Source: an uncultured Clostridia bacterium (GTDB lineage: Bacteria; Bacillota; Clostridia; Oscillospirales; Ruminococcaceae). From it: a stretch of DNA of 64,000 bases. Under the pieces are notes generated by a model. The model saw only the letters and a list, made by a program, of their open reading frames with translations. It was not told the DNA's origin and ran no database searches. Location: assembly GCA_947600065.1 (NCBI GenBank), contig CANQFZ010000003.1, forward strand, positions 1 to 64,000, read 5' to 3'. The stretch's first letter is position 1, and every line of letters begins with the position of its first letter. Both the position numbers and the translations under genes were made by a program. Positions 1 through 64,000 of the stretch are shown here, in pieces.

Positions 1-88
1 GTAGCTATTAACATTATAACTTATTTGAGGTCGTTTGTCTTCTCTTTTTGTAACATATCTATTGTATCATAACATTTTTCAAAAATTA

Positions 89-117
89 TTGACATTTTTT
101 TTGAATTGTGGTATCAT
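89..117 (+). promoter_or_regulatory. SigA-type promoter of apbE
   Basis: TTGACA at 89-94 and TATCAT at 112-117 are separated by exactly 17 bases, and the gene start follows about 30 bases later. Bases 1-88 are AT-rich and I see nothing else in them. Confidence 0.75.
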
Positions 118-147
118 TAAAAGCAAATAAATCTTATGGAGTATAAT

Positions 148-1149
148 GTGAAACGTACATTATCTGTTTTAATTTTAGCTTTGTGCATTTTCCTTACGTC
201 CTGTAAAGCCGAAGAAGAAAAGACCTCGCTCAGCTTTTACGCCATGGACACTATTATGAGCATAGATGCATACGGAGAAAACTCCGAGTCAGCGAGCCTT
301 GCGAAGGACTGCGTTTTGTCACTTGAAAAGCTGCTTTCCGTGACAGATGAAAACAGCGAGCTTTTCGCGCTCAATAAGAGCGGTTCGGCTGAACTCGGCA
401 ATGAAACGCTCGAGCTTATAAAGTATGCTTTGGATATGTCCGAAAAGACGGGCGGCGCGCTTGACCCCACGATTTATCCCGTTCTGCGGGAGTGGGGATT
501 TACCGTTGGAGAATACAAAATTCCCGACAGCGAAACGCTTTGTGCGCTTTTAAACAATGTTGGCGCGGATAAAGTTCATATAAACGAAGACGGTGTAACC
601 CTTGACAGCGGCGTTATGCTCGACCTTGGAGCAGTCGCAAAAGGATATGCGAGCGAGGAGTGTTATAAAATACTCAAAGAAAACAACGTCCGCTCCGCTC
701 TTATAAATCTCGGAGGAAATATTCGCCTTTTAGGGAACAGACCCGACGGAAATCCTTGGAAAATAGGCGTAGCCAATCCGCTTTCACCTAGTGACAATTT
801 AGGCATACTTTCGGTCGCTGACTGCGCTGTCGTCACTTCGGGAAATTATCAGCGCTATTTTGAAGAAAACGGCAAAACATACGGACACATTATCGACCCA
901 AAAACAGGTTTCCCCGCAGACAACGACCTGCTTTCAGTTACAATAATCTCCGACAGCGGCACGCTCTGCGACGCGCTTTCAACGGCACTTTTCGTAATGG
1001 GCAGCGAAAAAGCCGAGCAGTTCCGGCGCGATAACAAGAATTTCGAGGCGGTCTTTGTTTTAAAGGACAATACCGTCCATGTTACCGAGGGAATTTACGG
1101 AAGTTTTTCCCTTGAAAACAAGGATTTTGAGCTTATAAAAATCGAATAA
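148..1149 (+). CDS. apbE: FAD:protein FMN transferase (ApbE lipoprotein)
   Basis: This is a secreted lipoprotein of the ApbE family, which covalently attaches FMN from FAD to Thr/Ser of target flavoproteins such as Rnf/Nqr subunits. The start is taken as GTG 148: it has GGAG six bases upstream and yields an ideal lipoprotein signal (MKRTLSVL..., lipobox LTSC). The in-frame ATG at 136 overlaps that ribosome-binding site. Family blocks are clear: MLDLGAVAKGYA, ALINLGGNIRLLG, VVTSGNYQRYF, GHIIDPKTGFPA and a C-terminal DALSTALFVMG. At about 333 residues it has the usual length. It is monocistronic, with its own promoter and a strong terminator. No Rnf or Nqr target gene lies in the window. Confidence 0.93.
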   Translation: MKRTLSVLILALCIFLTSCKAEEEKTSLSFYAMDTIMSIDAYGENSESASLAKDCVLSLEKLLSVTDENSELFALNKSGSAELGNETLELIKYALDMSEKTGGALDPTIYPVLREWGFTVGEYKIPDSETLCALLNNVGADKVHINEDGVTLDSGVMLDLGAVAKGYASEECYKILKENNVRSALINLGGNIRLLGNRPDGNPWKIGVANPLSPSDNLGILSVADCAVVTSGNYQRYFEENGKTYGHIIDPKTGFPADNDLLSVTIISDSGTLCDALSTALFVMGSEKAEQFRRDNKNFEAVFVLKDNTVHVTEGIYGSFSLENKDFELIKIE

Positions 1150-1154
1150 AAAAC

Positions 1155-1189
1155 AGATCCCCCGAATTATTATCCGAGGGATCTTTTTT
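1155..1189 (+). terminator. Rho-independent terminator after apbE
   Basis: AGATCCC pairs with GGGATCT around an AT-rich loop and a six-T run follows. It also separates apbE from the convergent spore-protein gene. Confidence 0.85.
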
Positions 1190-1213
1190 GATTATTCGCG
1201 AGTATGGCAAAAA

Positions 1214-1393
1214 TTACTTTCTTGCGCCCTGCTCGTAGCTTTCGATCATTTTCTTGACCATCATTCCGCCGATAGAGCCTGCCTGTCTTGCAGTGATGTC
1301 GCCATTATAACCGTTTCCGAGATTAACGCCGACCTCATTTGCCGACTGCATTTTAAGGCTCTCGAGATTAGCTTTAGACTGTTTGTTAGACAT
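1214..1393 (-). CDS. alpha/beta-type small acid-soluble spore protein (SASP)
   Basis: A 59-residue protein with the alpha/beta SASP signature: NLGNGYNGDITARQAGSIGG followed by MVKKMIESYEQG. These proteins coat and protect DNA in the dormant endospore and are degraded by the GPR protease at germination. AGGAG lies about seven bases before the ATG. The protein starts MSNKQSKANLE and ends GARK. This is direct evidence that the organism belongs to a sporulating lineage. I could not identify a convincing SigG promoter. The 270-base leader up to the divergent GH5 gene contains a small GTCGGC/GCCGAC hairpin (1462-1482) and otherwise only the GH5 promoter. Confidence 0.95.
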   Translation of the reverse strand: MSNKQSKANLESLKMQSANEVGVNLGNGYNGDITARQAGSIGGMMVKKMIESYEQGARK

Positions 1394-1606
1394 AGTTATT
1401 CTCCTTGAATTAAAACTTTAATGCAAAGACCGTATGCTCTTAATAAAAACACACTTTTCCTGTCGGCAATATTCCCGCCGACCATAACAGCTTTGCCCGA
1501 TATTCCGCAAAGCCTTTTTTCAATTTGTTTGCCTTTGCTGTATTATTATTTTCAGTGCACACAAAAATATTATAGGGAATTGTTTCTGAATTAGTTAAAA
1601 ACTGTA

Positions 1607-1635
1607 TTGCAAAAAAATCGTTTATGGTTTATAAT
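1607..1635 (+). promoter_or_regulatory. SigA-type promoter of the GH5/plsC/lipid kinase run
   Basis: TTGCAA at 1607-1612 and a perfect TATAAT at 1630-1635 with a 17-base spacer, 32 bases ahead of the TTG start of the GH5 gene. Confidence 0.75.
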
Positions 1636-1667
1636 ATAAGTGTACAGATATTTTTAGGAGTGATAAT

Positions 1668-2912
1668 TTGAATAAATTAAAAAAGATTTTTGCGGCGGCG
1701 TTGTGCTTGTCGATTATATTTTGCGCTGCAGGTTGTGAAAGACAATATTTCACGCCTATGGGCAACAGCTCTTCCGACAGCGATAATTACAGCGACAGCA
1801 ATAATAACAGCAATAATGACGGCAGTAACAACGATACTTCTGTTGATGAAATGACCGTATTTGAAATGGTCGAGGATATGAAGATCGGCTGGAATTTGGG
1901 AAATACGTTTGACGCGAACGAATGTACATGGCTTACTGACGAAATGCAGTATGAAAGCGCATGGAACGGCGAAATGACCCGCGAGGAGCACATAAAAGCG
2001 CTTAAAGACGCAGGCTTTAACGCCGTGAGGATACCTGTTTCGTGGCATAATCATGTTGACGGCGATTATAACATAAGCGCGCCATGGCTTGACAGGGTAG
2101 AAGAAGTGGTGAAATGGTGCCTTAACAATGATATGTACGTTATTCTCAATATCCACCACGACAACAGCACGCAGTTTATGTATCCGAATAATCAATATCT
2201 CGAACAGTCAAAAAAATATGTTACTACTATCTGGAAACAGCTTTCCGAAAGATTTAAGGATTACAGCCATAAACTGATATTTGAGAGCATGAACGAGCCG
2301 AGACTTGTCGGTCATAACAACGAATGGTGGATAGACCCGAACAACGCCGACTGTAAAGAGGCTATCTCCTGCATAAACGAGATAAATCAGGCGTTTGTGG
2401 ATACCGTCCGCGCTTCCGGCGGGAACAACACCTCGCGTTATCTGATGTGCCCGGGATATGACGCTTCGGCAGACGGCGCATTGAATGACGGGTTCGTCCT
2501 TCCGACAGACCCCGTTTCCGAAAACGAAAGCCGCATAATAGTGACCGTCCATGCGTATCTCCCATATGATTTCGCGCTGAATGAATGGGGAACGAACTCG
2601 TGGTCTGTTTCAAACAAAAATGACACCGACGGCGTAACTGTCTTTATGGATAATCTTTACAACAAATTTATCAGCAAGGGAACGGCAGTTATAATCGACG
2701 AGTTCGGCGCCCGCGATAAAAACGGCAACCTTGATGTAAGGACGGAATTTGCCGCATTTTATGTAAAGTCCGCAAGAGAGCGCGGTATGACGTGCTTCTG
2801 GTGGGACAACAACTTTTTCGGTTCGGGCGGCGAAGCTTTCGGGCTTCTGGACAGAGCGTCAAACACATGGAAATTTGAAAGCATAGTAAAGGCTCTTGTA
2901 GAAAATTCGTGA
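1668..2912 (+). CDS. GH5 endo-beta-glucanase lipoprotein
   Basis: Glycoside hydrolase family 5 enzyme, probably an endoglucanase acting on beta-1,4-glucan at the cell surface. TTG 1668 is preceded by AGGAGTG. A lipoprotein signal ends at the lipobox Cys23 (AAGC), followed by a Ser/Asn/Asp-rich spacer (about 33-60) and the catalytic domain (about 62-410). GH5 landmarks are GWNLGNTFDA (74-83), the acid/base Glu210 in FESMNEP and the nucleophile Glu345 in IIDEFGA. The 414-residue length fits a single-domain enzyme without a carbohydrate-binding module. It heads a tight same-strand run with phospholipid genes and a second GH5. Substrate (cellulose, xyloglucan, lichenan) cannot be fixed from sequence alone; the subfamily could be GH5_4. 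Confidence 0.93.
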   Translation: MNKLKKIFAAALCLSIIFCAAGCERQYFTPMGNSSSDSDNYSDSNNNSNNDGSNNDTSVDEMTVFEMVEDMKIGWNLGNTFDANECTWLTDEMQYESAWNGEMTREEHIKALKDAGFNAVRIPVSWHNHVDGDYNISAPWLDRVEEVVKWCLNNDMYVILNIHHDNSTQFMYPNNQYLEQSKKYVTTIWKQLSERFKDYSHKLIFESMNEPRLVGHNNEWWIDPNNADCKEAISCINEINQAFVDTVRASGGNNTSRYLMCPGYDASADGALNDGFVLPTDPVSENESRIIVTVHAYLPYDFALNEWGTNSWSVSNKNDTDGVTVFMDNLYNKFISKGTAVIIDEFGARDKNGNLDVRTEFAAFYVKSARERGMTCFWWDNNFFGSGGEAFGLLDRASNTWKFESIVKALVENS

Positions 2913-2922
2913 AAGAGGAAAT

Positions 2923-3717
2923 ATGCACCCTGTTCTGATTATTCTTGTTTTAAGTTTAATTTGCGCAACAGTGCTTTGCGTTATTATCGGAAATTTCCGG
3001 TTGATTTTAGCACTGTTTGCGGGAGCGGCTGTAGGCTTATCTTTGCTTTTCTGGATAATATTAGCGATATTTTCCGCCGTCGTACCGCATGGGAAAATCT
3101 ATCGCGAGCCGTCGGGCGTATACCTTTGGCTTTTAAACCTCGCCTATGCGTTTGTCTGCGAGGGCGCGGGCGTTAAAATAAGGCAGAGCGGGCTTGAAAA
3201 GTTGCCGAACGAGCCGTTTCTTCTGGTGTCAAATCACCGTTCGCAGCTTGACAATATGGTACAATGCCTTGTCCTAAGACCTAGAAAGATAGCGTTTATA
3301 GCCAAAGCCGAGCTTTTTAAGATACCCATTGTCAGAGGCATGATAACGCGCAGTTGTTATATATCGCTCGGCAGAAAAAGCTCAAAGGGTGACAGATCGG
3401 CTATAGAAACAGCCGAGGACTATATAAACCGAAAGGTTATGTCCATAGGCGTTTATCCCGAAGGACATCGCGGAAAAGACAGAAAAATGTTAAAGTTCCA
3501 TGCAGGCAGTTTAAAAATAGCCATCGACACGGGCTGTCCTGTTGTCGTTTCGGCAATTATGGGCACCGAAAAAGTGCACAAGCGTTTTCCGTTTAGAAGG
3601 ACGGAAGTCCGCTTTGATATAATCGAAACGCTTGACCCGAAGGGCAGAAAATCAATTGAGCTTTCGGAAGAGATACAGGAAAAAATAAGAAAACACATTG
3701 AGGAGAATGAACAATGA
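2923..3717 (+). CDS. plsC: 1-acyl-sn-glycerol-3-phosphate acyltransferase (PlsC family)
   Basis: Membrane acyltransferase that converts lysophosphatidate to phosphatidate in phospholipid synthesis. Two N-terminal hydrophobic segments (about 3-55) precede the LPLAT domain. The catalytic HX4D motif is His105-Asp110 in NHRSQLD and the acceptor motif is PEGHRGK (179-185). AGAGGAAAT precedes the ATG, ten bases after the GH5 stop. Its last bases overlap the ATG of the lipid kinase (ATGA), indicating translational coupling. Both enzymes act on the same lipid pool, so they plausibly work together on phosphatidate and diacylglycerol. Confidence 0.9.
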   Translation: MHPVLIILVLSLICATVLCVIIGNFRLILALFAGAAVGLSLLFWIILAIFSAVVPHGKIYREPSGVYLWLLNLAYAFVCEGAGVKIRQSGLEKLPNEPFLLVSNHRSQLDNMVQCLVLRPRKIAFIAKAELFKIPIVRGMITRSCYISLGRKSSKGDRSAIETAEDYINRKVMSIGVYPEGHRGKDRKMLKFHAGSLKIAIDTGCPVVVSAIMGTEKVHKRFPFRRTEVRFDIIETLDPKGRKSIELSEEIQEKIRKHIEENEQ

Positions 3718-4565
3718 TAGTTTATTACAATCCGCTTGCGGCAAACGGAAAAGGACTTGAAAATGCTCAAAAGATAAAAGATCTTAGTGATGAAAAAATT
3801 GAGTTTAAGGATATTCGCAAGGTCGATTATGCCGATATTCTCAAAAGCGAAGAAAAAATAGTTCTGTGCGGCGGCGACGGAACGATAAGCCGACTTGTAA
3901 ACAGCGTAGACGAAATTCCCGACGAGCGCGAAATTTATTATTTCCCCGCAGGCACGGGAAACGATTTTACGCGCGATATAGGAAAAGACGGACTTATTCT
4001 GTTAAATCCGTACATAAAAGACCTTCCGACAGCGACTGTAAAAGGAAAGAGCTTTAAGATACTAAACGGCGTCGGCTATGGGATAGACGGTTATTGCTGC
4101 GAGATAGGCGATAAGCTCCGTCAGAGTTCCGATAAGCCCGTAAATTACCCCGCTATAGCCATAAAGGGCGTTCTTTATGATTTCAAGCCTCGGAATGCCG
4201 TTGCCATAGTAGACGGAAAAAAGTACGAGTTTAAAAAGGTGTGGCTCGCTCCGACAATGAACGGCAGATATTACGGCGGGGGAATGTGCATAACTCCTAA
4301 CCAGGACAGACTAAACCCCGAACGGAAAATAACCTTTGCCGTATGGCATGACGCGGGAAAGCTCACGACCCTTATGCACTTTTCATCTATATTTAAGGGC
4401 GAGCATATTAAATATCCAAAGATGTTTACAATGATAGAAGGCTATGACGTCGAGGTAAAATTCGACCGTCCAACGCCTTTGCAGGCAGACGGCGAAACAA
4501 TAACTGACGTTGAAAGCTATACAATGAAAAGCGCCGTGCTTGAAAAAAATAAACATACGGTCTGA
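3714..4565 (+). CDS. Diacylglycerol kinase-type lipid kinase (DAGK_cat)
   Basis: Soluble lipid kinase of the DgkB/YegS/BmrU superfamily, which phosphorylates diacylglycerol or a related lipid with ATP. Visible motifs are the N-terminal YYNPLAANGKG, the nucleotide-binding GGDGT (53-57), PAGTGNDFTRD (78-88) and the C-terminal PLQADGE. At 283 residues it is near family length. It overlaps plsC by four bases. Phosphatidate recycling with PlsC is the natural reading. The exact lipid substrate is not settled by sequence. Confidence 0.88.
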   Translation: MIVYYNPLAANGKGLENAQKIKDLSDEKIEFKDIRKVDYADILKSEEKIVLCGGDGTISRLVNSVDEIPDEREIYYFPAGTGNDFTRDIGKDGLILLNPYIKDLPTATVKGKSFKILNGVGYGIDGYCCEIGDKLRQSSDKPVNYPAIAIKGVLYDFKPRNAVAIVDGKKYEFKKVWLAPTMNGRYYGGGMCITPNQDRLNPERKITFAVWHDAGKLTTLMHFSSIFKGEHIKYPKMFTMIEGYDVEVKFDRPTPLQADGETITDVESYTMKSAVLEKNKHTV

Positions 4566-4601
4566 CAGTCAAGCGAAAAATATTACATAAAGGGTGACAT
4601 T

Positions 4602-6596
4602 ATGAGCAAAAAATATATAAAGGTATGCGCGCTTATGCTGACGGCGGTATTATTTACGGCAGGCTGCAAGCGTTCGGAAAATCAGCGTGTTCCCGATGAC
4701 AGCTATTATTCGTCCGAGAGCAGCGATTTTTCGGGAGAATTTAATTCTTCCGATATAAACAGCTCGTCCGACGAAAGCTCTGCTTCGGGCAATACGCAAA
4801 GCTCAAATCCAAACAACACACAAAGCTCAAATTCCAATAACACTCAAAGTTCAAAACCCAACAACACACAAAGCTCAGATCCCAATAACAATCAGAGTTC
4901 AAAGCCCAACAATACACAAAGTTCACAATCCAACAATTCTCAAAGCTCCAAGCCTAACACTAACCAATCGGGAGCGCTCTCGCTTGAGTTCAGGAAAAAT
5001 TCGAGCTGGCGCGAGGGAAACAATTATTGCGGAACAATTGAAGTCGTTGTGAAAAACAGCGGGAGCAATGTCAATAACTGGAAAGCAAGCTTTTCCGTTC
5101 CGAGCGGTTTTAAGATAACAAACAGCTGGAGCGCCGATTTTTCTGTAAACGGAACAACTGTCACTGTTTCGGGAAATACTTCTATTCCGCAGAACGGCTC
5201 TGTCACGGCGGGATTTAACTTCAGCTGTCCTTCGGACTTTTCGCCTTCGGGCGGAAACGCAAGCGGCACTTCGCAGAACAACACCCCCGCAAGTACAAGT
5301 TCTTCGCAAAATAACAATGACACTATCCCTTCCGAAAACGTTTCGGGTACTGTAGCCGAGCTTCTGGAGAGAGTTCCCGAGGCTAAACAGGGCGACGACT
5401 GGCTTCATACCGACGGACGCAGGATACTTGACAAAAACGGAAAAGAAGTCTGGCTTACGGGAGTGAACTGGTTTGGCTATAACACGGGAACAAATACGTT
5501 TGACGGGCTTTGGAACAGTCAGCTTGCGCCTACCGTAAAGTCTATAGCCGATCACGGCTTTAATCTTATACGCGTGCCTATATCGGCGCAGCTTATAAAC
5601 CAGTGGTCTGCGGGAGAATATCCGAGGGCAAATTATAACAACGCATACAACACCGAGCTTAACGATATGAACTCCCTGCAAATATTCGATTATTTCTTAA
5701 AGCTTGCCGAGCAGAACGGAATGAAAGTTATGCCCGATATCCATTGCGCCGAAACAGACGCCCAAGGGCATAACGTAAATCTCTGGTATACTTCAAAGGT
5801 AACGGTCGAGGATTATTATCATGCGCTCGAATGGTTTGCTGACAGGTATAAGACCAACGACACCATAATCGCCTTCGATATTAAAAACGAACCTCACGGA
5901 AAACCCAACGAAACAAATAAAGCTATCTGGAACAATTCTACCGACAAAAACAACTGGAAATACACCGCGGAAACCGCCGCAAAGCGTATACTTGCAAAAA
6001 ATCCCAATCTGCTGATAATGGTCGAGGGAACGGAAATATTCCCGATAAGCTCGTCCAATATGGATTATCATTCTACCAACAGCAAGGATTATTATTTCAA
6101 CTGGTGGGGCGGAAATCTTCGCGGAGTAAAGAATTATCCCGTAAATTTGGGACAATATCAGAACAAGCTCGTATATTCACCTCATGATTACGGTCCTACC
6201 GTATACGAACAGCCGTGGTTTCAGGGCGGGTATGATTATAACAGCCTTATGAAAGACTGCTGGCACGACAACTGGTTCTATATTTACGAGGACAACACCG
6301 CTCCTCTCCTTATCGGAGAATGGGGAGGATTTATGCGCGAGCCTAATCTTAAATGGATGACCTGTATGCGTCAGCTGATAAAGACTTATCATTTAAATCA
6401 CACCTTCTGGTGTTTCAACGCAAATTCGGGCGACACGGGCGGACTTGTCCTCGACGATTTTAAGACATGGGACAATGAAAAGTATTCGTTTGTAAAAGAA
6501 GTTCTTTGGCAGGAGAACGGAAAATTCGTTGGTCTTGATCATGAGATACCGCTCGGCGAAAACGGCATAAATCTGACAAAGGCAAAGGGACTGTAA
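4602..6596 (+). CDS. CBM2-like plus GH5 cellulase lipoprotein
   Basis: Large surface-anchored cellulase, 664 residues. The order is: lipoprotein signal with Cys22 (TAGC); Ser/Asp-rich spacer; seven 8-residue Gln/Ser/Asn repeats (65-120); a beta-sandwich resembling CBM2 (about 125-215, with conserved Trp residues and [10 protein letters not shown]); a second Ser/Asn linker; and the GH5 domain (about 250-650). Catalytic residues are Glu430 in DIKNEPHG (acid/base) and Glu573 in LIGEWGG (nucleophile). The entry block [16 protein letters not shown] is typical of clostridial GH5 cellulases of the EngD/CelE type. The CBM should bind cellulose while the lipid anchor holds the enzyme on the cell. No dockerin is visible, so this is a free-standing anchored enzyme and not a cellulosomal one. 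Confidence 0.93.
4794..4961 (+). repeat. Seven 24-base tandem repeats coding a Gln/Ser/Asn linker
   Basis: Seven imperfect 24-base units encode T-Q-S-S-x-x-N-N (residues 65-120 of the CBM/GH5 lipoprotein). The units differ at the sixth and third codon positions, so the array is old enough to have drifted but may still vary in copy number. Confidence 0.85.
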
Positions 6597-6620
6597 AAAT
6601 AATACGGGGAGTTGAATTTT

Positions 6621-7748
6621 TTGGGGAAGAAAGTCGCTCGTGTGATAGGATATGTTTTCTGCGGGATAATGCTCGCCGTGTGCATATTTTTTGCATTTGT
6701 GTCATGGGCATTTACAGCCGAGGAGACCGTAGGCGTTTTCGGCGTTAATATTTATGTCGCAAACGGGGAGAATTTAACAGGCGTTCCCGATAAAAGCGCT
6801 GTCATAGTATTCTCATGCGAGCCTTATGAAATAAGCGAGGGAAAGCTACTTTTGTACAAAAACGGCGGAAAGCTTTCGCTCGGCTATGGAAAAAGCTACA
6901 GCGTAAATAACGGAGTTTACAGCATAAACGTTATAGAAAACGATAAAGAGCTTATAATAGCAGGGGAAGACCTTGTAGGAAAAGCCGAATACAGCAGCAG
7001 GATAATAGGAAAGATAATACTGTTTGTAAAATCGCCTTTTGGTGTATTGTGCATAGCGATCGCGCCTTGTCTTGTGCTCATAATTTTCGATATTATAAGA
7101 GCGTCGGTTTCTAAGAGACATGCCGATATTGCCCCCGAAAAGGAGCAGATACTCATAGACAAAGAAGCGCTTAATGAAAAGCTAACTCCCGTACTTACCG
7201 CAAACACACAGTCAAACGACGGCGTTCTGTTTTCGTATACGGCTAAGCAGAAAAAGTCTGAAAATAAAACGGAAGACAATGCTCCCAAAACGTCCAAAAG
7301 AAACGCGGGAGCCCTGCCGCCCGCTCTGTCAGATAACGGCACAGCAAAAAGCGATCAGGCGTTTTTCTCTCTCACAAGCTCCTCGGAAGAACTCAAAAGC
7401 GCATATTTGCGAAGCATAGTTAAAAAGCCCTCGGACGGAATTAAAGCATTGCCGAAGGCTGTCGAAGCGGAAGTTAAGGCGAATATAGAAGCTCCTAAAA
7501 ATTCCGAAGAAAAAGAAATTGAAAATAAAGAAGTTAAAGCCAAAGATATTGAAGTTAAAAATACCGAAATTAAAGATGATATCGAAGCAAAGAATATTGA
7601 AGTTAAACGATCCGAAACTCCAAATAATGACGAGGCAATTACAAAAACCCCTAAAACTTCCGATATTATTGACGATTTACTCGGAGTAAAACGAAGCAAG
7701 GTCGATGAAATAATCTCGGAGCTTGAAAATAAAAATAAAAAAGAATAG
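6621..7748 (+). CDS. Signal-peptidase-I-like membrane protein lacking the catalytic Ser, with charged tail
   Basis: Two-TM protein with about 375 residues. TTG 6621 is chosen because GGGGAG lies nine bases upstream; an earlier in-frame TTG (6612) abuts that site. TM1 is about residues 5-28. The outside domain starts FGVNIYVANGENLTGVP and ends GKAEYSSRIIG, then TM2 (KSPFGVLCIAIAPCLVLIIF). This follows the SipW/signal peptidase I layout, in which the first block carries SGSMEPT and the last block leads into a final TM. Here the Ser-bearing motif reads NGENLTG, so the nucleophile is missing and peptidase activity is unlikely. A long cytoplasmic tail is rich in Lys/Glu, with near-repeats such as KNIEVK and KDIEVK. 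The family assignment is inferred from pattern and not certain. Confidence 0.55.
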   Translation: MGKKVARVIGYVFCGIMLAVCIFFAFVSWAFTAEETVGVFGVNIYVANGENLTGVPDKSAVIVFSCEPYEISEGKLLLYKNGGKLSLGYGKSYSVNNGVYSINVIENDKELIIAGEDLVGKAEYSSRIIGKIILFVKSPFGVLCIAIAPCLVLIIFDIIRASVSKRHADIAPEKEQILIDKEALNEKLTPVLTANTQSNDGVLFSYTAKQKKSENKTEDNAPKTSKRNAGALPPALSDNGTAKSDQAFFSLTSSSEELKSAYLRSIVKKPSDGIKALPKAVEAEVKANIEAPKNSEEKEIENKEVKAKDIEVKNTEIKDDIEAKNIEVKRSETPNNDEAITKTPKTSDIIDDLLGVKRSKVDEIISELENKNKKE

Positions 7749-7757
7749 GTGATATTT

Positions 7758-8444
7758 ATGTCAAGCCACACTCATGCAAAAAAACTTAACAGAATAGAAA
7801 TTCCTCACTACACAAAGGGCGAGGAAATATTCAACATGACGTCGCACATTGTCGGCGGCGCTCTGGGAATTACCGCGACAACGCTTTGCGTTATTATGGC
7901 GGCGCTTCATCATAATGTTTACGGAGTGATAAGCGGCGCGATATACGGCGCGATGATGATAATTCTCTACTGTATGTCGAGCATTTATCACGGACTTCAC
8001 CCCGAACTCAAAGCGAAAAAGGTTTTCAGGATACTCGACCATTGCGCCATTTACCTGCTTATCGCGGGGACATATACGCCCTTTACGCTTTGTACTATCC
8101 GCGAGGCAGATACCGCGCTCGGCTGGGTCTATTTCGGGATACAGTGGGGACTTGCCTCGGCGGGAATTGTCTTAAACGCTATAGATATGAAGCGCTTTAA
8201 AACCGTTTCAATGCTTTTGTATCTCGGACTTGGTTGGTGTATAGTGTTTACTATGAAAACAGTCTTTGCGGGAATAGGCGTTGGGGGCTTAGTCTTTCTG
8301 CTTACGGGCGGCGTTTGCTATACGATAGGAGCAGTCGTTTACGCAATAGGCAAAAAACACGCTTATATGCATTCGGTTTTCCATTTGTTCGTAGTTGTCG
8401 GAAGTCTCCTGCACTTTTTCTGCATACTGTTTTATGTGATGTGA
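7758..8444 (+). CDS. Hemolysin III / PAQR family membrane protein
   Basis: Seven-TM PAQR-superfamily protein (YqfA/hemolysin III), 228 residues. Conserved elements are YTKGEEIFNMTSHIVGG near the N-terminus, SSIYHG (Ser and first His of the presumed metal site), LDHCAIYLLIAGTYTPF, and HSVFHLFVVVGSLLHFF with the closing His residues. ATG 7758 is preferred over GTG 7749 because AGGTGA sits five bases upstream of it. The biochemical role in bacteria is unresolved; members are predicted metal-dependent membrane hydrolases or act in lipid and membrane-stress responses. It follows the signal-peptidase-like gene with almost no gap. Confidence 0.9.
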   Translation: MSSHTHAKKLNRIEIPHYTKGEEIFNMTSHIVGGALGITATTLCVIMAALHHNVYGVISGAIYGAMMIILYCMSSIYHGLHPELKAKKVFRILDHCAIYLLIAGTYTPFTLCTIREADTALGWVYFGIQWGLASAGIVLNAIDMKRFKTVSMLLYLGLGWCIVFTMKTVFAGIGVGGLVFLLTGGVCYTIGAVVYAIGKKHAYMHSVFHLFVVVGSLLHFFCILFYVM

Positions 8445-8520
8445 TTTTTGTGCAATTTACGTTGTGTCGGATTATACAAATTTTCCTTGCAAAGCGTTTT
8501 ATAAATAAGAAAGGAAGCCT

Positions 8521-8868
8521 ATGAAAAAAACAACTACCGCAGGAAAAACAGTCGGCATTGTGATGACTGTTGTGATTTGTATCCTTATCTTAGCAGCGTG
8601 GTTTTATCTGTGTTCATATCTTGACAAAAACGGCTTAAAAATTTATTTTGCGGGAAAGCTCTTTGATAAAACATTTTTGGCTTACCTTGCTGTAAGCGTA
8701 GGTTTTTTCTTTCAAGGCTTGTCGAATATATTCGGTTTAAGAGAAATAACCGAAAAATCCGCGCGCAGAAAAAGAATAGCTCTTATCTGCGTTTGGGCGT
8801 GTTTTTTGCGGCGGCTGTCGGCTTTACGGTATACGACATTGTTTATCATGCCCCGAATGAATACATAG
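8521..8868 (+). CDS. Membrane protein, N-terminal part (broken by -1 frameshift)
   Basis: The frame opens with ATG 8521 after AGAAAGGAAG. It encodes two hydrophobic segments (VGIVMTVVICILILAAWFYL and the FLAYLAVSVGFFF region) and then RKRIALICVWAC, the start of a third. From there this frame turns into non-hydrophobic, Arg-rich sequence and stops at 8868, whereas the -1 frame continues the hydrophobic segment as FFAAAVGFTVYDIVY. The natural product is therefore very probably a roughly 221-residue protein spanning 8521-9185. I do not recognise its family. Confidence 0.7.
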   Translation: MKKTTTAGKTVGIVMTVVICILILAAWFYLCSYLDKNGLKIYFAGKLFDKTFLAYLAVSVGFFFQGLSNIFGLREITEKSARRKRIALICVWACFLRRLSALRYTTLFIMPRMNT

Positions 8869-9185
8869 AGGAGATAGATTTAGGCGGCGAAAAGGGGATC
8901 GTATTTGTTGAAAAAACCGACAAGATCGCTTCAACGGAAAATGAATTCACACAAATTTATGTTTATCAAAGAAACGGCGTAACAGTAAAGCAGATAGACC
9001 ATATTTACGAAGATGATTTTGTAAATAAAACAATGATTTCGGATAAGCAGTACACATGGGAATACAGTGGCGGAACATTTGCGTTATCGCTAAATTACGG
9101 AGGACTGGCGGACGGGGTTACCTGGACAAACGAGGAGTGGAATAAAAATCCTCCCGAATTTATACGAAAAGAATATACGCTGTAG
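8793..9185 (+). CDS. Membrane protein, C-terminal part (continuation in the -1 frame)
   Basis: This frame carries the rest of the third TM (VFFAAAVGFTVYDIVY) and a hydrophilic outside domain (EEIDLGGEKGIVFVEKTD... ending FIRKEYTL). It has no ribosome-binding site of its own, so it is unlikely to be translated alone. Joined through the T6 run at 8802-8807 with the upstream frame, it gives a three-TM protein with an extracytoplasmic domain of about 110 residues. Function unknown. Sequencing error, a real inactivating indel or programmed frameshifting are all possible. Confidence 0.7.
   Translation: MGVFFAAAVGFTVYDIVYHAPNEYIEEIDLGGEKGIVFVEKTDKIASTENEFTQIYVYQRNGVTVKQIDHIYEDDFVNKTMISDKQYTWEYSGGTFALSLNYGGLADGVTWTNEEWNKNPPEFIRKEYTL
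8802..8808 (+). other. T-TTT-TTG slippery heptamer joining the two frames
   Basis: In the upstream frame the codons are TGT TTT TTG, so the seven bases have the X XXY YYZ phasing of a -1 slip site. Slipping by one base gives Cys-Phe-Phe-Ala-Ala-Ala and continues the TM helix. A single missing T in the homopolymer would have the same effect. Confidence 0.6.
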
Positions 9186-9193
9186 GAAAACGC

Positions 9194-9410
9194 GTTGTCA
9201 GTTGACAGCGAGTTGTCAGTTGACAGTGTACAGTATACAGCGTACAGTTTAGGTATCCGCCTTGCGGCGGATAAAATTTAGATTGTTTTTAGTCTATAGG
9301 TACACAAGCAAACTTTAGATTTGATAACAATCTAATATTGTCCGCGTAAGCGGACACCATTACTGACTACTGTACACAGCGTTATGCCCGAAGGGCATAA
9401 TGCGTAAACT
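9194..9410. repeat. Nested palindromic intergenic repeat element
   Basis: The stretch between the frameshifted gene and the hydrogenase has no gene but dense structure. It contains GTTGTCAGTTGACAG twice (9194-9208 and 9212-9226), a 10-base inverted pair GTGTACAGTA/TACTGTACAC (9226-9235 and 9368-9377), and three perfect hairpins: TATCCGCC/GGCGGATA (9254-9273), TGTCCGC/GCGGACA (9339-9356) and TTATGCCC/GGGCATAA (9382-9400). Near-inverted TACAGTTTA/TAAACTGTA lies at the edges. This looks like a dispersed non-coding repeat (REP/MITE-like). I cannot see other copies in the window. Confidence 0.7.
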
Positions 9411-9426
9411 GTATACTAAAATTTAC

Positions 9427-9448
9427 CCCCTACCTTTAATGGTAGGGG
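9427..9448 (-). terminator. Terminator hairpin of the hydrogenase operon
   Basis: CCCCTACC pairs with GGTAGGGG (8 base pairs, six-base loop) immediately downstream of the hydrogenase stop. On the minus strand it is followed by GTAAATTTT. Confidence 0.65.
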
Positions 9449-9456
9449 ATTTGTGT

Positions 9457-10881
9457 TTATTTTCCGAGCGTTGCAACCGCTCCGAGTATCGTCTTTTCAA
9501 GCGCCTCTCTGCCGTACTTGTCGACTTCCGCCCTGTTCTTTTCTCCGTGAGTAAGACAGCCTGCGCCGCCTATACAACCGCCCATACAAGCCATTCCTTC
9601 GATAAAGTTTGCGTCGAGCATATTCTTGCTCTTTTTCAGGAGCGCCACCTTGCATGCTTCTATTCCGTCGCAGACGCAAGCTTTAAGATCTACCTCAAGA
9701 TTCTGCTCTTTTATACCTTCTTCTACCGCGTCCGCAAGACCGCCGCTTCTTGCAAAAATTCTTCCGAAATAAGAAGCGTTGTCGAGCGACTCTTCTTCGA
9801 GGCTGGTAATATCTATATCCCTTGCGTCAAACAGCGCCTGAAGCTCTTCAAACGTCATCGCCGCGTCTACATACGGCTTTACGGTATCTTTCTGAACTTC
9901 CATTTTCTTCGCCGTGCAAGGACCGATAAATACTATCTTTGCATTTTCATCGGTACTCTTTATAAATTTCGAGATAGTCGCCATAGGGGAGAGGTTGTGC
10001 GAGATATTTCCGACCATATCGGGGAAATTCTTGTGAATGAAATCCACAAACGCAGGACAGCACGAGCTTGTTAAAAATCCCTTTTCCGCAAGCTCCGCAG
10101 ATTCGGCTTTTGCTACCATATCCGCGCCGAGCGCCGCCTCAACTATCGCATGAAATCCGAGCTGTTTAAGCCCCGCAACGACCTGACCGGGCTTTGCATA
10201 GCTGAACTGGCTCACTATAGCGGGCGCAACAACGCCGTAAACTCTAAGGTCATTTCTCTTTTCGCTCTTTTTGAGCATATCAATGACGTTCAGTATGTAC
10301 GACTTGTCCATAATTGCCCCGAAAGGACACATATAAACGCATGCTCCGCAGGAAATGCACTTTGAGTTGTCTATTTGTGCCGCGCGGTTTTCGTCCATTT
10401 CTATCGCCTTGACCTTGCAGGCGCTCTGACAGGGGCGCTTTCTGCTGACTATCGCGGTATACGGGCAGACCTTTGCACACGCTCCGCATTCCTTGCATTT
10501 CGACTTGTCTATCTGCGCTTCGTGGTTTTGGTTAAAGGATATAGCCCCGAACCTGCAGGCGTCCTCGCAGCGGTGCGCCAGACACCCTCTGCAGGCGTTT
10601 GTTACTTCAAATCCGCCTACGGGACATTCGTCGCACGCAATGTTTATAACTTCAATAACATTCGGGTTTTCCTTGTCGCCGCCTATAGCTATCTTTACGC
10701 GCTCTGCAAGAATTGCGCGCTCTTTGTATACGCAGCAGCGCATTGTCGGGGTATTTGTCGGAACGATTATTTTCGGGATATCGAGCAGATTGTCATATAG
10801 CGTTCCGTTCCAAGCCTGCTTTGCTACTTCTCTCAATACCTTGTATTTCAGATATTGTACCTTAGTATCAAATTTTCTCAT
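9457..10881 (-). CDS. [FeFe] hydrogenase, group B-like, with ferredoxin domains
   Basis: Cytoplasmic iron hydrogenase, 474 residues, catalysing reversible proton reduction with ferredoxin-type electrons. Cys-rich clusters at 83-109, 129-139 and 175-185 (CKECGACAKVCP and CISCGACVYMCP) are typical [4Fe-4S] sites. The H-cluster motifs are SSCCPAF (272-278), GPCTAKKMEV (320-329) and EGMACMGGCIGGAG (428-441) with Cys432 and Cys436. They differ from group A motifs (TSCCPxW, MPCxxK, GGGQP), pointing to the group B type. ATG has GAGGAT upstream. It is the last gene of a three-gene minus-strand operon behind a thioredoxin-fold ferredoxin, its likely electron partner. No maturation genes (hydEFG) occur in the window. 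Confidence 0.92.
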   Translation of the reverse strand: MRKFDTKVQYLKYKVLREVAKQAWNGTLYDNLLDIPKIIVPTNTPTMRCCVYKERAILAERVKIAIGGDKENPNVIEVINIACDECPVGGFEVTNACRGCLAHRCEDACRFGAISFNQNHEAQIDKSKCKECGACAKVCPYTAIVSRKRPCQSACKVKAIEMDENRAAQIDNSKCISCGACVYMCPFGAIMDKSYILNVIDMLKKSEKRNDLRVYGVVAPAIVSQFSYAKPGQVVAGLKQLGFHAIVEAALGADMVAKAESAELAEKGFLTSSCCPAFVDFIHKNFPDMVGNISHNLSPMATISKFIKSTDENAKIVFIGPCTAKKMEVQKDTVKPYVDAAMTFEELQALFDARDIDITSLEEESLDNASYFGRIFARSGGLADAVEEGIKEQNLEVDLKACVCDGIEACKVALLKKSKNMLDANFIEGMACMGGCIGGAGCLTHGEKNRAEVDKYGREALEKTILGAVATLGK

Positions 10882-10890
10882 AATCTATCC

Positions 10891-11136
10891 TCAATTCATC
10901 TTAGAAAGAATTTCGTTATCAAAAAATTCGTCAACATTTTCGGGAAGCACGGAGTATATCTTTTCATCGACCATAACTCTAACGCCGTCTTCGCCGCATT
11001 TTTTCATACAAAACGCGCCGTTAAGCTCCGCCTTTTCCGACAGATCGTTTTCCGCGATAAGCTCCTGTAAACGGTTTACAACTCTTTTAGAACCTTTAAG
11101 GTGGCAAGAACTGCCTATGCATATAGTAATTTTCAT
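10891..11136 (-). CDS. [2Fe-2S] thioredoxin-like ferredoxin (NuoE/HydC type)
   Basis: Small 81-residue thioredoxin-fold ferredoxin. Cys6, Cys11, Cys43 and Cys47 (CIGSSC ... CMKKC) form the [2Fe-2S] site seen in NuoE and hydrogenase-associated subunits. ATG 11136 (MKITICIG) is chosen over upstream in-frame codons because GGAGG lies five bases before it. The stop is nine bases from the hydrogenase start. It probably shuttles electrons to or from the hydrogenase. No NuoF-like flavin subunit accompanies it here, so it is not a complete bifurcating HydABC set. Confidence 0.87.
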   Translation of the reverse strand: MKITICIGSSCHLKGSKRVVNRLQELIAENDLSEKAELNGAFCMKKCGEDGVRVMVDEKIYSVLPENVDEFFDNEILSKMN

Positions 11137-11149
11137 AAATTCCTCCGTC

Positions 11150-11887
11150 TTAAATAACATTAGCCCATTTCAGCAGAAAATCGCGTTCTTCAGGCTTTTC
11201 GTGAGAGAGCCGCGCCGCCGCAATGATCGGCATCCACCTTTTGACATAGCTGATGTCAATTGAGCTTTTTTCGCAGAACATTTCAAGATATTTTTCCGCC
11301 GCGTCTTCTCCCCAGGACATACAAAGCGTCAAATAGCTCCACGCTGCGTCTCCCGAAGCGTTTCCCTGTGATACCTGCGACCAGTCTATTATGTACGGAG
11401 AGCCGTCGTCTTTTATGATAATGTTTGACGGGCAAAAGTCCCCATGGCATATCTTGTTGTGCTTCGGCATACCCTCGAGCCTTGCGTGAAGATGATAGCG
11501 CGTCGTCGCTTCAACGTCCGAGGCGCATATCTCGCGGTGGAGCTTATCTCTCAGCTTAATGAGCAGATCGTTGTTTTTAGAGTGAACTTCTATCTGCAAT
11601 TTTACCAAAAGCTCAAGATGTTCGTCGCGTTTTTCGGGATATTCTTTCATAAGAGCCGAAAGCGTTTTGCCCTCGATAAATTCCGAAACGATAGCCCACT
11701 GTCCGTTTATCTCGGTCACATCGAGTATTTTAGGGATCATAAGTCCTGTTTCTTCAACTCTCGATTGACTGAGTGCCTCATTTAAAACGTCTGATTTTGT
11801 AAAACCGTCTCCAAAGCATTTTACGCATTTGTCGCCGTCGCGGTATACGGTTTTCGCCTGTCTTGAGGCAATGATATTATTGTCCAT
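11150..11887 (-). CDS. APH/choline-kinase-like phosphotransferase
   Basis: Protein-kinase-fold small-molecule phosphotransferase of about 245 residues. The catalytic loop reads CHGDFCPSNIII and the metal-binding segment YIIDWSQV, both typical of the aminoglycoside phosphotransferase/homoserine kinase/choline kinase superfamily. ATG 11887 follows GGGGG. Substrate unknown; true aminoglycoside resistance is unlikely given the context. It is the promoter-proximal gene of the hydrogenase operon, 13 bases before the ferredoxin, which is an unusual pairing. Confidence 0.82.
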   Translation of the reverse strand: MDNNIIASRQAKTVYRDGDKCVKCFGDGFTKSDVLNEALSQSRVEETGLMIPKILDVTEINGQWAIVSEFIEGKTLSALMKEYPEKRDEHLELLVKLQIEVHSKNNDLLIKLRDKLHREICASDVEATTRYHLHARLEGMPKHNKICHGDFCPSNIIIKDDGSPYIIDWSQVSQGNASGDAAWSYLTLCMSWGEDAAEKYLEMFCEKSSIDISYVKRWMPIIAAARLSHEKPEERDFLLKWANVI

Positions 11888-11933
11888 ATACAACCCCCTG
11901 ACCTTATCGCATAGTTTCTTGTACACTTATAAT

Positions 11934-11962
11934 ATTATACAAAATTTTTTACGTTTCGTCAA
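11934..11962 (-). promoter_or_regulatory. SigA-type promoter of the kinase/ferredoxin/hydrogenase operon
   Basis: On the minus strand TTGACG (11962-11957) and TATAAT (11939-11934) have a 17-base spacer and lie about 47 bases before the kinase start. Confidence 0.78.
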
Positions 11963-12119
11963 TATGAAAATATATAAAATTTTTCTGTGCAATTTTGATT
12001 TACAAAAAACGGAAACTTTTTGCTTTTGATGCTCACAAAATGGCGTCTTATACACTCTTAATTATTAGTAACACGATTAGTCGTATGATGAAAGACCGTT
12101 ATAATAAGGAGTTGATTAT

Positions 12120-12317
12120 ATGATTTCGGGCGCCTTGGCAATTCTTGAAACAGACAAGCAGCGAAATGTCCTGTCAGAATTTTATAATGAAAATAAAGCT
12201 CGTTTATACAAATTTGCATTTTCAAGGTTACATAATCGCGAATCTGCCGAAGACGCCTTACAAGAGGCTTTTTTGAATCAGGGTTATTACATTAAAGTGT
12301 TATATGTTACGATTTGA
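12120..12317 (+). pseudogene. Truncated ECF-type sigma factor remnant
   Basis: ATG with AAGGAG upstream, 65 residues. The middle (EFYNENKARLYKFAFSRLHNRESAEDALQEAF) is the start of sigma-70 region 2: helix 2.1 and the AEDALQE core. The frame then loses similarity (NQGYYIKVLYVTI) and stops, with no region 4 anywhere downstream. Bases 12318-12454 are AT-rich with repeated TTACAT/TTACAA words and no gene. This is most likely a decayed or deletion-truncated sigma factor gene rather than a functional short one. Confidence 0.7.
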
Positions 12318-12390
12318 TTACAATTTTATTACATTAAATTGAGATAAATTACAATATGATGACAATATACTTACAGTTTTGTAACTATAC

Positions 12391-12420
12391 TTGACTTATG
12401 TTTTCGGATTTGTATATAAT
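12391..12420 (+). promoter_or_regulatory. Orphan promoter antisense to the XRE regulator gene
   Basis: TTGACT (12391-12396) and TATAAT (12415-12420) with an 18-base spacer face right, but the next gene on that side is encoded on the opposite strand. It could produce an RNA antisense to the XRE gene or be left over from the deletion that truncated the sigma factor. Confidence 0.5.
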
Positions 12421-12454
12421 GAAAAAAAGGAAATAAACCAAACTGTATAAAAAG

Positions 12455-12787
12455 TTATCTGAACTCTATTATATCCCGCAGGATACCGACCAGCTTTTTT
12501 TGGTCGTTCAGATCGAGCGACTGCACGAGAGCATACGCCTGGGCAGGATAGTTAGTTTTTATATCATTACTTATATCAAGATTTTCAAACAACCTGCTGA
12601 GCGGTATTCCCAATCCCGATGAAATTCTTCCTATACTTTCGATAGTTGCGTTTTTTTCACCTCGTTCTACCTGACCGATGTATGTCGGGTGAAGTCCACA
12701 GCGTTCCGCAAGCTCCTCTTGACTAAGCTTTATCTGCAAACGATAATTTCTTATCCTCTGTCCAATCTCTACTGCCGAATTTTTCAT
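12455..12787 (-). CDS. XRE-family helix-turn-helix regulator
   Basis: 110-residue DNA-binding protein. An HTH_3 domain occupies about residues 8-65 (IGQRIRNYRLQIKLSQEELAERCG, THEN HPTYIGQVERGEK, GLGIPLSRLF, written here in separate blocks). A short helical tail follows (ALVQSLDLNDQKKLVGILRDI), probably for dimerisation. GGCGG precedes the ATG. It is divergent from the FemAB-type gene, so it could regulate that gene or itself. No toxin partner is adjacent. Confidence 0.85.
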   Translation of the reverse strand: MKNSAVEIGQRIRNYRLQIKLSQEELAERCGLHPTYIGQVERGEKNATIESIGRISSGLGIPLSRLFENLDISNDIKTNYPAQAYALVQSLDLNDQKKLVGILRDIIEFR

Positions 12788-12857
12788 ATCATTTCCGCCC
12801 TTTCAATATTGCTACAAATAAAGTATATAAATATTGAAAAAATAAATACAGAGCCTA

Positions 12858-12886
12858 TTGATATTTTTGTGCAAGTGTGATATACT
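12858..12886 (+). promoter_or_regulatory. SigA-type promoter of the FemAB-type gene
   Basis: TTGATA (12858-12863) and TATACT (12881-12886) with a 17-base spacer, leaving a leader of about 140 AT-rich bases before the start codon. Confidence 0.65.
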
Positions 12887-13033
12887 ATAAATATGATTTT
12901 ATAAAAAATAAATACTATAAATAGAAAATTTACCGAATTTTATCTGTATTGTTTTGCTTTTTAAAAGATAAAAAACTACATTTTACTTTTGCGCATTATT
13001 TTAAAACAAATATTTACAATAAGGAGAAAATTT

Positions 13034-14062
13034 ATGGAACTACTTGATCTTGCAAACGAAAGTCAAATGTCCGAATTTAATGAATTTGCCCGCAGACACG
13101 GCGAATTTATGCAGTCGCCGAGCTGGGGAAACGTAAAACGGGGCCGGCTCTGCGAGGGAATTATATCCCGCGGTGATGACAAAAGTATAAGAGCGGTTTG
13201 CCTTGTACTAATCAAGAAAACCCCGCTCATAAGCCTTATGTACGCGCCGAGAGGATTTATCGGAGAGGTTTCGGAAAGTACATTCAATGATATTATGGAA
13301 GGAACAAAGATACTTGCAAAGAAATACCGTTCGGTCGCATTTATGTTTGACCCGCGCGTATCGGAAACGGACGAGCCCGATTTCTTGAAACAATACCGCA
13401 GTGAAAATATAAGACCGATCCAGCCCCGCGAAAACGTCATTCTTGATCTCAGTGCTACTTATGAAGAAACAGAACGCGGTTTCAAGTCCGACTACAGAAA
13501 CCGTATACATAAGGCTTTAAATCGCGGCGTAAAGCTAGAGATACACAATGAAGAAGCCGTCGATGAATTTTACGCGTTATACGAAGAAACAGGAAAACGC
13601 AACGGTTTTCCTGTCAGAGAAAAAGAATATTTTAAGCAAATGTTTTCGGCTTTCGGAAATGACTGCAAAATATTTTTGTGCAGGAGCGAAGAGGGAGAAC
13701 CGCTTTCCGCGGCGGTCGGATTATGCTTCGGAAACCGTTATACCTATGTCTACGGCGCAAGCAGTTCACAGAACAGAAACCTTTATCCTTGTTATCTTAT
13801 GCACAGCGAAATGATAAAGTATGCCATAGCGCATAACTGTAAAGAATATGATTTCGGCGGCATACCGAATTATCATGATGAAAATTCGGGCGGCTACCGA
13901 CTTTGGCGTTTTAAACACGGCTTTGGCGGAGAAGCAATTGAATATGTCGGAGAATATTCTGTTGTATACAATAAATTCTTAGTAACTCTTCTTAAACAGT
14001 CTCAAAAAAGCCCGCTGATACGCTTGATTACTTTAAAACTTACTAAAAGGAAAAGAAGTTAA
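13034..14062 (+). CDS. FemAB-type peptidoglycan interpeptide-bridge aminoacyltransferase
   Basis: 342-residue member of the FemA/FemX/MurM family, which uses aminoacyl-tRNA to add amino acids to the lipid II stem peptide. Typical parts are the N-terminal SPSWGNVKRG, LMYAPRGF, a Lys/Arg-rich middle and the C-terminal KEYDFGGIPNYHDENSGGYR followed by LWRFKHGFGG. ATG 13034 is preceded by AAGGAG; an in-frame extension to 12989 has no ribosome-binding site. Its stop codon overlaps the stop of the convergent feoB (TTAA). The amino acid transferred is unknown. Confidence 0.88.
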   Translation: MELLDLANESQMSEFNEFARRHGEFMQSPSWGNVKRGRLCEGIISRGDDKSIRAVCLVLIKKTPLISLMYAPRGFIGEVSESTFNDIMEGTKILAKKYRSVAFMFDPRVSETDEPDFLKQYRSENIRPIQPRENVILDLSATYEETERGFKSDYRNRIHKALNRGVKLEIHNEEAVDEFYALYEETGKRNGFPVREKEYFKQMFSAFGNDCKIFLCRSEEGEPLSAAVGLCFGNRYTYVYGASSSQNRNLYPCYLMHSEMIKYAIAHNCKEYDFGGIPNYHDENSGGYRLWRFKHGFGGEAIEYVGEYSVVYNKFLVTLLKQSQKSPLIRLITLKLTKRKRS

Positions 14063-16407
14063 ACAAAAAGATAACCTATCATTCTTACAATAAACGCCAT
14101 TACCCATGCTATCGCGCATTGCCCGATAACAACGCCTACCGCCCATTTCCCGCCAAGCTCGCGCCTTACTGCGGATATAGCCGCAACACAAGGCGTATAA
14201 AGCAGACAGAATACAAGCAGCGCCGCAGTATCGGCGGCAGAGAGCAGCGCGGTCAGATTTGCCGTACTTCCGAAAAGCACGTTTATCGAAGAAACAACGC
14301 TCTCCTTTGCCATAAATCCCGCTATAAGCGATGTGCATACTCTCCAGTCTCCAAATCCCAAAGGTTTGAAAACAGGGGCGATAAAGCCTGCAATACCCGC
14401 TAACATACTGTTCTGAGAGTTTTCCACAAGAGTAAATTTATAGTCGAAATTCTGTAAGAACCAGATGACTATTGCCGCTATGAAAATAACCGTAAACGCG
14501 CGCTGTAAAAAGTCCTTTGCCTTGTCCCAAAGCAGCATTGCGACATTTTTCGCTCCGGGCATTCTGTAGTTCGGAAGCTCCATTACAAACGGAACGGCTT
14601 CGCCTTTAAACGCGGTGTTTCTCGAAATAAGCGCCACAAGTATCCCCGTAAGTATACCGCCGAAATACAGCGCGATCATAACAAATCCCGCACAGTCGGG
14701 GAAAAATACCGAGGCGAAAAAACTGTATATCGGGAGCTTTGCCGAACAGCTCATAAACGGCGTAAGCATTATGGTCATTTTTCTGTCGCGCTCCGAGGGG
14801 AGAGTGCGCGCCGCCATTATTCCCGGAACAGAACAGCCGAAGCCTATAAGCATAGGCACAATGCTCCGTCCCGAAAGACCAATTTTTCTAAGCAATTTAT
14901 CCATTACAAACGCTACTCTCGCCATATAACCGCTGTCCTCAAGAAGCGATAAAAAGAAAAACAAAACTACGATAACAGGCAGAAAGCTGAGTATACTGCC
15001 AACTCCCGTGAAAACTCCGTCAATTACGAGCGAATGTAATACGGGATTTACGTTCATTATCGTAAGCGCCTCGTCCGTAAGCTCCGAGAGCTTGTCTATC
15101 CCCGTTTCGAGCAAGTCTTGTAAAAATGCACCGATAACGTTGAACGTAAGGAAAAATATCGCCGACATGATTAGTATAAACGCGGGTATCGCGGTAAATT
15201 TTCCCGTCAGTATCTTGTCTATCTTCTTGCTGCGTTCCTTTTCGCGGCTCTCGTGAGGCTTTACGACTGCGTCCTTTACCAGCCTGTTTATAAAGTTGAA
15301 CCTCATATCCGCGATAGCAGCGCTTCTGTCAAGACCGCGCTCATCTTCCATTTGAAGGACGATATGCTCTATCATTTCCTTTTCGTTCTGCGTCAGTCCC
15401 AGCGCGTTTTCTATTAGCTTGTCGCCCTCGACGACCTTGCTTGCGGCAAATCTCAGAGGGATTCCCGCCGCTAAAGCGTGGTCCTCTATAAGCTCCATAA
15501 TACCGTGCAGACATCTATGTACCGCGCCGCCGTTGTCGTTTTTCCCGCAAAAGTCTATTCTTCCCGGCTTTTCTTGGTAATATGCAACATGGAGCGCGTG
15601 GCTTATAAGCTCGTCAATTCCCTCGTTCTTTGCCGCAGAAATAGGAACAACAGGGATACCGAGCATATCTTCAAGTTCGTTTATATGCACCGAACCGCCG
15701 TTTTCTCGCATTTCGTCCATCATATTCAGCGCCAAAACCATCGGAACATCAAGCTCCATAAGCTGCATTGTAAGATACAGGTTTCTTTCAATGTTCGTCG
15801 CGTCGACAATATTTATAATGCCTTTGGGCTTTTCGTTTATGATAAACTCTCGCGTTACTATTTCTTCGCTTGTATACGGCGACATCGAGTAAATTCCCGG
15901 AAGATCCGTTACGAGAGTTTCGGGGTGATTTTTAATAGCGCCGTCTTTTCTGTCAACGGTAACTCCCGGAAAGTTTCCGACGTGCTGATTAGAACCCGTA
16001 AGCTGATTGAATAGCGTTGTCTTTCCGCAGTTCTGATTTCCCGCAAGAGCAAAAGTAAGCACAGTGCCTTTCGGGAGAGGATCTTCGGTTGCTTTGACAT
16101 GATATTTTCCGCCTTCTCCAAGACCGGGGTGGGCTTTTTTGCGCTTGGCTTCGTTTGAGAGAATAGGCGGCTTCTTTTCACTTTTTATCGGCTCCGCAAG
16201 AATTTTTTCCGCGTCCGCCAGCCTTAAAGTCAGTTCGTATCCTTGTATCTGAAATTCTATCGGGTCGCCCATAGGCGCAAATTTTACAAGAGTTATCTCT
16301 GCTCCCGGAATAACTCCCATATCAAGAAAATGCTGCCTGAGAGAGCCTTCTCCGCCTGTCTTTGTTATAACGGCGGACTCTCCGACAGAAAGGTCTTTTA
16401 AAGTCAT
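14059..16407 (-). CDS. feoB: Ferrous iron transporter FeoB with N-terminal FeoA domain
   Basis: 782-residue FeoA-FeoB fusion that imports Fe2+. Residues 1-72 form the SH3-like FeoA domain (LKDLSVGESAVI ... LRLADAEKIL). The G domain follows with G1 GNQNCGKT (123-130), DLPGIYS (G3) and NMMD (G4). The membrane part contains two Gate motifs (IGFGCSVPGIMAARTL and MAKESVVSS). ATG 16407 is used; a codon at 16419 sits directly on the GGAG and is less likely. A palindromic operator lies in the leader, consistent with iron-responsive repression. Fusion of FeoA to FeoB is common in Clostridia. Confidence 0.94.
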   Translation of the reverse strand: MTLKDLSVGESAVITKTGGEGSLRQHFLDMGVIPGAEITLVKFAPMGDPIEFQIQGYELTLRLADAEKILAEPIKSEKKPPILSNEAKRKKAHPGLGEGGKYHVKATEDPLPKGTVLTFALAGNQNCGKTTLFNQLTGSNQHVGNFPGVTVDRKDGAIKNHPETLVTDLPGIYSMSPYTSEEIVTREFIINEKPKGIINIVDATNIERNLYLTMQLMELDVPMVLALNMMDEMRENGGSVHINELEDMLGIPVVPISAAKNEGIDELISHALHVAYYQEKPGRIDFCGKNDNGGAVHRCLHGIMELIEDHALAAGIPLRFAASKVVEGDKLIENALGLTQNEKEMIEHIVLQMEDERGLDRSAAIADMRFNFINRLVKDAVVKPHESREKERSKKIDKILTGKFTAIPAFILIMSAIFFLTFNVIGAFLQDLLETGIDKLSELTDEALTIMNVNPVLHSLVIDGVFTGVGSILSFLPVIVVLFFFLSLLEDSGYMARVAFVMDKLLRKIGLSGRSIVPMLIGFGCSVPGIMAARTLPSERDRKMTIMLTPFMSCSAKLPIYSFFASVFFPDCAGFVMIALYFGGILTGILVALISRNTAFKGEAVPFVMELPNYRMPGAKNVAMLLWDKAKDFLQRAFTVIFIAAIVIWFLQNFDYKFTLVENSQNSMLAGIAGFIAPVFKPLGFGDWRVCTSLIAGFMAKESVVSSINVLFGSTANLTALLSAADTAALLVFCLLYTPCVAAISAVRRELGGKWAVGVVIGQCAIAWVMAFIVRMIGYLFV

Positions 16408-16427
16408 AATAATTGTCATCTCCGATG

Positions 16428-16441
16428 TTAGATGTATCTAA
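16428..16441. promoter_or_regulatory. Palindromic operator in the feoB leader
   Basis: TTAGAT-GT-ATCTAA is a perfect 6-2-6 dyad, placed just downstream of the feoB -10 box and upstream of its start. Position and symmetry suit a metal-dependent repressor of the DtxR/IdeR class. The regulator identity is inferred. Confidence 0.6.
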
Positions 16442-16453
16442 TTATGCATACAT

Positions 16454-16482
16454 ATTATACATTCATTTTTCCGTTTTGTCAA
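16454..16482 (-). promoter_or_regulatory. Consensus promoter of feoB
   Basis: Minus strand TTGACA (16482-16477) and TATAAT (16459-16454), both perfect, with a 17-base spacer. Confidence 0.85.
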
Positions 16483-16583
16483 TACCGAAATGTCTATGGT
16501 TTTTTACAGCATGTTGTTTGTTTATTGTACAATCTGTTTTAAACAGGCATTATCAAAAGCCCGAAACTTATGTATATTCATTC

Positions 16584-16612
16584 TTGACAAAAACAAAAAA
16601 ACATAGTATAAT
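16584..16612 (+). promoter_or_regulatory. Consensus promoter of the clostripain-like peptidase
   Basis: TTGACA (16584-16589) and TATAAT (16607-16612), both perfect with a 17-base spacer, 28 bases before the start. It is divergent from the feoB promoter, about 100 bases away. Confidence 0.85.
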
Positions 16613-16640
16613 AAATCCATATAATGTATGGGAGGTATTT

Positions 16641-18992
16641 ATGGACAGAAACAACAGACCTCATTCGAGAAATAAAACCGTCAGCGGTCAGAGCAGCGGC
16701 GTTCACCGCAGAGGAAGCGGACTCGGAACAGGCAGAGTAGGTTCTCACAATTACAGCTCGTCTTCGGGCAGTTCGGGAAATTCAAGCAGGAGATCTTATT
16801 CGGGCGGCGTTACCAGAGGAGCGGCAATAGGCGGAGGTGGCGGCATTATAGTCGTTATCATTGTCCTTGTGTTGCTGTTAAACAACGGCGTTTGCGGAAA
16901 CCTTTTCGGCGGTTTATTTGGCGGCTCAAACAGCGACGGCGGTATAATTAACGATTATGGCAATAATAACAATAACTACGGCGGCAATAACAACGGCGGA
17001 AGCGTAAACAACAACGTTGCGGCAGGTTCGCGCGCTAAAAGAACGCAGATCCTCGGTTCGAAAAAAGATGTCGTTACGCTTATGGTATATATGTGCGGAA
17101 CGGACCTTGAAAGCAAATACGGAATGGCTTCTGCCGATATGAACGAAATGCTTTCTGCGAGCAAGAATTTTGGCGACAATTTTAACTTAATTGTCTACAC
17201 GGGCGGCTGTAAGAACTGGAAAACTTCGGGCATCAGCACCTCTAAAAATCAATACTACTCCATTAAAAACGGGAAAATGAAGCTTCTGAAAGAAGAAAGC
17301 AGCAGGTCTATGACAAACCCGAACACGCTTTCCGATTTCATAAGATATTGCGCGTCAAATTATCCCGCAAACAGAAACGAGCTTATCTTGTGGGATCACG
17401 GCGGAGGGTCCGTCAGCGGCTACGGATATGACGAGAAATATTCGGGCTCTATGGATCTTGCGGAGATTGACAAGGCACTTAAAGCGGGAGGAGTTTCATT
17501 CGACTTTATAGGTTTTGACGCTTGCCTTATGGCAACAGCGGAAAACGCGCTAATGCTGGATAAATATGCAGATTATCTCATAGCTTCCGAAGAAACAGAA
17601 CCCGGCATAGGCTGGTATTATACAAACTGGCTCGGAAATTTTGCGAAAAACACTTCGATGTCTACGCTTGAAATAGGAAAGAAAGTTGCGGACGATTTTG
17701 TTTCAAAATGTTCGAGCGAGTGCCGCGGACAAAAAACCACACTTTCTGTAATTGACCTTGCGGAGTTTTCAAATACCGTCCCCGAAAAGCTTGTAGAATT
17801 TTCAAAGTCGATAAGCGGAAAAATAACTTCAAACGATTATAAGTCCGTTTCCGACGCGCGTTATAACACGAGAGAATTTGCGACAAGCTCAAAGATAGAC
17901 CAGATCGACCTCGTTGATTTTGCTGAAAAAATGAATAATTCCGAGGGCAGCGCATTAAGCTCTGCAATAAGAAACGCTGTCAAGTACAATCGCACCTCGT
18001 CGAATATGACAAACGCTTACGGCGTTTCGATCTATTTCCCGTATAAGAGAACGTCGTATGTCGACAACGCCTGTGACACCTATGAGCTTATAGGAATGGA
18101 CAGCGAATATGCGGAGTGTATAAAGCAATTTGCTCAAATGGAAACGAGCGGACAAATAGCCGCGGGAGGAAGCTCCTCGCCGATATCTTCTCTGTTCGGA
18201 CTTAGCAGCCCTACCGGCTCGTCGGGAAGCTCCGATATAATCAGCGGTCTTTTGAGCGCATTTTTGGGTTCGGGAAGATCAATAGACGGACTTGACAGCA
18301 CAAATACCGACTTTATGCAGGGTCAGGATATAAACTCAACCGCGCAGTATCTTGCAAACAATTATCTTGACGCAAGCAAGCTTGTCTGGAAAAAGACCGA
18401 CGGAAAATATATCCTCTCGCTTTCCGAAGAACAGTGGTCGCTCGTCCATGCTCTCGATATGAATATGTTCTATTTCGACGGAGAGGGCTATGTAGATATG
18501 GGTATAGACAATGTGTTCTCGTTTGATGATAACGGGGATCTCGTAGCCGATACCGAGAAAAACTGGGTCGCAATAAACGGACAACCCGTAGCATATTATC
18601 ATACCGACTCAATAGAAAATTCCGACGGAACTTATACCGATATGGGTTATGTTCCCGCAATGCTTAACGGTTCGCGCGTTAATCTCATAATAGTTTTCGA
18701 GGGAAATGACGCATATATCGCGGGAGCGGATTATGATTATACCGATGAGACCGAAACGGTTGCAAAGAGCCTTACACAGCTGAATGTCGGCGACAAACTC
18801 GATTTCATCTGCGACTTTTATTCGAGAGATATGACATATCAGGACAGCTATTATCTCGGCGAACAGATGACAGTAACATCGGATATGAAGATAACAAACG
18901 TCAGTCTTGGAAGCAATGAAACAAGAATAACTTATTTGTTTACCGATATTTACAACCAGGAATACTGGTCGGAAGCAATAATAGTAAGATAA
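16641..18992 (+). CDS. Membrane-anchored clostripain-family (C11) cysteine peptidase
   Basis: 783-residue protein starting at ATG 16641 (GGGAGG upstream). A basic, Ser/Gly-rich cytoplasmic head of about 60 residues is followed by one TM helix (GGGGIIVVIIVLVLLL), a Gly/Asn-rich spacer and the C11 domain (about 140-470). The catalytic dyad is His253 in LWDHGGG and Cys295 in FDACLMA. A Ser/Gly linker then leads to a C-terminal region (about 560-783) of unknown function. Type II topology places the peptidase outside the cell. Clostripain relatives cleave after Arg or Lys. It is monocistronic with its own promoter and terminator. Confidence 0.92.
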   Translation: MDRNNRPHSRNKTVSGQSSGVHRRGSGLGTGRVGSHNYSSSSGSSGNSSRRSYSGGVTRGAAIGGGGGIIVVIIVLVLLLNNGVCGNLFGGLFGGSNSDGGIINDYGNNNNNYGGNNNGGSVNNNVAAGSRAKRTQILGSKKDVVTLMVYMCGTDLESKYGMASADMNEMLSASKNFGDNFNLIVYTGGCKNWKTSGISTSKNQYYSIKNGKMKLLKEESSRSMTNPNTLSDFIRYCASNYPANRNELILWDHGGGSVSGYGYDEKYSGSMDLAEIDKALKAGGVSFDFIGFDACLMATAENALMLDKYADYLIASEETEPGIGWYYTNWLGNFAKNTSMSTLEIGKKVADDFVSKCSSECRGQKTTLSVIDLAEFSNTVPEKLVEFSKSISGKITSNDYKSVSDARYNTREFATSSKIDQIDLVDFAEKMNNSEGSALSSAIRNAVKYNRTSSNMTNAYGVSIYFPYKRTSYVDNACDTYELIGMDSEYAECIKQFAQMETSGQIAAGGSSSPISSLFGLSSPTGSSGSSDIISGLLSAFLGSGRSIDGLDSTNTDFMQGQDINSTAQYLANNYLDASKLVWKKTDGKYILSLSEEQWSLVHALDMNMFYFDGEGYVDMGIDNVFSFDDNGDLVADTEKNWVAINGQPVAYYHTDSIENSDGTYTDMGYVPAMLNGSRVNLIIVFEGNDAYIAGADYDYTDETETVAKSLTQLNVGDKLDFICDFYSRDMTYQDSYYLGEQMTVTSDMKITNVSLGSNETRITYLFTDIYNQEYWSEAIIVR

Positions 18993-18998
18993 TATTTT

Positions 18999-19027
18999 TA
19001 AAGCACGGGCATTTGTCCGTGCTTTTT
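18999..19027 (+). terminator. Terminator after the C11 peptidase
   Basis: AAAGCACGG pairs with CCGTGCTTT and a T run follows. Confidence 0.88.
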
Positions 19028-19057
19028 CATATATGCTTATACTTATTAAAAAACCAC

Positions 19058-19086
19058 TTGATTTTTCTTTGCTTTTGTGTTACAAT
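19058..19086 (+). promoter_or_regulatory. Promoter upstream of tepA
   Basis: TTGATT (19058-19063) and TACAAT (19081-19086) with a 17-base spacer. The 140-base leader that follows contains a second TATAAT-like word near 19200 but no clear partner for it. Confidence 0.55.
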
Positions 19087-19227
19087 ATAATGTGTTCTTT
19101 TGTGATTTGGTATAAAAAATGATAATTAAAACAACAATCTGTACATAAGTTCATCTTTCAGTCTCTTTAGACAGCTTATGAATATTCCTGTCCTTTTTGA
19201 GTATAATTCTAAAAAAGGGGTGGGATC

Positions 19228-19962
19228 ATGAGTAAAAAACACGTCAAATCAGACTGCAAAGACGAAAAGAACGAAAATACCGAAAATTCCGAAGCTCCGA
19301 TATCCGAACAGCAAAGCAATGTTCTTAGTGATTTCGGGATAACTTCCGCGGAAAACGCTCCGCACAATATTCATTGCTTGTCCATAATCGGACAGATAGA
19401 GGGGCATTATGAGCTTCCTCAAAATACCAAATCCACGAAATACGAGCATATCATTCCCGCGCTCGCGATGTTCGAGCAGGATACTACGGTAGAGGGCTTG
19501 CTGATAGTTCTTAATACCGTAGGCGGAGATGTAGAAGCGGGACTTGCTATAGCGGAGCTTATCGCAGGCATGAGCAAGCCTACAGTCTCAATAGTTCTGG
19601 GCGGCGGACATTCTATCGGCGTTCCGCTCGCGGTTTCCGCAAAGCAGAGCTTTATTGTGCCGAGCGCTACAATGACCATACATCCCGTGAGAATGAACGG
19701 AATGATGCTCGGAGTTCCGCAGACAATGCGTTATTTTGAAAAAATGCAGGAGAGGATAACGGATTTTGTCGCAAGAAACAGCAAAATAAAACCCGAACGC
19801 TTTACGGAGCTTATGATGGAACGCGACGAGCTCGTGCTGGACATAGGAACGGTGCTCGACGGAAAAGCGGCTGTCGCGGAGGGGCTTATTGATAAGCTCG
19901 GGTCATTGTCAGACGCGATAAACAGCTTATACAAGCAAATTGAAAAGCGTAAGAAAAAATAG
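19228..19962 (+). CDS. tepA: ClpP-like serine protease TepA
   Basis: 244-residue ClpP/SppA-fold protease of the TepA (YmfB) family, thought to degrade signal peptides or assist protein export. After a charged head of about 45 residues come NTVGGDVEAGLAIAE (96-110), the nucleophile Ser129 in GGGHSIGVPLA, His152 in TMTIHPVRMNG and GVPQTMRYFEKMQER. In Bacillus this family sits directly before spoIIIE. Here the same neighbourhood is kept, with uppP placed between. GGGGTGGG precedes the ATG. Confidence 0.93.
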   Translation: MSKKHVKSDCKDEKNENTENSEAPISEQQSNVLSDFGITSAENAPHNIHCLSIIGQIEGHYELPQNTKSTKYEHIIPALAMFEQDTTVEGLLIVLNTVGGDVEAGLAIAELIAGMSKPTVSIVLGGGHSIGVPLAVSAKQSFIVPSATMTIHPVRMNGMMLGVPQTMRYFEKMQERITDFVARNSKIKPERFTELMMERDELVLDIGTVLDGKAAVAEGLIDKLGSLSDAINSLYKQIEKRKKK

Positions 19963-19967
19963 CATAA

Positions 19968-19989
19968 AAGCCCCCGCTTAGGGGGGCTT
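19968..19989 (+). terminator. GC-rich hairpin between tepA and uppP
   Basis: AAGCCCCC pairs with GGGGGCTT around a short loop. No T run follows, so it may only partly terminate transcription or protect the 3' end, leaving uppP and ftsK at lower expression. Confidence 0.6.
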
Positions 19990-20007
19990 AAATGACGGAG
20001 GATAAAA

Positions 20008-20874
20008 ATGGATTACATATCGACAATAATTCAGGCAATAGTACAGGGACTGACGGAGTTTCTGCCGGTTTCAAGCTCGGGACATCTTTCTGTTATACAA
20101 CATTTTATGGAAATTGACGATGGAACGGGTCCTCTGCTTATGGTCGTGCTGCACCTCGGAACGCTCCTTGCGGTTTTTGTTGCATTCAGAAAAACTATCT
20201 GGGGAATGATAAAAGAGTTTTTCTTTACAATAGGGGATATTTTCACGAAAAAATTCTCCTGGAAAAATATGAACTCTAACCGCAGAATGATGATAATGGT
20301 TATAATAGCGACGCTTCTTCTCGTTCCGTGTTATGTTGTAAAGGATTTCTTTGAAGCGCGCCAGGGCGATAACGACATAATCTTTGAGGGAGTTGCGTTT
20401 GTGTTTACCTCGATTTTGCTGTTTTTGTCAGACAGATGCAATGGTCAAAAGCTGGGAAAAGATATGAAGGTAGGCGACGCGTTTATTATAGGAGCATACC
20501 AGTGCATAGCGCTCTTTCCAGGAGTTTCAAGATCGGGTTCTACAACGGCAGCGGGTCTGTTTTGCGGACTGTCTAAGGAGACTGCTGTAACGTTCGCATT
20601 TATACTCGGCATACCCGCTATACTCGGAGGAGGCCTTTTAGAGCTTGGCGATGCTGTTCACAGTGATGCTGAAATAGATTGGATCATGCTCGGAGTAGGA
20701 TTTGTCATTGCGGCTGTCGTGGGATTTTTAGCGATTAAGCTCGTAAGCTGGCTTTTAAAGAAGAACAGGTTCAAGATTTTCGGAGTTTATACGGCTATAC
20801 TGGGTGCGGCATGCATAGCCGTGGGAGTTTATGAGCTCGTTACAGGTACATACATAAGAGATATGATAATGTAA
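20008..20874 (+). CDS. uppP: Undecaprenyl-diphosphatase UppP (BacA)
   Basis: 288-residue polytopic membrane enzyme that dephosphorylates undecaprenyl diphosphate to recycle the carrier lipid of cell-wall synthesis. The first conserved block is IVQGLTEFLPVSSSGHL (11-27) with Glu17; the second is FPGVSRSGSTTAAGL, carrying the conserved Ser and Arg. Typical BacA length and hydrophobicity. GGAGG precedes the ATG. It can confer bacitracin tolerance when overexpressed, but a housekeeping role is the default. Confidence 0.95.
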   Translation: MDYISTIIQAIVQGLTEFLPVSSSGHLSVIQHFMEIDDGTGPLLMVVLHLGTLLAVFVAFRKTIWGMIKEFFFTIGDIFTKKFSWKNMNSNRRMMIMVIIATLLLVPCYVVKDFFEARQGDNDIIFEGVAFVFTSILLFLSDRCNGQKLGKDMKVGDAFIIGAYQCIALFPGVSRSGSTTAAGLFCGLSKETAVTFAFILGIPAILGGGLLELGDAVHSDAEIDWIMLGVGFVIAAVVGFLAIKLVSWLLKKNRFKIFGVYTAILGAACIAVGVYELVTGTYIRDMIM

Positions 20875-20923
20875 GAGCAACACATTCGGCACAAGGGGAA
20901 TTTTTGGGGAAAGGATTTTAAAA

Positions 20924-23767
20924 ATGGCAGAAAGAAAAAATGTGAAAACAGGCAAAACAAAGTCTTCTTCGTCGTCGGCTCGCTCCAAAAAAGCGCTCGA
21001 AGAAAAACGCCGCCGCGAAGAAGCTCTGCGAAAAAGTCGCACTCGCCGCAGGGTCGTTTCGGTCATACTCTTTGCCGTGGGATTATTTTTGTTCCTTCTC
21101 GCGATAATTCCCGGAAGCGAAGGCTGGCTCGCCATACATAATGTCTTTCTCGGAATTTTCGGTATTCCTTTTATGACTGTCGGCATTTTTATGATAGCCT
21201 CGGCGCTTATGATTTCCTCGGAAATGCCGAAATCGCAGATAACTTCAAATATTGTTTTCTTTTTAATAATACAAATTGTAGTAAGCGCCGCGTTTGAGAT
21301 ATTCATTCGCGATAAATTGGCAGGGTCGAATTTCGGAGAAATAATTTCAAATCTTTACATAAACGGCTCAGCCTTTGCGGGAGGTGGAGTTTTAGCTCTT
21401 GTTCTCGGAGTTCCGCTTTTGCTTTTAGGAAAAACGGGAGCGGTCATAGCTATAATTATCCTAATGCTCGTACTGGTCCTGCTAGTGATAAAGATACCTT
21501 TGAGCGAGATGTTCTCGCGCTTGGGAAACAGCGCGCAGAATGTCGGACGTAAAACCGCCGATAAGATAAAAACTCACCGCGAGGAAAGCGCCGCGGCAAA
21601 CGAGGAGTATAAGCGCGTGCAGGCAGAACGCCGCGCCGAAAAGGAAATTAAAAAACAATTAGAGCTTGAAGAAAAACAGCGTAAGATAGAAGAGCTTAAA
21701 AATATAAAGGATTCTGTCGGCAAAGACGAAGTTCCCACAAAGGCAAAGCCTAAACAGACTTCGCCCGTAAAAATACCCGCCCAGCGCGACAGCTCAAAGC
21801 TTGTAGAAGCTCAGTCCGAGGACAGCAAAAACTATCGCAAAGTTCTGGACAAGTATCATGGAAAAGAACCAAAAGAGGATACGCAGGAGAACATACAAAA
21901 TACCGAAACTGTCGAGACCGAACAGACGCGCGATTATCGCGAGCCGCTGAAAAAGTATATGGAAAAAAAGCACCCCATTCTCCGTCAAAAAGAGGATGGA
22001 AATTCCGAGAGCTTTGTAGATAACGACGCCGACCTTGTGCCGCTTGCTGATGCACTCGACAAGCTGAACGCCGAAAAATCAACGGCGAGGGTGTCGAAAA
22101 TAGTAGACGCTCCCGCGTCCGAGCGTATGACCTCCGACGACAAGCCGAGAAAAATTACAAAAAGCGAAGAAGCGGAACTTGAGCTTGACTTTGAGGACGT
22201 TACGGAACAGAAGGAAAAGAAACCGAATTTCTCAAAGCCTGCTTCAAAGCCTTCAGTTCAGCCTCAAAAGAAAGCCGAGCCCCACCAGCCTACGCTTGCC
22301 GAGGTCTATACCGTTCCTCCCGTAACGCTGCTTGACGAGGCGAAAAAGGCCGTAAAGCCCGCAGACGTTGAGCAGGAGATACGTTCAAACGCGGACAAGC
22401 TCGTAAATACGCTCAAAAGCTTCGGCGTTACCGCAACTTATATCGGAGCAGCACGCGGTCCTTCAGTAACGCGCTATGAGCTTCAGCCCGCGCCGGGCGT
22501 AAAGCTAAGCAAGATCGCAGGACTTGCCGACGACTTGGCGCTTAATCTTGCGGTGTCGGGCATAAGAATTGCTCCCGTGCCCGATAAAGCTGCCGTTGGA
22601 ATTGAAATTCCGAACAAGATAAGAGATACAGTCTTTTTCCGCGAACTTGTCGACACCGAGAGCTTTAAAAAGACCTTTAACAGCAAGCTCGACACCGTTC
22701 TCGGAAAGGACATCAGCGGCGAAGCGGTGCGCTGTAACGTTTCAAAAATGCCTCATCTGCTTATTGCAGGAACAACAGGCTCGGGAAAATCCGTGTGCGT
22801 AAATTCCATTATAATGAGTATGCTTATGAAGTCCACGCCCTCTGACGTAAGGCTTATAATGGTAGACCCGAAGCAGGTAGAATTTATGATGTACAACGGA
22901 ATCCCACATCTCCTCATTCCCGTTGTTACAGACCCGAAAAAAGCCGCGGGCGCGCTCGCTTGGGCAGTTACCGAAATGGACAATCGTTATACTTTGTTCA
23001 GCGAGAACAATGTTCGTAATATCGACGGATATAACGAGCTTGTGGAAAAAGGTTTAATTGAGGGCGATATAATGCCGAGAATAGTTATATTCATCGACGA
23101 GTTAGCCGACCTTATGATGGCTTCTCCAAAGGACGTTGAGGACAGTATCGTCCGTCTTGCTCAAAAAGCAAGAGCCGCAGGTATGCACCTTGTAATCGCA
23201 ACGCAAAAACCTACCGTTCAAGTTGTAACGGGTCTTATAAAGGGCAATATTCCGAGCCGCATTGCGCTTATGGTAGCGTCGCAGATAGACAGCCGCGTTA
23301 TACTTGACGCGTCGGGAGCGGAAAAGCTTCTCGGAAACGGCGATATGCTCTATATGCCCGTGGGAGTGCCAAAGCCTATACGCCTTCAGGGGTGTTATGT
23401 ATCGGATGAAGAAGTCGAGCGCGTTGTTGAGTTTATAAAGCAGACATTCAGCGCCGAGTACGACGAGAACATTATCGCCGAAATCGAGCGCAGGGCAGAA
23501 GCCGCAGAAGAACAAGGCAATGATGAGGACTTTGACGATGGCGAAGCAGACGAAAAGCTCGAAGAAGCAATTGAGTTTGTCGTAACTGCAGGACAAGCCA
23601 GCACGTCTGCTCTCCAAAGACGCTTAAAGCTCGGATATGGTCGCGCGGCGCGTCTTATTGACACAATGGAGAAAATGGGCATAGTAGGCTCGTTTGAAGG
23701 CTCAAAGCCGCGACAGGTATTGATGACGAAACAGGAATGGTATGAGCGTAAGCTTAGAAACCAATAA
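20924..23767 (+). CDS. ftsK: DNA translocase FtsK/SpoIIIE
   Basis: 947-residue septal DNA pump that moves chromosomes through the division or sporulation septum. A basic head is followed by four TM helices (about 45-195), a long Lys/Glu-rich linker (about 200-480) and the RecA-like motor. Walker A is GTTGSGKS (616-623) and Walker B is IVIFIDELAD with Asp725-Glu726. The C-terminal winged-helix gamma domain (LQRRLKLGYGRAARLIDTME) reads the SRS/KOPS orientation sequences. Given the spore protein gene nearby, it may serve as both FtsK and SpoIIIE; sequence cannot separate the two roles. Confidence 0.96.
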   Translation: MAERKNVKTGKTKSSSSSARSKKALEEKRRREEALRKSRTRRRVVSVILFAVGLFLFLLAIIPGSEGWLAIHNVFLGIFGIPFMTVGIFMIASALMISSEMPKSQITSNIVFFLIIQIVVSAAFEIFIRDKLAGSNFGEIISNLYINGSAFAGGGVLALVLGVPLLLLGKTGAVIAIIILMLVLVLLVIKIPLSEMFSRLGNSAQNVGRKTADKIKTHREESAAANEEYKRVQAERRAEKEIKKQLELEEKQRKIEELKNIKDSVGKDEVPTKAKPKQTSPVKIPAQRDSSKLVEAQSEDSKNYRKVLDKYHGKEPKEDTQENIQNTETVETEQTRDYREPLKKYMEKKHPILRQKEDGNSESFVDNDADLVPLADALDKLNAEKSTARVSKIVDAPASERMTSDDKPRKITKSEEAELELDFEDVTEQKEKKPNFSKPASKPSVQPQKKAEPHQPTLAEVYTVPPVTLLDEAKKAVKPADVEQEIRSNADKLVNTLKSFGVTATYIGAARGPSVTRYELQPAPGVKLSKIAGLADDLALNLAVSGIRIAPVPDKAAVGIEIPNKIRDTVFFRELVDTESFKKTFNSKLDTVLGKDISGEAVRCNVSKMPHLLIAGTTGSGKSVCVNSIIMSMLMKSTPSDVRLIMVDPKQVEFMMYNGIPHLLIPVVTDPKKAAGALAWAVTEMDNRYTLFSENNVRNIDGYNELVEKGLIEGDIMPRIVIFIDELADLMMASPKDVEDSIVRLAQKARAAGMHLVIATQKPTVQVVTGLIKGNIPSRIALMVASQIDSRVILDASGAEKLLGNGDMLYMPVGVPKPIRLQGCYVSDEEVERVVEFIKQTFSAEYDENIIAEIERRAEAAEEQGNDEDFDDGEADEKLEEAIEFVVTAGQASTSALQRRLKLGYGRAARLIDTMEKMGIVGSFEGSKPRQVLMTKQEWYERKLRNQ

Positions 23768-23804
23768 TAAACATTCCTGAAAACGCTGAATAAGGAGCGC
23801 AATG

Positions 23805-25655
23805 ATGTACAGAAATCGGGATTATCTTGAAAAACTCGAGAGCTTTCTTCTTGACGTGGAGAAACCCGCGCGCTATATCGGCGGTGAGCCGAGCAGCGTA
23901 ATTAAAGACAAGGAAAGCGTAGATATAAGGTTTGCGTTTGCGTTTCCCGATACATATGAAATAGGAATGTCGCATCTCGGAATGAAAATTCTTTACGGGC
24001 TTAAAAATGCCGTTGCGAATTATTGGTGCGAGCGGTGCTTTTTGCCGCTCCCCGATATGCGGCAAAAAATGCGCGAAAACGGTATCGAGCTGTACGGGCT
24101 TGAAAGTCTCGATCCGATAAGAGAGTTTGATTTTCTCGGCTTTACTATCCAGTATGAGATGTGCTATACAAACATTCTCGAAATGCTCGACCTCGCGGGA
24201 TTGCCCCTGCTTGCGAGCGAAAGAACGTCGCTTACGCCGATAGTTATGGGCGGAGGACCGTGCGTTTGTAATGCCGAGCCTCTCGCGGATTTCTTCGACC
24301 TGTTTGCTATAGGCGAGGGAGAAGAACTGAACCTCGAAATAATGCGCCTTATGGAACAATGCAAGCTCGAAAAAACCACCAAATCCGAGTTTCTGTGCCG
24401 AGCGGCACAGATAGAGGGAGTATACGTTCCGAGCCTTTATGATATTTCATATAACAGCGACGGAACGGTTTCTGCGATCGTTCCCAAAAACGGCGCTCCC
24501 AAAAAGGTCAGAAAGCGCATTATCCGCGATCTGGACAAGTCTTATTATCCCGAAAACTTTGTTGTCCCGTTTGTTGATATCGTACATAACCGAGCGGTAG
24601 AAGAAGTTATGCGCGGGTGTATTCGCGGGTGCAGATTTTGCCAGGCAGGATTTATCTATCGCCCTCTGCGCGAGAAATCCCATGAAACTGTTATCGACCA
24701 GACCATTGCATTATGCAAAAACACGGGATATGACGAGGTGTCCCTGTCAAGCCTTTCTACGAGCGATTATACGGATATAGAGGGCTTGCTTTGCGAGCTT
24801 AATAAATGGACAGCGGAAAACCGAGTAAATCTTTCGCTCCCGTCGCTTAGAATTGACCGTTTCAGCGAGGAGATACTAAACGAAATATCAAGCGTAAAAC
24901 GCAGCGGGCTTACGTTTGCTCCCGAAGCGGGAACACAACGCCTTCGCGATGTCATCAACAAAAATATCAGGGAAGAAGACGTTCTGAATAGTGTAAAAAT
25001 AGCTTTCGAGGGCGGCTATACCGCAATAAAGCTCTATTTTATGTTCGGACTTCCGACCGAGACCGACGAGGATATTATTGGTATTTACAACCTTGCAAAA
25101 GAGATAGTGGAGCAGTTTTATAAAAACCCGAACCGCCCGAAGGGGAAAGCGCCGAGCGTTTCAATATCACTTTCAATGTTTATCCCGAAGCCTTTCACGC
25201 CGTTTGAGTTTGAACCGCAGATAAGCGGAGAAGAAATAAACAGGCGCGTAAAACTTTTATTTGACGCAAGAAAAGACCGAAAGATATCCATTTCATATTC
25301 CGACAGCAACTTAGGGCTTTTAGAGGCTGTCTTTGCGAGAGGCGACAGGCGCGTCGGAAAAGTTATTTATACCGCATGGAAAAACGGCTGTGTAATGGAC
25401 GGTTGGAACGACTGTTTCAGCTTTGAAAAATGGAAAGCGGCTTTTGAAGAATGCGGGCTTTCTATGGAGTTTTACGCAAACCGCCGCCGAAGTTATGATG
25501 AAATAACTCCGTGGAGCATGATAGATATGCTCGTTTCAAAGGATTTTCTGATCAAAGAAAACGAGCGCGCGCATCTGTCCGAGCCTACCCCGAATTGCAG
25601 GGAAAAATGTTCGGGCTGTGGGGTAAAGGATTGCCCTGTGCATAAAAAAGCTTAA
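23805..25655 (+). CDS. Radical SAM protein, TIGR03960 family
   Basis: 616-residue radical SAM enzyme. ATG 23805 has the better seven-base spacing to AAGGAG; ATG 23802 is the alternative. The N-terminal part resembles a B12-binding-type fold (FPDTYEIGMSHLGMKILYGL), then the SAM-cluster motif RGCIRGCRFC with three Cys in CxxxCxxC spacing (residues 272, 276 and 279 from this start). A Cys-rich tail (CREKCSGCGVKDCP) may bind another cluster or metal. It is followed 14 bases later by its usual partner, a DUF2344 protein. The pair is widespread in Firmicutes, often near ribosomal genes. The reaction is unknown to me. Confidence 0.92.
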   Translation: MYRNRDYLEKLESFLLDVEKPARYIGGEPSSVIKDKESVDIRFAFAFPDTYEIGMSHLGMKILYGLKNAVANYWCERCFLPLPDMRQKMRENGIELYGLESLDPIREFDFLGFTIQYEMCYTNILEMLDLAGLPLLASERTSLTPIVMGGGPCVCNAEPLADFFDLFAIGEGEELNLEIMRLMEQCKLEKTTKSEFLCRAAQIEGVYVPSLYDISYNSDGTVSAIVPKNGAPKKVRKRIIRDLDKSYYPENFVVPFVDIVHNRAVEEVMRGCIRGCRFCQAGFIYRPLREKSHETVIDQTIALCKNTGYDEVSLSSLSTSDYTDIEGLLCELNKWTAENRVNLSLPSLRIDRFSEEILNEISSVKRSGLTFAPEAGTQRLRDVINKNIREEDVLNSVKIAFEGGYTAIKLYFMFGLPTETDEDIIGIYNLAKEIVEQFYKNPNRPKGKAPSVSISLSMFIPKPFTPFEFEPQISGEEINRRVKLLFDARKDRKISISYSDSNLGLLEAVFARGDRRVGKVIYTAWKNGCVMDGWNDCFSFEKWKAAFEECGLSMEFYANRRRSYDEITPWSMIDMLVSKDFLIKENERAHLSEPTPNCREKCSGCGVKDCPVHKKA

Positions 25656-25669
25656 AGGAGCTGAGGATA

Positions 25670-26299
25670 TTGCCGTCAGTAAATACCCGAGTGTTTTTCA
25701 GCAAGGTCGGGCGAGCAAAGTATATTTCACATCTTGATCTCTACGGCGTGTTTCAGCGTGCCGTAAGGATAGCAGAACTTCCCGCATGGTATACCGAAGG
25801 GCTCAGCCCAAGGCTTTATTTACAGTTTATGCTTCCTCTCTCGCTCGGACAGGAGGGGCTGAGAGAAGCTGTGGATATGAGGCTTCTAAAGGACATTCCT
25901 TTTGAAGAAACAAAACAAAGGCTTTCAAAAGCGCTTCCTCTTGATATAAGTGTTATAGAGGTATCAGCGCCCGTTATGAAAAACACAGACATTGCTTTTG
26001 CCGAGTATGAAATAACAGGGAGCTTTGATAGCGATAAACTTTGCGAATTTTGCGCCAGATCGTCAATTGTCACCGAAAAAAAGACGAAAAAGGGCATTTC
26101 CGAAATTGACCTTAAGCCGTATATAACTCTGCTCGGCACAGATGACGGCATTTTAAAGCTCAAACTCCCCGCAGGAAACGATTTTAATATAAATCCTACC
26201 TTGCTTTTGGGAGCATATGAAAAGGAATACGGAAAGCTGAACGGTATAAAGATCACAAGGACACATATCCTTAATGCAACAGGTGAGGTTTTTCGATAA
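25670..26299 (+). CDS. DUF2344 / TIGR03936 partner of the radical SAM protein
   Basis: 209-residue protein beginning at TTG 25670 with GAGGAT upstream. The N-terminal block RVFFSKVGRAKYISHLDL and the GLSPRLYLQFMLPLSLG segment are diagnostic of the family, which is either fused to or adjacent to TIGR03960 radical SAM proteins. Presumed to bind the same substrate, possibly RNA or a translation component. Function unproven. Confidence 0.88.
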   Translation: MPSVNTRVFFSKVGRAKYISHLDLYGVFQRAVRIAELPAWYTEGLSPRLYLQFMLPLSLGQEGLREAVDMRLLKDIPFEETKQRLSKALPLDISVIEVSAPVMKNTDIAFAEYEITGSFDSDKLCEFCARSSIVTEKKTKKGISEIDLKPYITLLGTDDGILKLKLPAGNDFNINPTLLLGAYEKEYGKLNGIKITRTHILNATGEVFR

Positions 26300-26362
26300 C
26301 ATAATGTATACCGCTTATTGATAATTGTAACAAAATTGTAACAATTTTTTTGGTAAAACTGC

Positions 26363-26391
26363 TTGCATTTTTGAAATGAATATGATAAAAT
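26363..26391 (+). promoter_or_regulatory. Promoter of the SGNH hydrolase gene
   Basis: TTGCAT (26363-26368) and TAAAAT (26386-26391) with a 17-base spacer. Just upstream, AATTGTAACA occurs twice (about 26323-26346), a possible regulator site. Confidence 0.6.
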
Positions 26392-26421
26392 ATAAAAAGA
26401 ATTTTTTGAGGAGTGTATGAT

Positions 26422-27348
26422 TTGAAAAAACGCAGACGCAGTAAGTATAAAAGTACAAAAGTTCCTGCTTCGACGGTTGCGCTTTACATAGGCGCGGCGG
26501 TCCTTATCCTTGGGATATGCGCGGTAGTGTTCTTTATCGGTTTTAATATTATGAACAACAACAGCGCTAGTTCTTCTTCGAGCCCTCAAATCAGCTCGCA
26601 GAGCAGCACGGGCGGTTTTATACTTCCCCCCGATGTTCAAAGCGGAAGCTCCGTTGCTCAAAGTTCTCAAAGCAGCAGTTCTCCCGAAACGCAGAGCAGT
26701 ATGTCTCAGAGCAGTTCTTCTGAAACACAGAGCAGTACGCCTACACCAAGCAGCTCATCTTCTCAGGGAAACACTCTCCCGACAAGCTTCGACAAGGAAT
26801 TTTTCAAGAACGACCTGTTTATAGGCGACAGTATCTTTACGGGACTTTATCTGTATAATCACATAGACCAGAATAATGTAGCCGCAAAGGTCGGTTATAC
26901 TCCAAACGGAGTTATAAACAGCGCTTTTGACGCCCGCGGATTGTCCGCCGCAGATTATGCCGTACAGCTTTCTCCAAAGCATATATATATTCTTATTGGA
27001 AGCAACGGTCTTTCGTCGTCGGGTCTCAGTGCTTTGAAAAACAGTTATTCGGAAATGATAAAAGCTCTTAAAGAAAAAGTTCCCGATTCTGAGATATGCT
27101 GCATTTCTCTGACGCCTGTCGCACGTGAAACGGATTATCCGAATATCCATAATTCGGACGTTCGGGAAATGAACGATTTTATTAAACAGCAGTGTGCAGA
27201 ACAGGGTTGTGATTTTTACAACTTTTATGCTGACGTTACCGACAGCGAAGGCTATTTTCTGAAACAGTATGCCGAGGTTGACGGTCTGCATTTCAAATCA
27301 AACACATATAAGGTGTTGTTGTCAGCACTCCAGAAAAAATATTCTTAA
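26422..27348 (+). CDS. Membrane-anchored SGNH/GDSL hydrolase
   Basis: 308-residue protein; TTG 26422 fits AGGAG eight bases upstream better than GTG 26413. A basic head leads to one TM helix (about 14-38) and a Ser/Gln-rich linker of roughly 70 residues, then an SGNH domain: GDSIFTG (block I Ser), YILIGSNG (block III) and DGLHFKS (the Asp-x-x-His pair). It is probably an extracytoplasmic esterase or acetylhydrolase acting on cell-wall or plant polysaccharide. It is followed after 31 bases by a DUF4358 lipoprotein, a pairing that suggests a shared envelope role. Confidence 0.85.
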   Translation: MKKRRRSKYKSTKVPASTVALYIGAAVLILGICAVVFFIGFNIMNNNSASSSSSPQISSQSSTGGFILPPDVQSGSSVAQSSQSSSSPETQSSMSQSSSSETQSSTPTPSSSSSQGNTLPTSFDKEFFKNDLFIGDSIFTGLYLYNHIDQNNVAAKVGYTPNGVINSAFDARGLSAADYAVQLSPKHIYILIGSNGLSSSGLSALKNSYSEMIKALKEKVPDSEICCISLTPVARETDYPNIHNSDVREMNDFIKQQCAEQGCDFYNFYADVTDSEGYFLKQYAEVDGLHFKSNTYKVLLSALQKKYS

Positions 27349-27379
27349 ATAATCAGTTAATAAAGAAAGGAAAACTAAA

Positions 27380-27916
27380 ATGAAAAAAACAATTATAATG
27401 GCATTTTGCGCGGCTTTGTGCATTTCGCTCTGCGGCTGTGACAACAGCGGCTCTTCAAATTCGGACACATCAAAGCCCGTAAACAGCACTCCTGCCGATA
27501 ACAGCAGCTCTTCCGACAGCAGTTCTTCTGACCCTTCCGAAACAAAAACCGTTTCCCAAAAAGCTCAGCAGGTGCTTTCCGACGTTGAGTTTCCGAGCAT
27601 GGTAGAGGTTACGGCGGATAAGCTGAATGTTTATTTCGGCATTGACGAAGCAGATGTAGAGGAGTTTTCGGTATATATCTGCGGATCGGGCGCAGCTCCC
27701 GATGAGTTCGGTATCTTTGTTGCAAAGGACTCAGACGCTGCTAAAAGGATAAAAGACGCTCTTGATGCTCGTGTTGAATCTCAGTATACAACGTTCGAGA
27801 GCTATACTCCCGATGCAATGTACAGATTTGACGACGATTTTGTAGAGCAGAACGGAAACACTGTCATTTACGCAATTTGTGACAATAATGAAAAGGCAAA
27901 GGAAATTCTGAAATAA
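27380..27916 (+). CDS. DUF4358 lipoprotein
   Basis: 178-residue lipoprotein: signal with lipobox LCGC, a Ser/Asp/Asn spacer (about 22-55) and a DUF4358 domain with VYICGSGAAPDEFGIF and a following DAAKRIKDAL helix. AAAGGAAAA precedes the ATG. Family members often sit near SGNH hydrolases or membrane O-acyltransferase genes. The molecular role is unknown. Confidence 0.83.
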   Translation: MKKTIIMAFCAALCISLCGCDNSGSSNSDTSKPVNSTPADNSSSSDSSSSDPSETKTVSQKAQQVLSDVEFPSMVEVTADKLNVYFGIDEADVEEFSVYICGSGAAPDEFGIFVAKDSDAAKRIKDALDARVESQYTTFESYTPDAMYRFDDDFVEQNGNTVIYAICDNNEKAKEILK

Positions 27917-27933
27917 CTGTCGGAGCTTAGATT

Positions 27934-28305
27934 ATGGTAATAGAATGTATCGTTATTATCGGCTTTTTTATAATTATGGAAATCGTTTTCCTCAGAACTC
28001 ATCACAAGCCGTGGGCATTGGCAATGCTGCCTCTCGGAATAGTGCCGCTTGCGTTCGTTATACTTGAGCTTGTCTTTAAAAAACTGCTTCACGCCGAATT
28101 AACGGTATTGGGCGCGGTGATAGTTATTACCATTGCGGTGGCGGTAGAGGCGGCGCTCCTGGGATTTTGCTCGTCGCTTATCGAAAGCAAGCGTTCAAAA
28201 GCGTCGTATATTTCCATTTCAAACACGTTTAATCTTGCCCTTGCGATAATTCTCATTCTGAATATTCTCGACAGAGGCGGGGTACTTTCCGCTATTCTAA
28301 GCTGA
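27934..28305 (+). CDS. Small four-helix membrane protein, unknown
   Basis: 123 residues, almost entirely hydrophobic, with about four predicted TM helices (residues 2-20, 30-48, 58-80 and 98-115) and a short basic loop (ESKRSKAS). GGAG lies eight bases before the ATG. It is the last gene of the SGNH/DUF4358 unit and ends before a strong terminator. I do not recognise the family. Confidence 0.65.
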   Translation: MVIECIVIIGFFIIMEIVFLRTHHKPWALAMLPLGIVPLAFVILELVFKKLLHAELTVLGAVIVITIAVAVEAALLGFCSSLIESKRSKASYISISNTFNLALAIILILNILDRGGVLSAILS

Positions 28306-28326
28306 AAAACTTAAAATGACATAATA

Positions 28327-28366
28327 AAGGCGTTCATTTTTTTAATTATGATGAGCGCCTTATTTT
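28327..28366 (+). terminator. Terminator after the SGNH/DUF4358 unit
   Basis: AAGGCGTTCAT pairs (one wobble) with ATGAGCGCCTT, followed by ATTTTTAT. Confidence 0.82.
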
Positions 28367-28387
28367 TATATTTATTTGTATCAACTC

Positions 28388-28416
28388 TTGACAAATCGGG
28401 AAATATGATGTATAAT
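28388..28416 (+). promoter_or_regulatory. Consensus promoter of the topoisomerase operon
   Basis: TTGACA (28388-28393) and TATAAT (28411-28416), both perfect, spacer 17, about 48 bases before the start codon. Confidence 0.85.
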
Positions 28417-28463
28417 ATATATTGTGGTTTTTTATTCGTACAAATACAATTCAAGAGGTTTAT

Positions 28464-30446
28464 ATGGCAAAAAAAACAGGCTATAACGATCTTAAAGCGC
28501 TTAAAGGTCCCGACCAAGTAAGACTTAAACCCGCGGTTATTTTCGGCTCTGACAGTATCGAGGGATGCAGACACTCGGTCTTTGAAATAATATCAAATTC
28601 GATAGACGAGGCGCGCGAGGGCTTTGGAAATCGTATAATAATAACTCTCCATGCGGATAAGTCCGTTACGGTAGAGGATTTTGGGCGCGGCATACCTATC
28701 GACTATAACAAGGGCGAGGAAAAATACAACTGGGAGCTTGCTTTCTGCACGCTCTATGCGGGCGGCAAATATAACAACAATTCGGGAGAAAATTATTCGT
28801 TCGCTCTCGGACTCAACGGACTGGGACTTTGTGCAACACAGTTTGCTTCGGAGTTTATGGAAGTTGAGAGTAAAAACGGCGAATGGAAATATTCTCTGCG
28901 GTTTGAAAAGGGCTTTAATGTCACTGACAGCGAAAAGGGCTTTAAACGTGAAAAGTGTTCTCAAACGGGAACAAAAATACACTGGAAGCCCGACCTCGAA
29001 GTATTTACGGATATAGATATAGGCGTTGAATACGTTGACGATATGCTTAGAAGACAGGCTGTCGTAAACGGCGGAGTTGAGTTTCTGAGGATAGTCGAAA
29101 ACGAAGACGGAACTTTCGACGAAAAGACATTCTGCTATAAAGAGGGCATTTTTGATTATCTGAAAGAAGCTGTCGGCGAAAATACGCTCACTGCTCCGCA
29201 GTATTGGCATGCCGAGCGCGTCGGAAAAGACCGCGAAGATAAAGAGGAATACAAGCTGAAAATGAACGTTGCGTTTGTATTCAGCAAAGAAACGCACTTT
29301 ATAGAGCATTATCACAATTCGAGCTTCCTCGAACACGGCGGTTCTCCCGACGAAGCCATGAAAAAAGCCTTTCTGTCGCAAATCGACGCGTACCTTAAAA
29401 ACAACAACAAGTACAATAAAGGCGAAAAAGCCGTAAAATGGGAAGACGTTTCAGACTGCCTTGTGTTTATTTCGTCGAACTTTTCGACACAGGCAAGCTA
29501 CGCAAACCAGACAAAAAAAGCCGTTACAAACGTTTTCATAAAAGACGCTATGACGGATTGGCTGAAACATTCTCTCGAGGTCTATTTCATAGAAAACCCC
29601 GACGAGGCTGTGAGAATTGCCGAGAGAGTTTTGGTAAATAAGCGTTCACGCGAGAACGCCGAAAAAGTACGTTCTTCTTCTATAGCGAGCCTGTCACAGA
29701 AGATAGACCTTACAAACCGTATAGACAAGTTTGTGGATTGCCGAAGCCGCGACGTTTCAAAACGCGAGGTCTATATAGTTGAGGGCGATTCGGCGCTCGG
29801 CTCTGTAAAACTTGCGCGCGACGCGGAATTTCAGGCGGTCATTCCCGTTAGAGGAAAGATATTGAACTGCCTTAAAGCAAGCGCCGACAAGATCTTTAAA
29901 AGCGAGATAATTACAAATCTCATCAAAGTGCTTGGCTGCGGAGTTGAGGTGAAATCAAAGGCAAATAAAAACCTCAGCAATTTTAATATCGACAATCTTC
30001 GCTGGAACAAGGTCATAATCTGTACAGATGCGGATGTAGACGGTTTTCAGATAAGAACGCTCATTCTTACTATGATACAGGAGCTTTGTCCTACGCTTAT
30101 AGAAAAGGGATTTGTTTATATAGCCGAATCTCCGCTTTATGAAATAAACACAAAGGATAAGACCTATTTTGCCTATACCGAGCCCGAGAAAACAAAAATA
30201 CTCGGAATGATAGGAGAGAAGAAGTATACTATACAGCGCTCGAAAGGACTTGGCGAAAACGATCCCGATATGATGTCGCTTACGACGATGAACCCCGCGA
30301 CGCGCCGCCTTATCAGAGTAAAGCCCGCCGATACGGAAGAAACTCGCAGAATGTTTGACGTGCTTTTGGGAGACGATCTGACGGGAAGAAAGGATTTTAT
30401 CCGCGAAAACGGAAGTCGATATCTCGAAGCGGCGGATATAAGCTGA
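28464..30446 (+). CDS. Type II topoisomerase subunit B (GyrB/ParE-like, divergent)
   Basis: 660-residue ATPase subunit. ATG 28464 has AAGAGG upstream; the longer frame from 28422 does not. The GHKL ATPase has SNSIDEA and VEDFGRGIPID. The TOPRIM part has EGDSALG starting at Glu440, DADVDG (about 520-527) and RSKGLGEND near the end. Canonical GyrB and ParE read EGDSAGG, so the Ala-Leu-Gly variant marks a divergent clade. With the A-subunit gene at 31016 it forms a second type II enzyme. The usual gyrBA would be expected elsewhere in the genome. Confidence 0.88.
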   Translation: MAKKTGYNDLKALKGPDQVRLKPAVIFGSDSIEGCRHSVFEIISNSIDEAREGFGNRIIITLHADKSVTVEDFGRGIPIDYNKGEEKYNWELAFCTLYAGGKYNNNSGENYSFALGLNGLGLCATQFASEFMEVESKNGEWKYSLRFEKGFNVTDSEKGFKREKCSQTGTKIHWKPDLEVFTDIDIGVEYVDDMLRRQAVVNGGVEFLRIVENEDGTFDEKTFCYKEGIFDYLKEAVGENTLTAPQYWHAERVGKDREDKEEYKLKMNVAFVFSKETHFIEHYHNSSFLEHGGSPDEAMKKAFLSQIDAYLKNNNKYNKGEKAVKWEDVSDCLVFISSNFSTQASYANQTKKAVTNVFIKDAMTDWLKHSLEVYFIENPDEAVRIAERVLVNKRSRENAEKVRSSSIASLSQKIDLTNRIDKFVDCRSRDVSKREVYIVEGDSALGSVKLARDAEFQAVIPVRGKILNCLKASADKIFKSEIITNLIKVLGCGVEVKSKANKNLSNFNIDNLRWNKVIICTDADVDGFQIRTLILTMIQELCPTLIEKGFVYIAESPLYEINTKDKTYFAYTEPEKTKILGMIGEKKYTIQRSKGLGENDPDMMSLTTMNPATRRLIRVKPADTEETRRMFDVLLGDDLTGRKDFIRENGSRYLEAADIS

Positions 30447-30458
30447 ACAGGAGCGTAA

Positions 30459-31019
30459 ATGAAAACCTATACTATTATTGGCGGCGTAAACGGAACGGGC
30501 AAAAGCAGCTTTATCGGCTGCCTTACCGAACAGCACGACGATTTAGGTATAATAGTTGATGCCGATAAATTAAATCTTCAGTTTGGCGGAGATAAAGTAA
30601 AAGGCGGAAAAGCCGCCGTGAAAATGATCTCGGACTGTCTCGAAAAGGAAGTTAATTTTTCGCAGGAAACAACGCTTTCGGGAAATAAAACTCTCAGGAC
30701 TGTAAAGACCGCCGCTCGGAAAAATTATTATGTGCGTTTGTATTATATAGCTGTCAGCTCTGCGGAAGAAAGCCTTGCGAGAATTGCAAACCGCGTGAGA
30801 AAGGGCGGACATGATGTTCCCGCCGAGGACGTTTACAGGCGCTTTAAAAACAGATTTTCGGATCTTATGAAGATACTGCCTTATTGTAACGAAGCTCATT
30901 TTTATGACAACGAAAACGGATATGTAAAAGTTGCAGAATACAAAAACGGGCTTTTGCGGACAGTGGGAGATTATAAGCCCGAATGGCTGACAAAACTGAT
31001 CGAGGTTATGAAAAGTTGA
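30459..31019 (+). CDS. Zeta-toxin-like P-loop kinase
   Basis: 186-residue P-loop kinase with Walker A GVNGTGKSS (9-17), VDADKLN and QETTLSG, the arrangement seen in zeta-toxin/UDP-sugar kinase-like proteins. Further blocks are YYIAVSSAEESLARIANRVRKGGHDVP and RRFKNRFSDL, the lid region. AGGAG precedes the ATG. It lies between the two topoisomerase subunit genes: 12 bases after the first, overlapping the next by a few bases. No epsilon-type antitoxin is present. A metabolic or signalling kinase is more likely than a toxin. Substrate unknown. Confidence 0.8.
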   Translation: MKTYTIIGGVNGTGKSSFIGCLTEQHDDLGIIVDADKLNLQFGGDKVKGGKAAVKMISDCLEKEVNFSQETTLSGNKTLRTVKTAARKNYYVRLYYIAVSSAEESLARIANRVRKGGHDVPAEDVYRRFKNRFSDLMKILPYCNEAHFYDNENGYVKVAEYKNGLLRTVGDYKPEWLTKLIEVMKS

Positions 31020-33232
31020 AGAAAAGAGAACAAAAAAAACCGCAGAAACAAACGGCTTCGGCATATATAGAGGGATCGGGAAAGGTCGTTGAGACAGATA
31101 TAGTAAGCACTCTCGAAGAAAACTATATGCCGTATGCAATGAGCGTTATCGTTTCGAGAGCGCTGCCCGAAATCGACGGATTTAAGCCCTCGCACAGAAA
31201 GTTGCTCTATACCATGTATAAAATGGGATTGCTTACGGGAGCAAGAACAAAATCCGCAAATATCGTCGGGCAGACCATGCACCTTAATCCTCACGGCGAC
31301 GCGGCAATTTACGAAACAATGGTAAGACTTGCGAGAGGAAACGAGGCGCTTTTACACCCGTATGTCGACAGCAAAGGCAACTTCGGCAAGGCATATTCCC
31401 GCGATATGGCATACGCCGCGTCCCGTTACACCGAGGCGAAGTTAGAGCCGATAAGCGCCGAGCTTTTCGCCGAAATAGACAAGGACGCCGTGGATATGGT
31501 GCCGAATTACGACAACTCCACCACCGAGCCGACACTTTTCCCCGTGAGATTTCCGTCTGTTCTTGTAAACTCAAACTTCGGACTTGCGGTGTCAATGGCG
31601 AGCAATATTTGCTCTTTTAATTTAAAAGAGGTTTGTGAAACAACTATCGCGCTTATTAAAAATCCCCGGCATGACGCGCTTTCAACTCTGAAAGGACCTG
31701 ATTTCCCCGGAGGCGGACTTATCGTCTATGACGAAGCCGAAATGCGAAGGATATACAATACGGGCATAGGAGCGGTCAAAGTCCGCGCGGTCTATAATTT
31801 TGACAGGGAAAACCGTTGTATAGAGGTAACGCAGATACCCCCGACAACAACGGTAGAAGCCGTTATAGACAAGGTTGTCGAGCTTGTAAAGGACGGAAAG
31901 ATAAAGGAAATTTCCGATTGCAGAGATGAAACGGATCTAAGCGGACTTAGGCTCGCTTTTGATCTGAAAAAGGGTTACGAGCCCGAAGCGCTCATGCAGA
32001 AGCTTTTCAGACTTACGCCGCTTCAGGAGAATTTCAACTGTAACTTCAATGTCCTTATCGCGGGAACGCCTAAAGTTATGGGCGTTTATGAAATAATAAG
32101 CGAGTGGACGGAGTTTCGCAGACAGTGTGTAAAGCGCAGGATCTATTTTGACGTCCAGAAAAAGAAAGAAAAACTTCATCTGCTTCTGGGACTTAAAAAG
32201 ATACTTCTCGATATTGATTATGCCATAAAACTGATTCGCGAGACCGAGGAAGAATCCGAGGTCGTACCCAATCTGATGATAGGCTTCGGTATCGACGAGC
32301 AGCAGGCGGAATATGTCGCCGAAATAAAACTAAGGCACATAAACCGCGAATATATCCTTAAAAGAACAGAAGAAACCGACACTCTGCAAAAAGAGATCGC
32401 CGAAATGGAGGAGATACTTTCAAGCCCCAAAAAAGTTGACAAAGTCATTATAGACGAGCTTGAAGATATCATCTCAAAGTATTACCAGCCGCGCAGAACG
32501 ATGTTCCTTTATGATGTTTCCGAAGACGAGGAATTTGTTGAAGAACAGCCCGAAGGCTACCCCGTAAACATATTCTTTACTCGCGAGGGCTATTTCAAGC
32601 AAATAACTCCGAAGTCTTTGAGAATGAGCGGCGAACAGAAACTTAAAGAAAGCGACGAAATTATTTACAGCGCGGAGGTTTCGAGCAATTCCGAGCTTCT
32701 GTTCTTTACAAACAAGTTCCGGTGCTACAAGTCGCGGTGTTCTGATTTCCCCGAAACAAAAGCCGGCGTAATGGGAGAATATATCCCCGCAAAGCTCGGT
32801 ATGGACGAGGGAGAAACGCCCGTGTTTATGGCGGTGACGGAGGACTACAGCGAAACGCTCGTTATTTTCTTTAAAAACGGAAAATGCGCGAAAGTACCTC
32901 TTTCAAGCTATGAAACAAAGACAAAGCGCAAAAAGCTGTCAAACGCTTTCTCGGATCTTAGCGAAGTCGTTAAAATGTTCGTGATAAAAGGCGACGAAGA
33001 CTTTGTATTGAGATCTACTGCGGGGAAAACTATATTGTTCAGCACGGCGCTTGTTCTTGCAAAATCGGCGAGAGATACTCAGGGCGTTCAGGTAATGCGC
33101 CTTACAAAAGCGGAACTTGCGGGAGCATACAAAGCGGATGCCTTCGATGTTGAAAATCTTGAAGATTACAGAATTAAAACAATTCCCCAGGCGGGTATGT
33201 TGGGCGAATTTGAGCAGATGAAACTTGAATAA
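31016..33232 (+). CDS. Type II topoisomerase subunit A (GyrA/ParC-like, divergent)
   Basis: 738 residues from TTG 31016, which overlaps the kinase stop (TTGA) and has GAGG ten bases upstream; an ATG at 30983 inside the kinase gene is an alternative without a visible ribosome-binding site. The breakage-reunion domain opens with ENYMPYAMSVIVSRALPEID and contains the catalytic Tyr138 in AASRYTEAKL. The C-terminal propeller region lacks a recognisable GyrA-box (QRRGGKG), so the enzyme is more like topoisomerase IV (decatenase/relaxase) than gyrase. It partners the divergent B subunit. Confidence 0.88.
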   Translation: MKKREQKKPQKQTASAYIEGSGKVVETDIVSTLEENYMPYAMSVIVSRALPEIDGFKPSHRKLLYTMYKMGLLTGARTKSANIVGQTMHLNPHGDAAIYETMVRLARGNEALLHPYVDSKGNFGKAYSRDMAYAASRYTEAKLEPISAELFAEIDKDAVDMVPNYDNSTTEPTLFPVRFPSVLVNSNFGLAVSMASNICSFNLKEVCETTIALIKNPRHDALSTLKGPDFPGGGLIVYDEAEMRRIYNTGIGAVKVRAVYNFDRENRCIEVTQIPPTTTVEAVIDKVVELVKDGKIKEISDCRDETDLSGLRLAFDLKKGYEPEALMQKLFRLTPLQENFNCNFNVLIAGTPKVMGVYEIISEWTEFRRQCVKRRIYFDVQKKKEKLHLLLGLKKILLDIDYAIKLIRETEEESEVVPNLMIGFGIDEQQAEYVAEIKLRHINREYILKRTEETDTLQKEIAEMEEILSSPKKVDKVIIDELEDIISKYYQPRRTMFLYDVSEDEEFVEEQPEGYPVNIFFTREGYFKQITPKSLRMSGEQKLKESDEIIYSAEVSSNSELLFFTNKFRCYKSRCSDFPETKAGVMGEYIPAKLGMDEGETPVFMAVTEDYSETLVIFFKNGKCAKVPLSSYETKTKRKKLSNAFSDLSEVVKMFVIKGDEDFVLRSTAGKTILFSTALVLAKSARDTQGVQVMRLTKAELAGAYKADAFDVENLEDYRIKTIPQAGMLGEFEQMKLE

Positions 33233-33289
33233 GCGAATTGCTCAAATATAAAATGAAATTATAATTCAGACTGTAAAGGAGACAAAACT

Positions 33290-34960
33290 ATGTTGAGCGA
33301 TATTGAAATTGCGCAGAGCGCGAAAATGCTGAAAATAAGCGAGATAGCAAAAAAACTCGGCATTTCCGAAGAAGAGCTTGAACCATACGGTCACTACAAG
33401 GCGAAGCTTTCTCAGAAGCTTTTCGACCGCACGAAAGACGCTCCCGACGGAAAGCTCATTCTGGTAACGGCAATAAACCCCACTCCCGCGGGCGAGGGCA
33501 AGACCACGACTTCTGTCGGACTTTGCGAGGGAATGAACAAGATAGGAAAGAGAGCTTGCCTTGCGCTGCGCGAGCCGTCGCTAGGTCCCGTGTTCGGAGT
33601 AAAGGGCGGCGCAGCGGGCGGCGGATATGCCCAGGTCGTGCCTATGGACGATATAAACTTGCATTTCACGGGAGATATGCACGCCATAACCGCCGCGAAC
33701 AACCTCCTCTGCGCAATGATAGACAACCATATCCAGCAGGGAAACGAGCTTAATATCGACCAGAGAAGGATACTCTTGAAACGTTGTCTCGATATGAACG
33801 ACCGCGCTTTGAGGAACTGCATCGTAGGTCTTGGCGGAAAGACAAACGGCGTACCGAGAGAGGACCATTTCCAGATAACCGTAGCCAGCGAGATAATGGC
33901 TATACTTTGTCTTGCGGCAGACCTTAATGATCTTAAAAAGCGCCTCGGAAATATCCTTGTCGCATACACCTATGACAATAAGCCCGTTTTCGCGCGCGAC
34001 CTTAAAGCTGTCGGAGCAATGACAGTTCTGCTCAAAGACGCGATAAATCCTAATCTCGTGCAGACGCTTGAAAATAACCCCGCAATTATCCACGGCGGTC
34101 CTTTCGCGAATATTGCTCACGGCTGTAATTCCGTAAGAGCGACAAAGCTCGCGCTTAAGCTTTCGGATTACACTATAACAGAAGCGGGCTTCGGCTCGGA
34201 CCTCGGCGCGGAAAAATTCCTTGATATAAAGTGCAGATTTGCGGGATTAAAGCCCGACTGTATCGTTCTTGTCGCGACGATACGCGCGCTTAAATACAAT
34301 GGCGGCATAGCAAAAGCAGAGCTTACAAAGGAAAACCTCGAAGCGCTCCAAAAAGGCATTGTAAACCTCGGCGTTCATATTGAGAACATGAGGAAATTCG
34401 GAGTTCCCGTTGTCGTTGCAATAAATCATTTTGCAACAGACAGCGAGGCGGAAATTGCGTTTGTTCGTGATTATTGCGAGAAAAAGGGCGCGAAGTGCGC
34501 GTTCTCGGACGTTTTCCTTAAAGGCGGAGAGGGCGCAATTGAACTTGCAAATGCAGTTGTCGAAACAATTGAAAATGAAAAGAGCAATTATGCTCCTCTT
34601 TATGACGAAAAGCTTTCAATAAAGGAAAAGCTCGATATCATCGCTCGCGAGATATACCGCGCGGACGGCGTTTCATATACTGCCGCCGCAGAAAAGGCAA
34701 TTAAACAGATCGAAGACCTCGGGCTCGACAAAGTTCCCGTTTGCGTAGCTAAGACGCAGTATTCGCTCTCCGACGATCCGACAAAACTCGGAAAGCCCGA
34801 AAACTTCAAGATAACCGTCAGCGACGTCCGTTCGAGCAACGGCGCGGGATTTGTCGTTGCATATACGGGAGATATAATGACAATGCCCGGGCTTCCGAAA
34901 GTGCCCGCGGCAAATAATATCGACATTGACGACAACGGCGTTATCACAGGGCTTTTCTGA
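33290..34960 (+). CDS. fhs: Formate-tetrahydrofolate ligase
   Basis: 556-residue ATP-dependent enzyme making 10-formyl-THF from formate and THF, used for purines and one-carbon flow. The nucleotide loop is TPAGEGKTT (65-73), followed by [20 protein letters not shown] and FTGDMHA. Full family length. AAAGGAG precedes ATG 33290. It begins the metabolic and tRNA-modification run, overlapping tsaE by one base. By itself it does not prove a complete acetyl-CoA pathway. Confidence 0.97.
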
Positions 34961-35388
34961 TGAAAAGAGAGTTTGTTTCCCACAGTCCGCAGGAAACCGA
35001 AGAATTTGCCGAAAAACTCGCCGAAAAGTTTAGATCGGGCGATGTGATACTTTATAAGGGAGACTTGGGAGCAGGAAAAACCACGTTTACAAAAGGAATA
35101 GCAAAAGCTCTCGGAATTTCCGAAACAGTAACCAGTCCGACCTTTGCTCTTCTAAATGAATATTACGGCAGTATCCCGCTTTTCCATTTCGACCTTTACA
35201 GGATAAAAACAGTCGATGATCTTTATGCGATAGGCTTTTTTGATTATCTTGACCGAGGCGGCGTTATTGCTGCGGAATGGAGCGAGAATATCCCCGAGCT
35301 TGAAAACGAGCTTTTAAATGTCATAAAGATAAATATCGAAAAACTTTCGGAAAATGAGCGGAGGATAACATATGATCTTGGGGATTGA
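34960..35388 (+). CDS. tsaE: tRNA threonylcarbamoyladenosine biosynthesis ATPase TsaE
   Basis: 142-residue P-loop ATPase needed with TsaB and TsaD for the t6A37 modification of ANN-decoding tRNAs. Walker A is GDLGAGKTT (34-42); TSPTFALLNEY and FHFDLYRI are family signatures. Its ATG shares the A of the fhs stop (TGATG) and its 3' end overlaps tsaB by 17 bases, so translation is coupled. Confidence 0.96.
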   Translation: MKREFVSHSPQETEEFAEKLAEKFRSGDVILYKGDLGAGKTTFTKGIAKALGISETVTSPTFALLNEYYGSIPLFHFDLYRIKTVDDLYAIGFFDYLDRGGVIAAEWSENIPELENELLNVIKINIEKLSENERRITYDLGD

Positions 35389-36052
35389 CAGCTCCGCGAT
35401 AACGGCGGGCTGCGCACTGTATGACGGCACGAAAATAGTCGCAGAGCAGTTTCTGAATACGCGGCACACTCATTCCGAAACGCTCCTGCCTATGGTCGAA
35501 AATATGCTGAACGATGCGGAAGTTAAGCTCTCGGATATTGACAGGATAGCCGTAACGAACGGTCCGGGTTCTTTTACGGGTCTGAGGATAAGCGTTTCAT
35601 GCGTAAAGGGAATGGCGATGGGCGCTGGGATTCCCGTTGTTCCCGTTTCAACGCTCGAAGCCATAGCGTATAATTTTATAGGAGTTGACGGCATTGTCTG
35701 CGCCTGTATGGACGCGCGGCTAAACCAGGTATACAACGCGCTTTTCAGATCTGAAAACGGCGTTATAACAAGGCTTTGCAATGACAGGGCGATAAAGCTG
35801 AATGAGCTTTCAAAAGAACTCGATAAAACAGACGGGAGAGTAATTTTTGCGGGAGACGGAGCGGTTTTGGCTTATGAGTTTACCGAGAAAAAATATGAGC
35901 TTGCGCCGCTTGTTTTACGTTATCAGCGGGGAAGCGGAGTGTGTCTTGCGGCATGGAAAAAAACGGCGATAGACCCCGCCGCTCTTATGCCGAGTTATCT
36001 GAGATTGTCACAGGCAGAGCGTGAAAAACAACGACAGGAGGAAGACCAATGA
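35372..36052 (+). CDS. tsaB: tRNA threonylcarbamoyladenosine biosynthesis protein TsaB
   Basis: 226-residue ASKHA-fold partner of TsaD. Family blocks are ILGIDSSAITAGCALYD, NTRHTHSETLLPMV, NGPGSFTGLRIS and ACMDARLNQVYNALF. TsaD itself is not in the window. It overlaps both tsaE and rpiB (four-base ATGA overlap). Confidence 0.95.
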   Translation: MILGIDSSAITAGCALYDGTKIVAEQFLNTRHTHSETLLPMVENMLNDAEVKLSDIDRIAVTNGPGSFTGLRISVSCVKGMAMGAGIPVVPVSTLEAIAYNFIGVDGIVCACMDARLNQVYNALFRSENGVITRLCNDRAIKLNELSKELDKTDGRVIFAGDGAVLAYEFTEKKYELAPLVLRYQRGSGVCLAAWKKTAIDPAALMPSYLRLSQAEREKQRQEEDQ

Positions 36053-36483
36053 TATCAATAGGCTGCGACCACGGCGGTTATGAGCTGAAGCTCGCCATAA
36101 TCGAACATCTGAAAGAAAGGAACATTGAGTTTATAGACTGCGGATGTGACGGCGAAAAAGCAGATTATCCCGATATCGCCGAAAAGACCTGCAAAAAGGT
36201 AACGGGCGGCGAGTGCGATAAGGCGATACTTGTCTGCGGAACGGGAATAGGAATGTCAATGGCGGCAAACAAAATAAAGGGTATACGCGCGGCAGTCTGC
36301 TCCGACTGGTATTCTGCAAAATATACGCGCCTGCATAATGACGCAAATGTTCTTTGTCTTGGCGGCAGAGTGTTGGGCGCAGGACTTGCAATTGAGCTTG
36401 TGGACATTTTTCTCGATACGGAATTTGAACAGGGAAGACACTGTGCGAGAGTTGAAAAAGTTATGAAACTGGAGGATAAATAA
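36049..36483 (+). CDS. rpiB: Ribose-5-phosphate isomerase B
   Basis: 144-residue RpiB/LacAB-family sugar isomerase interconverting ribose-5-P and ribulose-5-P. The N-terminal GCDHGGYELK holds the phosphate-handling Asp7/His8, and Cys63 in LVCGTGIGMS is the catalytic base. YPDIA and NDANVLCLGGR are also typical. It overlaps tsaB and directly abuts upp, pairing ribose phosphate supply with a PRPP-using enzyme. Confidence 0.95.
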   Translation: MISIGCDHGGYELKLAIIEHLKERNIEFIDCGCDGEKADYPDIAEKTCKKVTGGECDKAILVCGTGIGMSMAANKIKGIRAAVCSDWYSAKYTRLHNDANVLCLGGRVLGAGLAIELVDIFLDTEFEQGRHCARVEKVMKLEDK

Positions 36484-37125
36484 ATGGAAAATTACAACAA
36501 TGTAGTGCTTTGCGATCATCCGCTCGTTCAGCATAAGCTTTCGCTTCTGCGCGATAAAAACACGGGCTCAAAGGAGTTCCGCGAGCTCGTAAACGAAATT
36601 TCTATGTTCATTTGTTATGAGGCGACGCGCGATCTCCCGTTGAAAGATGTAAGGATAGAAACGCCGCTTGCGCTTGCGGATGCGAAAATTATAAGCGGAA
36701 GAAAGGTAGCTTTTGTTCCGATAATGCGCGCGGGATTGGGAATGGTAGACGGCGCGCTGGCGCTTGTTCCTGCGGCAAAAGTCGGACACGTCGGCATCTA
36801 CCGCGATAAAATGCATGACAACACCGCTACCGAATATTACTGCAAGCTCCCGTTCGATATAGCAAACCGCGAGGTCATCATTATGGATCTTATGCTTGCG
36901 ACAGGCGTTTCGGCGATAAAGACCGTGGAGATAGTTAAAGAAGCAGGCGCGAAGAACATAAAGTTTATGTGCCTTTTGACTTGCCCCGAAGGAATAGAAG
37001 CCTTCCACGAAAAATTCCCCGATATTGAGATTTTCTGCGGAGCGATTGATAAGGGGCTTAACGATGAGCTTTATATTGTTCCGGGTATTGGCGACGGTTC
37101 TGACAGACTTTTCGGTACAAAATAA
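36484..37125 (+). CDS. upp: Uracil phosphoribosyltransferase
   Basis: 213-residue salvage enzyme converting uracil and PRPP to UMP. VPIMRAGLGMVDG (78-90) and the PRPP loop MDLMLATGVSA (134-144) identify it. The loop reads GVSA where most Upp proteins have GGSA, a mild deviation. C-terminal YIVPGIGDGSDRLFGTK is canonical. It is the last gene of the fhs-tsaE-tsaB-rpiB-upp run and ends before a terminator. Confidence 0.96.
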   Translation: MENYNNVVLCDHPLVQHKLSLLRDKNTGSKEFRELVNEISMFICYEATRDLPLKDVRIETPLALADAKIISGRKVAFVPIMRAGLGMVDGALALVPAAKVGHVGIYRDKMHDNTATEYYCKLPFDIANREVIIMDLMLATGVSAIKTVEIVKEAGAKNIKFMCLLTCPEGIEAFHEKFPDIEIFCGAIDKGLNDELYIVPGIGDGSDRLFGTK

Positions 37126-37154
37126 AATTGATTTACCAATAATAAAAAAGGACA

Positions 37155-37235
37155 ATGCCTTTCTATGACGGAGGACATTTCCCTTATAGAATAGTGTCTC
37201 ATTACCTTAACGGCAATGATGTGGATCTTCAGTAA
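37155..37235 (+). CDS. Possible 26-residue peptide
   Basis: ATG 37155 has AAAGGAC upstream and opens a 26-codon frame (MPFYDGGHFPYRIVSHYLNG, ending NDVDLQ) just before the terminator. It could be a small protein or the tail of a lost gene. Evidence is only the start context and frame. Confidence 0.2.
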   Translation: MPFYDGGHFPYRIVSHYLNGNDVDLQ

Positions 37236-37274
37236 AACACAAACGGCGATCGCGGTGCGGTCGCCGTTTAGTGT
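37236..37274 (+). terminator. Terminator after upp
   Basis: AAACGGCGA (37241-37249) pairs with TCGCCGTTT (37261-37269), extended by ACAC/GTGT with one bulge. The rest of 37275-37371 is AT-rich with nothing further visible. Confidence 0.75.
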
Positions 37275-37371
37275 TATTATCTACTATATACGGCATTGAG
37301 AATAAAATGACATAAAATTCCGTGATTTCCTGAAAATCAGGTTTGATTACATAATCGTCAGTCTAACATGC

Positions 37372-37400
37372 TTGAAAACACTCTTTGAATGTGATAAAAT
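37372..37400 (+). promoter_or_regulatory. Promoter of the M4 metallopeptidase gene
   Basis: TTGAAA (37372-37377) and TAAAAT (37395-37400) with a 17-base spacer. Confidence 0.6.
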
Positions 37401-37463
37401 TTACATTGGATAGGAAAGGTAAGACAACATTCTTATTCAAGTAAATTAAAAAGGAGAAAAAGC

Positions 37464-39992
37464 ATGAAGAAAACAAAGTTTGCCGCGGCGATCACTGCCG
37501 TTATAGCTTCGCTGTTTGTTTTTTCCGCTTCTGCGGAGGAATATTCTGTCAGCGGAACGCTCAGCGCGGACAGCAAAGACGACGCTTCTGCGACGGTGAC
37601 GGCTACTGTTACAAACGATTACTACTACGACGTAGACGGTATCGGCTACAGCGTATCCGTATCGGACAACGCGGTAATAAAGGGAGAAAGCTCCAAGACA
37701 AACGTATCGCTTGACGCGGGCGACAGCGACAGCCTTACTTTTGAGGTAGAACTTACAGGCGAAAACCCCGGTACAGGTTCAGACATCGGCATAGCAGCGA
37801 TAGCGCTTTCCGGTGCAGCTTTATTAGTGATAGGCTTTGCTACAACGAAAAAGAAAAAGCAGCTGCTTTCATTGTTCTTATGTGCAACGATAGCAGGTAC
37901 TGCGACGTTATCATCTTTGCTGCTTACGGCTGACGCCGAAGAGGTTGCCGATAGCGCTTCAAGTCAGGAACTTGAACTGGAACTCGGCGGCGAAAAGGTA
38001 ACAGTAACTCTTGACATTGATGTGCCCGAACAGCCTCAGATACATGACAATTCCGAGGAGGATATAGGGCGGCTCAACGGCGGTAAAGCGACCATTTCAA
38101 GATATTCCGACAGCGGAGATATTTCCTTTATAAACGGCAGATTTACCGACTATAAGGTCACCGATCCCGAGACAGCATTCAATTCTATTGGGGCTGTAGA
38201 TACGCTTCTTAAAAGCAAAGATGTAGTTCTTGCATATTTAAGGACTGACACAGCGGAAAACGGCGACACGTTCTACACCTTTACTCAGATGCAGGGAATA
38301 GCGCAGGTTTCCGACGCTTACATCAAGATAGGCGTTGACAAGGACGGCAATACTATCAGCCTGTCCAGCTCCATTGACCCCGACGCGACCGCGCTTAATA
38401 TTACCGAAGAAGATGTACAGGAAAACTTTGAAAAAGCAAAGGCAGCGGCGGAGAAATATGTTGGGGAACACGGCGGAAAGCTTGTTCCTGCTGATGAACC
38501 CGTTATCGTCCTGCACAAAAACGCTTACATGGCGTCCTGCTTCTTGTTCTATGTAAAGCTTGATGAAGATCCCAATATGCCGAGCGGCACGGAATCTTCG
38601 GGGTATCTTAAGCTGTTTATAGAAACAAAGTCATGCGAAGTATACGACGTTGTTCCGGTAAAGAGCATTGATCTTAATACCTATGAAAATATCGACAACA
38701 GCAAATACTTCGACGTAAAGACCGAGCAAATGGAATTTACCGACTATTACGGTCAGAAAGTAACTCTGCCTGTAGCTAAAAACGACGACGGCTATTACTT
38801 CGTCGATACCGAGCGCAAGATAATTTGCGCGGATTCCTTTAAGACTTTTGATTCTGAAAGCGCGGGGATAAAAGAAGTTGTTCCCGTGGTATTTGCAAGT
38901 GCCGAAGAAGCTCCTGCGCTTCTTGTCACCATATTCAGCAACATGAGAACTATCTATGATTATTATGACGCAAAAGGATTTAAGTCTTTAGACGGCAACG
39001 GACTGCCCTTGCTGCTCGGTTTAGGATTTAATGCGGGATACGGTCAGGACATGGAGAACGCGGCGTTTACCTCGGTATTGAGCGGATTCGGTTGTTTTAT
39101 GTTCGGAAATTATCCAATCAGCGCCTGCTTTGATGTGACCGCCCATGAATATACGCACGGAATAAAAGCATGCCACAACAGCAAAGGCACAAGCATAAAC
39201 AACACAGGTTCTATAGAAGAATCCTATGCTGATATACTCGGCAATCTTATCGAAATGCAGATAGACCCTCCGGGTTGTAATAAAGAAGTATGGTATATCG
39301 GAGAGCAGCAGCTCGGCAAGACAAGCGTTCTGCGCTGTATGTCCGACCCTCATTCCTGCAACCAGCCCGAATATATAGGCGACGTTAATTTCGTAATGAA
39401 CACCAGATATACATCCTCTTTTGTAATTGACGACAGCGGCGGAATCCATGTAAACAACTCCATACTTTCGTTTGTATGCTATCAGATGGATCAAGCGGGC
39501 ATAAGCCTTGAAGATAATTTTGATATATGGGCATACACACTTTATACGGCTGTACCCAACAGCGAATATAAAGATATAGCCGAAATGCTGAAGCTTGCAA
39601 TAGTAAGGCTCGGTTTTGAAGATAAGCTCGATGAGGTAAGCAAGATCCTCGACAAAGCCAACCTCTACGGCGACACCACATCTTGGGACAGCTACGAAAG
39701 ACCCGAAGGCACAGTAAAGATTGAATATAAGCTGGAGAATGTTCCCGAAAACTGCCAGTGGTCGTTAGCTATACAGAAAACGCTCAGCGGCGCAGGCGGC
39801 ATGGTATATGTGACATCCGATAAAAACGACGTTGCAAAGTGCTATACCATGCCCGAAGATCAGACCTCATTGCTTTTGCTGGTATCACTTGACGGAAAAA
39901 CATACTTGTCTTATGTATTCAGCGGCAATTTGAACTCCGATCAGTCGGTGACAATAGACTATAACGAGTTGGATCTTCTGTTTCTTATGTAA
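37464..39992 (+). CDS. M4 (thermolysin-like) metallopeptidase with internal sorting-signal-like segment
   Basis: 842 residues. A cleavable signal (1-24, SASA) and a small Ig-like domain (about 26-98) precede NPGTG (101-105), a hydrophobic segment (108-127) and KKKK, which together look like a sortase sorting signal. The chain then continues through a second hydrophobic segment (134-155) into a propeptide-like region (about 200-420) and the catalytic domain. Zinc residues are His561 and His565 in HEYTH with Glu562 as base, and Glu585 in GSIEESYAD; GGIHVNN supplies the transition-state His. The spacing from His561 to Glu585 equals that of thermolysin. A C-terminal beta domain of about 120 residues follows. 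It is monocistronic. Whether the internal motif is ever used by a sortase is unknown. Confidence 0.9.
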   Translation: MKKTKFAAAITAVIASLFVFSASAEEYSVSGTLSADSKDDASATVTATVTNDYYYDVDGIGYSVSVSDNAVIKGESSKTNVSLDAGDSDSLTFEVELTGENPGTGSDIGIAAIALSGAALLVIGFATTKKKKQLLSLFLCATIAGTATLSSLLLTADAEEVADSASSQELELELGGEKVTVTLDIDVPEQPQIHDNSEEDIGRLNGGKATISRYSDSGDISFINGRFTDYKVTDPETAFNSIGAVDTLLKSKDVVLAYLRTDTAENGDTFYTFTQMQGIAQVSDAYIKIGVDKDGNTISLSSSIDPDATALNITEEDVQENFEKAKAAAEKYVGEHGGKLVPADEPVIVLHKNAYMASCFLFYVKLDEDPNMPSGTESSGYLKLFIETKSCEVYDVVPVKSIDLNTYENIDNSKYFDVKTEQMEFTDYYGQKVTLPVAKNDDGYYFVDTERKIICADSFKTFDSESAGIKEVVPVVFASAEEAPALLVTIFSNMRTIYDYYDAKGFKSLDGNGLPLLLGLGFNAGYGQDMENAAFTSVLSGFGCFMFGNYPISACFDVTAHEYTHGIKACHNSKGTSINNTGSIEESYADILGNLIEMQIDPPGCNKEVWYIGEQQLGKTSVLRCMSDPHSCNQPEYIGDVNFVMNTRYTSSFVIDDSGGIHVNNSILSFVCYQMDQAGISLEDNFDIWAYTLYTAVPNSEYKDIAEMLKLAIVRLGFEDKLDEVSKILDKANLYGDTTSWDSYERPEGTVKIEYKLENVPENCQWSLAIQKTLSGAGGMVYVTSDKNDVAKCYTMPEDQTSLLLLVSLDGKTYLSYVFSGNLNSDQSVTIDYNELDLLFLM

Positions 39993-40028
39993 TATGTTAC
40001 GGCGTGAGTAGAACAATTGAATAAATAG

Positions 40029-40065
40029 AAACCCCGAATCAATTAAAGTTGGTTCGGGGTTTTTG
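40029..40065 (+). terminator. Terminator after the M4 peptidase
   Basis: AAACCCCGAA pairs with TTCGGGGTTT, extended by CAA/TTG, and a T run follows. Confidence 0.88.
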
Positions 40066-40093
40066 TAAATAAATTAGATTATTGAAGAATTAC

Positions 40094-40123
40094 CGCTACC
40101 GAAATCAAAATGTTTCGGTAGCG
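40094..40123. terminator. Hairpin just outside the left inverted repeat
   Basis: CGCTACCGAAA and TTTCGGTAGCG form a perfect 11-base-pair stem with an eight-base loop. Its position 35 bases outside the left inverted repeat would intercept leftward transcripts from the promoter at 40200-40228. No strong T run on the minus strand, so termination is inferred. Confidence 0.6.
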
Positions 40124-40157
40124 AATTTTATCTGTATTTTAATACAAGAACTCATAT

Positions 40158-40184
40158 TTTTCGCAGAACATTCCCTTGTGCGAA
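40158..40184 (+). repeat. Left 27-base inverted repeat (recombinase core-type site)
   Basis: Within it, a nine-base arm TTCGCAGAA, a seven-base spacer CATTCCC and an inverted nine-base arm TTGTGCGAA (one mismatch between arms) form the classic tyrosine-recombinase core-site geometry. The same 27 bases occur inverted at 41484-41510. Confidence 0.85.
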
Positions 40185-40199
40185 TGTCCATTTATATAC

Positions 40200-40228
40200 A
40201 TTATATCACATATTTATATAAATTTCAA
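40200..40228 (-). promoter_or_regulatory. Outward-facing near-consensus promoter inside the invertible segment
   Basis: On the minus strand, TTGAAA (40228-40223) and a perfect TATAAT (40205-40200) are separated by exactly 17 bases. Transcription would start near 40193 and cross the left repeat, going away from the recombinase gene. There is no gene for it to serve in the present orientation. Confidence 0.8.
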
Positions 40229-40307
40229 GCGTTTTGGCGAAAAGTTCTACAAAATTTTTCGGCGGAATTTGTGCAGATTGACGAACGATTTGCCCGTAAA
40301 AATTCTA

Positions 40308-40330
40308 TTTCTGGTCAAAATTCTGGTCAA
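40308..40330 (+). repeat. Arm-type direct repeat, left copy
   Basis: Two tandem TTCTGGTCAA units, 12 bases apart, within a 23-base sequence repeated identically at 41430-41452. It lies 30 bases before the recombinase start and may overlap its promoter (TATGAT at 40337-40342). Resembles arm-type binding sites of Tn916/lambda-class integrases. Confidence 0.75.
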
Positions 40331-40360
40331 TTGTGCTATGATTTTTAAGGAGGTGGTTTT

Positions 40361-41425
40361 ATGTCAAGGCGCGGGGAGAACGTGTTCAAGCGGCGCGACG
40401 GGCGCTGGGAAGCGCGGTATGTTCGTGAAATAACGCTCGACGGCAGGAAAAAATACGGCTCGGTTTACGCGAAAACCTACCGCGAGGTCAAGGAAAAACA
40501 GCGGCTTTTAATCGAACAGCCTCGGCAGGGTTCGCCAAAAATCAGCAGGAAAACGCTTATGCAGATTATGGAAGAATGGCTTAACAGCGCGAAAAATCAG
40601 CTGAAAATCTCGACGTTTCAGAAGTACAACTCGATAATTCAAAATCACATTTCGCAAATCGGAAATTTGCCGATAAAATTCGTGACGAGCGAGGTAATTT
40701 CGCAGTTCACGGACAGCCTGCTTGAACAGCTTTCGCGCGAAACCGCAAACCAAATTTTGATAGTTCTCGGAATGGGTTTCAACTTCGCGAGGGCGCAGTA
40801 CAATGCGGTTTTACCCGATATTCACCTGTTAAAATGCGCGAAACCGAGTGTTCGGGTTTTGTCGGTCACAGAGCAGAATATTCTCGTGAATTATCTGCGG
40901 AGTTGCGGGGATATTTTCGCGTTCGGGGTTCTGCTCGCGCTGTTTACGGGAATGAGGGTGGGCGAAATTTGCGCGCTGAAATGGGAAAACGTTTCGGCTG
41001 AAACTATACGCATTTGCGCGACAATGCAACGGTTGAAAGGCAGTTCGGGCAAGACCGAAATCGTTATTCTGCCGCCGAAAACCGAATGTTCAAACCGCGA
41101 AATTCCGATACCGAAAACGCTTATTTTCGAACTTGAAAACCGCCGAAAAAGCGGCGGGTTTGTGCTTGTGCAGGAGAACGGAAACCCTGTCGAGCCTCGT
41201 CTTTTGCAGAGCAGATTTTCGCGGATTGCGGGGGCTTGCGGGCTGTCGGACGTGCATTTTCACACGCTTCGGCACACGTTCGCGACGAGGTGCGTCGAGG
41301 CGGGCGTGGACGTGAAAACGCTGTCGGAGATACTCGGACATTCCGATGTGAAAACGACGCTTAATCGCTATGTTCACTCGTCGCTGGAACTTAAAAAGAG
41401 CTGTCTGGACAAGCTGACGATTTGA
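40361..41425 (+). CDS. Tyrosine recombinase (phage/Tn916-type integrase family)
   Basis: 354-residue site-specific recombinase. The N-terminal 50 residues (FKRRDGRWEARYV, KKYGSVYAKTYREVK) form an AP2-like arm-binding domain; a helical core-binding domain (about 60-155) and the catalytic domain follow. All active-site residues are intact: Arg199 in TGMRVGE, His301 and Arg304 in HTLRHTF, His327 in LGHSD and the nucleophile Tyr337 in NRYVH. AAGGAGGTG precedes the ATG. The gene is more GC-rich than its surroundings. No excisionase, relaxase or other mobility gene accompanies it, and it lies inside its own candidate sites, which favours a DNA-inversion role. Confidence 0.93.
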   Translation: MSRRGENVFKRRDGRWEARYVREITLDGRKKYGSVYAKTYREVKEKQRLLIEQPRQGSPKISRKTLMQIMEEWLNSAKNQLKISTFQKYNSIIQNHISQIGNLPIKFVTSEVISQFTDSLLEQLSRETANQILIVLGMGFNFARAQYNAVLPDIHLLKCAKPSVRVLSVTEQNILVNYLRSCGDIFAFGVLLALFTGMRVGEICALKWENVSAETIRICATMQRLKGSSGKTEIVILPPKTECSNREIPIPKTLIFELENRRKSGGFVLVQENGNPVEPRLLQSRFSRIAGACGLSDVHFHTLRHTFATRCVEAGVDVKTLSEILGHSDVKTTLNRYVHSSLELKKSCLDKLTI

Positions 41426-41429
41426 GCTG

Positions 41430-41452
41430 TTTCTGGTCAAAATTCTGGTCAA
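41430..41452 (+). repeat. Arm-type direct repeat, right copy
   Basis: Identical 23-base copy of 40308-40330, in the same orientation, starting five bases after the recombinase stop. Two TTCTGGTCAA units at a 12-base period. Confidence 0.75.
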
Positions 41453-41483
41453 ATGCCCGCAAAACCGCATAGCAAAGGCACTT

Positions 41484-41510
41484 TTCGCACAAGGGAATGT
41501 TCTGCGAAAA
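41484..41510 (-). repeat. Right 27-base inverted repeat (recombinase core-type site)
   Basis: Exact reverse complement of 40158-40184, with the same 9-7-9 core geometry. Similarity stops at both ends of the 27 bases. Confidence 0.85.
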
Positions 41511-42036
41511 GTGCGTTGCATTTGGCAGTATCTGTTAAATGTGTCCACATTTGTGCGGTATTATACAAATCGGAGGTAAATTTTCAATGCCTGTTCGATT
41601 TAAATTTTGTCATCAAGAAAATAAACCGAATTGCCGTAAGCGTTAAAAAAACGTTTGTTAATATTTATGAAAAAATTAAATTATAGAATTGTAAAGGTAC
41701 AGCGATTTAATAAAGTTTAGGTATATATTGAATAATATTCGGTAAAATTCAAATTACAGAAATTGAAAGTTACTATGTTATAATATAGTGATAGTACATT
41801 TTTTTTGTTTTTTAGACATTTCGACATTCTTTTTAAAAAATTTTTTCCTTTAGTTTTCTGGCTTTAGTGCTAATAAAAAATTGCGCCTTATATTTTATAG
41901 TTATGTTCGGCTTGTCCACGCGCTTTTTGTTTTGCGGGAATTTTGCGCGTTAATATAAAATGTACCGCAATGAAAGTTTTTCGATAATATGATTATTTAG
42001 CAACTATTTTTTATTTTTACTGAAAAGAGGAAAATT
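41511..42036 (+). promoter_or_regulatory. 526-base AT-rich leader with possible extended -10 promoter
   Basis: No convincing gene. TG-T-TATAAT at 41776-41784 is an extended -10 element without a good -35, so a resident promoter for the LRR gene is possible but weak. GGAGG with a 19-codon frame occurs near 41570-41650; I do not regard it as a gene. No strong terminator is seen, so transcripts entering from the invertible segment could reach 42037. Confidence 0.4.
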
Positions 42037-44883
42037 ATGTTATGTAAAAACTGCGGAGCCGAGCTCCAAGAAAAAGAAAACAAACTCGTCTGCCCGAAGT
42101 GTGGTGCGGAAGTTGACTTAACCGTGCCCGAAAAAACTGTATCCGAGCAAACTTCGACAACCCCTCAACCCGCCGCTGAAACCGCTTCGGAATACATAAC
42201 CCCGCGCGGGTTTTCGTCAAAGAAAAATATCATCATTATAATCCTCGCGGCTGTCCTTGTCCTCGGTCTTGGCGCGGGTATAACCGTTCTTGCCGTGAGC
42301 AATTCTTCCACAAATAAGGTTTCGCAGGGAATTGAGCTTGCCGAGCGTTATTTGTCCGAGCAGAATTACGAGCAGGCAATCATTGAGTATGAGAAAGTTC
42401 TTGAAATTGAGCCGATGAACGTTGACGCTTATCTCGGACTTGCAAATGCTTATGAGAAAAGCGGCGATATTGACAAGGCAATTGATATCTTGCGCGAGGG
42501 CTATGAGAAAACAGGCGATAATCGTATCAAAGAAATGTTAGATAGGCTGACTGATCCTACGCAGAGTTCGTCAAGTTCGTCGAGTAGTTCTGTGCCTGTA
42601 AGCTCGTCAAGCGCCCCCGTTTCGAGTTCTTTCGGCAGCACGGAAAGCTCCTCGAGCAGTTCCGCTCCCGAAAGTTCTTCAAGCAGTGCGGAGAGTTCTT
42701 CGAGTGGTTTTGAGAGTTCATCAAGCAGCTATGAAAGCAATTTTAGCTCGTCAAGTTCTTCATCTAGTTCCTCTTTTTCAAGTAGTTCGTCAAGTTCGAG
42801 CAGCTTTGGGTCATCAAGTTCTTCAAGCAGACCGTCAAGTTCTTCAAGCAGACCGTCAAGTTCTTCAAGCAGACCCGCAAGTACGGGTAGCTCATCGCTC
42901 CCTGCAGGCACGAACAGCAACGACTGCCTTGTTATAGAGAATAATGTCGTAGTGGATTGCGACCCGAGCGCGGTGATAATTGAAATTCCGAATGGAGTAA
43001 CAAAAATTGATGAATATGCATTTAGCGGTTGTTCGAAATTGATAAAACTGGAATTGCCGAACAGTGTTACATCAATTGGTGGTTCTGCTTTTAGCGGTTG
43101 TTCAAATTTAACAAGTTTGAACTTACCAAACAGTGTTACAGAGATTGGAAGATATGCTTTTTATGGTTGTTCAAATTTGCAAAGTATAAATTACCCAAGT
43201 TCATTGAAGAAAGTCGGCGGTCAGATATTCGATGGGTGTACTAAGTTAAAGAGTATAACTGTACCACAAGGAGTTACAGAAATACCTGATTATGCTTTTG
43301 ATGCTACATCTTCCAATAGCTATTTGGAAGAAATCATCTTGCCAAGTACAATTAAAACAATTGGTGAATCAGCTTTTAGCGGTTGCTCAAAATTGACAAA
43401 ACTAGAGTTGCCAAGCAGCGTTACAGAAATTGGCAGATCTGCTTTTAGTGGCTGTTCAAAATTAACTAAATTGAGCTTACCGAATAGTGTTACAAAAATA
43501 GGAAGAGAAGCGTTCTACAATTGTTCAAGTCTGGAAAGTATAAATTATCCGAGTTCACTGAAAGAAACCGGTTATGGTATTTTTAATGGGTGTTCAAAGT
43601 TAAAAAGTATAACAGTTCCGCAAGGAGTTACAGAAATTCCATATCTTGCTTTTTCATCTTCATCTTCTGAAAGCTATTTGGAAGAAATCATCTTGCCGAG
43701 TACAATTAAAACAATTGGTGAATCAGCTTTCAGTGGTTGTTCAAAAATAACGAAATTGAGTTTACCGAATAGTGTTACAAAAATAGGAAGAGAAGCGTTC
43801 TACAATTGTTCAAGTCTGCAAAGCATAAATTATCCAAGTTCACTGAAAGAAACCGGTTATGGTATTTTTAACGGGTGTTCTAAGTTAAAAAGAATAACTG
43901 TTCCGCAAGGAGTTACAGAAATTCCATATCTTGCTTTTTCTTCTTCATCTTCTGAAAGCTATTTGGAAGAAATCATCTTGCCAAGTACAATTAAAACAAT
44001 TGGTGAGTCTGCCTTCAGCGGTTGTTCAAAATTGACAAAACTGGAATTGCCGAGCAGTGTTACATCAATTGGTGGTTCAGCTTTCAGCGGTTGTTCAAAA
44101 ATAACGAAATTGAGTTTACCGAATAGTGTTACAAAAATAGGAAGAGAAGCATTCTACAATTGTTCAAGTTTACAAAGTGTAAATTATCCGAGTTCACTGA
44201 AAGAAACCGGTTATGGTATTTTTAATGGGTGTTCAAAGTTAAAAAGTATAACAGTTCCGCAAGGAGTTACAGAAATTCCATATCTTGCTTTTTCATCTTC
44301 ATCTTCTGAAAGCTATTTGGAAGAAATCATCTTGCCGAGTACAATTAAAACAATTGGTGAATCAGCTTTCAGTGGTTGTTCAAAAATAACGAAATTGAGT
44401 TTACCGAATAGTGTTACAAAAATAGGAAGAGAAGCGTTCTACAATTGTTCAAGTCTGCAAAGCATAAATTATCCAAGTTCACTGAAAGAAACCGGTTATG
44501 GTATTTTTAACGGGTGTTCTAAGTTAAAAAGAATAACTGTTCCGCAAGGAGTTACAGAAATTCCATATCTTGCTTTTTCTTCTTCATCTTCTGAAAACTA
44601 TTTGGAAGAAATCATCTTGCCGAGTACAATTAAAACTATTGGAGAATCAGCTTTCAATGGTTGTTCGAAATTGACAAAATTAAACTTGCCGAGCGGTGTT
44701 ACTGAAATTGACAGATATGCTTTTGGTGGCTGTTCAAAATTAACAAGTTTGAATATACCGAACAGCGTTACGAAAATTGGTTATGATGCATTTTACAATT
44801 GTTCAAGTCTCTCGGCTACATACAAAGGCAAGACTTATAATTACTCTAACATAGAAGCCTTGTATTCTGCTATAAACGGTTAA
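42037..44883 (+). CDS. Zinc-ribbon/TM/TPR protein with BspA-like leucine-rich repeats
   Basis: 948 residues. An N-terminal zinc ribbon (Cys3, Cys6, Cys19, Cys22) is followed by a Thr/Pro linker, one TM helix (about 64-88), a TPR unit (about 96-170, YLSEQNYEQAIIEYEKVLEI), a Ser-rich linker (about 176-295) and LRR_5/BspA-type repeats (about 300-940, units like IPNSVTKIGYDAFYNCSSL). The zinc ribbon should be inside and the LRR outside the cell; BspA-type LRRs commonly mediate adhesion. A 639-base block is tandemly duplicated within the LRR part. GAGG precedes the ATG. It sits between the candidate inversion switch and tadZ (36 bases), so it may lead the pilus operon. Confidence 0.88.
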   Translation: MLCKNCGAELQEKENKLVCPKCGAEVDLTVPEKTVSEQTSTTPQPAAETASEYITPRGFSSKKNIIIIILAAVLVLGLGAGITVLAVSNSSTNKVSQGIELAERYLSEQNYEQAIIEYEKVLEIEPMNVDAYLGLANAYEKSGDIDKAIDILREGYEKTGDNRIKEMLDRLTDPTQSSSSSSSSSVPVSSSSAPVSSSFGSTESSSSSSAPESSSSSAESSSSGFESSSSSYESNFSSSSSSSSSSFSSSSSSSSSFGSSSSSSRPSSSSSRPSSSSSRPASTGSSSLPAGTNSNDCLVIENNVVVDCDPSAVIIEIPNGVTKIDEYAFSGCSKLIKLELPNSVTSIGGSAFSGCSNLTSLNLPNSVTEIGRYAFYGCSNLQSINYPSSLKKVGGQIFDGCTKLKSITVPQGVTEIPDYAFDATSSNSYLEEIILPSTIKTIGESAFSGCSKLTKLELPSSVTEIGRSAFSGCSKLTKLSLPNSVTKIGREAFYNCSSLESINYPSSLKETGYGIFNGCSKLKSITVPQGVTEIPYLAFSSSSSESYLEEIILPSTIKTIGESAFSGCSKITKLSLPNSVTKIGREAFYNCSSLQSINYPSSLKETGYGIFNGCSKLKRITVPQGVTEIPYLAFSSSSSESYLEEIILPSTIKTIGESAFSGCSKLTKLELPSSVTSIGGSAFSGCSKITKLSLPNSVTKIGREAFYNCSSLQSVNYPSSLKETGYGIFNGCSKLKSITVPQGVTEIPYLAFSSSSSESYLEEIILPSTIKTIGESAFSGCSKITKLSLPNSVTKIGREAFYNCSSLQSINYPSSLKETGYGIFNGCSKLKRITVPQGVTEIPYLAFSSSSSENYLEEIILPSTIKTIGESAFNGCSKLTKLNLPSGVTEIDRYAFGGCSKLTSLNIPNSVTKIGYDAFYNCSSLSATYKGKTYNYSNIEALYSAING
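43321..44598 (+). repeat. Two tandem 639-base units in the LRR region
   Basis: The word coding for YLEEIILPST recurs at 43321, 43675, 43960, 44314 and 44599, i.e. at alternating spacings of 354 and 285 bases. This makes a 639-base (213-codon) higher-order unit present twice. The 285-base parts (43675-43959 and 44314-44598) are almost identical, while the 354-base parts differ by roughly a tenth. Confidence 0.85.
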
Positions 44884-44919
44884 AAATTACAAAAGAAATA
44901 TAATATTCGGAGGTAAAAA

Positions 44920-45999
44920 ATGACATCGATCAGAGTGCTTTTGATCACTAACGACAGTGTGTATTGCCATAGGCTCGCAGCATATCTGGGGAAACATCAT
45001 ACGGAAATAAAAATTTCCATAATGAATGACGCTTCTGAGATACAGAAAATTATCGCTCAGAAAACATATAATGTCGTTCTTATCGGCGATGAATATTCAG
45101 ATATGGAAGTTTCCGCTTCGTCAAGCGTTGCTTGCGCGTTTTTGTCGGCAAGCTCGTCAGAAATGCTTTTAAATAACATAAAAGTCTTCTGCAAATATAA
45201 AAGCGGCGAGGAGATATATAAAAAGATACTCGACTTATACTCCGAAGTTTCCACGGGTTCTTTAGAAACGGCTTTCTCGGGAAAAAGGGTATATGCTTTC
45301 GCAGGCGCGAGCGGAGGCGCAGGGACAACTACGGTAGCCGCAGCATTTTGCTTTAAGCTTGCTTCCATGGGAAAAACGGTTCTTTATTTCAGCTGTGATA
45401 AATTTGCCGACAGTTCTGTAATTTTTAATGATAATCTACAAAGCGGAAGCATTAGCGATCTGTTTTATGCAGTTAAGTCTCTTGACGGCAAAAACGTTAA
45501 TTTGTCGGCAAAGACCTCGTCGCTTATGAAAAAGGACAGTCAGAATGTAAGCTATTTTGACAATTGCAGAAATCCTCTTGATTTTGATGGGCTTGATTAT
45601 GCCCAGCTTAAAAAAATATTTGATATAGCCGTACATGCAGGTAATTATGATTGTGTAATAACCGACGGTAGCATTTATGACGAACGTTATATAGAACTTA
45701 TAAAAGGATCCGCAGATAAAATTCTGATAGTGGCGGAAAATACAACTTCGTCCGCCGCAAAGTTAAAGAGAGTTTCGGACTATCTGGATATACTCGACAA
45801 ACGTGATTCGTCAGGCTTTATTGACAGATCAGCGGTTATAATGAACAAAAACCGCGAGCCTAATGTTAATAGAAGTTCATTTCAGAATATGTCGTTTGTG
45901 GGCGTGATCCCGAAGTACAAAGACTCCGACCCAAGGGCAATATCGAACGCTGCGTCGCGGCTCGACGTCTGGAATAATTTGCTGAAAGGATCTGATTGA
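44920..45999 (+). CDS. tadZ: TadZ/CpaE-type pilus assembly ATPase
   Basis: 359-residue MinD-like protein that positions the Tad/Flp pilus machine. Residues 1-110 form an atypical receiver-like domain (VLLITNDSVYCHRLAAYL). The ATPase starts at about 123 with the deviant Walker A SGGAGTTT (131-138), lacking the usual Lys pair as is common in this family. CVITDGSIYD contains the Walker B-like Asp. GGAGG precedes the ATG. First gene of the tad run. Confidence 0.85.
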   Translation: MTSIRVLLITNDSVYCHRLAAYLGKHHTEIKISIMNDASEIQKIIAQKTYNVVLIGDEYSDMEVSASSSVACAFLSASSSEMLLNNIKVFCKYKSGEEIYKKILDLYSEVSTGSLETAFSGKRVYAFAGASGGAGTTTVAAAFCFKLASMGKTVLYFSCDKFADSSVIFNDNLQSGSISDLFYAVKSLDGKNVNLSAKTSSLMKKDSQNVSYFDNCRNPLDFDGLDYAQLKKIFDIAVHAGNYDCVITDGSIYDERYIELIKGSADKILIVAENTTSSAAKLKRVSDYLDILDKRDSSGFIDRSAVIMNKNREPNVNRSSFQNMSFVGVIPKYKDSDPRAISNAASRLDVWNNLLKGSD

Positions 46000-46010
46000 G
46001 GGGATTAAAA

Positions 46011-47273
46011 ATGAATGACAGAATATCAAAATTTACCGATAAAATAAGAGCGGAAATGGTCGAGTTTGTTACATACAATGAAGTTTCAAACGAAGACCTT
46101 ATGAGTAAGATCGAAAGTACAGTCCGTTCAAGATCTGCGGATATATATCTCAGCATTGATGAAGAAATAGACGTTATAAAAAGAATTTACAGCTCTATAC
46201 GCGGTCTTGGTGTACTCGATGAAATTATGAGCGACGACACCATAACCGAGGTTATGATAAACGGACCTGACTGTATTTTTGTAGAGCAAAACGGAAAAAT
46301 TGAAAAGCTTGACAGGCATTTTGAAAGTGCTGAAAAGCTTGCCGATATTATTCAGCGAATAGTAGGCACTGTCGGCAGAGAAGTTACAAGTGCAAATCCT
46401 ATAGCCGACGCAAGACTTACAGACGGCTCACGTGTAAATATAGTTATGCCGCCCGTGGCATTAAACGGTCCTATAGTCACCATAAGAAAGTTTTCTTCCG
46501 ACCCTATGACAGTACAGAAGCTCATACAATACGGCTCTATAACTGCCCAGATAGCAGATCTTCTGAAGGACCTTGTTGAGGCAAGATATAACATTTTTAT
46601 AAGCGGCGGTACGGGCTCGGGAAAAACCACATTTTTAAATGCGCTTTCAAATTTCATTCCTCAAAGCGAACGTATCATAACAATTGAAGACTCTGCCGAG
46701 CTGCAGATAAAAAACATACCTAATATTGTCCGTCTTGAAACAAGAAATGCAAATTCCTCGGGAAAAGGACAGGTTACTATAAGAGATCTTATTAAATCTG
46801 CACTTCGTATGCGCCCCGACAGAATTGTAGTTGGCGAGGTGCGCGGAGCGGAAGCGCTGGATATGCTTCAGGCAATGAATACCGGACACGACGGTTCTTT
46901 GTCCACAGGACACGCCAATTCTTCGGAGGATATGATAAGCCGTTTGGAAACAATGGTCCTTACGGGAGCCGAGGGTCTGCCTCTTCCGGCAATAAGACAG
47001 CAGATAGCGTCGGCAGTTGATATTATAATTCATTTGTCAAGAATGAGAGACAGAACAAGAAAAACCGTTTCAATAAGCGAGGTTGACGGCTTGGATGAAT
47101 ACGGAAACGTAAAACTGAATGTTCTGTTTGAATTTACCGAGGACTTTAAAAGGTCTACAAAGGATAAGGTCGTTGGTCGTCTCGAAAGGACGCAGAATAA
47201 AGTAAAGCATGTCGGAAAGTTGATTGCTGCAGGAAAGGATGCGAGTATTTTTGATGCTGAAAGGTTTAACTAA
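46011..47273 (+). CDS. cpaF: Tad pilus secretion ATPase CpaF (TadA)
   Basis: 420-residue GspE/VirB11-like hexameric ATPase that powers Flp pilus assembly. ATG 46011 follows GAGGGGA; the TTG at 45996 overlaps the tadZ stop and lacks a site. Walker A is GGTGSGKTT (199-207), then ERIITIEDSAELQI (Asp box), RMRPDRIVVGEVRG (Walker B) and TGHANS (His box). Full length and intact. Confidence 0.95.
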   Translation: MNDRISKFTDKIRAEMVEFVTYNEVSNEDLMSKIESTVRSRSADIYLSIDEEIDVIKRIYSSIRGLGVLDEIMSDDTITEVMINGPDCIFVEQNGKIEKLDRHFESAEKLADIIQRIVGTVGREVTSANPIADARLTDGSRVNIVMPPVALNGPIVTIRKFSSDPMTVQKLIQYGSITAQIADLLKDLVEARYNIFISGGTGSGKTTFLNALSNFIPQSERIITIEDSAELQIKNIPNIVRLETRNANSSGKGQVTIRDLIKSALRMRPDRIVVGEVRGAEALDMLQAMNTGHDGSLSTGHANSSEDMISRLETMVLTGAEGLPLPAIRQQIASAVDIIIHLSRMRDRTRKTVSISEVDGLDEYGNVKLNVLFEFTEDFKRSTKDKVVGRLERTQNKVKHVGKLIAAGKDASIFDAERFN

Positions 47274-48030
47274 AAAAAGCAAAGTCGAAAATGACGGACT
47301 TTATGATTATACAAAATATCATATGAAGCTGAAAGACAGAGCGATCGCTTTTCTTATTGGTTTTGGGTTGGCAGCGATAGCTATTCACATTTTCTTTGGT
47401 AATATTATTGTGGATCTTGTAGTAGGAATTGCCGCAGGTATCGTTGCACAGCCTATCTACAGAAAAATGATGATCAAAAAGATAAGAAGACAACTTTTAT
47501 TTCAGTTCAGGGATCTGTTGGATTCGCTCAGTTCGTCTGTTTCAGCGGGAAAGGTAGTAAACGCAGCTTTTGCAGATGCAGAAAAGGATATGAATTTGCA
47601 ATACGGCGAGAATAGTTTGATATACAAAGAAGTCAGAGCAATAAATTCGGGATTGATAAACTCCGCAAATATTGAAGATCTGCTTTTGGATTTCGGAAAG
47701 CGCAGCGGCATTGAGGATATTGTAAGCTTTGCGAATGTATTTTCTATCTCAAATCGCCGCGGCGGAGAAATAAAATCCATTATTGGAGAAACAAAGAGTA
47801 TTTTGTGCGATAAGATAGATATCGAAATGGAGATACAGGCTTCTCTTAATTCAACAAAAAATGAACTGAATATTCTTATGCTTATGCCCCTTATAGTTGT
47901 TCCTATGATGTCTTCATTTTCACAGGATTCCGATAACCCCGCTATAAATATCACTGTAAAGATCGCGGGACTTGCTATATTTATTATTGCATATATTATC
48001 GGAAGAAAAATTACTGACATTAAGGTCTGA
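47239..48030 (+). CDS. tadB: TadB-like inner-membrane platform protein
   Basis: About 263 residues; ATG 47239 is used, and an in-frame ATG at 47254 is possible. TM helices lie near residues 30-72 and at the C-terminus, enclosing a T2SSF domain (FQFRDLLDSLSSSVSAGKVV, SISNRRGGEIKSII). It overlaps the end of cpaF. With TadC it should form the membrane platform on which CpaF acts. Confidence 0.88.
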   Translation: MRVFLMLKGLTKKSKVENDGLYDYTKYHMKLKDRAIAFLIGFGLAAIAIHIFFGNIIVDLVVGIAAGIVAQPIYRKMMIKKIRRQLLFQFRDLLDSLSSSVSAGKVVNAAFADAEKDMNLQYGENSLIYKEVRAINSGLINSANIEDLLLDFGKRSGIEDIVSFANVFSISNRRGGEIKSIIGETKSILCDKIDIEMEIQASLNSTKNELNILMLMPLIVVPMMSSFSQDSDNPAINITVKIAGLAIFIIAYIIGRKITDIKV

Positions 48031-48040
48031 GGTATAGAAT

Positions 48041-48904
48041 ATGGGAAAGATAATAATGTTTTTGATCGGTGTTATTACCGCCGCAATTTACATAATACTG
48101 TATCTTGTCGGCAACAAAAAATATCAAAGAGTTGCTGCGGCTGTCAGAGACGATGTATTTCCGATAAAGGATATATTTGTGGTCGGTCTGTTGACGCTTG
48201 ATATCTTTAAGATAAAGCCCGAAATAAAAAGCTCAAAGACAAGAAGAAAGTATACGGAGCTGTTTGGAAAACAATATGTTGAGTTTTATTCGATGATAAC
48301 CGTTGCTTCTGTAATAAGCTATGTTGCAATGTTTATTCCCGTTGCATTCTTTTTTGGAGCAATGGCTGACATGGTAGAGATGATATTTCTTATACTCATA
48401 ATATCCGTGCTATTACCTGTATATGTGATAATTTCAATAGACGATAAAATAAAAAATCAGCGCAATGAAATATTGATGGACTATCCTAATGTCCTTTCAA
48501 AAATAGCTCTTTTGACAAATGCGGGAATGACGCTCAGAGAGGCTTGGGCGGATGTCGCAAAATCAGGCAACACAAAGCTGTATATCGAAATGCGGAATGT
48601 AATAACCCTTATAAACAACGGAACTCCCGAGATACGGGCATATGAGGAGCTCGCCGAGAGCTGCAGGGTAAATGAAATAAAAAAGTTTGTTTCTGTCATA
48701 TGCCAGAATCAAAAGGGAAGCTCAGAGCTTGTTTATATTATGAAAGAGCTTTCCGTAGAAGCATGGAATGCAAAGAAAACCGTAGCGAAGATGAAAGGTG
48801 ATTCCGCTCAGACAAAGCTTATGATCCCGCTGCTTATCAGCTTTGTGGGAATACTTGCGATGATCATGGTACCGATCGTTGCAAATATGAACCTCGGTAT
48901 ATGA
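48041..48904 (+). CDS. tadC: TadC-like inner-membrane platform protein
   Basis: 287 residues with an N-terminal TM, two central TMs (about 85-135) and a C-terminal TM flanking a T2SSF domain (YPNVLSKIALLTNAGMTLREAW, VICQNQKGSSELVYIMKEL). It lies ten bases after tadB and pairs with it in the Tad platform. Confidence 0.88.
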   Translation: MGKIIMFLIGVITAAIYIILYLVGNKKYQRVAAAVRDDVFPIKDIFVVGLLTLDIFKIKPEIKSSKTRRKYTELFGKQYVEFYSMITVASVISYVAMFIPVAFFFGAMADMVEMIFLILIISVLLPVYVIISIDDKIKNQRNEILMDYPNVLSKIALLTNAGMTLREAWADVAKSGNTKLYIEMRNVITLINNGTPEIRAYEELAESCRVNEIKKFVSVICQNQKGSSELVYIMKELSVEAWNAKKTVAKMKGDSAQTKLMIPLLISFVGILAMIMVPIVANMNLGI

Positions 48905-48969
48905 TAAGGATAATTACATTGATAAACAATGATAATTATATATCTAAAAAGCAGAAGGAGGTGATAGAG

Positions 48970-49245
48970 ATGAAAAACTTTACATTTAAGGCTTGGGCAC
49001 AGGCACAGTGCTTAAAGCAGGCGGCAAAATCAAAGATAAACGAATTTTTCCACGATGAACAGGGCGACGCGGGACCAATAATCATAGGAGTTATAATTAT
49101 AGTAATTGCTGTAGGTCTTGCTGTTATTTTCAGAGATCAGTTAGCTGCGTGGCTTAATTCGTTATTTGGTAAAGCCAATGAAGGTATTGAAGGTGCTATG
49201 GATTCAGCTTCAGTACAAATTCATCATCCTTCTTCCAGTCATTAA
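48970..49245 (+). CDS. Flp1-like pilin subunit
   Basis: 91 residues from ATG 48970, which has a very strong AAGGAGGTG. A short basic head (about 32 residues) ends in DEQGDAGP, followed by one hydrophobic helix (IIIGVIIIVIAVGLAVIF) and a small tail (WLNSLFGKANEGIEGAMDSA). This is the organisation of Flp1-type pilins in Firmicutes. The strong ribosome-binding site and the hairpin that follows fit a highly expressed structural subunit. Confidence 0.82.
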   Translation: MKNFTFKAWAQAQCLKQAAKSKINEFFHDEQGDAGPIIIGVIIIVIAVGLAVIFRDQLAAWLNSLFGKANEGIEGAMDSASVQIHHPSSSH

Positions 49246-49261
49246 CAAGCTTATGCTGAAA

Positions 49262-49288
49262 CACGCGCCGATAGTGCGTCGGCGCGTG
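49262..49288 (+). terminator. Intra-operon hairpin after the pilin gene
   Basis: CACGCGCCGA and TCGGCGCGTG form a perfect 10-base-pair stem with a seven-base loop. No T run follows. It probably stabilises the pilin mRNA 3' end or partly attenuates read-through, so that pilin is made in excess. Confidence 0.7.
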
Positions 49289-49321
49289 GTATTCGGAAAT
49301 AATTAACATTTGGAGAATGTT

Positions 49322-50080
49322 ATGAATAATAAAAAGCTTTTACTCTCAGAAAACGGCGCTGCAACTGTCCTTGAAGCAACGATCATTTATCCTATCGTGT
49401 GCCTTGTGACTGTTCTGCTTGTTTTTGTGGGATTTACATATGCCCAGCAGGGTTTTCTTACTTATCATTCACAGACGCTTTCGTCATATCTTGCGAAAAC
49501 CGTGTGTTATCCTGGATATCAGTTTATAGATGATCCTTATCATGAAGACGAAGACGGCGTAACGGTAGATGACATAAACAAAGCCATGAAAGCCCAGGCG
49601 CCATATAGATATCTGTTCGGAGTTTTCAGCGGTCAGTATAATGCACCCGATGACAACAATGAAGATCTTATTGCAAATTATGTAAAGTTTATGGCGGAGG
49701 ATTATCTCACAGAACACGGGTTTTTAAAATCGTCAGGCGGAAATGTAGAGCTTCCTGACGATATATCTGAATTTACGCCCGAACGTATAGTTAATAAAAA
49801 CGGATATGCCTGTGCTATTGACGCGAATACTTCGAGAGTTATCGTCTATATGGGACAGAATTATATGTTCGCGAATTTTTTCAGAATGATAGGGTTCGGC
49901 GGAAGACAAATGGTAATAAGCAGCAAGTCTTGTGCTTTTGTGAGCGACGCCCTTGAAATTGTCAGAATTACGGATATGGCGTTTGATGTTACAGATCATA
50001 TTGCAGGAAAGCTTGGTATAAATACCGAGCAGTTAAGTAAGATCGGTGATACAATAAAAAAATTTACACAAGGTGAGTAA
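49322..50080 (+). CDS. TadE-like pseudopilin/assembly protein
   Basis: 252 residues from ATG 49322; the upstream in-frame TTG 49310 is part of the TTGGAG ribosome-binding site. The N-terminal NGAATVLEATIIYPIVCLVTVLLVF is split here into its Glu-containing TadE motif (VLEATIIYP) and TM helix. The rest is a soluble outside domain with no recognised fold. Minor pilin-like role in the Tad machine inferred. Confidence 0.75.
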   Translation: MNNKKLLLSENGAATVLEATIIYPIVCLVTVLLVFVGFTYAQQGFLTYHSQTLSSYLAKTVCYPGYQFIDDPYHEDEDGVTVDDINKAMKAQAPYRYLFGVFSGQYNAPDDNNEDLIANYVKFMAEDYLTEHGFLKSSGGNVELPDDISEFTPERIVNKNGYACAIDANTSRVIVYMGQNYMFANFFRMIGFGGRQMVISSKSCAFVSDALEIVRITDMAFDVTDHIAGKLGINTEQLSKIGDTIKKFTQGE

Positions 50081-50100
50081 ACTGTTTCGGAGGAAATAAT

Positions 50101-53100
50101 ATGTCCGTCAGAAAAAAACATTCGGATAAAAAGAGAAGATTTTTCAGACGTCTGAAAAGAACTTTTTTTTCAAAGAAAGCAGCCCAAGGTTCTATAACGG
50201 TGTTCTTGACCATTATAATGCTGCCAATGCTTATTTTTTCTTTTTCAATAGTAGATCTCTGTAAGATCTTTATGGGCGCTCAACTCACACAGAGCGCCGA
50301 GGATGTCGCTTTAAATTCGGCTATGACCGCCTATGATAAAGCGTTAAAGGATATGTACGGACTTTTGGCTACATCAGCCACCGAAGAGGAGCTTACAGAT
50401 AAAATTACCGACTATTATATTGCAACATTGGAATCAAGCGGCATATCCACCGATGACAAGGAGGGTGTAAAAAGCTTGCTTTCAACTCTTATAGGATCTG
50501 ATATGCCTGCTTCGCTCGGACAGAACGATAGTTTTTTAAGATTGTTTTCGACAAATGTTCCGAACGACACCGATCCCATTAAGATTAGTCCCGTTGCAAC
50601 TTCGTCTATTTCAAACCCTTCTGTTATGCATAGACAGATCGTAGAATATATGAAATATCGCGGCCCTGTTTATCTTGTTTCGGGAACCTTTGATAAGCTC
50701 AATGCATTTAAAGATCTTTCAAATCAAACAACTGCGACAAACGCAAAGCTTGATTTCGAGGAAACCCTTTCAAATATAAACAATGATGCGATAAAGGCAT
50801 ATGTTATGTTTGAGCTTTATTTTGCAAATTCAGACGAGCTTGAAACAGGAAACAGTCATTATAATATACCGTATCCGAATGAGGCAACTGCCAGCACCCT
50901 TATTAACATGTATAGTTTTGACATAGTTAATGATCTGCATTTTTCTTCTTTCTATAAAAATGGGAATTTTACAATTGAAGATTATGTTACGAGACTTATA
51001 AATGAAGTTGCTTTTCCCGCCGCAGCATACAGCGCTACCGCGAGTTCTTATAGGAATAATGGAAAGCTTATTTATGATGAAAATATACTTAAAGTATTCG
51101 AACCCGATCTTATTGGGGAAGAGATGTATTCTGAAAGCATAAGTGACCTTACAAAACAATTATCAGACAAAGTAGAAGAGCTTCAGAATAATTATTCTCA
51201 ATTTATTCCGACGGGCACTACAGATTGCGCCTTTTACGACGGACTTGTTGAATTAAATAAGTTTGCTAATGCAAATCAAAGCGTAGACTATACCACGATC
51301 GTATCGGGTTATGATACGGTTTGGGCTTATGCGCCTCTGTTTGAAGGCGTAGATTCGAACAGGACTGATTTAGATTTTGCAAATACTTTGAAAGAATTTG
51401 CAGATCTTTATATAAAAGCTGTCGGACAAGTAAAATATGCCGAAAAAAACGGAACAGGTAATGAAGACACTGAGCAGAACAACGGGGACGACAGCGATAC
51501 AGACGGAGACGACGAAAACGGCAATACAAACGAGAGCAGCCAAAATGAACAGGAGGATCTGAAAAAGCTTGTAGATGAAATTCAAAACGGTTTTGCTAAA
51601 AACTTAAAAACAGGTGTGAATGATCTTGTAATTTATGTACAAAATTGGCATGATGATGCAGAGGTTGCTTATAGCAATATTTGCAATGTTTTAAATGAAC
51701 TTTATATGGCAACTGATTATAATTTTCGTATGCTTACTGTTCTTTCAAGTACTCTTGAAACGATCTACCGGCAGTTTACCACAGCTCAGGAGCAGGCTGA
51801 AACTTATTCTAATGCTGTAAATAATATTCAGACAGAATCCGTAAAAGCCGGCTTCAACGCCCAGTATGTAAACGAAGCAAAGGATATAAAAGAGCTGAAC
51901 AGACAGGACCTTGAAGAACTGAAAGAGATCGTTGATAAACAGAAGGCACTTTATGGTAATGTTTTTAATATGCTTACAGAACTTAAATTTTTTAATAAGT
52001 TTTTGCTTGCTGACAACCGAATATATGACATTGACGTTATAATGTCTGATTATGTCACACAGACTAATGGATTTAAAGGAAATTTGACTTACAACGGCAT
52101 ATGGGTTACAAGTGTTGATCAGAATTATGTTGATCATATTCAGACCGAAAATATCGGAAAGTGGAATAATTCTTCGATAAAAACAAGTATCACAAGCAAT
52201 GAATTATATCAGAAAATAAAGGAGCTCGGTGTCCCGAAGGAGCCTCAGGAAAAAAAGGAAGAAGTTAAAAATGAGGTCCAGCAGGGTAATGTAAAGAAAA
52301 ACAGTGATGAAATATTAAAAAAAGAAGGAGCCGCGACGGAAGATACTTCTAAAGAATTTAATCCCAATAATTATAAAACATTTTCGGATTATATAAATGA
52401 ACAGAATAATGGTACGTCGGGCGGCGGCACAACATTTTCGGGAAGCTTAGGCACAGACGAAAATTCTGACAACAACGCGATAAAGCAAAACGCGTCCTCG
52501 CTTATGTCAAAAGTAGGCAATTTTTTCGAAAAACTAGCCGAGGCAGGAAGGGACAAGCTGTATATCACAGAATACCTTACGGAAAATTTCACTTGCCTTA
52601 CTACCAATAAACTCGACGAAAACAAAAGCGAGCAGATGATAAGCGGGTTTAAGTTCTATGACAGCAAAAACAACAAAGCAAATGTTGTTTGGTATGGAAG
52701 CGAGCTTGAGTATATCTTATATGGACAAACATCAAAAGAAGGAAATATTTTAGCTGCGGGAGGAACGATTTTTGCTATAAGATTTGTTTTAAACCTTATC
52801 TATTCATTTACAGATCCTGAGATACGCGGGTTTACAATGGCAGCTGCGACAGCAGCCGCAGGACTTTTTCCGTTTGCTATACCTCTTGTTCAGGCTGTCT
52901 TGCATATTTGCCTTTCTCTTGCCGAAAGTTCATATGATCTGATGGTGCTTGTAGACGGCGGAAGTGTTCCGATTTATAAAACACAGTCTACTTGGGTATG
53001 TAAGGGAAGCGGTGTTGTAAGAGAAATCGGGGCGGAAGTTATTAAAGAAGTATCCAATCTTGCAATAGATAAACTTTCAGATGATCTTTGTGATAAAATT

Positions 53101-54039
53101 GAAGAATACGGCAGTGATTTGAATGACGACGTTATTAGTTCGATACAAGGGTTTTCAGACATGGTCGAGGAAGAAGTTAAAAACATAAGAGAGCAAGTTG
53201 AAAATGATGTTATGACACCGATCTACGATGTTATACAGAAAGCTGTATCAGCTTATAACAATGAAAAATCTCAGATTGAAGTAATGCTGCGTGATACTTT
53301 AGAAAGCGCAAAAAAAGATTTGGGACTTTCAAGCGGCGCAAAAGACAACGATATAGTAAAAGAAATTGAAATAGAGATGTTTGACTACTTAGCTTCCCAA
53401 ATAGGAAATATTGCAAATATTATCTCTCAAAACATAGAAAAGTTTCAAAAAGCTTTCTTAGGCATTTCTGTTGAAGAAGTTACAAATAGCGCCTCAAGAG
53501 GTTATGCAGAAATTGATGAAAAGTTTCAAGCTCTGTTTGACAAAATCGAAGAAAAGATTACTACGTCACGTGATAAGATAAAGAAATCTGTAACCAATGC
53601 TATCAAAAGCGCGGTATCAACCGCTCAGAATGGAGTTAAGTCAACCGCAAAACAGCTTAAATCATCTATCCAGAGTAATCTGAATAGAAGCCTGCGCGGG
53701 CACGAGGATTATGATATAAACTATGGAGGAAAAGCTTCCGTTTCGGCGATGTTGTCAATGGATTATAAAGATTATTTATATCTTTTTACCGCTATAGGAT
53801 TGATCGTAAATGAGAACGCTATGCTCCAGCGTGCTGCAATTTTGATGAGCGCAAATGTAAGCAAGGCTTCCGGTTCGACTTATGATACAAATAAGGCGTA
53901 CACACTGATAAAAGCTACTTCGGCATCACAGGTGAGAACAGTTTTCTGGGGAACATATTGGGATGAAAGTGGAAATCGCTTTGTAATGCCTGCGAACAGC
54001 AGATATACGATAGTAAAGACATCTTATATGGGGTATTGA
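50101..54039 (+). CDS. Very large DUF5702-like/TadG-like Tad-locus protein
   Basis: 1,312 residues. A strongly basic head (about 35 residues) precedes one TM (GSITVFLTIIMLPMLIFSFS) and the SAEDVALNSAMTAYDKALKDMYGLLAT block typical of DUF5702 proteins in Firmicute Tad loci. A long helical outside region follows (coiled-coil-like stretches around 560-640 and 1000-1230), with an acidic low-complexity insert (about 455-490) and a hydrophobic segment near 880-930. GGAGG precedes the ATG. It may span the thick wall or act as a tip/adhesin-like component. Function unproven. Confidence 0.7.
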   Translation: MSVRKKHSDKKRRFFRRLKRTFFSKKAAQGSITVFLTIIMLPMLIFSFSIVDLCKIFMGAQLTQSAEDVALNSAMTAYDKALKDMYGLLATSATEEELTDKITDYYIATLESSGISTDDKEGVKSLLSTLIGSDMPASLGQNDSFLRLFSTNVPNDTDPIKISPVATSSISNPSVMHRQIVEYMKYRGPVYLVSGTFDKLNAFKDLSNQTTATNAKLDFEETLSNINNDAIKAYVMFELYFANSDELETGNSHYNIPYPNEATASTLINMYSFDIVNDLHFSSFYKNGNFTIEDYVTRLINEVAFPAAAYSATASSYRNNGKLIYDENILKVFEPDLIGEEMYSESISDLTKQLSDKVEELQNNYSQFIPTGTTDCAFYDGLVELNKFANANQSVDYTTIVSGYDTVWAYAPLFEGVDSNRTDLDFANTLKEFADLYIKAVGQVKYAEKNGTGNEDTEQNNGDDSDTDGDDENGNTNESSQNEQEDLKKLVDEIQNGFAKNLKTGVNDLVIYVQNWHDDAEVAYSNICNVLNELYMATDYNFRMLTVLSSTLETIYRQFTTAQEQAETYSNAVNNIQTESVKAGFNAQYVNEAKDIKELNRQDLEELKEIVDKQKALYGNVFNMLTELKFFNKFLLADNRIYDIDVIMSDYVTQTNGFKGNLTYNGIWVTSVDQNYVDHIQTENIGKWNNSSIKTSITSNELYQKIKELGVPKEPQEKKEEVKNEVQQGNVKKNSDEILKKEGAATEDTSKEFNPNNYKTFSDYINEQNNGTSGGGTTFSGSLGTDENSDNNAIKQNASSLMSKVGNFFEKLAEAGRDKLYITEYLTENFTCLTTNKLDENKSEQMISGFKFYDSKNNKANVVWYGSELEYILYGQTSKEGNILAAGGTIFAIRFVLNLIYSFTDPEIRGFTMAAATAAAGLFPFAIPLVQAVLHICLSLAESSYDLMVLVDGGSVPIYKTQSTWVCKGSGVVREIGAEVIKEVSNLAIDKLSDDLCDKIEEYGSDLNDDVISSIQGFSDMVEEEVKNIREQVENDVMTPIYDVIQKAVSAYNNEKSQIEVMLRDTLESAKKDLGLSSGAKDNDIVKEIEIEMFDYLASQIGNIANIISQNIEKFQKAFLGISVEEVTNSASRGYAEIDEKFQALFDKIEEKITTSRDKIKKSVTNAIKSAVSTAQNGVKSTAKQLKSSIQSNLNRSLRGHEDYDINYGGKASVSAMLSMDYKDYLYLFTAIGLIVNENAMLQRAAILMSANVSKASGSTYDTNKAYTLIKATSASQVRTVFWGTYWDESGNRFVMPANSRYTIVKTSYMGY

Positions 54040-54040
54040 T

Positions 54041-54778
54041 ATGAAAAATAAGATCGGATCGGAGTTTGGATCTTACACAATAGAAGCAAGTATCTCGCTT
54101 GTAATATTTGTTTCAGCAATAATGCTCATTCTCTCACAAGTAAGGGTCCTGATAGGAGAATGTATAATGCAAAATGCTGTAAATAATATGGCAAAGGAAA
54201 CAGCTTCTTATGTATATGTTTTCGACCGCTTAGGACTTGTCTTTAAAGAAAGCGAAACCGAAACTCTGGATAATATATATTCAGAAGGAAAGGTACTTTC
54301 GGAAGAATATACAGGTTTATTGGAAAGTATATTTCCTGATGAATCATCGGGCGGAACTTCTATAGATGTTGAGGGAATCAAGGGAAACGCCGAGAGTATG
54401 ATAGATTCCATAAAAAATATTATGAGTATTCTTGATTCAGCAAACTCGGAAGATTTAAAGAAAGAGTTGGAAGCTCTTGGACGTTCGGGCGTAGATGATC
54501 TTTTGAAATTAGCTTCTAATAAGATTCTTGAACATTTTTATAAATGGAAGCTAAACGCATATCTTCCCATGGAATACGATAAATTCTGCAATTATTTTAT
54601 GATAAAAGACAATGCTGTTTCATTCAAGTGCTCGAGAGTTTTTCCGGATCAGAATAACAATTCGATTCTTGTTGTTGTGGAATATGACACAAAGTCATTG
54701 GTCAATTTTTTACCCCTTGACCGACATATTGTAAAATACGCTTATACTGCGGCATGGGTTGAATCAAATGCAAATTAA
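54041..54778 (+). CDS. TadE-like minor pilin protein
   Basis: 245 residues. N-terminal GSYTIEASISLVIFVSAIMLIL is the TadE pattern (Glu before the TM helix, split here as YTIEAS and the helix). An outside domain follows with a Ser/Glu-rich middle and the C-terminal VEYDTKSLVNFLPLDRHIVK. It starts one base after the stop of the large DUF5702-like gene, so the two are coupled. Confidence 0.78.
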   Translation: MKNKIGSEFGSYTIEASISLVIFVSAIMLILSQVRVLIGECIMQNAVNNMAKETASYVYVFDRLGLVFKESETETLDNIYSEGKVLSEEYTGLLESIFPDESSGGTSIDVEGIKGNAESMIDSIKNIMSILDSANSEDLKKELEALGRSGVDDLLKLASNKILEHFYKWKLNAYLPMEYDKFCNYFMIKDNAVSFKCSRVFPDQNNNSILVVVEYDTKSLVNFLPLDRHIVKYAYTAAWVESNAN

Positions 54779-54802
54779 AGCCATTGTTTCGGAGGAATTA
54801 CT

Positions 54803-55477
54803 TTGAAATATATTATTTCATGCTTTATAGCGGCCGGTTGTTGCGTGGGTGGATGGTTTTTTACTAGATGGTATCTGAATAAAAACAAATCCGAATTTAA
54901 AAAGATAAAGAAGCTTCCATTGCTTATTACAGCTTCGGGAATTATCTTTTTAGCGGTTTCAGTATTATTTCCTTTGTTTATTTTATCTAATGATATGTCG
55001 GTATATTCATTGTTTAGAACAATGATACTTATATATTTTCTCTTTTTCGCCGGGTTTATTGATTATAAGCTGCATTTGATACCAAATAAACTGTTGCTTA
55101 TTCTGCTTGGTATAGCAGGTCTGAGTTACGGGGCAGAAGCCTTTATAGATTTTCCTGCATTTCAGTCGGAAGGAATTATGGCGCTTATAGGATGCGCGGT
55201 ATGTTTCGTTATTTTCTTTGTAGGAAAATTGATATCCCGAGATGGAATGGGTATGGGAGATATAAAGCTGTCTGCTTTGATAGGATTGTTGTTGGGGCTT
55301 GACAGCGCGATCGGATGTTTGTTGTGGTCGCTGATGTTAGCGGCTGTTACAGGCGCAGTTTTAATGATATCCAAAAAAGCAAACCGAAAGACTAAATTGC
55401 CATTTGCCCCTTTCTTCTTTATGGGTGCTATGGTCAGTCACATTATATTCATAATAACAGGAACATTGGGAGGATAA
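54803..55477 (+). CDS. cpaA: Prepilin peptidase (A24, CpaA/TadV type)
   Basis: 224-residue polytopic aspartic peptidase that cleaves the Flp and TadE leader peptides. Catalytic residues are Asp87 in AGFIDYKLHLIPN and Asp153 in GMGMGDIKL. About six TM helices. TTG 54803 is preceded by GGAGG with seven-base spacing. It completes a full Tad set (ATPase, platform, pilin, peptidase). Confidence 0.92.
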   Translation: MKYIISCFIAAGCCVGGWFFTRWYLNKNKSEFKKIKKLPLLITASGIIFLAVSVLFPLFILSNDMSVYSLFRTMILIYFLFFAGFIDYKLHLIPNKLLLILLGIAGLSYGAEAFIDFPAFQSEGIMALIGCAVCFVIFFVGKLISRDGMGMGDIKLSALIGLLLGLDSAIGCLLWSLMLAAVTGAVLMISKKANRKTKLPFAPFFFMGAMVSHIIFIITGTLGG

Positions 55478-55478
55478 T

Positions 55479-56891
55479 ATGAAGATCGGGACAGGAATTA
55501 TAATAGCAATTGCGGCGCTTGGAGCTATATCTGCTTTTGCTGTGTTTGGCACGAATGATGACAATACCGCAGAAATAGAAAGTATAAAGAACAATATTTA
55601 TTTGTATGATGCAAAAAAGATGTACCCCGAGGCTGTCCGGCAGTATCAGGAGCTTATTTCTATAGATGAAGAAAATTATGACCTCGTTATTGAGTATAAA
55701 GATTATTGCAAGCTCCACGGTTTTCAGTCGGAATATATATCGGCATGTGAAAAAGCAATGTCATTAAAATCAGATGATTTTGGAGTAGCGAAGGAATACC
55801 TGGAGTGGCTCAGTTCGAGCGGCAATGAGGGAATATATTCATACTTACATAATAAGATCGACACATTTGAAAATGATGAAAGAGCATATTTTGAAAATTA
55901 TTATGATGAAATAAAAGGAAATTATAAGATACTTTCTTCTAAGTTTACCGATATTTCAGAATGGCACAATAATACGATCCTTTATCCGGGCAAAGACGGA
56001 TATTATATCCTTGGTGGAAATGAGTATTATGCTTTTGTAAAACATAGAGACGGCTACAGCGCGATAATAAATAAAGACGGGAATACAATTTTTGAGGCAG
56101 GTGAGATCGTGTCATACAGTCCCGATCAAAACCTTATATCCGCACATCACGAAGAACAGATGGTTTATTTGAACTCAAACGGACAAAGAAGCATTGTTCC
56201 GTTTGAAAATAATGAACTTGTATATTATGATTATCTGGGAGCATTTTCAAGCGGGTTCGCACCGTTTAATATCGGCGATAAGTGGGGATATATAAATACA
56301 AATGCAAATGTAGTTCTGTCAGATTATGAGTATACAACGCCTTTTTCAAACGGAATTGCGGCTGTAAAAGAGAACGGCAAATGGGCTATATTAAAAATTA
56401 GCTCCGACGGATTTTCTATGATAACGGATTATATATACGATGATATTCTTTTGGATGAATACGGATATGCCTTTACAAACGGATATGCATATGTAAAGAA
56501 AAGCGGAAGTCAAAAATGGTCGCTCGTTCGTGTTAAATTGGACGAAGAATATAATTCAGTAATAGGAATTGATGATATAGGAAGCCTTACGTTTGATAAT
56601 GCAAAACCATTCGGAATACTTGGGGCAGTAGAAGTTGACGGAAAATGGGGCTTTATAAGCCTTGAAGGAGAATGGGTGATCGAACCTGAATTTGATGATG
56701 CGGGTTCATTTGATTCGGGGTTAGCACCTGTGAAAATGTCCGATAAATGGGGATATATTGATGAAACGGGAAAAATGATCGTCGAGCCTCAGTTCGATGA
56801 GGCAGGCAGCTTTAATGACAAAGGTATAGCAACTGTCACATACGAAGGGCAATGTCGTTTGATACAGCTTTTAGAGTATGTTTACAGATAA
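55479..56891 (+). CDS. WG-repeat protein with N-terminal anchor
   Basis: 470 residues starting one base after cpaA. A signal/anchor helix (about 4-24) is followed by a TPR-like helical region (about 35-140) and then WG (KWG) beta repeats (about 190-465), such as KWGYINTNANVV, KWGFISLEGEWVIEPEFDDA and KWGYIDETGKMIVEPQFDEA. WG repeats are thought to be interaction or ligand-sensing modules outside the cell. Tight coupling to the pilus genes suggests a role in sensing or surface attachment. Confidence 0.82.
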   Translation: MKIGTGIIIAIAALGAISAFAVFGTNDDNTAEIESIKNNIYLYDAKKMYPEAVRQYQELISIDEENYDLVIEYKDYCKLHGFQSEYISACEKAMSLKSDDFGVAKEYLEWLSSSGNEGIYSYLHNKIDTFENDERAYFENYYDEIKGNYKILSSKFTDISEWHNNTILYPGKDGYYILGGNEYYAFVKHRDGYSAIINKDGNTIFEAGEIVSYSPDQNLISAHHEEQMVYLNSNGQRSIVPFENNELVYYDYLGAFSSGFAPFNIGDKWGYINTNANVVLSDYEYTTPFSNGIAAVKENGKWAILKISSDGFSMITDYIYDDILLDEYGYAFTNGYAYVKKSGSQKWSLVRVKLDEEYNSVIGIDDIGSLTFDNAKPFGILGAVEVDGKWGFISLEGEWVIEPEFDDAGSFDSGLAPVKMSDKWGYIDETGKMIVEPQFDEAGSFNDKGIATVTYEGQCRLIQLLEYVYR

Positions 56892-56908
56892 TTAAAAAGG
56901 AGTAGTCT

Positions 56909-58213
56909 ATGGAAAATTCAAATCTTAAATTTATGGGAAATAGTTCTTATGCAGGACCTGTTTATACTTTAAATGAAAACGAACGACTGTCCGAGTTTGA
57001 CGACGGTATGATAATGAATAATGCTATAAAAGGTATAATCGGATATGTATATGAACAGACAGGCAAAGAGCGCACCATAACTTATAATGAAGTAAAAGGA
57101 ACATCTTTGGCGTTATTGCGCAGCCATCTCGGAAAACAACATTTTATTTCTGTTTTGAGCGCAATATCAGATGTTCTGATAGTTGCTGAAAATTATATGC
57201 TGGTGGAGACAAATTTTGTATTTGATGAAAAATATATTTTTATAGATACAAATACTTATAGCGCAAGCCTTGTGTATATCCCTGTTGAAAACTATAACGG
57301 GAAAACATTTGTTCAGTTTATAAAAGAGTTTATAACCAACGGTGTTTTTGATTTATCGGAAAATGCGGATTATCGTATGAGAATTTTGAATGTTATAAAT
57401 TCTGATCCTCATATCTCAGCTAAGGATATCAAGAAATTCCTTCAGAGTATGCTTGTTAATTCTCCTGCATCCGCATTACAGGAAACTCCTACTCCCCGTG
57501 TAAATAAAGACAATAATCCTCACCGGACACCTGAAAAAAGCTCATCCGTTCCGCCCATAAACAATATCCCTTCCAAGCCTGACATACCTCCGCAAAAACA
57601 TAAGCTGTTTTCGGATTTTGGAAAGAAAAAGAAAAACAAACAAGATACTCCTTCTGTAAATCAAAGTTCTCAAAAAGGCATTATGGCAGGTATGGCAATC
57701 CCCGGAGAAGAAAACGTAGTATCAAAAAATAATGTTCCGATAAATGCGCCTGTTACTCCCACGCCGCAGGAGAAAAACGTTAATAATACTGTTCATCCAC
57801 CTAAAAAAGCAGTGCCAACAGAAACGGCTGAAAATGTACGGGTGGAGGAATATGAGGAGTCACCTCATACTATTTTGATCGGAGCAGGGGCGTCTGTAAC
57901 AGGAAATACAGTCGGTTGCCTTGTAAGTGCTTCGGGACAAAAAATTAAAATAAATAAACCGAATTTTATGATAGGAAAAAAGAGCCGCGATGGTATTCCA
58001 AATGATTATGATATAAATAATCCTGCCGTAAGCAGACAACACGCTGTATTCATTAAAAGGGGATCTGTTTATTATTTGGTGGATTCCGGATCGCTGAATG
58101 GTACTTATGTAAACGATGAACGTATTCAGACTAAGGCGGAAATCGAACTTCACGATGGTGACAAGATTGTGTTTGCAAATGAAATTTTTAAATTTGTAAT
58201 TGTTCGGGAGTAA
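56909..58213 (+). CDS. FHA-domain protein with DUF6382-like N-terminus
   Basis: 434 residues, cytoplasmic. The N-terminal 190 residues resemble DUF6382 (LGKQHFISVLSAISDVL, YIFIDTNTYSASLVYIP), then a Pro/Lys-rich linker and a C-terminal FHA domain (about 330-434) with the phosphothreonine-binding pattern GKKSRDG, NPAVSRQHA, DSGSLNGTYVN. It should bind substrates phosphorylated by the kinase encoded downstream. It is followed by the phosphatase gene three bases later. Confidence 0.88.
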   Translation: MENSNLKFMGNSSYAGPVYTLNENERLSEFDDGMIMNNAIKGIIGYVYEQTGKERTITYNEVKGTSLALLRSHLGKQHFISVLSAISDVLIVAENYMLVETNFVFDEKYIFIDTNTYSASLVYIPVENYNGKTFVQFIKEFITNGVFDLSENADYRMRILNVINSDPHISAKDIKKFLQSMLVNSPASALQETPTPRVNKDNNPHRTPEKSSSVPPINNIPSKPDIPPQKHKLFSDFGKKKKNKQDTPSVNQSSQKGIMAGMAIPGEENVVSKNNVPINAPVTPTPQEKNVNNTVHPPKKAVPTETAENVRVEEYEESPHTILIGAGASVTGNTVGCLVSASGQKIKINKPNFMIGKKSRDGIPNDYDINNPAVSRQHAVFIKRGSVYYLVDSGSLNGTYVNDERIQTKAEIELHDGDKIVFANEIFKFVIVRE

Positions 58214-58216
58214 AAA

Positions 58217-59014
58217 ATGCGATTTTCTTTTCAAACGGTGTCGGACATCGGAAAAAAACGAGCAAGTAATCAGGATTATATTTATGCAAAGGAAATAACA
58301 ACTGCCTTCGGAAGATCTTTTTTGGGAGTTGTTTGTGACGGCATGGGCGGATTGTCAAAAGGTGAGATAGCGAGCAAAACTGTAGCAGATATATTTGCGA
58401 ATTGGTTTGAAGAGGAGTTCAGATATATACTCAGCAATTCCGATCTGTTTACGGTTTTGAAAACACAATGGGAAATTCTTATCTCGGCGGCAAAGTCCAT
58501 ACTGTGTGATATCAGCAACGAATGTGGTGAGGCATTAGGTACAACATTGTCTTTGCTTCTTTTGGCCGACGGAAAATATTATGCAGCACAGATAGGAGAT
58601 AGCAGGATATATCTTTTTCGTGATGCAAGTTCTTTCAGAATAACTACAGATCATTCCTATGTAATGGAATTAGCTGAACAAGGACTTATGACATATGATG
58701 AGGCAAATCTTGCTAAAAATAAAAATATCTTGACACGCTGTATCGGAAGTATGGGCGAGTTTAGTGCTGATTATTATATGGGAGACGTATGCAAAAATGA
58801 TTTTTTCCTTATTTCAAGCGACGGATTTCACGGTAATAAAACCGATGCCGAAATGCGCGAAATAATATTTAGTATTTTCAATTCAAGTGAGCATGACCGT
58901 GAGTCCGCTATTAAGAAAGCGATCACAAATAAAATAAATGAAGGAGAAAGTGATAATATATCAGCGATTTGTGTAAAGGTCAATCGCATAAAAAATGATT
59001 TGTCAGGCAGATAG
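58217..59014 (+). CDS. PP2C-family Ser/Thr protein phosphatase
   Basis: 265-residue metal-dependent phosphatase. Motifs are SDIGKKRASNQD (first Asp), VCDGMGG, LGTTLSLLLLADGKYYAAQIGDSR, SSDGFHG and the C-terminal GESDNISAI. It lies between the FHA gene and the Ser/Thr kinase, so it should reverse that kinase's phosphorylation. A terminator-like hairpin separates it from the kinase gene. Confidence 0.92.
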   Translation: MRFSFQTVSDIGKKRASNQDYIYAKEITTAFGRSFLGVVCDGMGGLSKGEIASKTVADIFANWFEEEFRYILSNSDLFTVLKTQWEILISAAKSILCDISNECGEALGTTLSLLLLADGKYYAAQIGDSRIYLFRDASSFRITTDHSYVMELAEQGLMTYDEANLAKNKNILTRCIGSMGEFSADYYMGDVCKNDFFLISSDGFHGNKTDAEMREIIFSIFNSSEHDRESAIKKAITNKINEGESDNISAICVKVNRIKNDLSGR

Positions 59015-59038
59015 CGTTTAAAAGCGCTGTCTGCTTTT
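59007..59038 (+). terminator. Terminator/attenuator between phosphatase and kinase genes
   Basis: GCAGATAGCG pairs (one wobble) with CGCTGTCTGC, followed by TTTT; the stem begins inside the last codons of the phosphatase gene. Confidence 0.7.
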
Positions 59039-59071
59039 GCGAATAGGATCAAAATAAAAAAGGAGAAAACA

Positions 59072-61357
59072 ATGTTTTGTGGAAATTGTGGTACTGAAAA
59101 TAAAGATAATGCTATGTTCTGTGCAAATTGCGGAACTAAGCTTTTAAATCTTAATGAAAACTCATCGGATAAAACAGTTCTTCTTGATGATAGAACTGTT
59201 TTGCTTCAGGAAAATCAAGCTGAACAAGCTTCGATAGCAAATGATCAAGAACCGTATAACCAAGAAAACGAGCTTTTGCAGGAAAAGAATAACAATTATT
59301 CTGAGAGCTTTAAAAATGATAATGTTGCCAAAGAGAATTATTTGGGCATATATAAAATAATCAAAATTATTGGGCAAGGCGGAGGAGGCATTGTTTATAA
59401 AGCAGTTCATACGCGACTTAACAAAGAAGTTGTAATAAAGCAAATTAAAAATCCGAATGGCGGTTTTAACCGTCAGGAAACAGATCTGCTTAAAGAAATA
59501 AAACATACCTATCTTCCGCAGGTGCTTGATTTTATTGAGCAGGACGGTCAGGCATTCACCGTTATGGATTTTATATCCGGATCCGATCTTGAAAAACTTG
59601 CAAAAAGCGGACATAAATTCCGGAGTAAAGAGATAATTAAAATTGCAACTCAGTTATGTGAAGCAGTAAGTTATCTTCATACCCGCAAGCCACCAATTAT
59701 TCATAGTGATATCAAACCTGCAAATGTTATGCTTTCTGAAAATGGTGATATTTGCCTTATAGACTTTAATGTTTCTCTTGCGTTTGAAAAAAACGTTTCA
59801 GTAATTGGTGGGACTGTAGGATTTGCACCGCCTGAGCAGCTCGGAATACCAATAGGTGACATTAAAAACGGGATAGGAGATACTCTACCTATAAAAAAGA
59901 TACAGCCTGTTGTAAATGAACGCAGTGATGTATACAGCATCGGTGCATTGCTGCAATTTCTTGTTACCGGGAAAATGCCTGCTAAGAATTACAAGACAGC
60001 GTCTATTCCAAAGGACGCTAAAGTTCCCGACGGACTTGTGCAGATAATCAAAAAAGCAACCATGCTTGAACCGTCAAAGCGCTATAAAAATGCGTCTGAA
60101 ATGCTTGTAGCAGTAAAAAACATAAATAAGCTCGACCGACGCTATAAGGCAATAAAGATACGGCGCAGTATTGTAACCGTAATAGCCGTAATTCTTATGG
60201 CAGGCTCGGTAGTTTTAAACCGCGAGGGTGTCCGCAAGCTTGCTGAAGAGCACGAGGAGAAATATCAGAACTACATAACGGAAATAGTTAATAATATCGA
60301 CTCGGGCGATTATAACGAGGCTAAGGAAATAATTCTTACCGCAAGTGAATTTGAGCCTTCAAGAATTGAACCTTATTACAATTATGAAAAAATTTTGTAT
60401 GCTGAAAAAGACTATGAAAATTGTATGAATTATCCCGAATCCGTTATAAATGTGGAAATAAAACAAAACGAGCTTAATGATTTGGGAATGCTTGCGGAAA
60501 TGTATATGATGTCCGCCGACAGTGCGTTTGAACTTGAAAATTATGAAAACGCAATAGTTTTGTATAACAAAACGCTTGATTATTCAGACAAGTTGGTAGA
60601 GTGTTACAGGGATCTTACAATTTCTTATGCAAGATTAGGCAACATCGAAAAAGCAGAAGGTTCGCTTGAAAAAGCCGAACAGCTTGGAATTTCAGACGAC
60701 CGTTTAGAGCTTATGCAGGGAGAGATACACGCGGCTAAGGGCGAAATAAACGAAGCATACAATTGTTTTGAAAAAACATTGGAACTGACAAATGATGATT
60801 ATATTCGTTTTCGTGCGCTTTTGGTCTGCGACAAGACTATGCTTTCCGACACCGAGAATGCGGCAGACAATGCACAGAAAATGATAACTCTCCTTAAAGG
60901 GCAGGAAAGCAAAATTTCGCTCGAATATGCGGGAGTAGTAAAGGAAATGCTCGCTAATGAATATGCAATAGCCGAGGATTTTGAAAACGCAGCAATCTGT
61001 TATCAGAGCCTGCTTAATGACGGTCTGCTAAATTATACGCTGCAGAAAAATTACTTCAACATACTTTATTCAAAGCTTCAGTCATATGAAAAATGTCTTT
61101 CTCTGCTCGAACAGATGAAAGTGCAGAATGCAGAAGATTATTGGGTAGATATGAATATGAGCTATACATATATTGCTATCGAAAATGCAAAAACTGATCA
61201 ATTAAAGCGAAATTACTTAAACGCATATACAAGTTATAAAACCGCCGTAAAAGAATATGAAACATACACTCAAAACGGCAAAAGCGATGCGAATATGGAC
61301 CGCCTGAAAGGGCTTATAAACGACCTTATTTCATATGGCTGGATAAAGGAGGAATAA
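59072..61357 (+). CDS. Zinc-ribbon Ser/Thr protein kinase with TM and TPR domain
   Basis: 761 residues. A zinc ribbon (Cys3, Cys6, Cys17, Cys20) and an acidic linker lead to an Hanks-type kinase domain (about 93-355): Gly-rich GQGGGGIVYK, Lys123 in VVIKQIK, catalytic loop HSDIKPANVM (211-220, Ser in place of the usual Arg) and DFN (231-233, in place of DFG), and APPEQ. One TM helix (about 368-384) places a large TPR region (about 390-750) outside. The kinase is probably activated by an outside signal sensed through the TPRs. Together with the FHA protein and PP2C it forms a complete phosphosignalling set attached to the pilus locus. AAGGAG precedes the ATG. Confidence 0.9.
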   Translation: MFCGNCGTENKDNAMFCANCGTKLLNLNENSSDKTVLLDDRTVLLQENQAEQASIANDQEPYNQENELLQEKNNNYSESFKNDNVAKENYLGIYKIIKIIGQGGGGIVYKAVHTRLNKEVVIKQIKNPNGGFNRQETDLLKEIKHTYLPQVLDFIEQDGQAFTVMDFISGSDLEKLAKSGHKFRSKEIIKIATQLCEAVSYLHTRKPPIIHSDIKPANVMLSENGDICLIDFNVSLAFEKNVSVIGGTVGFAPPEQLGIPIGDIKNGIGDTLPIKKIQPVVNERSDVYSIGALLQFLVTGKMPAKNYKTASIPKDAKVPDGLVQIIKKATMLEPSKRYKNASEMLVAVKNINKLDRRYKAIKIRRSIVTVIAVILMAGSVVLNREGVRKLAEEHEEKYQNYITEIVNNIDSGDYNEAKEIILTASEFEPSRIEPYYNYEKILYAEKDYENCMNYPESVINVEIKQNELNDLGMLAEMYMMSADSAFELENYENAIVLYNKTLDYSDKLVECYRDLTISYARLGNIEKAEGSLEKAEQLGISDDRLELMQGEIHAAKGEINEAYNCFEKTLELTNDDYIRFRALLVCDKTMLSDTENAADNAQKMITLLKGQESKISLEYAGVVKEMLANEYAIAEDFENAAICYQSLLNDGLLNYTLQKNYFNILYSKLQSYEKCLSLLEQMKVQNAEDYWVDMNMSYTYIAIENAKTDQLKRNYLNAYTSYKTAVKEYETYTQNGKSDANMDRLKGLINDLISYGWIKEE

Positions 61358-61359
61358 TC

Positions 61360-61509
61360 ATGGAATTTGAGATCACACAGGGATTTTTAATGTATTGGGG
61401 AGGAATTGCAGGCGCAGTTCTTACCCTTGTCGGCTCTATTATTTATTTCAGCGTTTCGGCGCAGAAGGCTAAAAAACTTTTGAAAAAGCTTTCCGAGGAG
61501 GACTTTTAA
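61360..61509 (+). CDS. Small single-TM protein
   Basis: 49 residues, MEFEITQGFLMYWGG then a TM helix (IAGAVLTLVGSIIYFSV) and a basic/acidic tail (AQKAKKLLKKLSEEDF). A strong AAGGAGGAAT precedes the ATG, overlapping the kinase stop; its own stop is directly followed by the next ATG (TAAATG). The tight coupling on both sides supports a real gene. Possibly a small subunit or regulator of the kinase or of the LRR protein. Family unknown. Confidence 0.75.
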   Translation: MEFEITQGFLMYWGGIAGAVLTLVGSIIYFSVSAQKAKKLLKKLSEEDF

Positions 61510-62733
61510 ATGAAATGTGATAACTGCGGAGCCGAGCTCCAAGAAAAAGACATTAAACTCGTCTGCCCGAATTGCGGTATGGAATATGCAGAAGAAAATT
61601 CAGTGCGGACTTCTGTTGTTATTCCTAAACGCACCATTGAAATTGTACCTGATTATCCATTGTTATTTTCAAGCGGTCTTAGCGGTAAAAGCGTAATAGT
61701 TCTTGTTATCCTCATCGCACTTATACTTGTTATATTATTCAAAATAGCCTCATCTACAAAATTATTCAGTTCCTTTGATATTTTAAAAATTGCATTAATT
61801 ATTTTGGTAGTTTTGGTGGGAATCAAGTTGCTTTCAATTTATGTATTAAACCGCCGATATTTTAAGGTTGGACGAAAAATGGAACGTGCTGAGCGTTTAT
61901 TGTCAGATCATGATTATGAAAAGGCGATAAAGGAATATATGAAAGTTATAAACTATCGTCAGACCGAGGTTGAAGCATACCTGGGAATTGCAAAGGTGTA
62001 TGAGGATATGGGTGATATTGACCAAGCAATTAAGTTCCTCCGTAGCAGCTTGGAGTCAGTAAATGAAATGCGAATTAAAAACCGCTTGCAAAGGCTTTTA
62101 AACCCAAAACCTTTGAAACCATATGGATCAATGGGATTAGCAACTATTGAGGGAAATGAGTATGATATTGCTACTGTAACCGAATTAGATTTGAGCGAAT
62201 GCTTTTCTGATGATAATGATAATGAAATTGAAAAGCTTATAAATTTGGAATATTTAAATTTAAGTTTTAATTTTATTAGTAATATTACGCTGCTCTCCAA
62301 TCTCACCAATCTGATATATCTGAATCTGAATAAAAATTGTATCAGCGATATAAGTCCGCTTACAAGACTTAAAAATCTGACAGATTTAAGTTTATGCGAC
62401 AATGAGATTAGTAATGTAAGTACGCTTGAAAACATTACAGGTTTAACATTTCTATCTTTAAAAAGCAATGAGATCAACGATATAAGTCCACTTGCAAATT
62501 TAACACAATTGATAGAACTGAAGCTTGATAATAACAGAATCAACAATGTTCACCCTCTCGCAAATCTTACCAATTTAATGTATTTGGATTTGGAACGGAA
62601 TGAAATCAGAGACATAAGTCCGCTTGCCAATCTTACAAATTTATTAGAATTAAAATTAAATGGCAATCCAATCAGCGAAGAGGATAAAACTTGGCTTAAA
62701 CAAAAACTGCCGAATTGTGAAATTTATTTCTAA
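61510..62733 (+). CDS. Zinc-ribbon/TM/TPR protein with internalin-type LRRs
   Basis: 407 residues. Zinc ribbon (CDNCGAELQEKD ... CPNCG), two hydrophobic segments (about 60-80 and 90-113), a TPR unit (about 125-190, LLSDHDYEKAIKEYMKVI) and 22-residue LRR_4 repeats (about 235-395, pattern LANLTNLMYLDLERNEIRDISP). GAGGAGG precedes the ATG and the start abuts the previous stop. Same module order as the protein at 42037 but with the other LRR class, and with an extra TM segment. Probably a surface-exposed interaction protein. Confidence 0.85.
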   Translation: MKCDNCGAELQEKDIKLVCPNCGMEYAEENSVRTSVVIPKRTIEIVPDYPLLFSSGLSGKSVIVLVILIALILVILFKIASSTKLFSSFDILKIALIILVVLVGIKLLSIYVLNRRYFKVGRKMERAERLLSDHDYEKAIKEYMKVINYRQTEVEAYLGIAKVYEDMGDIDQAIKFLRSSLESVNEMRIKNRLQRLLNPKPLKPYGSMGLATIEGNEYDIATVTELDLSECFSDDNDNEIEKLINLEYLNLSFNFISNITLLSNLTNLIYLNLNKNCISDISPLTRLKNLTDLSLCDNEISNVSTLENITGLTFLSLKSNEINDISPLANLTQLIELKLDNNRINNVHPLANLTNLMYLDLERNEIRDISPLANLTNLLELKLNGNPISEEDKTWLKQKLPNCEIYF

Positions 62734-62757
62734 TTCTAAAAGGAAAAGGAGAAACTT

Positions 62758-64000
62758 ATGTTATGTAAAAACTGCGGAGCACCTCTCCAACAAAAGGACA
62801 ATAAACTTGTCTGCCCGAATTGCGGTGCGGAGATTGACCTAACCGCGACCGATAAAGCTGCACCCGAGCCAACCTCGGAAACCCCTCAACCCGCCGCTGA
62901 AACCGCTTCGGAATACATAGCTCCGCGCGGCTTTTCGTCAAAGAAGAACATTATAATTATAGTTATTGCGGCAATCCTTATATTAGGCTTAGGCGCGGGA
63001 ATAACCGTGCTGGCTTTGACTAATTCCCCGTCATTCAAGGTTTCGCAGGGCATTGACCTTGCAGAGCGCTATTTGTCCGAGCAGGATTACGAGCAGGCAA
63101 TTATTGAGTACGAGAAAGTACTTGAAATCGAGCCTATGAATGTTGACGCTTATCTCGGACTTGCTAAAGTTTACGAGAAAATGGGCGATATAGACAAGGC
63201 GGTCGAAATTTTGCGCGAGGGTCTGGAGATGACAGGCGACGAGCGAATAGAAAAACGCTTGAATAAGCTGCTTAATCCCGAAGAAAGTTCGTCAAGTTTA
63301 ACAAGCAGTTCCGCTCCTGCCGAAAGCTCAACCCCTGAGAACAGCAACCCTGAAGACTTGCCGCCATACGGCTCTATGGGCTCGGTGACAATTCAAGGCG
63401 TAGAATATGACATAGCGACAACGACTAAGTTGGAACTTAAAGAAAAAAGCGTTACGAATGATGACGTTGTACAAATTGGCAAACTCGTAAATCTGACATA
63501 TTTGGATTTGATGGAAAATCAAATCAGCGATATAAGTCCACTTACAAAGCTTACTAATTTAGAAACTTTGAGGTTGGATAACAATCAAATAAGCGATATA
63601 AGTGCGCTTGCAAATCTTACTAATCTAACAAGTTTGGATTTGAGTAGCAATCAAATCAATGATATAAGTCCGCTTGCAAATCTTACTAATCTAACAAGTT
63701 TGGATTTGTATAATAACCAAATCAGTGGTATAAAGCCGCTTGAAAATCTAACTAATTTGACGGAGTTGTATTTGTCTTTTAATCAAATCAGTGATATAAC
63801 CCCACTTGCAAATCTTACTATGCTGACATATTTGAATTTATGGAATAATCAAATCAGCGATATAACTCCTCTTGCAAATCTAACTAAACTGACAGAGTTG
63901 AATTTGTATTATAATCAAATCAGAGATATAAGTCAGGTTGCAAATCTTATTAATCTAACAGATTTAGAATTAAGTATAAACCAAATCAGCGATATAACCC
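62758..64000 (+). CDS. Zinc-ribbon/TM/TPR/LRR protein, 3' end beyond the window
   Basis: The frame opens at ATG 62758 (AAAAGGAGAAA upstream) and has no stop before the window ends, giving at least 414 residues. Zinc ribbon (CKNCGAPLQQKD ... CPNCG), TM helix (IIIIVIAAILILGLGAGITVL split around residue 75), TPR unit (YLSEQDYEQAIIEYEKVLEI), a short Ser/Glu linker and at least nine 22-residue internalin-type LRRs (LANLTNLTSLDLYNNQISGI type). Its first 160 residues are nearly the same as those of the protein at 42037, while the LRR part is of the same class as the one at 61510. Confidence 0.88.
   Translation, partial: MLCKNCGAPLQQKDNKLVCPNCGAEIDLTATDKAAPEPTSETPQPAAETASEYIAPRGFSSKKNIIIIVIAAILILGLGAGITVLALTNSPSFKVSQGIDLAERYLSEQDYEQAIIEYEKVLEIEPMNVDAYLGLAKVYEKMGDIDKAVEILREGLEMTGDERIEKRLNKLLNPEESSSSLTSSSAPAESSTPENSNPEDLPPYGSMGSVTIQGVEYDIATTTKLELKEKSVTNDDVVQIGKLVNLTYLDLMENQISDISPLTKLTNLETLRLDNNQISDISALANLTNLTSLDLSSNQINDISPLANLTNLTSLDLYNNQISGIKPLENLTNLTELYLSFNQISDITPLANLTMLTYLNLWNNQISDITPLANLTKLTELNLYYNQIRDISQVANLINLTDLELSINQISDIT

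Follow-up and report, generated by a model that had tools for sequence, protein, structure and literature searches.

In the Hin/H segment of Salmonella, a recombinase gene and an outward promoter share one invertible segment that switches a surface-structure gene. Hin is a serine recombinase that works with hix sites and a Fis enhancer. The fimS switch of E. coli (FimB/FimE) and the RecV switches of C. difficile rely on a tyrosine recombinase to invert a promoter or leader in front of surface genes; there the recombinase gene lies outside the invertible segment, and FimB/E are without an arm-binding domain. Integrase elements carry their core sites in direct orientation, and the Tn916 integrase has an N-terminal domain and direct-repeat arm sites. 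Hin, as an example of a recombinase within the invertible segment, and RecV with its switches are treated together in PMC5903667. Among Clostridia, inverton group 139 has been linked to tyrosine-recombinase group 35, with the recombinase outside short invertons (PMC11892184); the two of its invertons that come with coordinates measure ~255 bp, and the recombinase family appears there as a non-intersecting neighbour (PMC11892184).

We analysed a locus in a 64,000-nucleotide stretch of DNA from an uncultured Clostridia bacterium (hereafter, the window), where a segment of ~1.35 kb bounded by inverted repeats encloses a tyrosine recombinase and an outward promoter (Table 1). The layout is that of Hin/H, run by a tyrosine integrase with core sites and putative direct-repeat arm-type sites; the use of a tyrosine recombinase on a promoter ahead of surface genes is shared with the FimB/FimE and RecV systems. 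Group 139 has in common with it the host class and a tyrosine recombinase linked to an inverton, but here the recombinase is inside a 1.35-kb segment rather than outside one of ~255 bp, which places the element apart from that group. In all likelihood this is an autonomous promoter inverton whose own recombinase flips the segment, a reading carried by comparison with related loci; inversion very probably switches an operon for a surface protein and a pilus, the LRR gene and Tad genes, on or off.

Table 1. Features of the invertible segment and its surroundings (positions in the window).
Feature	Position	Strand	Basis and remarks
Second terminator-like hairpin, 3′ of M4 peptidase gene	40032-40064		by eye
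Terminator-like hairpin facing the promoter in the present state	40094-40123	both	scan
Left inverted repeat, recombinase core site (half-sites ~11 bp, spacer ~5 bp)	40158-40184	+	27 nt, 100% complementary to 41484-41510
Outward promoter TTGAAA-17-TATAAT, extended -10	40200-40228	-	consensus scan; at 41440-41468 (+) once inverted
Tandem direct repeat TTTCTGGTCAAAATTCTGGTCAA, proposed arm-type site upstream of recombinase	40308-40330	+	repeat scan, motif comparison
Proposed recombinase promoter -10 (TATGAT, TG before) and ribosome-binding site AAGGAGG	40337-40353	+	sequence; weak promoter match; adjoins upstream arm-type repeats
Tyrosine recombinase, 354 aa, N-terminal three-stranded sheet and helix domain	40361-41425	+	ORF, Pfam, alignment, structure model
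Tandem direct repeat TTTCTGGTCAAAATTCTGGTCAA, proposed arm-type site downstream of recombinase	41430-41452	+	repeat scan, motif comparison
Right inverted repeat, core site	41484-41510	-	complementarity to left repeat
Promoter-like site outside right repeat, inward-pointing	41560-41587	-	scan; role uncertain
TPR/BspA-type LRR protein, 948 aa, cysteine-rich zinc-ribbon-like start; predicted first target	42037-44883	+	ORF, Pfam
TadZ-like protein, predicted co-transcribed	44920-45999	+	
CpaF/TadA-type ATPase (T2SSE)	45996-47273	+	
Probable TadB-like gene	47224-48030	+	position only, no Pfam match
TadC-like T2SSF protein	48041-48904	+	
Flp1-like pilin	48901-49245	+	
Rest of Tad-type locus	49310-55477	+	includes DUF5702 protein (50101-54039) and A24 prepilin peptidase (54803-55477)

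The perfect 27-base repeats were already recognised in a preliminary description of the locus. A repeat scan of positions 36000-46000 found no other long perfect inverted pair, and by our own arithmetic a pair like this, its arms <2 kb apart, would arise by chance in 64 kb with a probability of ~1e-8. The 9-7-9 core geometry proposed earlier describes the same site, which also fits an 11-5-11 reading, TTTCGCAGAAC-ATTCC-CTTGTGCGAAA; a 5-bp spacer was the best-scoring geometry in 59 of 107 elements. The window segment, like most of its relatives, has the inverted repeats expected of a promoter inverton, and its core sites are inverted, not direct as in the excision and integration of lambda/Tn916-type integrases. 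Positions 41475-41517 extend the right repeat to an 18-bp imperfect palindrome, which inversion would break and which could form an RNA hairpin. Three relatives (L066, L071, L084) have two tandem core-site copies at each end, with inverted arms of 54-73 nt. Searching the window against Rfam gave no family at the gathering threshold, with chance-level matches alone at the element.

The enclosed recombinase reads through 354 aa without an internal stop, matches relatives over its full length, and hits Phage_integrase (E = 1.7e-27) and SAM_3 in Pfam. Its catalytic residues Arg199, His301, Arg304, His327 and Tyr337 are invariant in 16 relatives. These residues and the fold identify a tyrosine recombinase, not a serine recombinase of the Hin type, in agreement with the earlier claim of an intact enzyme between the repeats. 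A model built from 16 sequences (mean pLDDT 85) predicts a three-stranded sheet and helix at residues 8-52, followed by core-binding and catalytic domains, and its best matches among solved structures are Tn1549 Int and then lambda Int. The enzyme thus appears to be of the Tn916/lambda type, with a separate N-terminal domain for which arm binding is predicted from the fold. The Tn916/Tn1549 integrases move a transposon by excision and insertion, whereas here the cores are inverted and the unit holds one gene. Plasmid-borne relatives from Phocaeicola and Bacteroides (matches H22-H24) align at residues 62-353 only and do not have the N-terminal arm domain.

The preliminary description regarded a recombinase inside its own segment as unusual, but in this clade enclosure is the rule. 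Approximately 110 related recombinases, mostly from Bacillota, are boxed alike: a repeat, 150-260 bp with an outward promoter, the recombinase, 50-150 bp, and a repeat. Elements of this build are spread over many gut bacteria. The same genome holds two further full-length relatives (33-34% identity); in a set of 61 genomes, most of them from the genus and the own genome among them, 17 carry a relative at E <= 1e-40. Repeats surround ~20 of the 26 loci from the own genome and the genus level; those without them are mostly more distant paralogs or lie at contig ends. When one genome per species was scanned, ~62 of the best 80 relatives, from Oscillospiraceae, Lachnospiraceae, Christensenellaceae and other Bacillota, proved to be boxed alike, against 7 of 337 control combinations of left and right flanks from different loci. 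Searching the whole order turned up such recombinases in 49 of 295 genomes, with repeats at 24 of 26 loci examined. On a quick FastTree tree of 119 recombinases the boxed layout occurs throughout the clade with scattered exceptions, phage-type integrases fall mostly outside, and the fewest changes of boxed state amount to 14. Outward promoters (score >= 10) are present in the upstream gap of 70 of 89 elements, a set containing a few near-identical ones, compared to 7.7 expected from shuffled gaps; inward promoters in the same gap number 14 against 7 expected, and the downstream gap has an outward promoter in 1 of 89. Two related recombinases (L133:7214-7626 and L135:7276-7459) carry a small repeat pair next to the gene, with no pair detected around it, which may represent a sister layout; group 139 may be another instance of it.

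Could the repeats be insertion ends of a small mobile element, such as an integrase-only transposon or a decayed phage or ICE end, rather than inversion sites? The enzyme resembles Tn916-family integrases, a near-same element (92% recombinase identity, same 25-bp core) occurs at unrelated sites in two species, and an identical element is found in a region common to four genomes of different genera. However, the core sites are inverted, orthologous loci carry the element inverted in place from repeat to repeat (see below), the outward promoter is conserved, and no empty site was found near the MMPL flank, where, in the seven genomes compared, identity gives out at least ~450 bp short of the site and a core was likewise not detected. 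We therefore consider a mobile element very improbable and the inverton reading by far the better one. The identical element (L099, L100, L101, L245) is located 450 bp from a gene for a 245-aa rRNA adenine dimethylase (Erm-like); its hosts are Butyricicoccus, Blautia, Agathobaculum and one further genome, its orientation is the same in all four, and the common region looks mobile.

The outward promoter matches the consensus at 11 of 12 bases and has TG ahead of its -10 element; this match and the conservation described above argue for the inside, outward-directed promoter expected of a promoter inverton. With two terminator-like hairpins and the 3′-end of the M4 peptidase gene ahead of it, the promoter has no gene to serve in the present orientation, just as the preliminary description had proposed for a promoter firing through the left repeat. 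The anatomy likewise supports the proposal that the sequenced state is OFF, with transcription predicted to run into terminators. The promoter-like site at 41587-41560 would be directed at the recombinase after inversion and not before, and may be a chance match.

We built the inverted state by script. The promoter then lies at 41440-41468 (+), with a start near 41475 followed by the repeat and, past it, a leader of ~527 nt to the ATG at 42037, which has a GAGG. By scan, no + strand terminator is present between 41511 and 42037, and the leader RNA fold is no more stable than those of shuffled sequences. All genes from 42037 to 55477 are on one strand with small gaps or overlaps. The direction suggested earlier, towards the BspA-like LRR gene and the Tad locus, fits this anatomy; the LRR gene could also have a promoter of its own. 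By eye, an AT-rich hairpin followed by a T-run is seen in the leader at 41770-41812, a possible attenuator.

Relatives provide a wider view of what such promoters face. Among the genes in divergent position are signal-peptidase-like genes and those for surface proteins rich in repeats, for Big_2 and FHA proteins and for regulators of the TetR and AraC types; UDP-galactopyranose mutase occurs there together with polysaccharide genes, and zinc-ribbon proteins with a clostripain-type protease behind them. Many have no Pfam match. Taking the nearest gene on each flank, with genes called mechanically from ORFs, we found that where one flanking gene is divergent the promoter points away from it in 36 elements (OFF-like) and towards it in 18 (ON-like), a split such as a two-state switch would give; 28 elements have divergent genes on both flanks and 6 on neither. 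In the own genome, the promoter of one further element (C3:113438-114502) points at a sugar-nucleotide gene (rfbA-like, by sequence) and that of another (C26:220-1281) away from its divergent flank. Terminator-like hairpins lie within ~170 nt of the repeat in 51 of 75 flanks whose gene is convergent and in 40 of 122 whose gene is divergent, compared to ~13% in shuffles. These data bear on the alternative that the segment inverts and its promoter mainly serves recombinase control or antisense RNA over a neighbour instead of LRR/Tad switching. The long leader (527 nt) with its possible attenuator and the 28 elements in which the other flank too holds genes facing away would suit such a role. It is nevertheless unlikely, given that terminators are most frequent where the flanking gene faces the element, divergent-side genes are often surface or regulatory, and LRR and Tad genes follow directly downstream in one tight run. 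Switching of these genes is the reading we prefer.

Element flanks were compared all round, and pairs sharing a flank were then aligned. In four pairs of orthologous loci from the genus, the two copies of the element are oppositely oriented and the breakpoints fall at the repeats. For L022/L025, the common flank (94.7% over 1304 bp) is collinear as far as the final base of the repeat; the element (89.4%), from one repeat to the other, matches on the opposite strand. L021/L024, L003/L025 and L002/L024 show the same inverted pattern, and a fifth, more distant pair (L063/L065; element 93%, flank 72%) agrees. In the same-orientation pairs L003/L022 and L002/L021 the alignment runs straight through. 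The genus-level pairs come from loci of four species and thus are not independent; they require no fewer than two inversions, with one at each of two sites. Opposite orientations at orthologous loci with repeat-precise breakpoints show, by comparison between species, that inversion has occurred; two separate insertions into the same base, in opposite directions, could also give this pattern but would be a less simple account. The comparison in related genomes suggested in the preliminary description therefore yielded both orientations at orthologous sister loci, and none at the exact site of the window. The nearest recombinase relative (L057, 92%) sits at an unrelated site, so its orientation is not comparable with that of the window. 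Downstream of the M4 peptidase orthologs in G009 and G006 lie other genes, leaving no same-site match there, and no near ortholog of the TadZ gene was found in the genus. From the sister loci we infer flipping at this locus as well, and the original promoter-inversion reading is strongly supported by the architecture of ~110 relatives, the conserved promoter and these opposite orientations. In L022 (G006:C59), the downstream flank matches L025 and the upstream flank L024, both from one other species, as if copies had exchanged flanks.

A switch with intact repeats might also be a leftover that no longer flips in this species. At plasmid sites common to Enterococcus raffinosus strains, which carry more distant relatives, no second orientation was found (one per site), a pattern that a locked switch would share. 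The perfect 27-bp repeats and intact catalytic residues suggest continued use, however, and sister loci in the same genus have flipped, making a locked state quite improbable and an active inverton the favoured reading. The Enterococcus raffinosus and gilvus megaplasmids (L217-L222, L225-L230) have their relatives next to accessory Sec and WxL surface loci, in a single orientation wherever strains were comparable; the repeats there are A-rich and differ from the Clostridia core.

A feature missed in the preliminary description is a paired direct-repeat motif adjoining both ends. The inner flanks share GTCA in tandem, 12 bp apart and in the same orientation. Over 86 elements, the upstream gap contains 195 copies of GTCA on the recombinase strand and 37 on the opposite one, the downstream gap 133 and 14; pairs 12 bp apart number 98 and 0, respectively. 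The motif is found in both gaps of 66 of 86 elements, compared to 3 of 86 for the reverse strand. The elements are related and not independent, and the strand contrast is internal to each of them. As inverted repeats, the arm repeats are not above chance. We infer that they are putative arm-type sites, read by the N-terminal domain of the recombinase. The arm repeats are direct while the cores are inverted, so the two ends are not equivalent; speculatively, this could allow control over the direction of inversion.

In the mechanism we propose, the recombinase would cut and rejoin the two inverted core sites, flipping the 1.3-kb segment together with its own gene and outward promoter. In the OFF state the promoter would fire into the terminators behind the M4 peptidase gene; in the ON state, with the promoter at 41440-41468 (+), transcription would pass the right repeat and enter the LRR gene and the operon for the Tad pilus. 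The same-orientation tandem GTCA repeats inside both ends would act as arm-type sites that help synapse assembly and, being located beside the proposed promoter of the recombinase itself, may also tune its expression.

The promoter inverton as a kind is already known, and this is Hin-like logic run by an integrase-type enzyme; the enclosed integrase-type recombinase and the putative arm-type sites set the element apart among promoter invertons. We found no description of the enclosed integrase-type layout in the open-licence PubMed Central literature, which is no proof of novelty. More tentatively, the clade could form a distinct class of autonomous, horizontally moving promoter-switch cassettes derived from a Tn916-like integrase, in which inverted cores with same-direction arms make inversion controllable and same-genome copies exchange flanks, rewiring which surface operon is switched; we regard this as possible rather than probable. 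Surveys seeking short intergenic repeat pairs can overlook 1.35-kb units whose interior gene is annotated as an integrase, and the clade supplies a simple rule for finding them: an outward promoter and then an integrase with GTCA arm repeats, enclosed by a repeat on either side. The putative arm sites raise the question of how an excision-kind integrase comes to serve inversion, and the clade offers a way to predict phase-variable surface pili, adhesins and polysaccharide operons of gut Clostridia.
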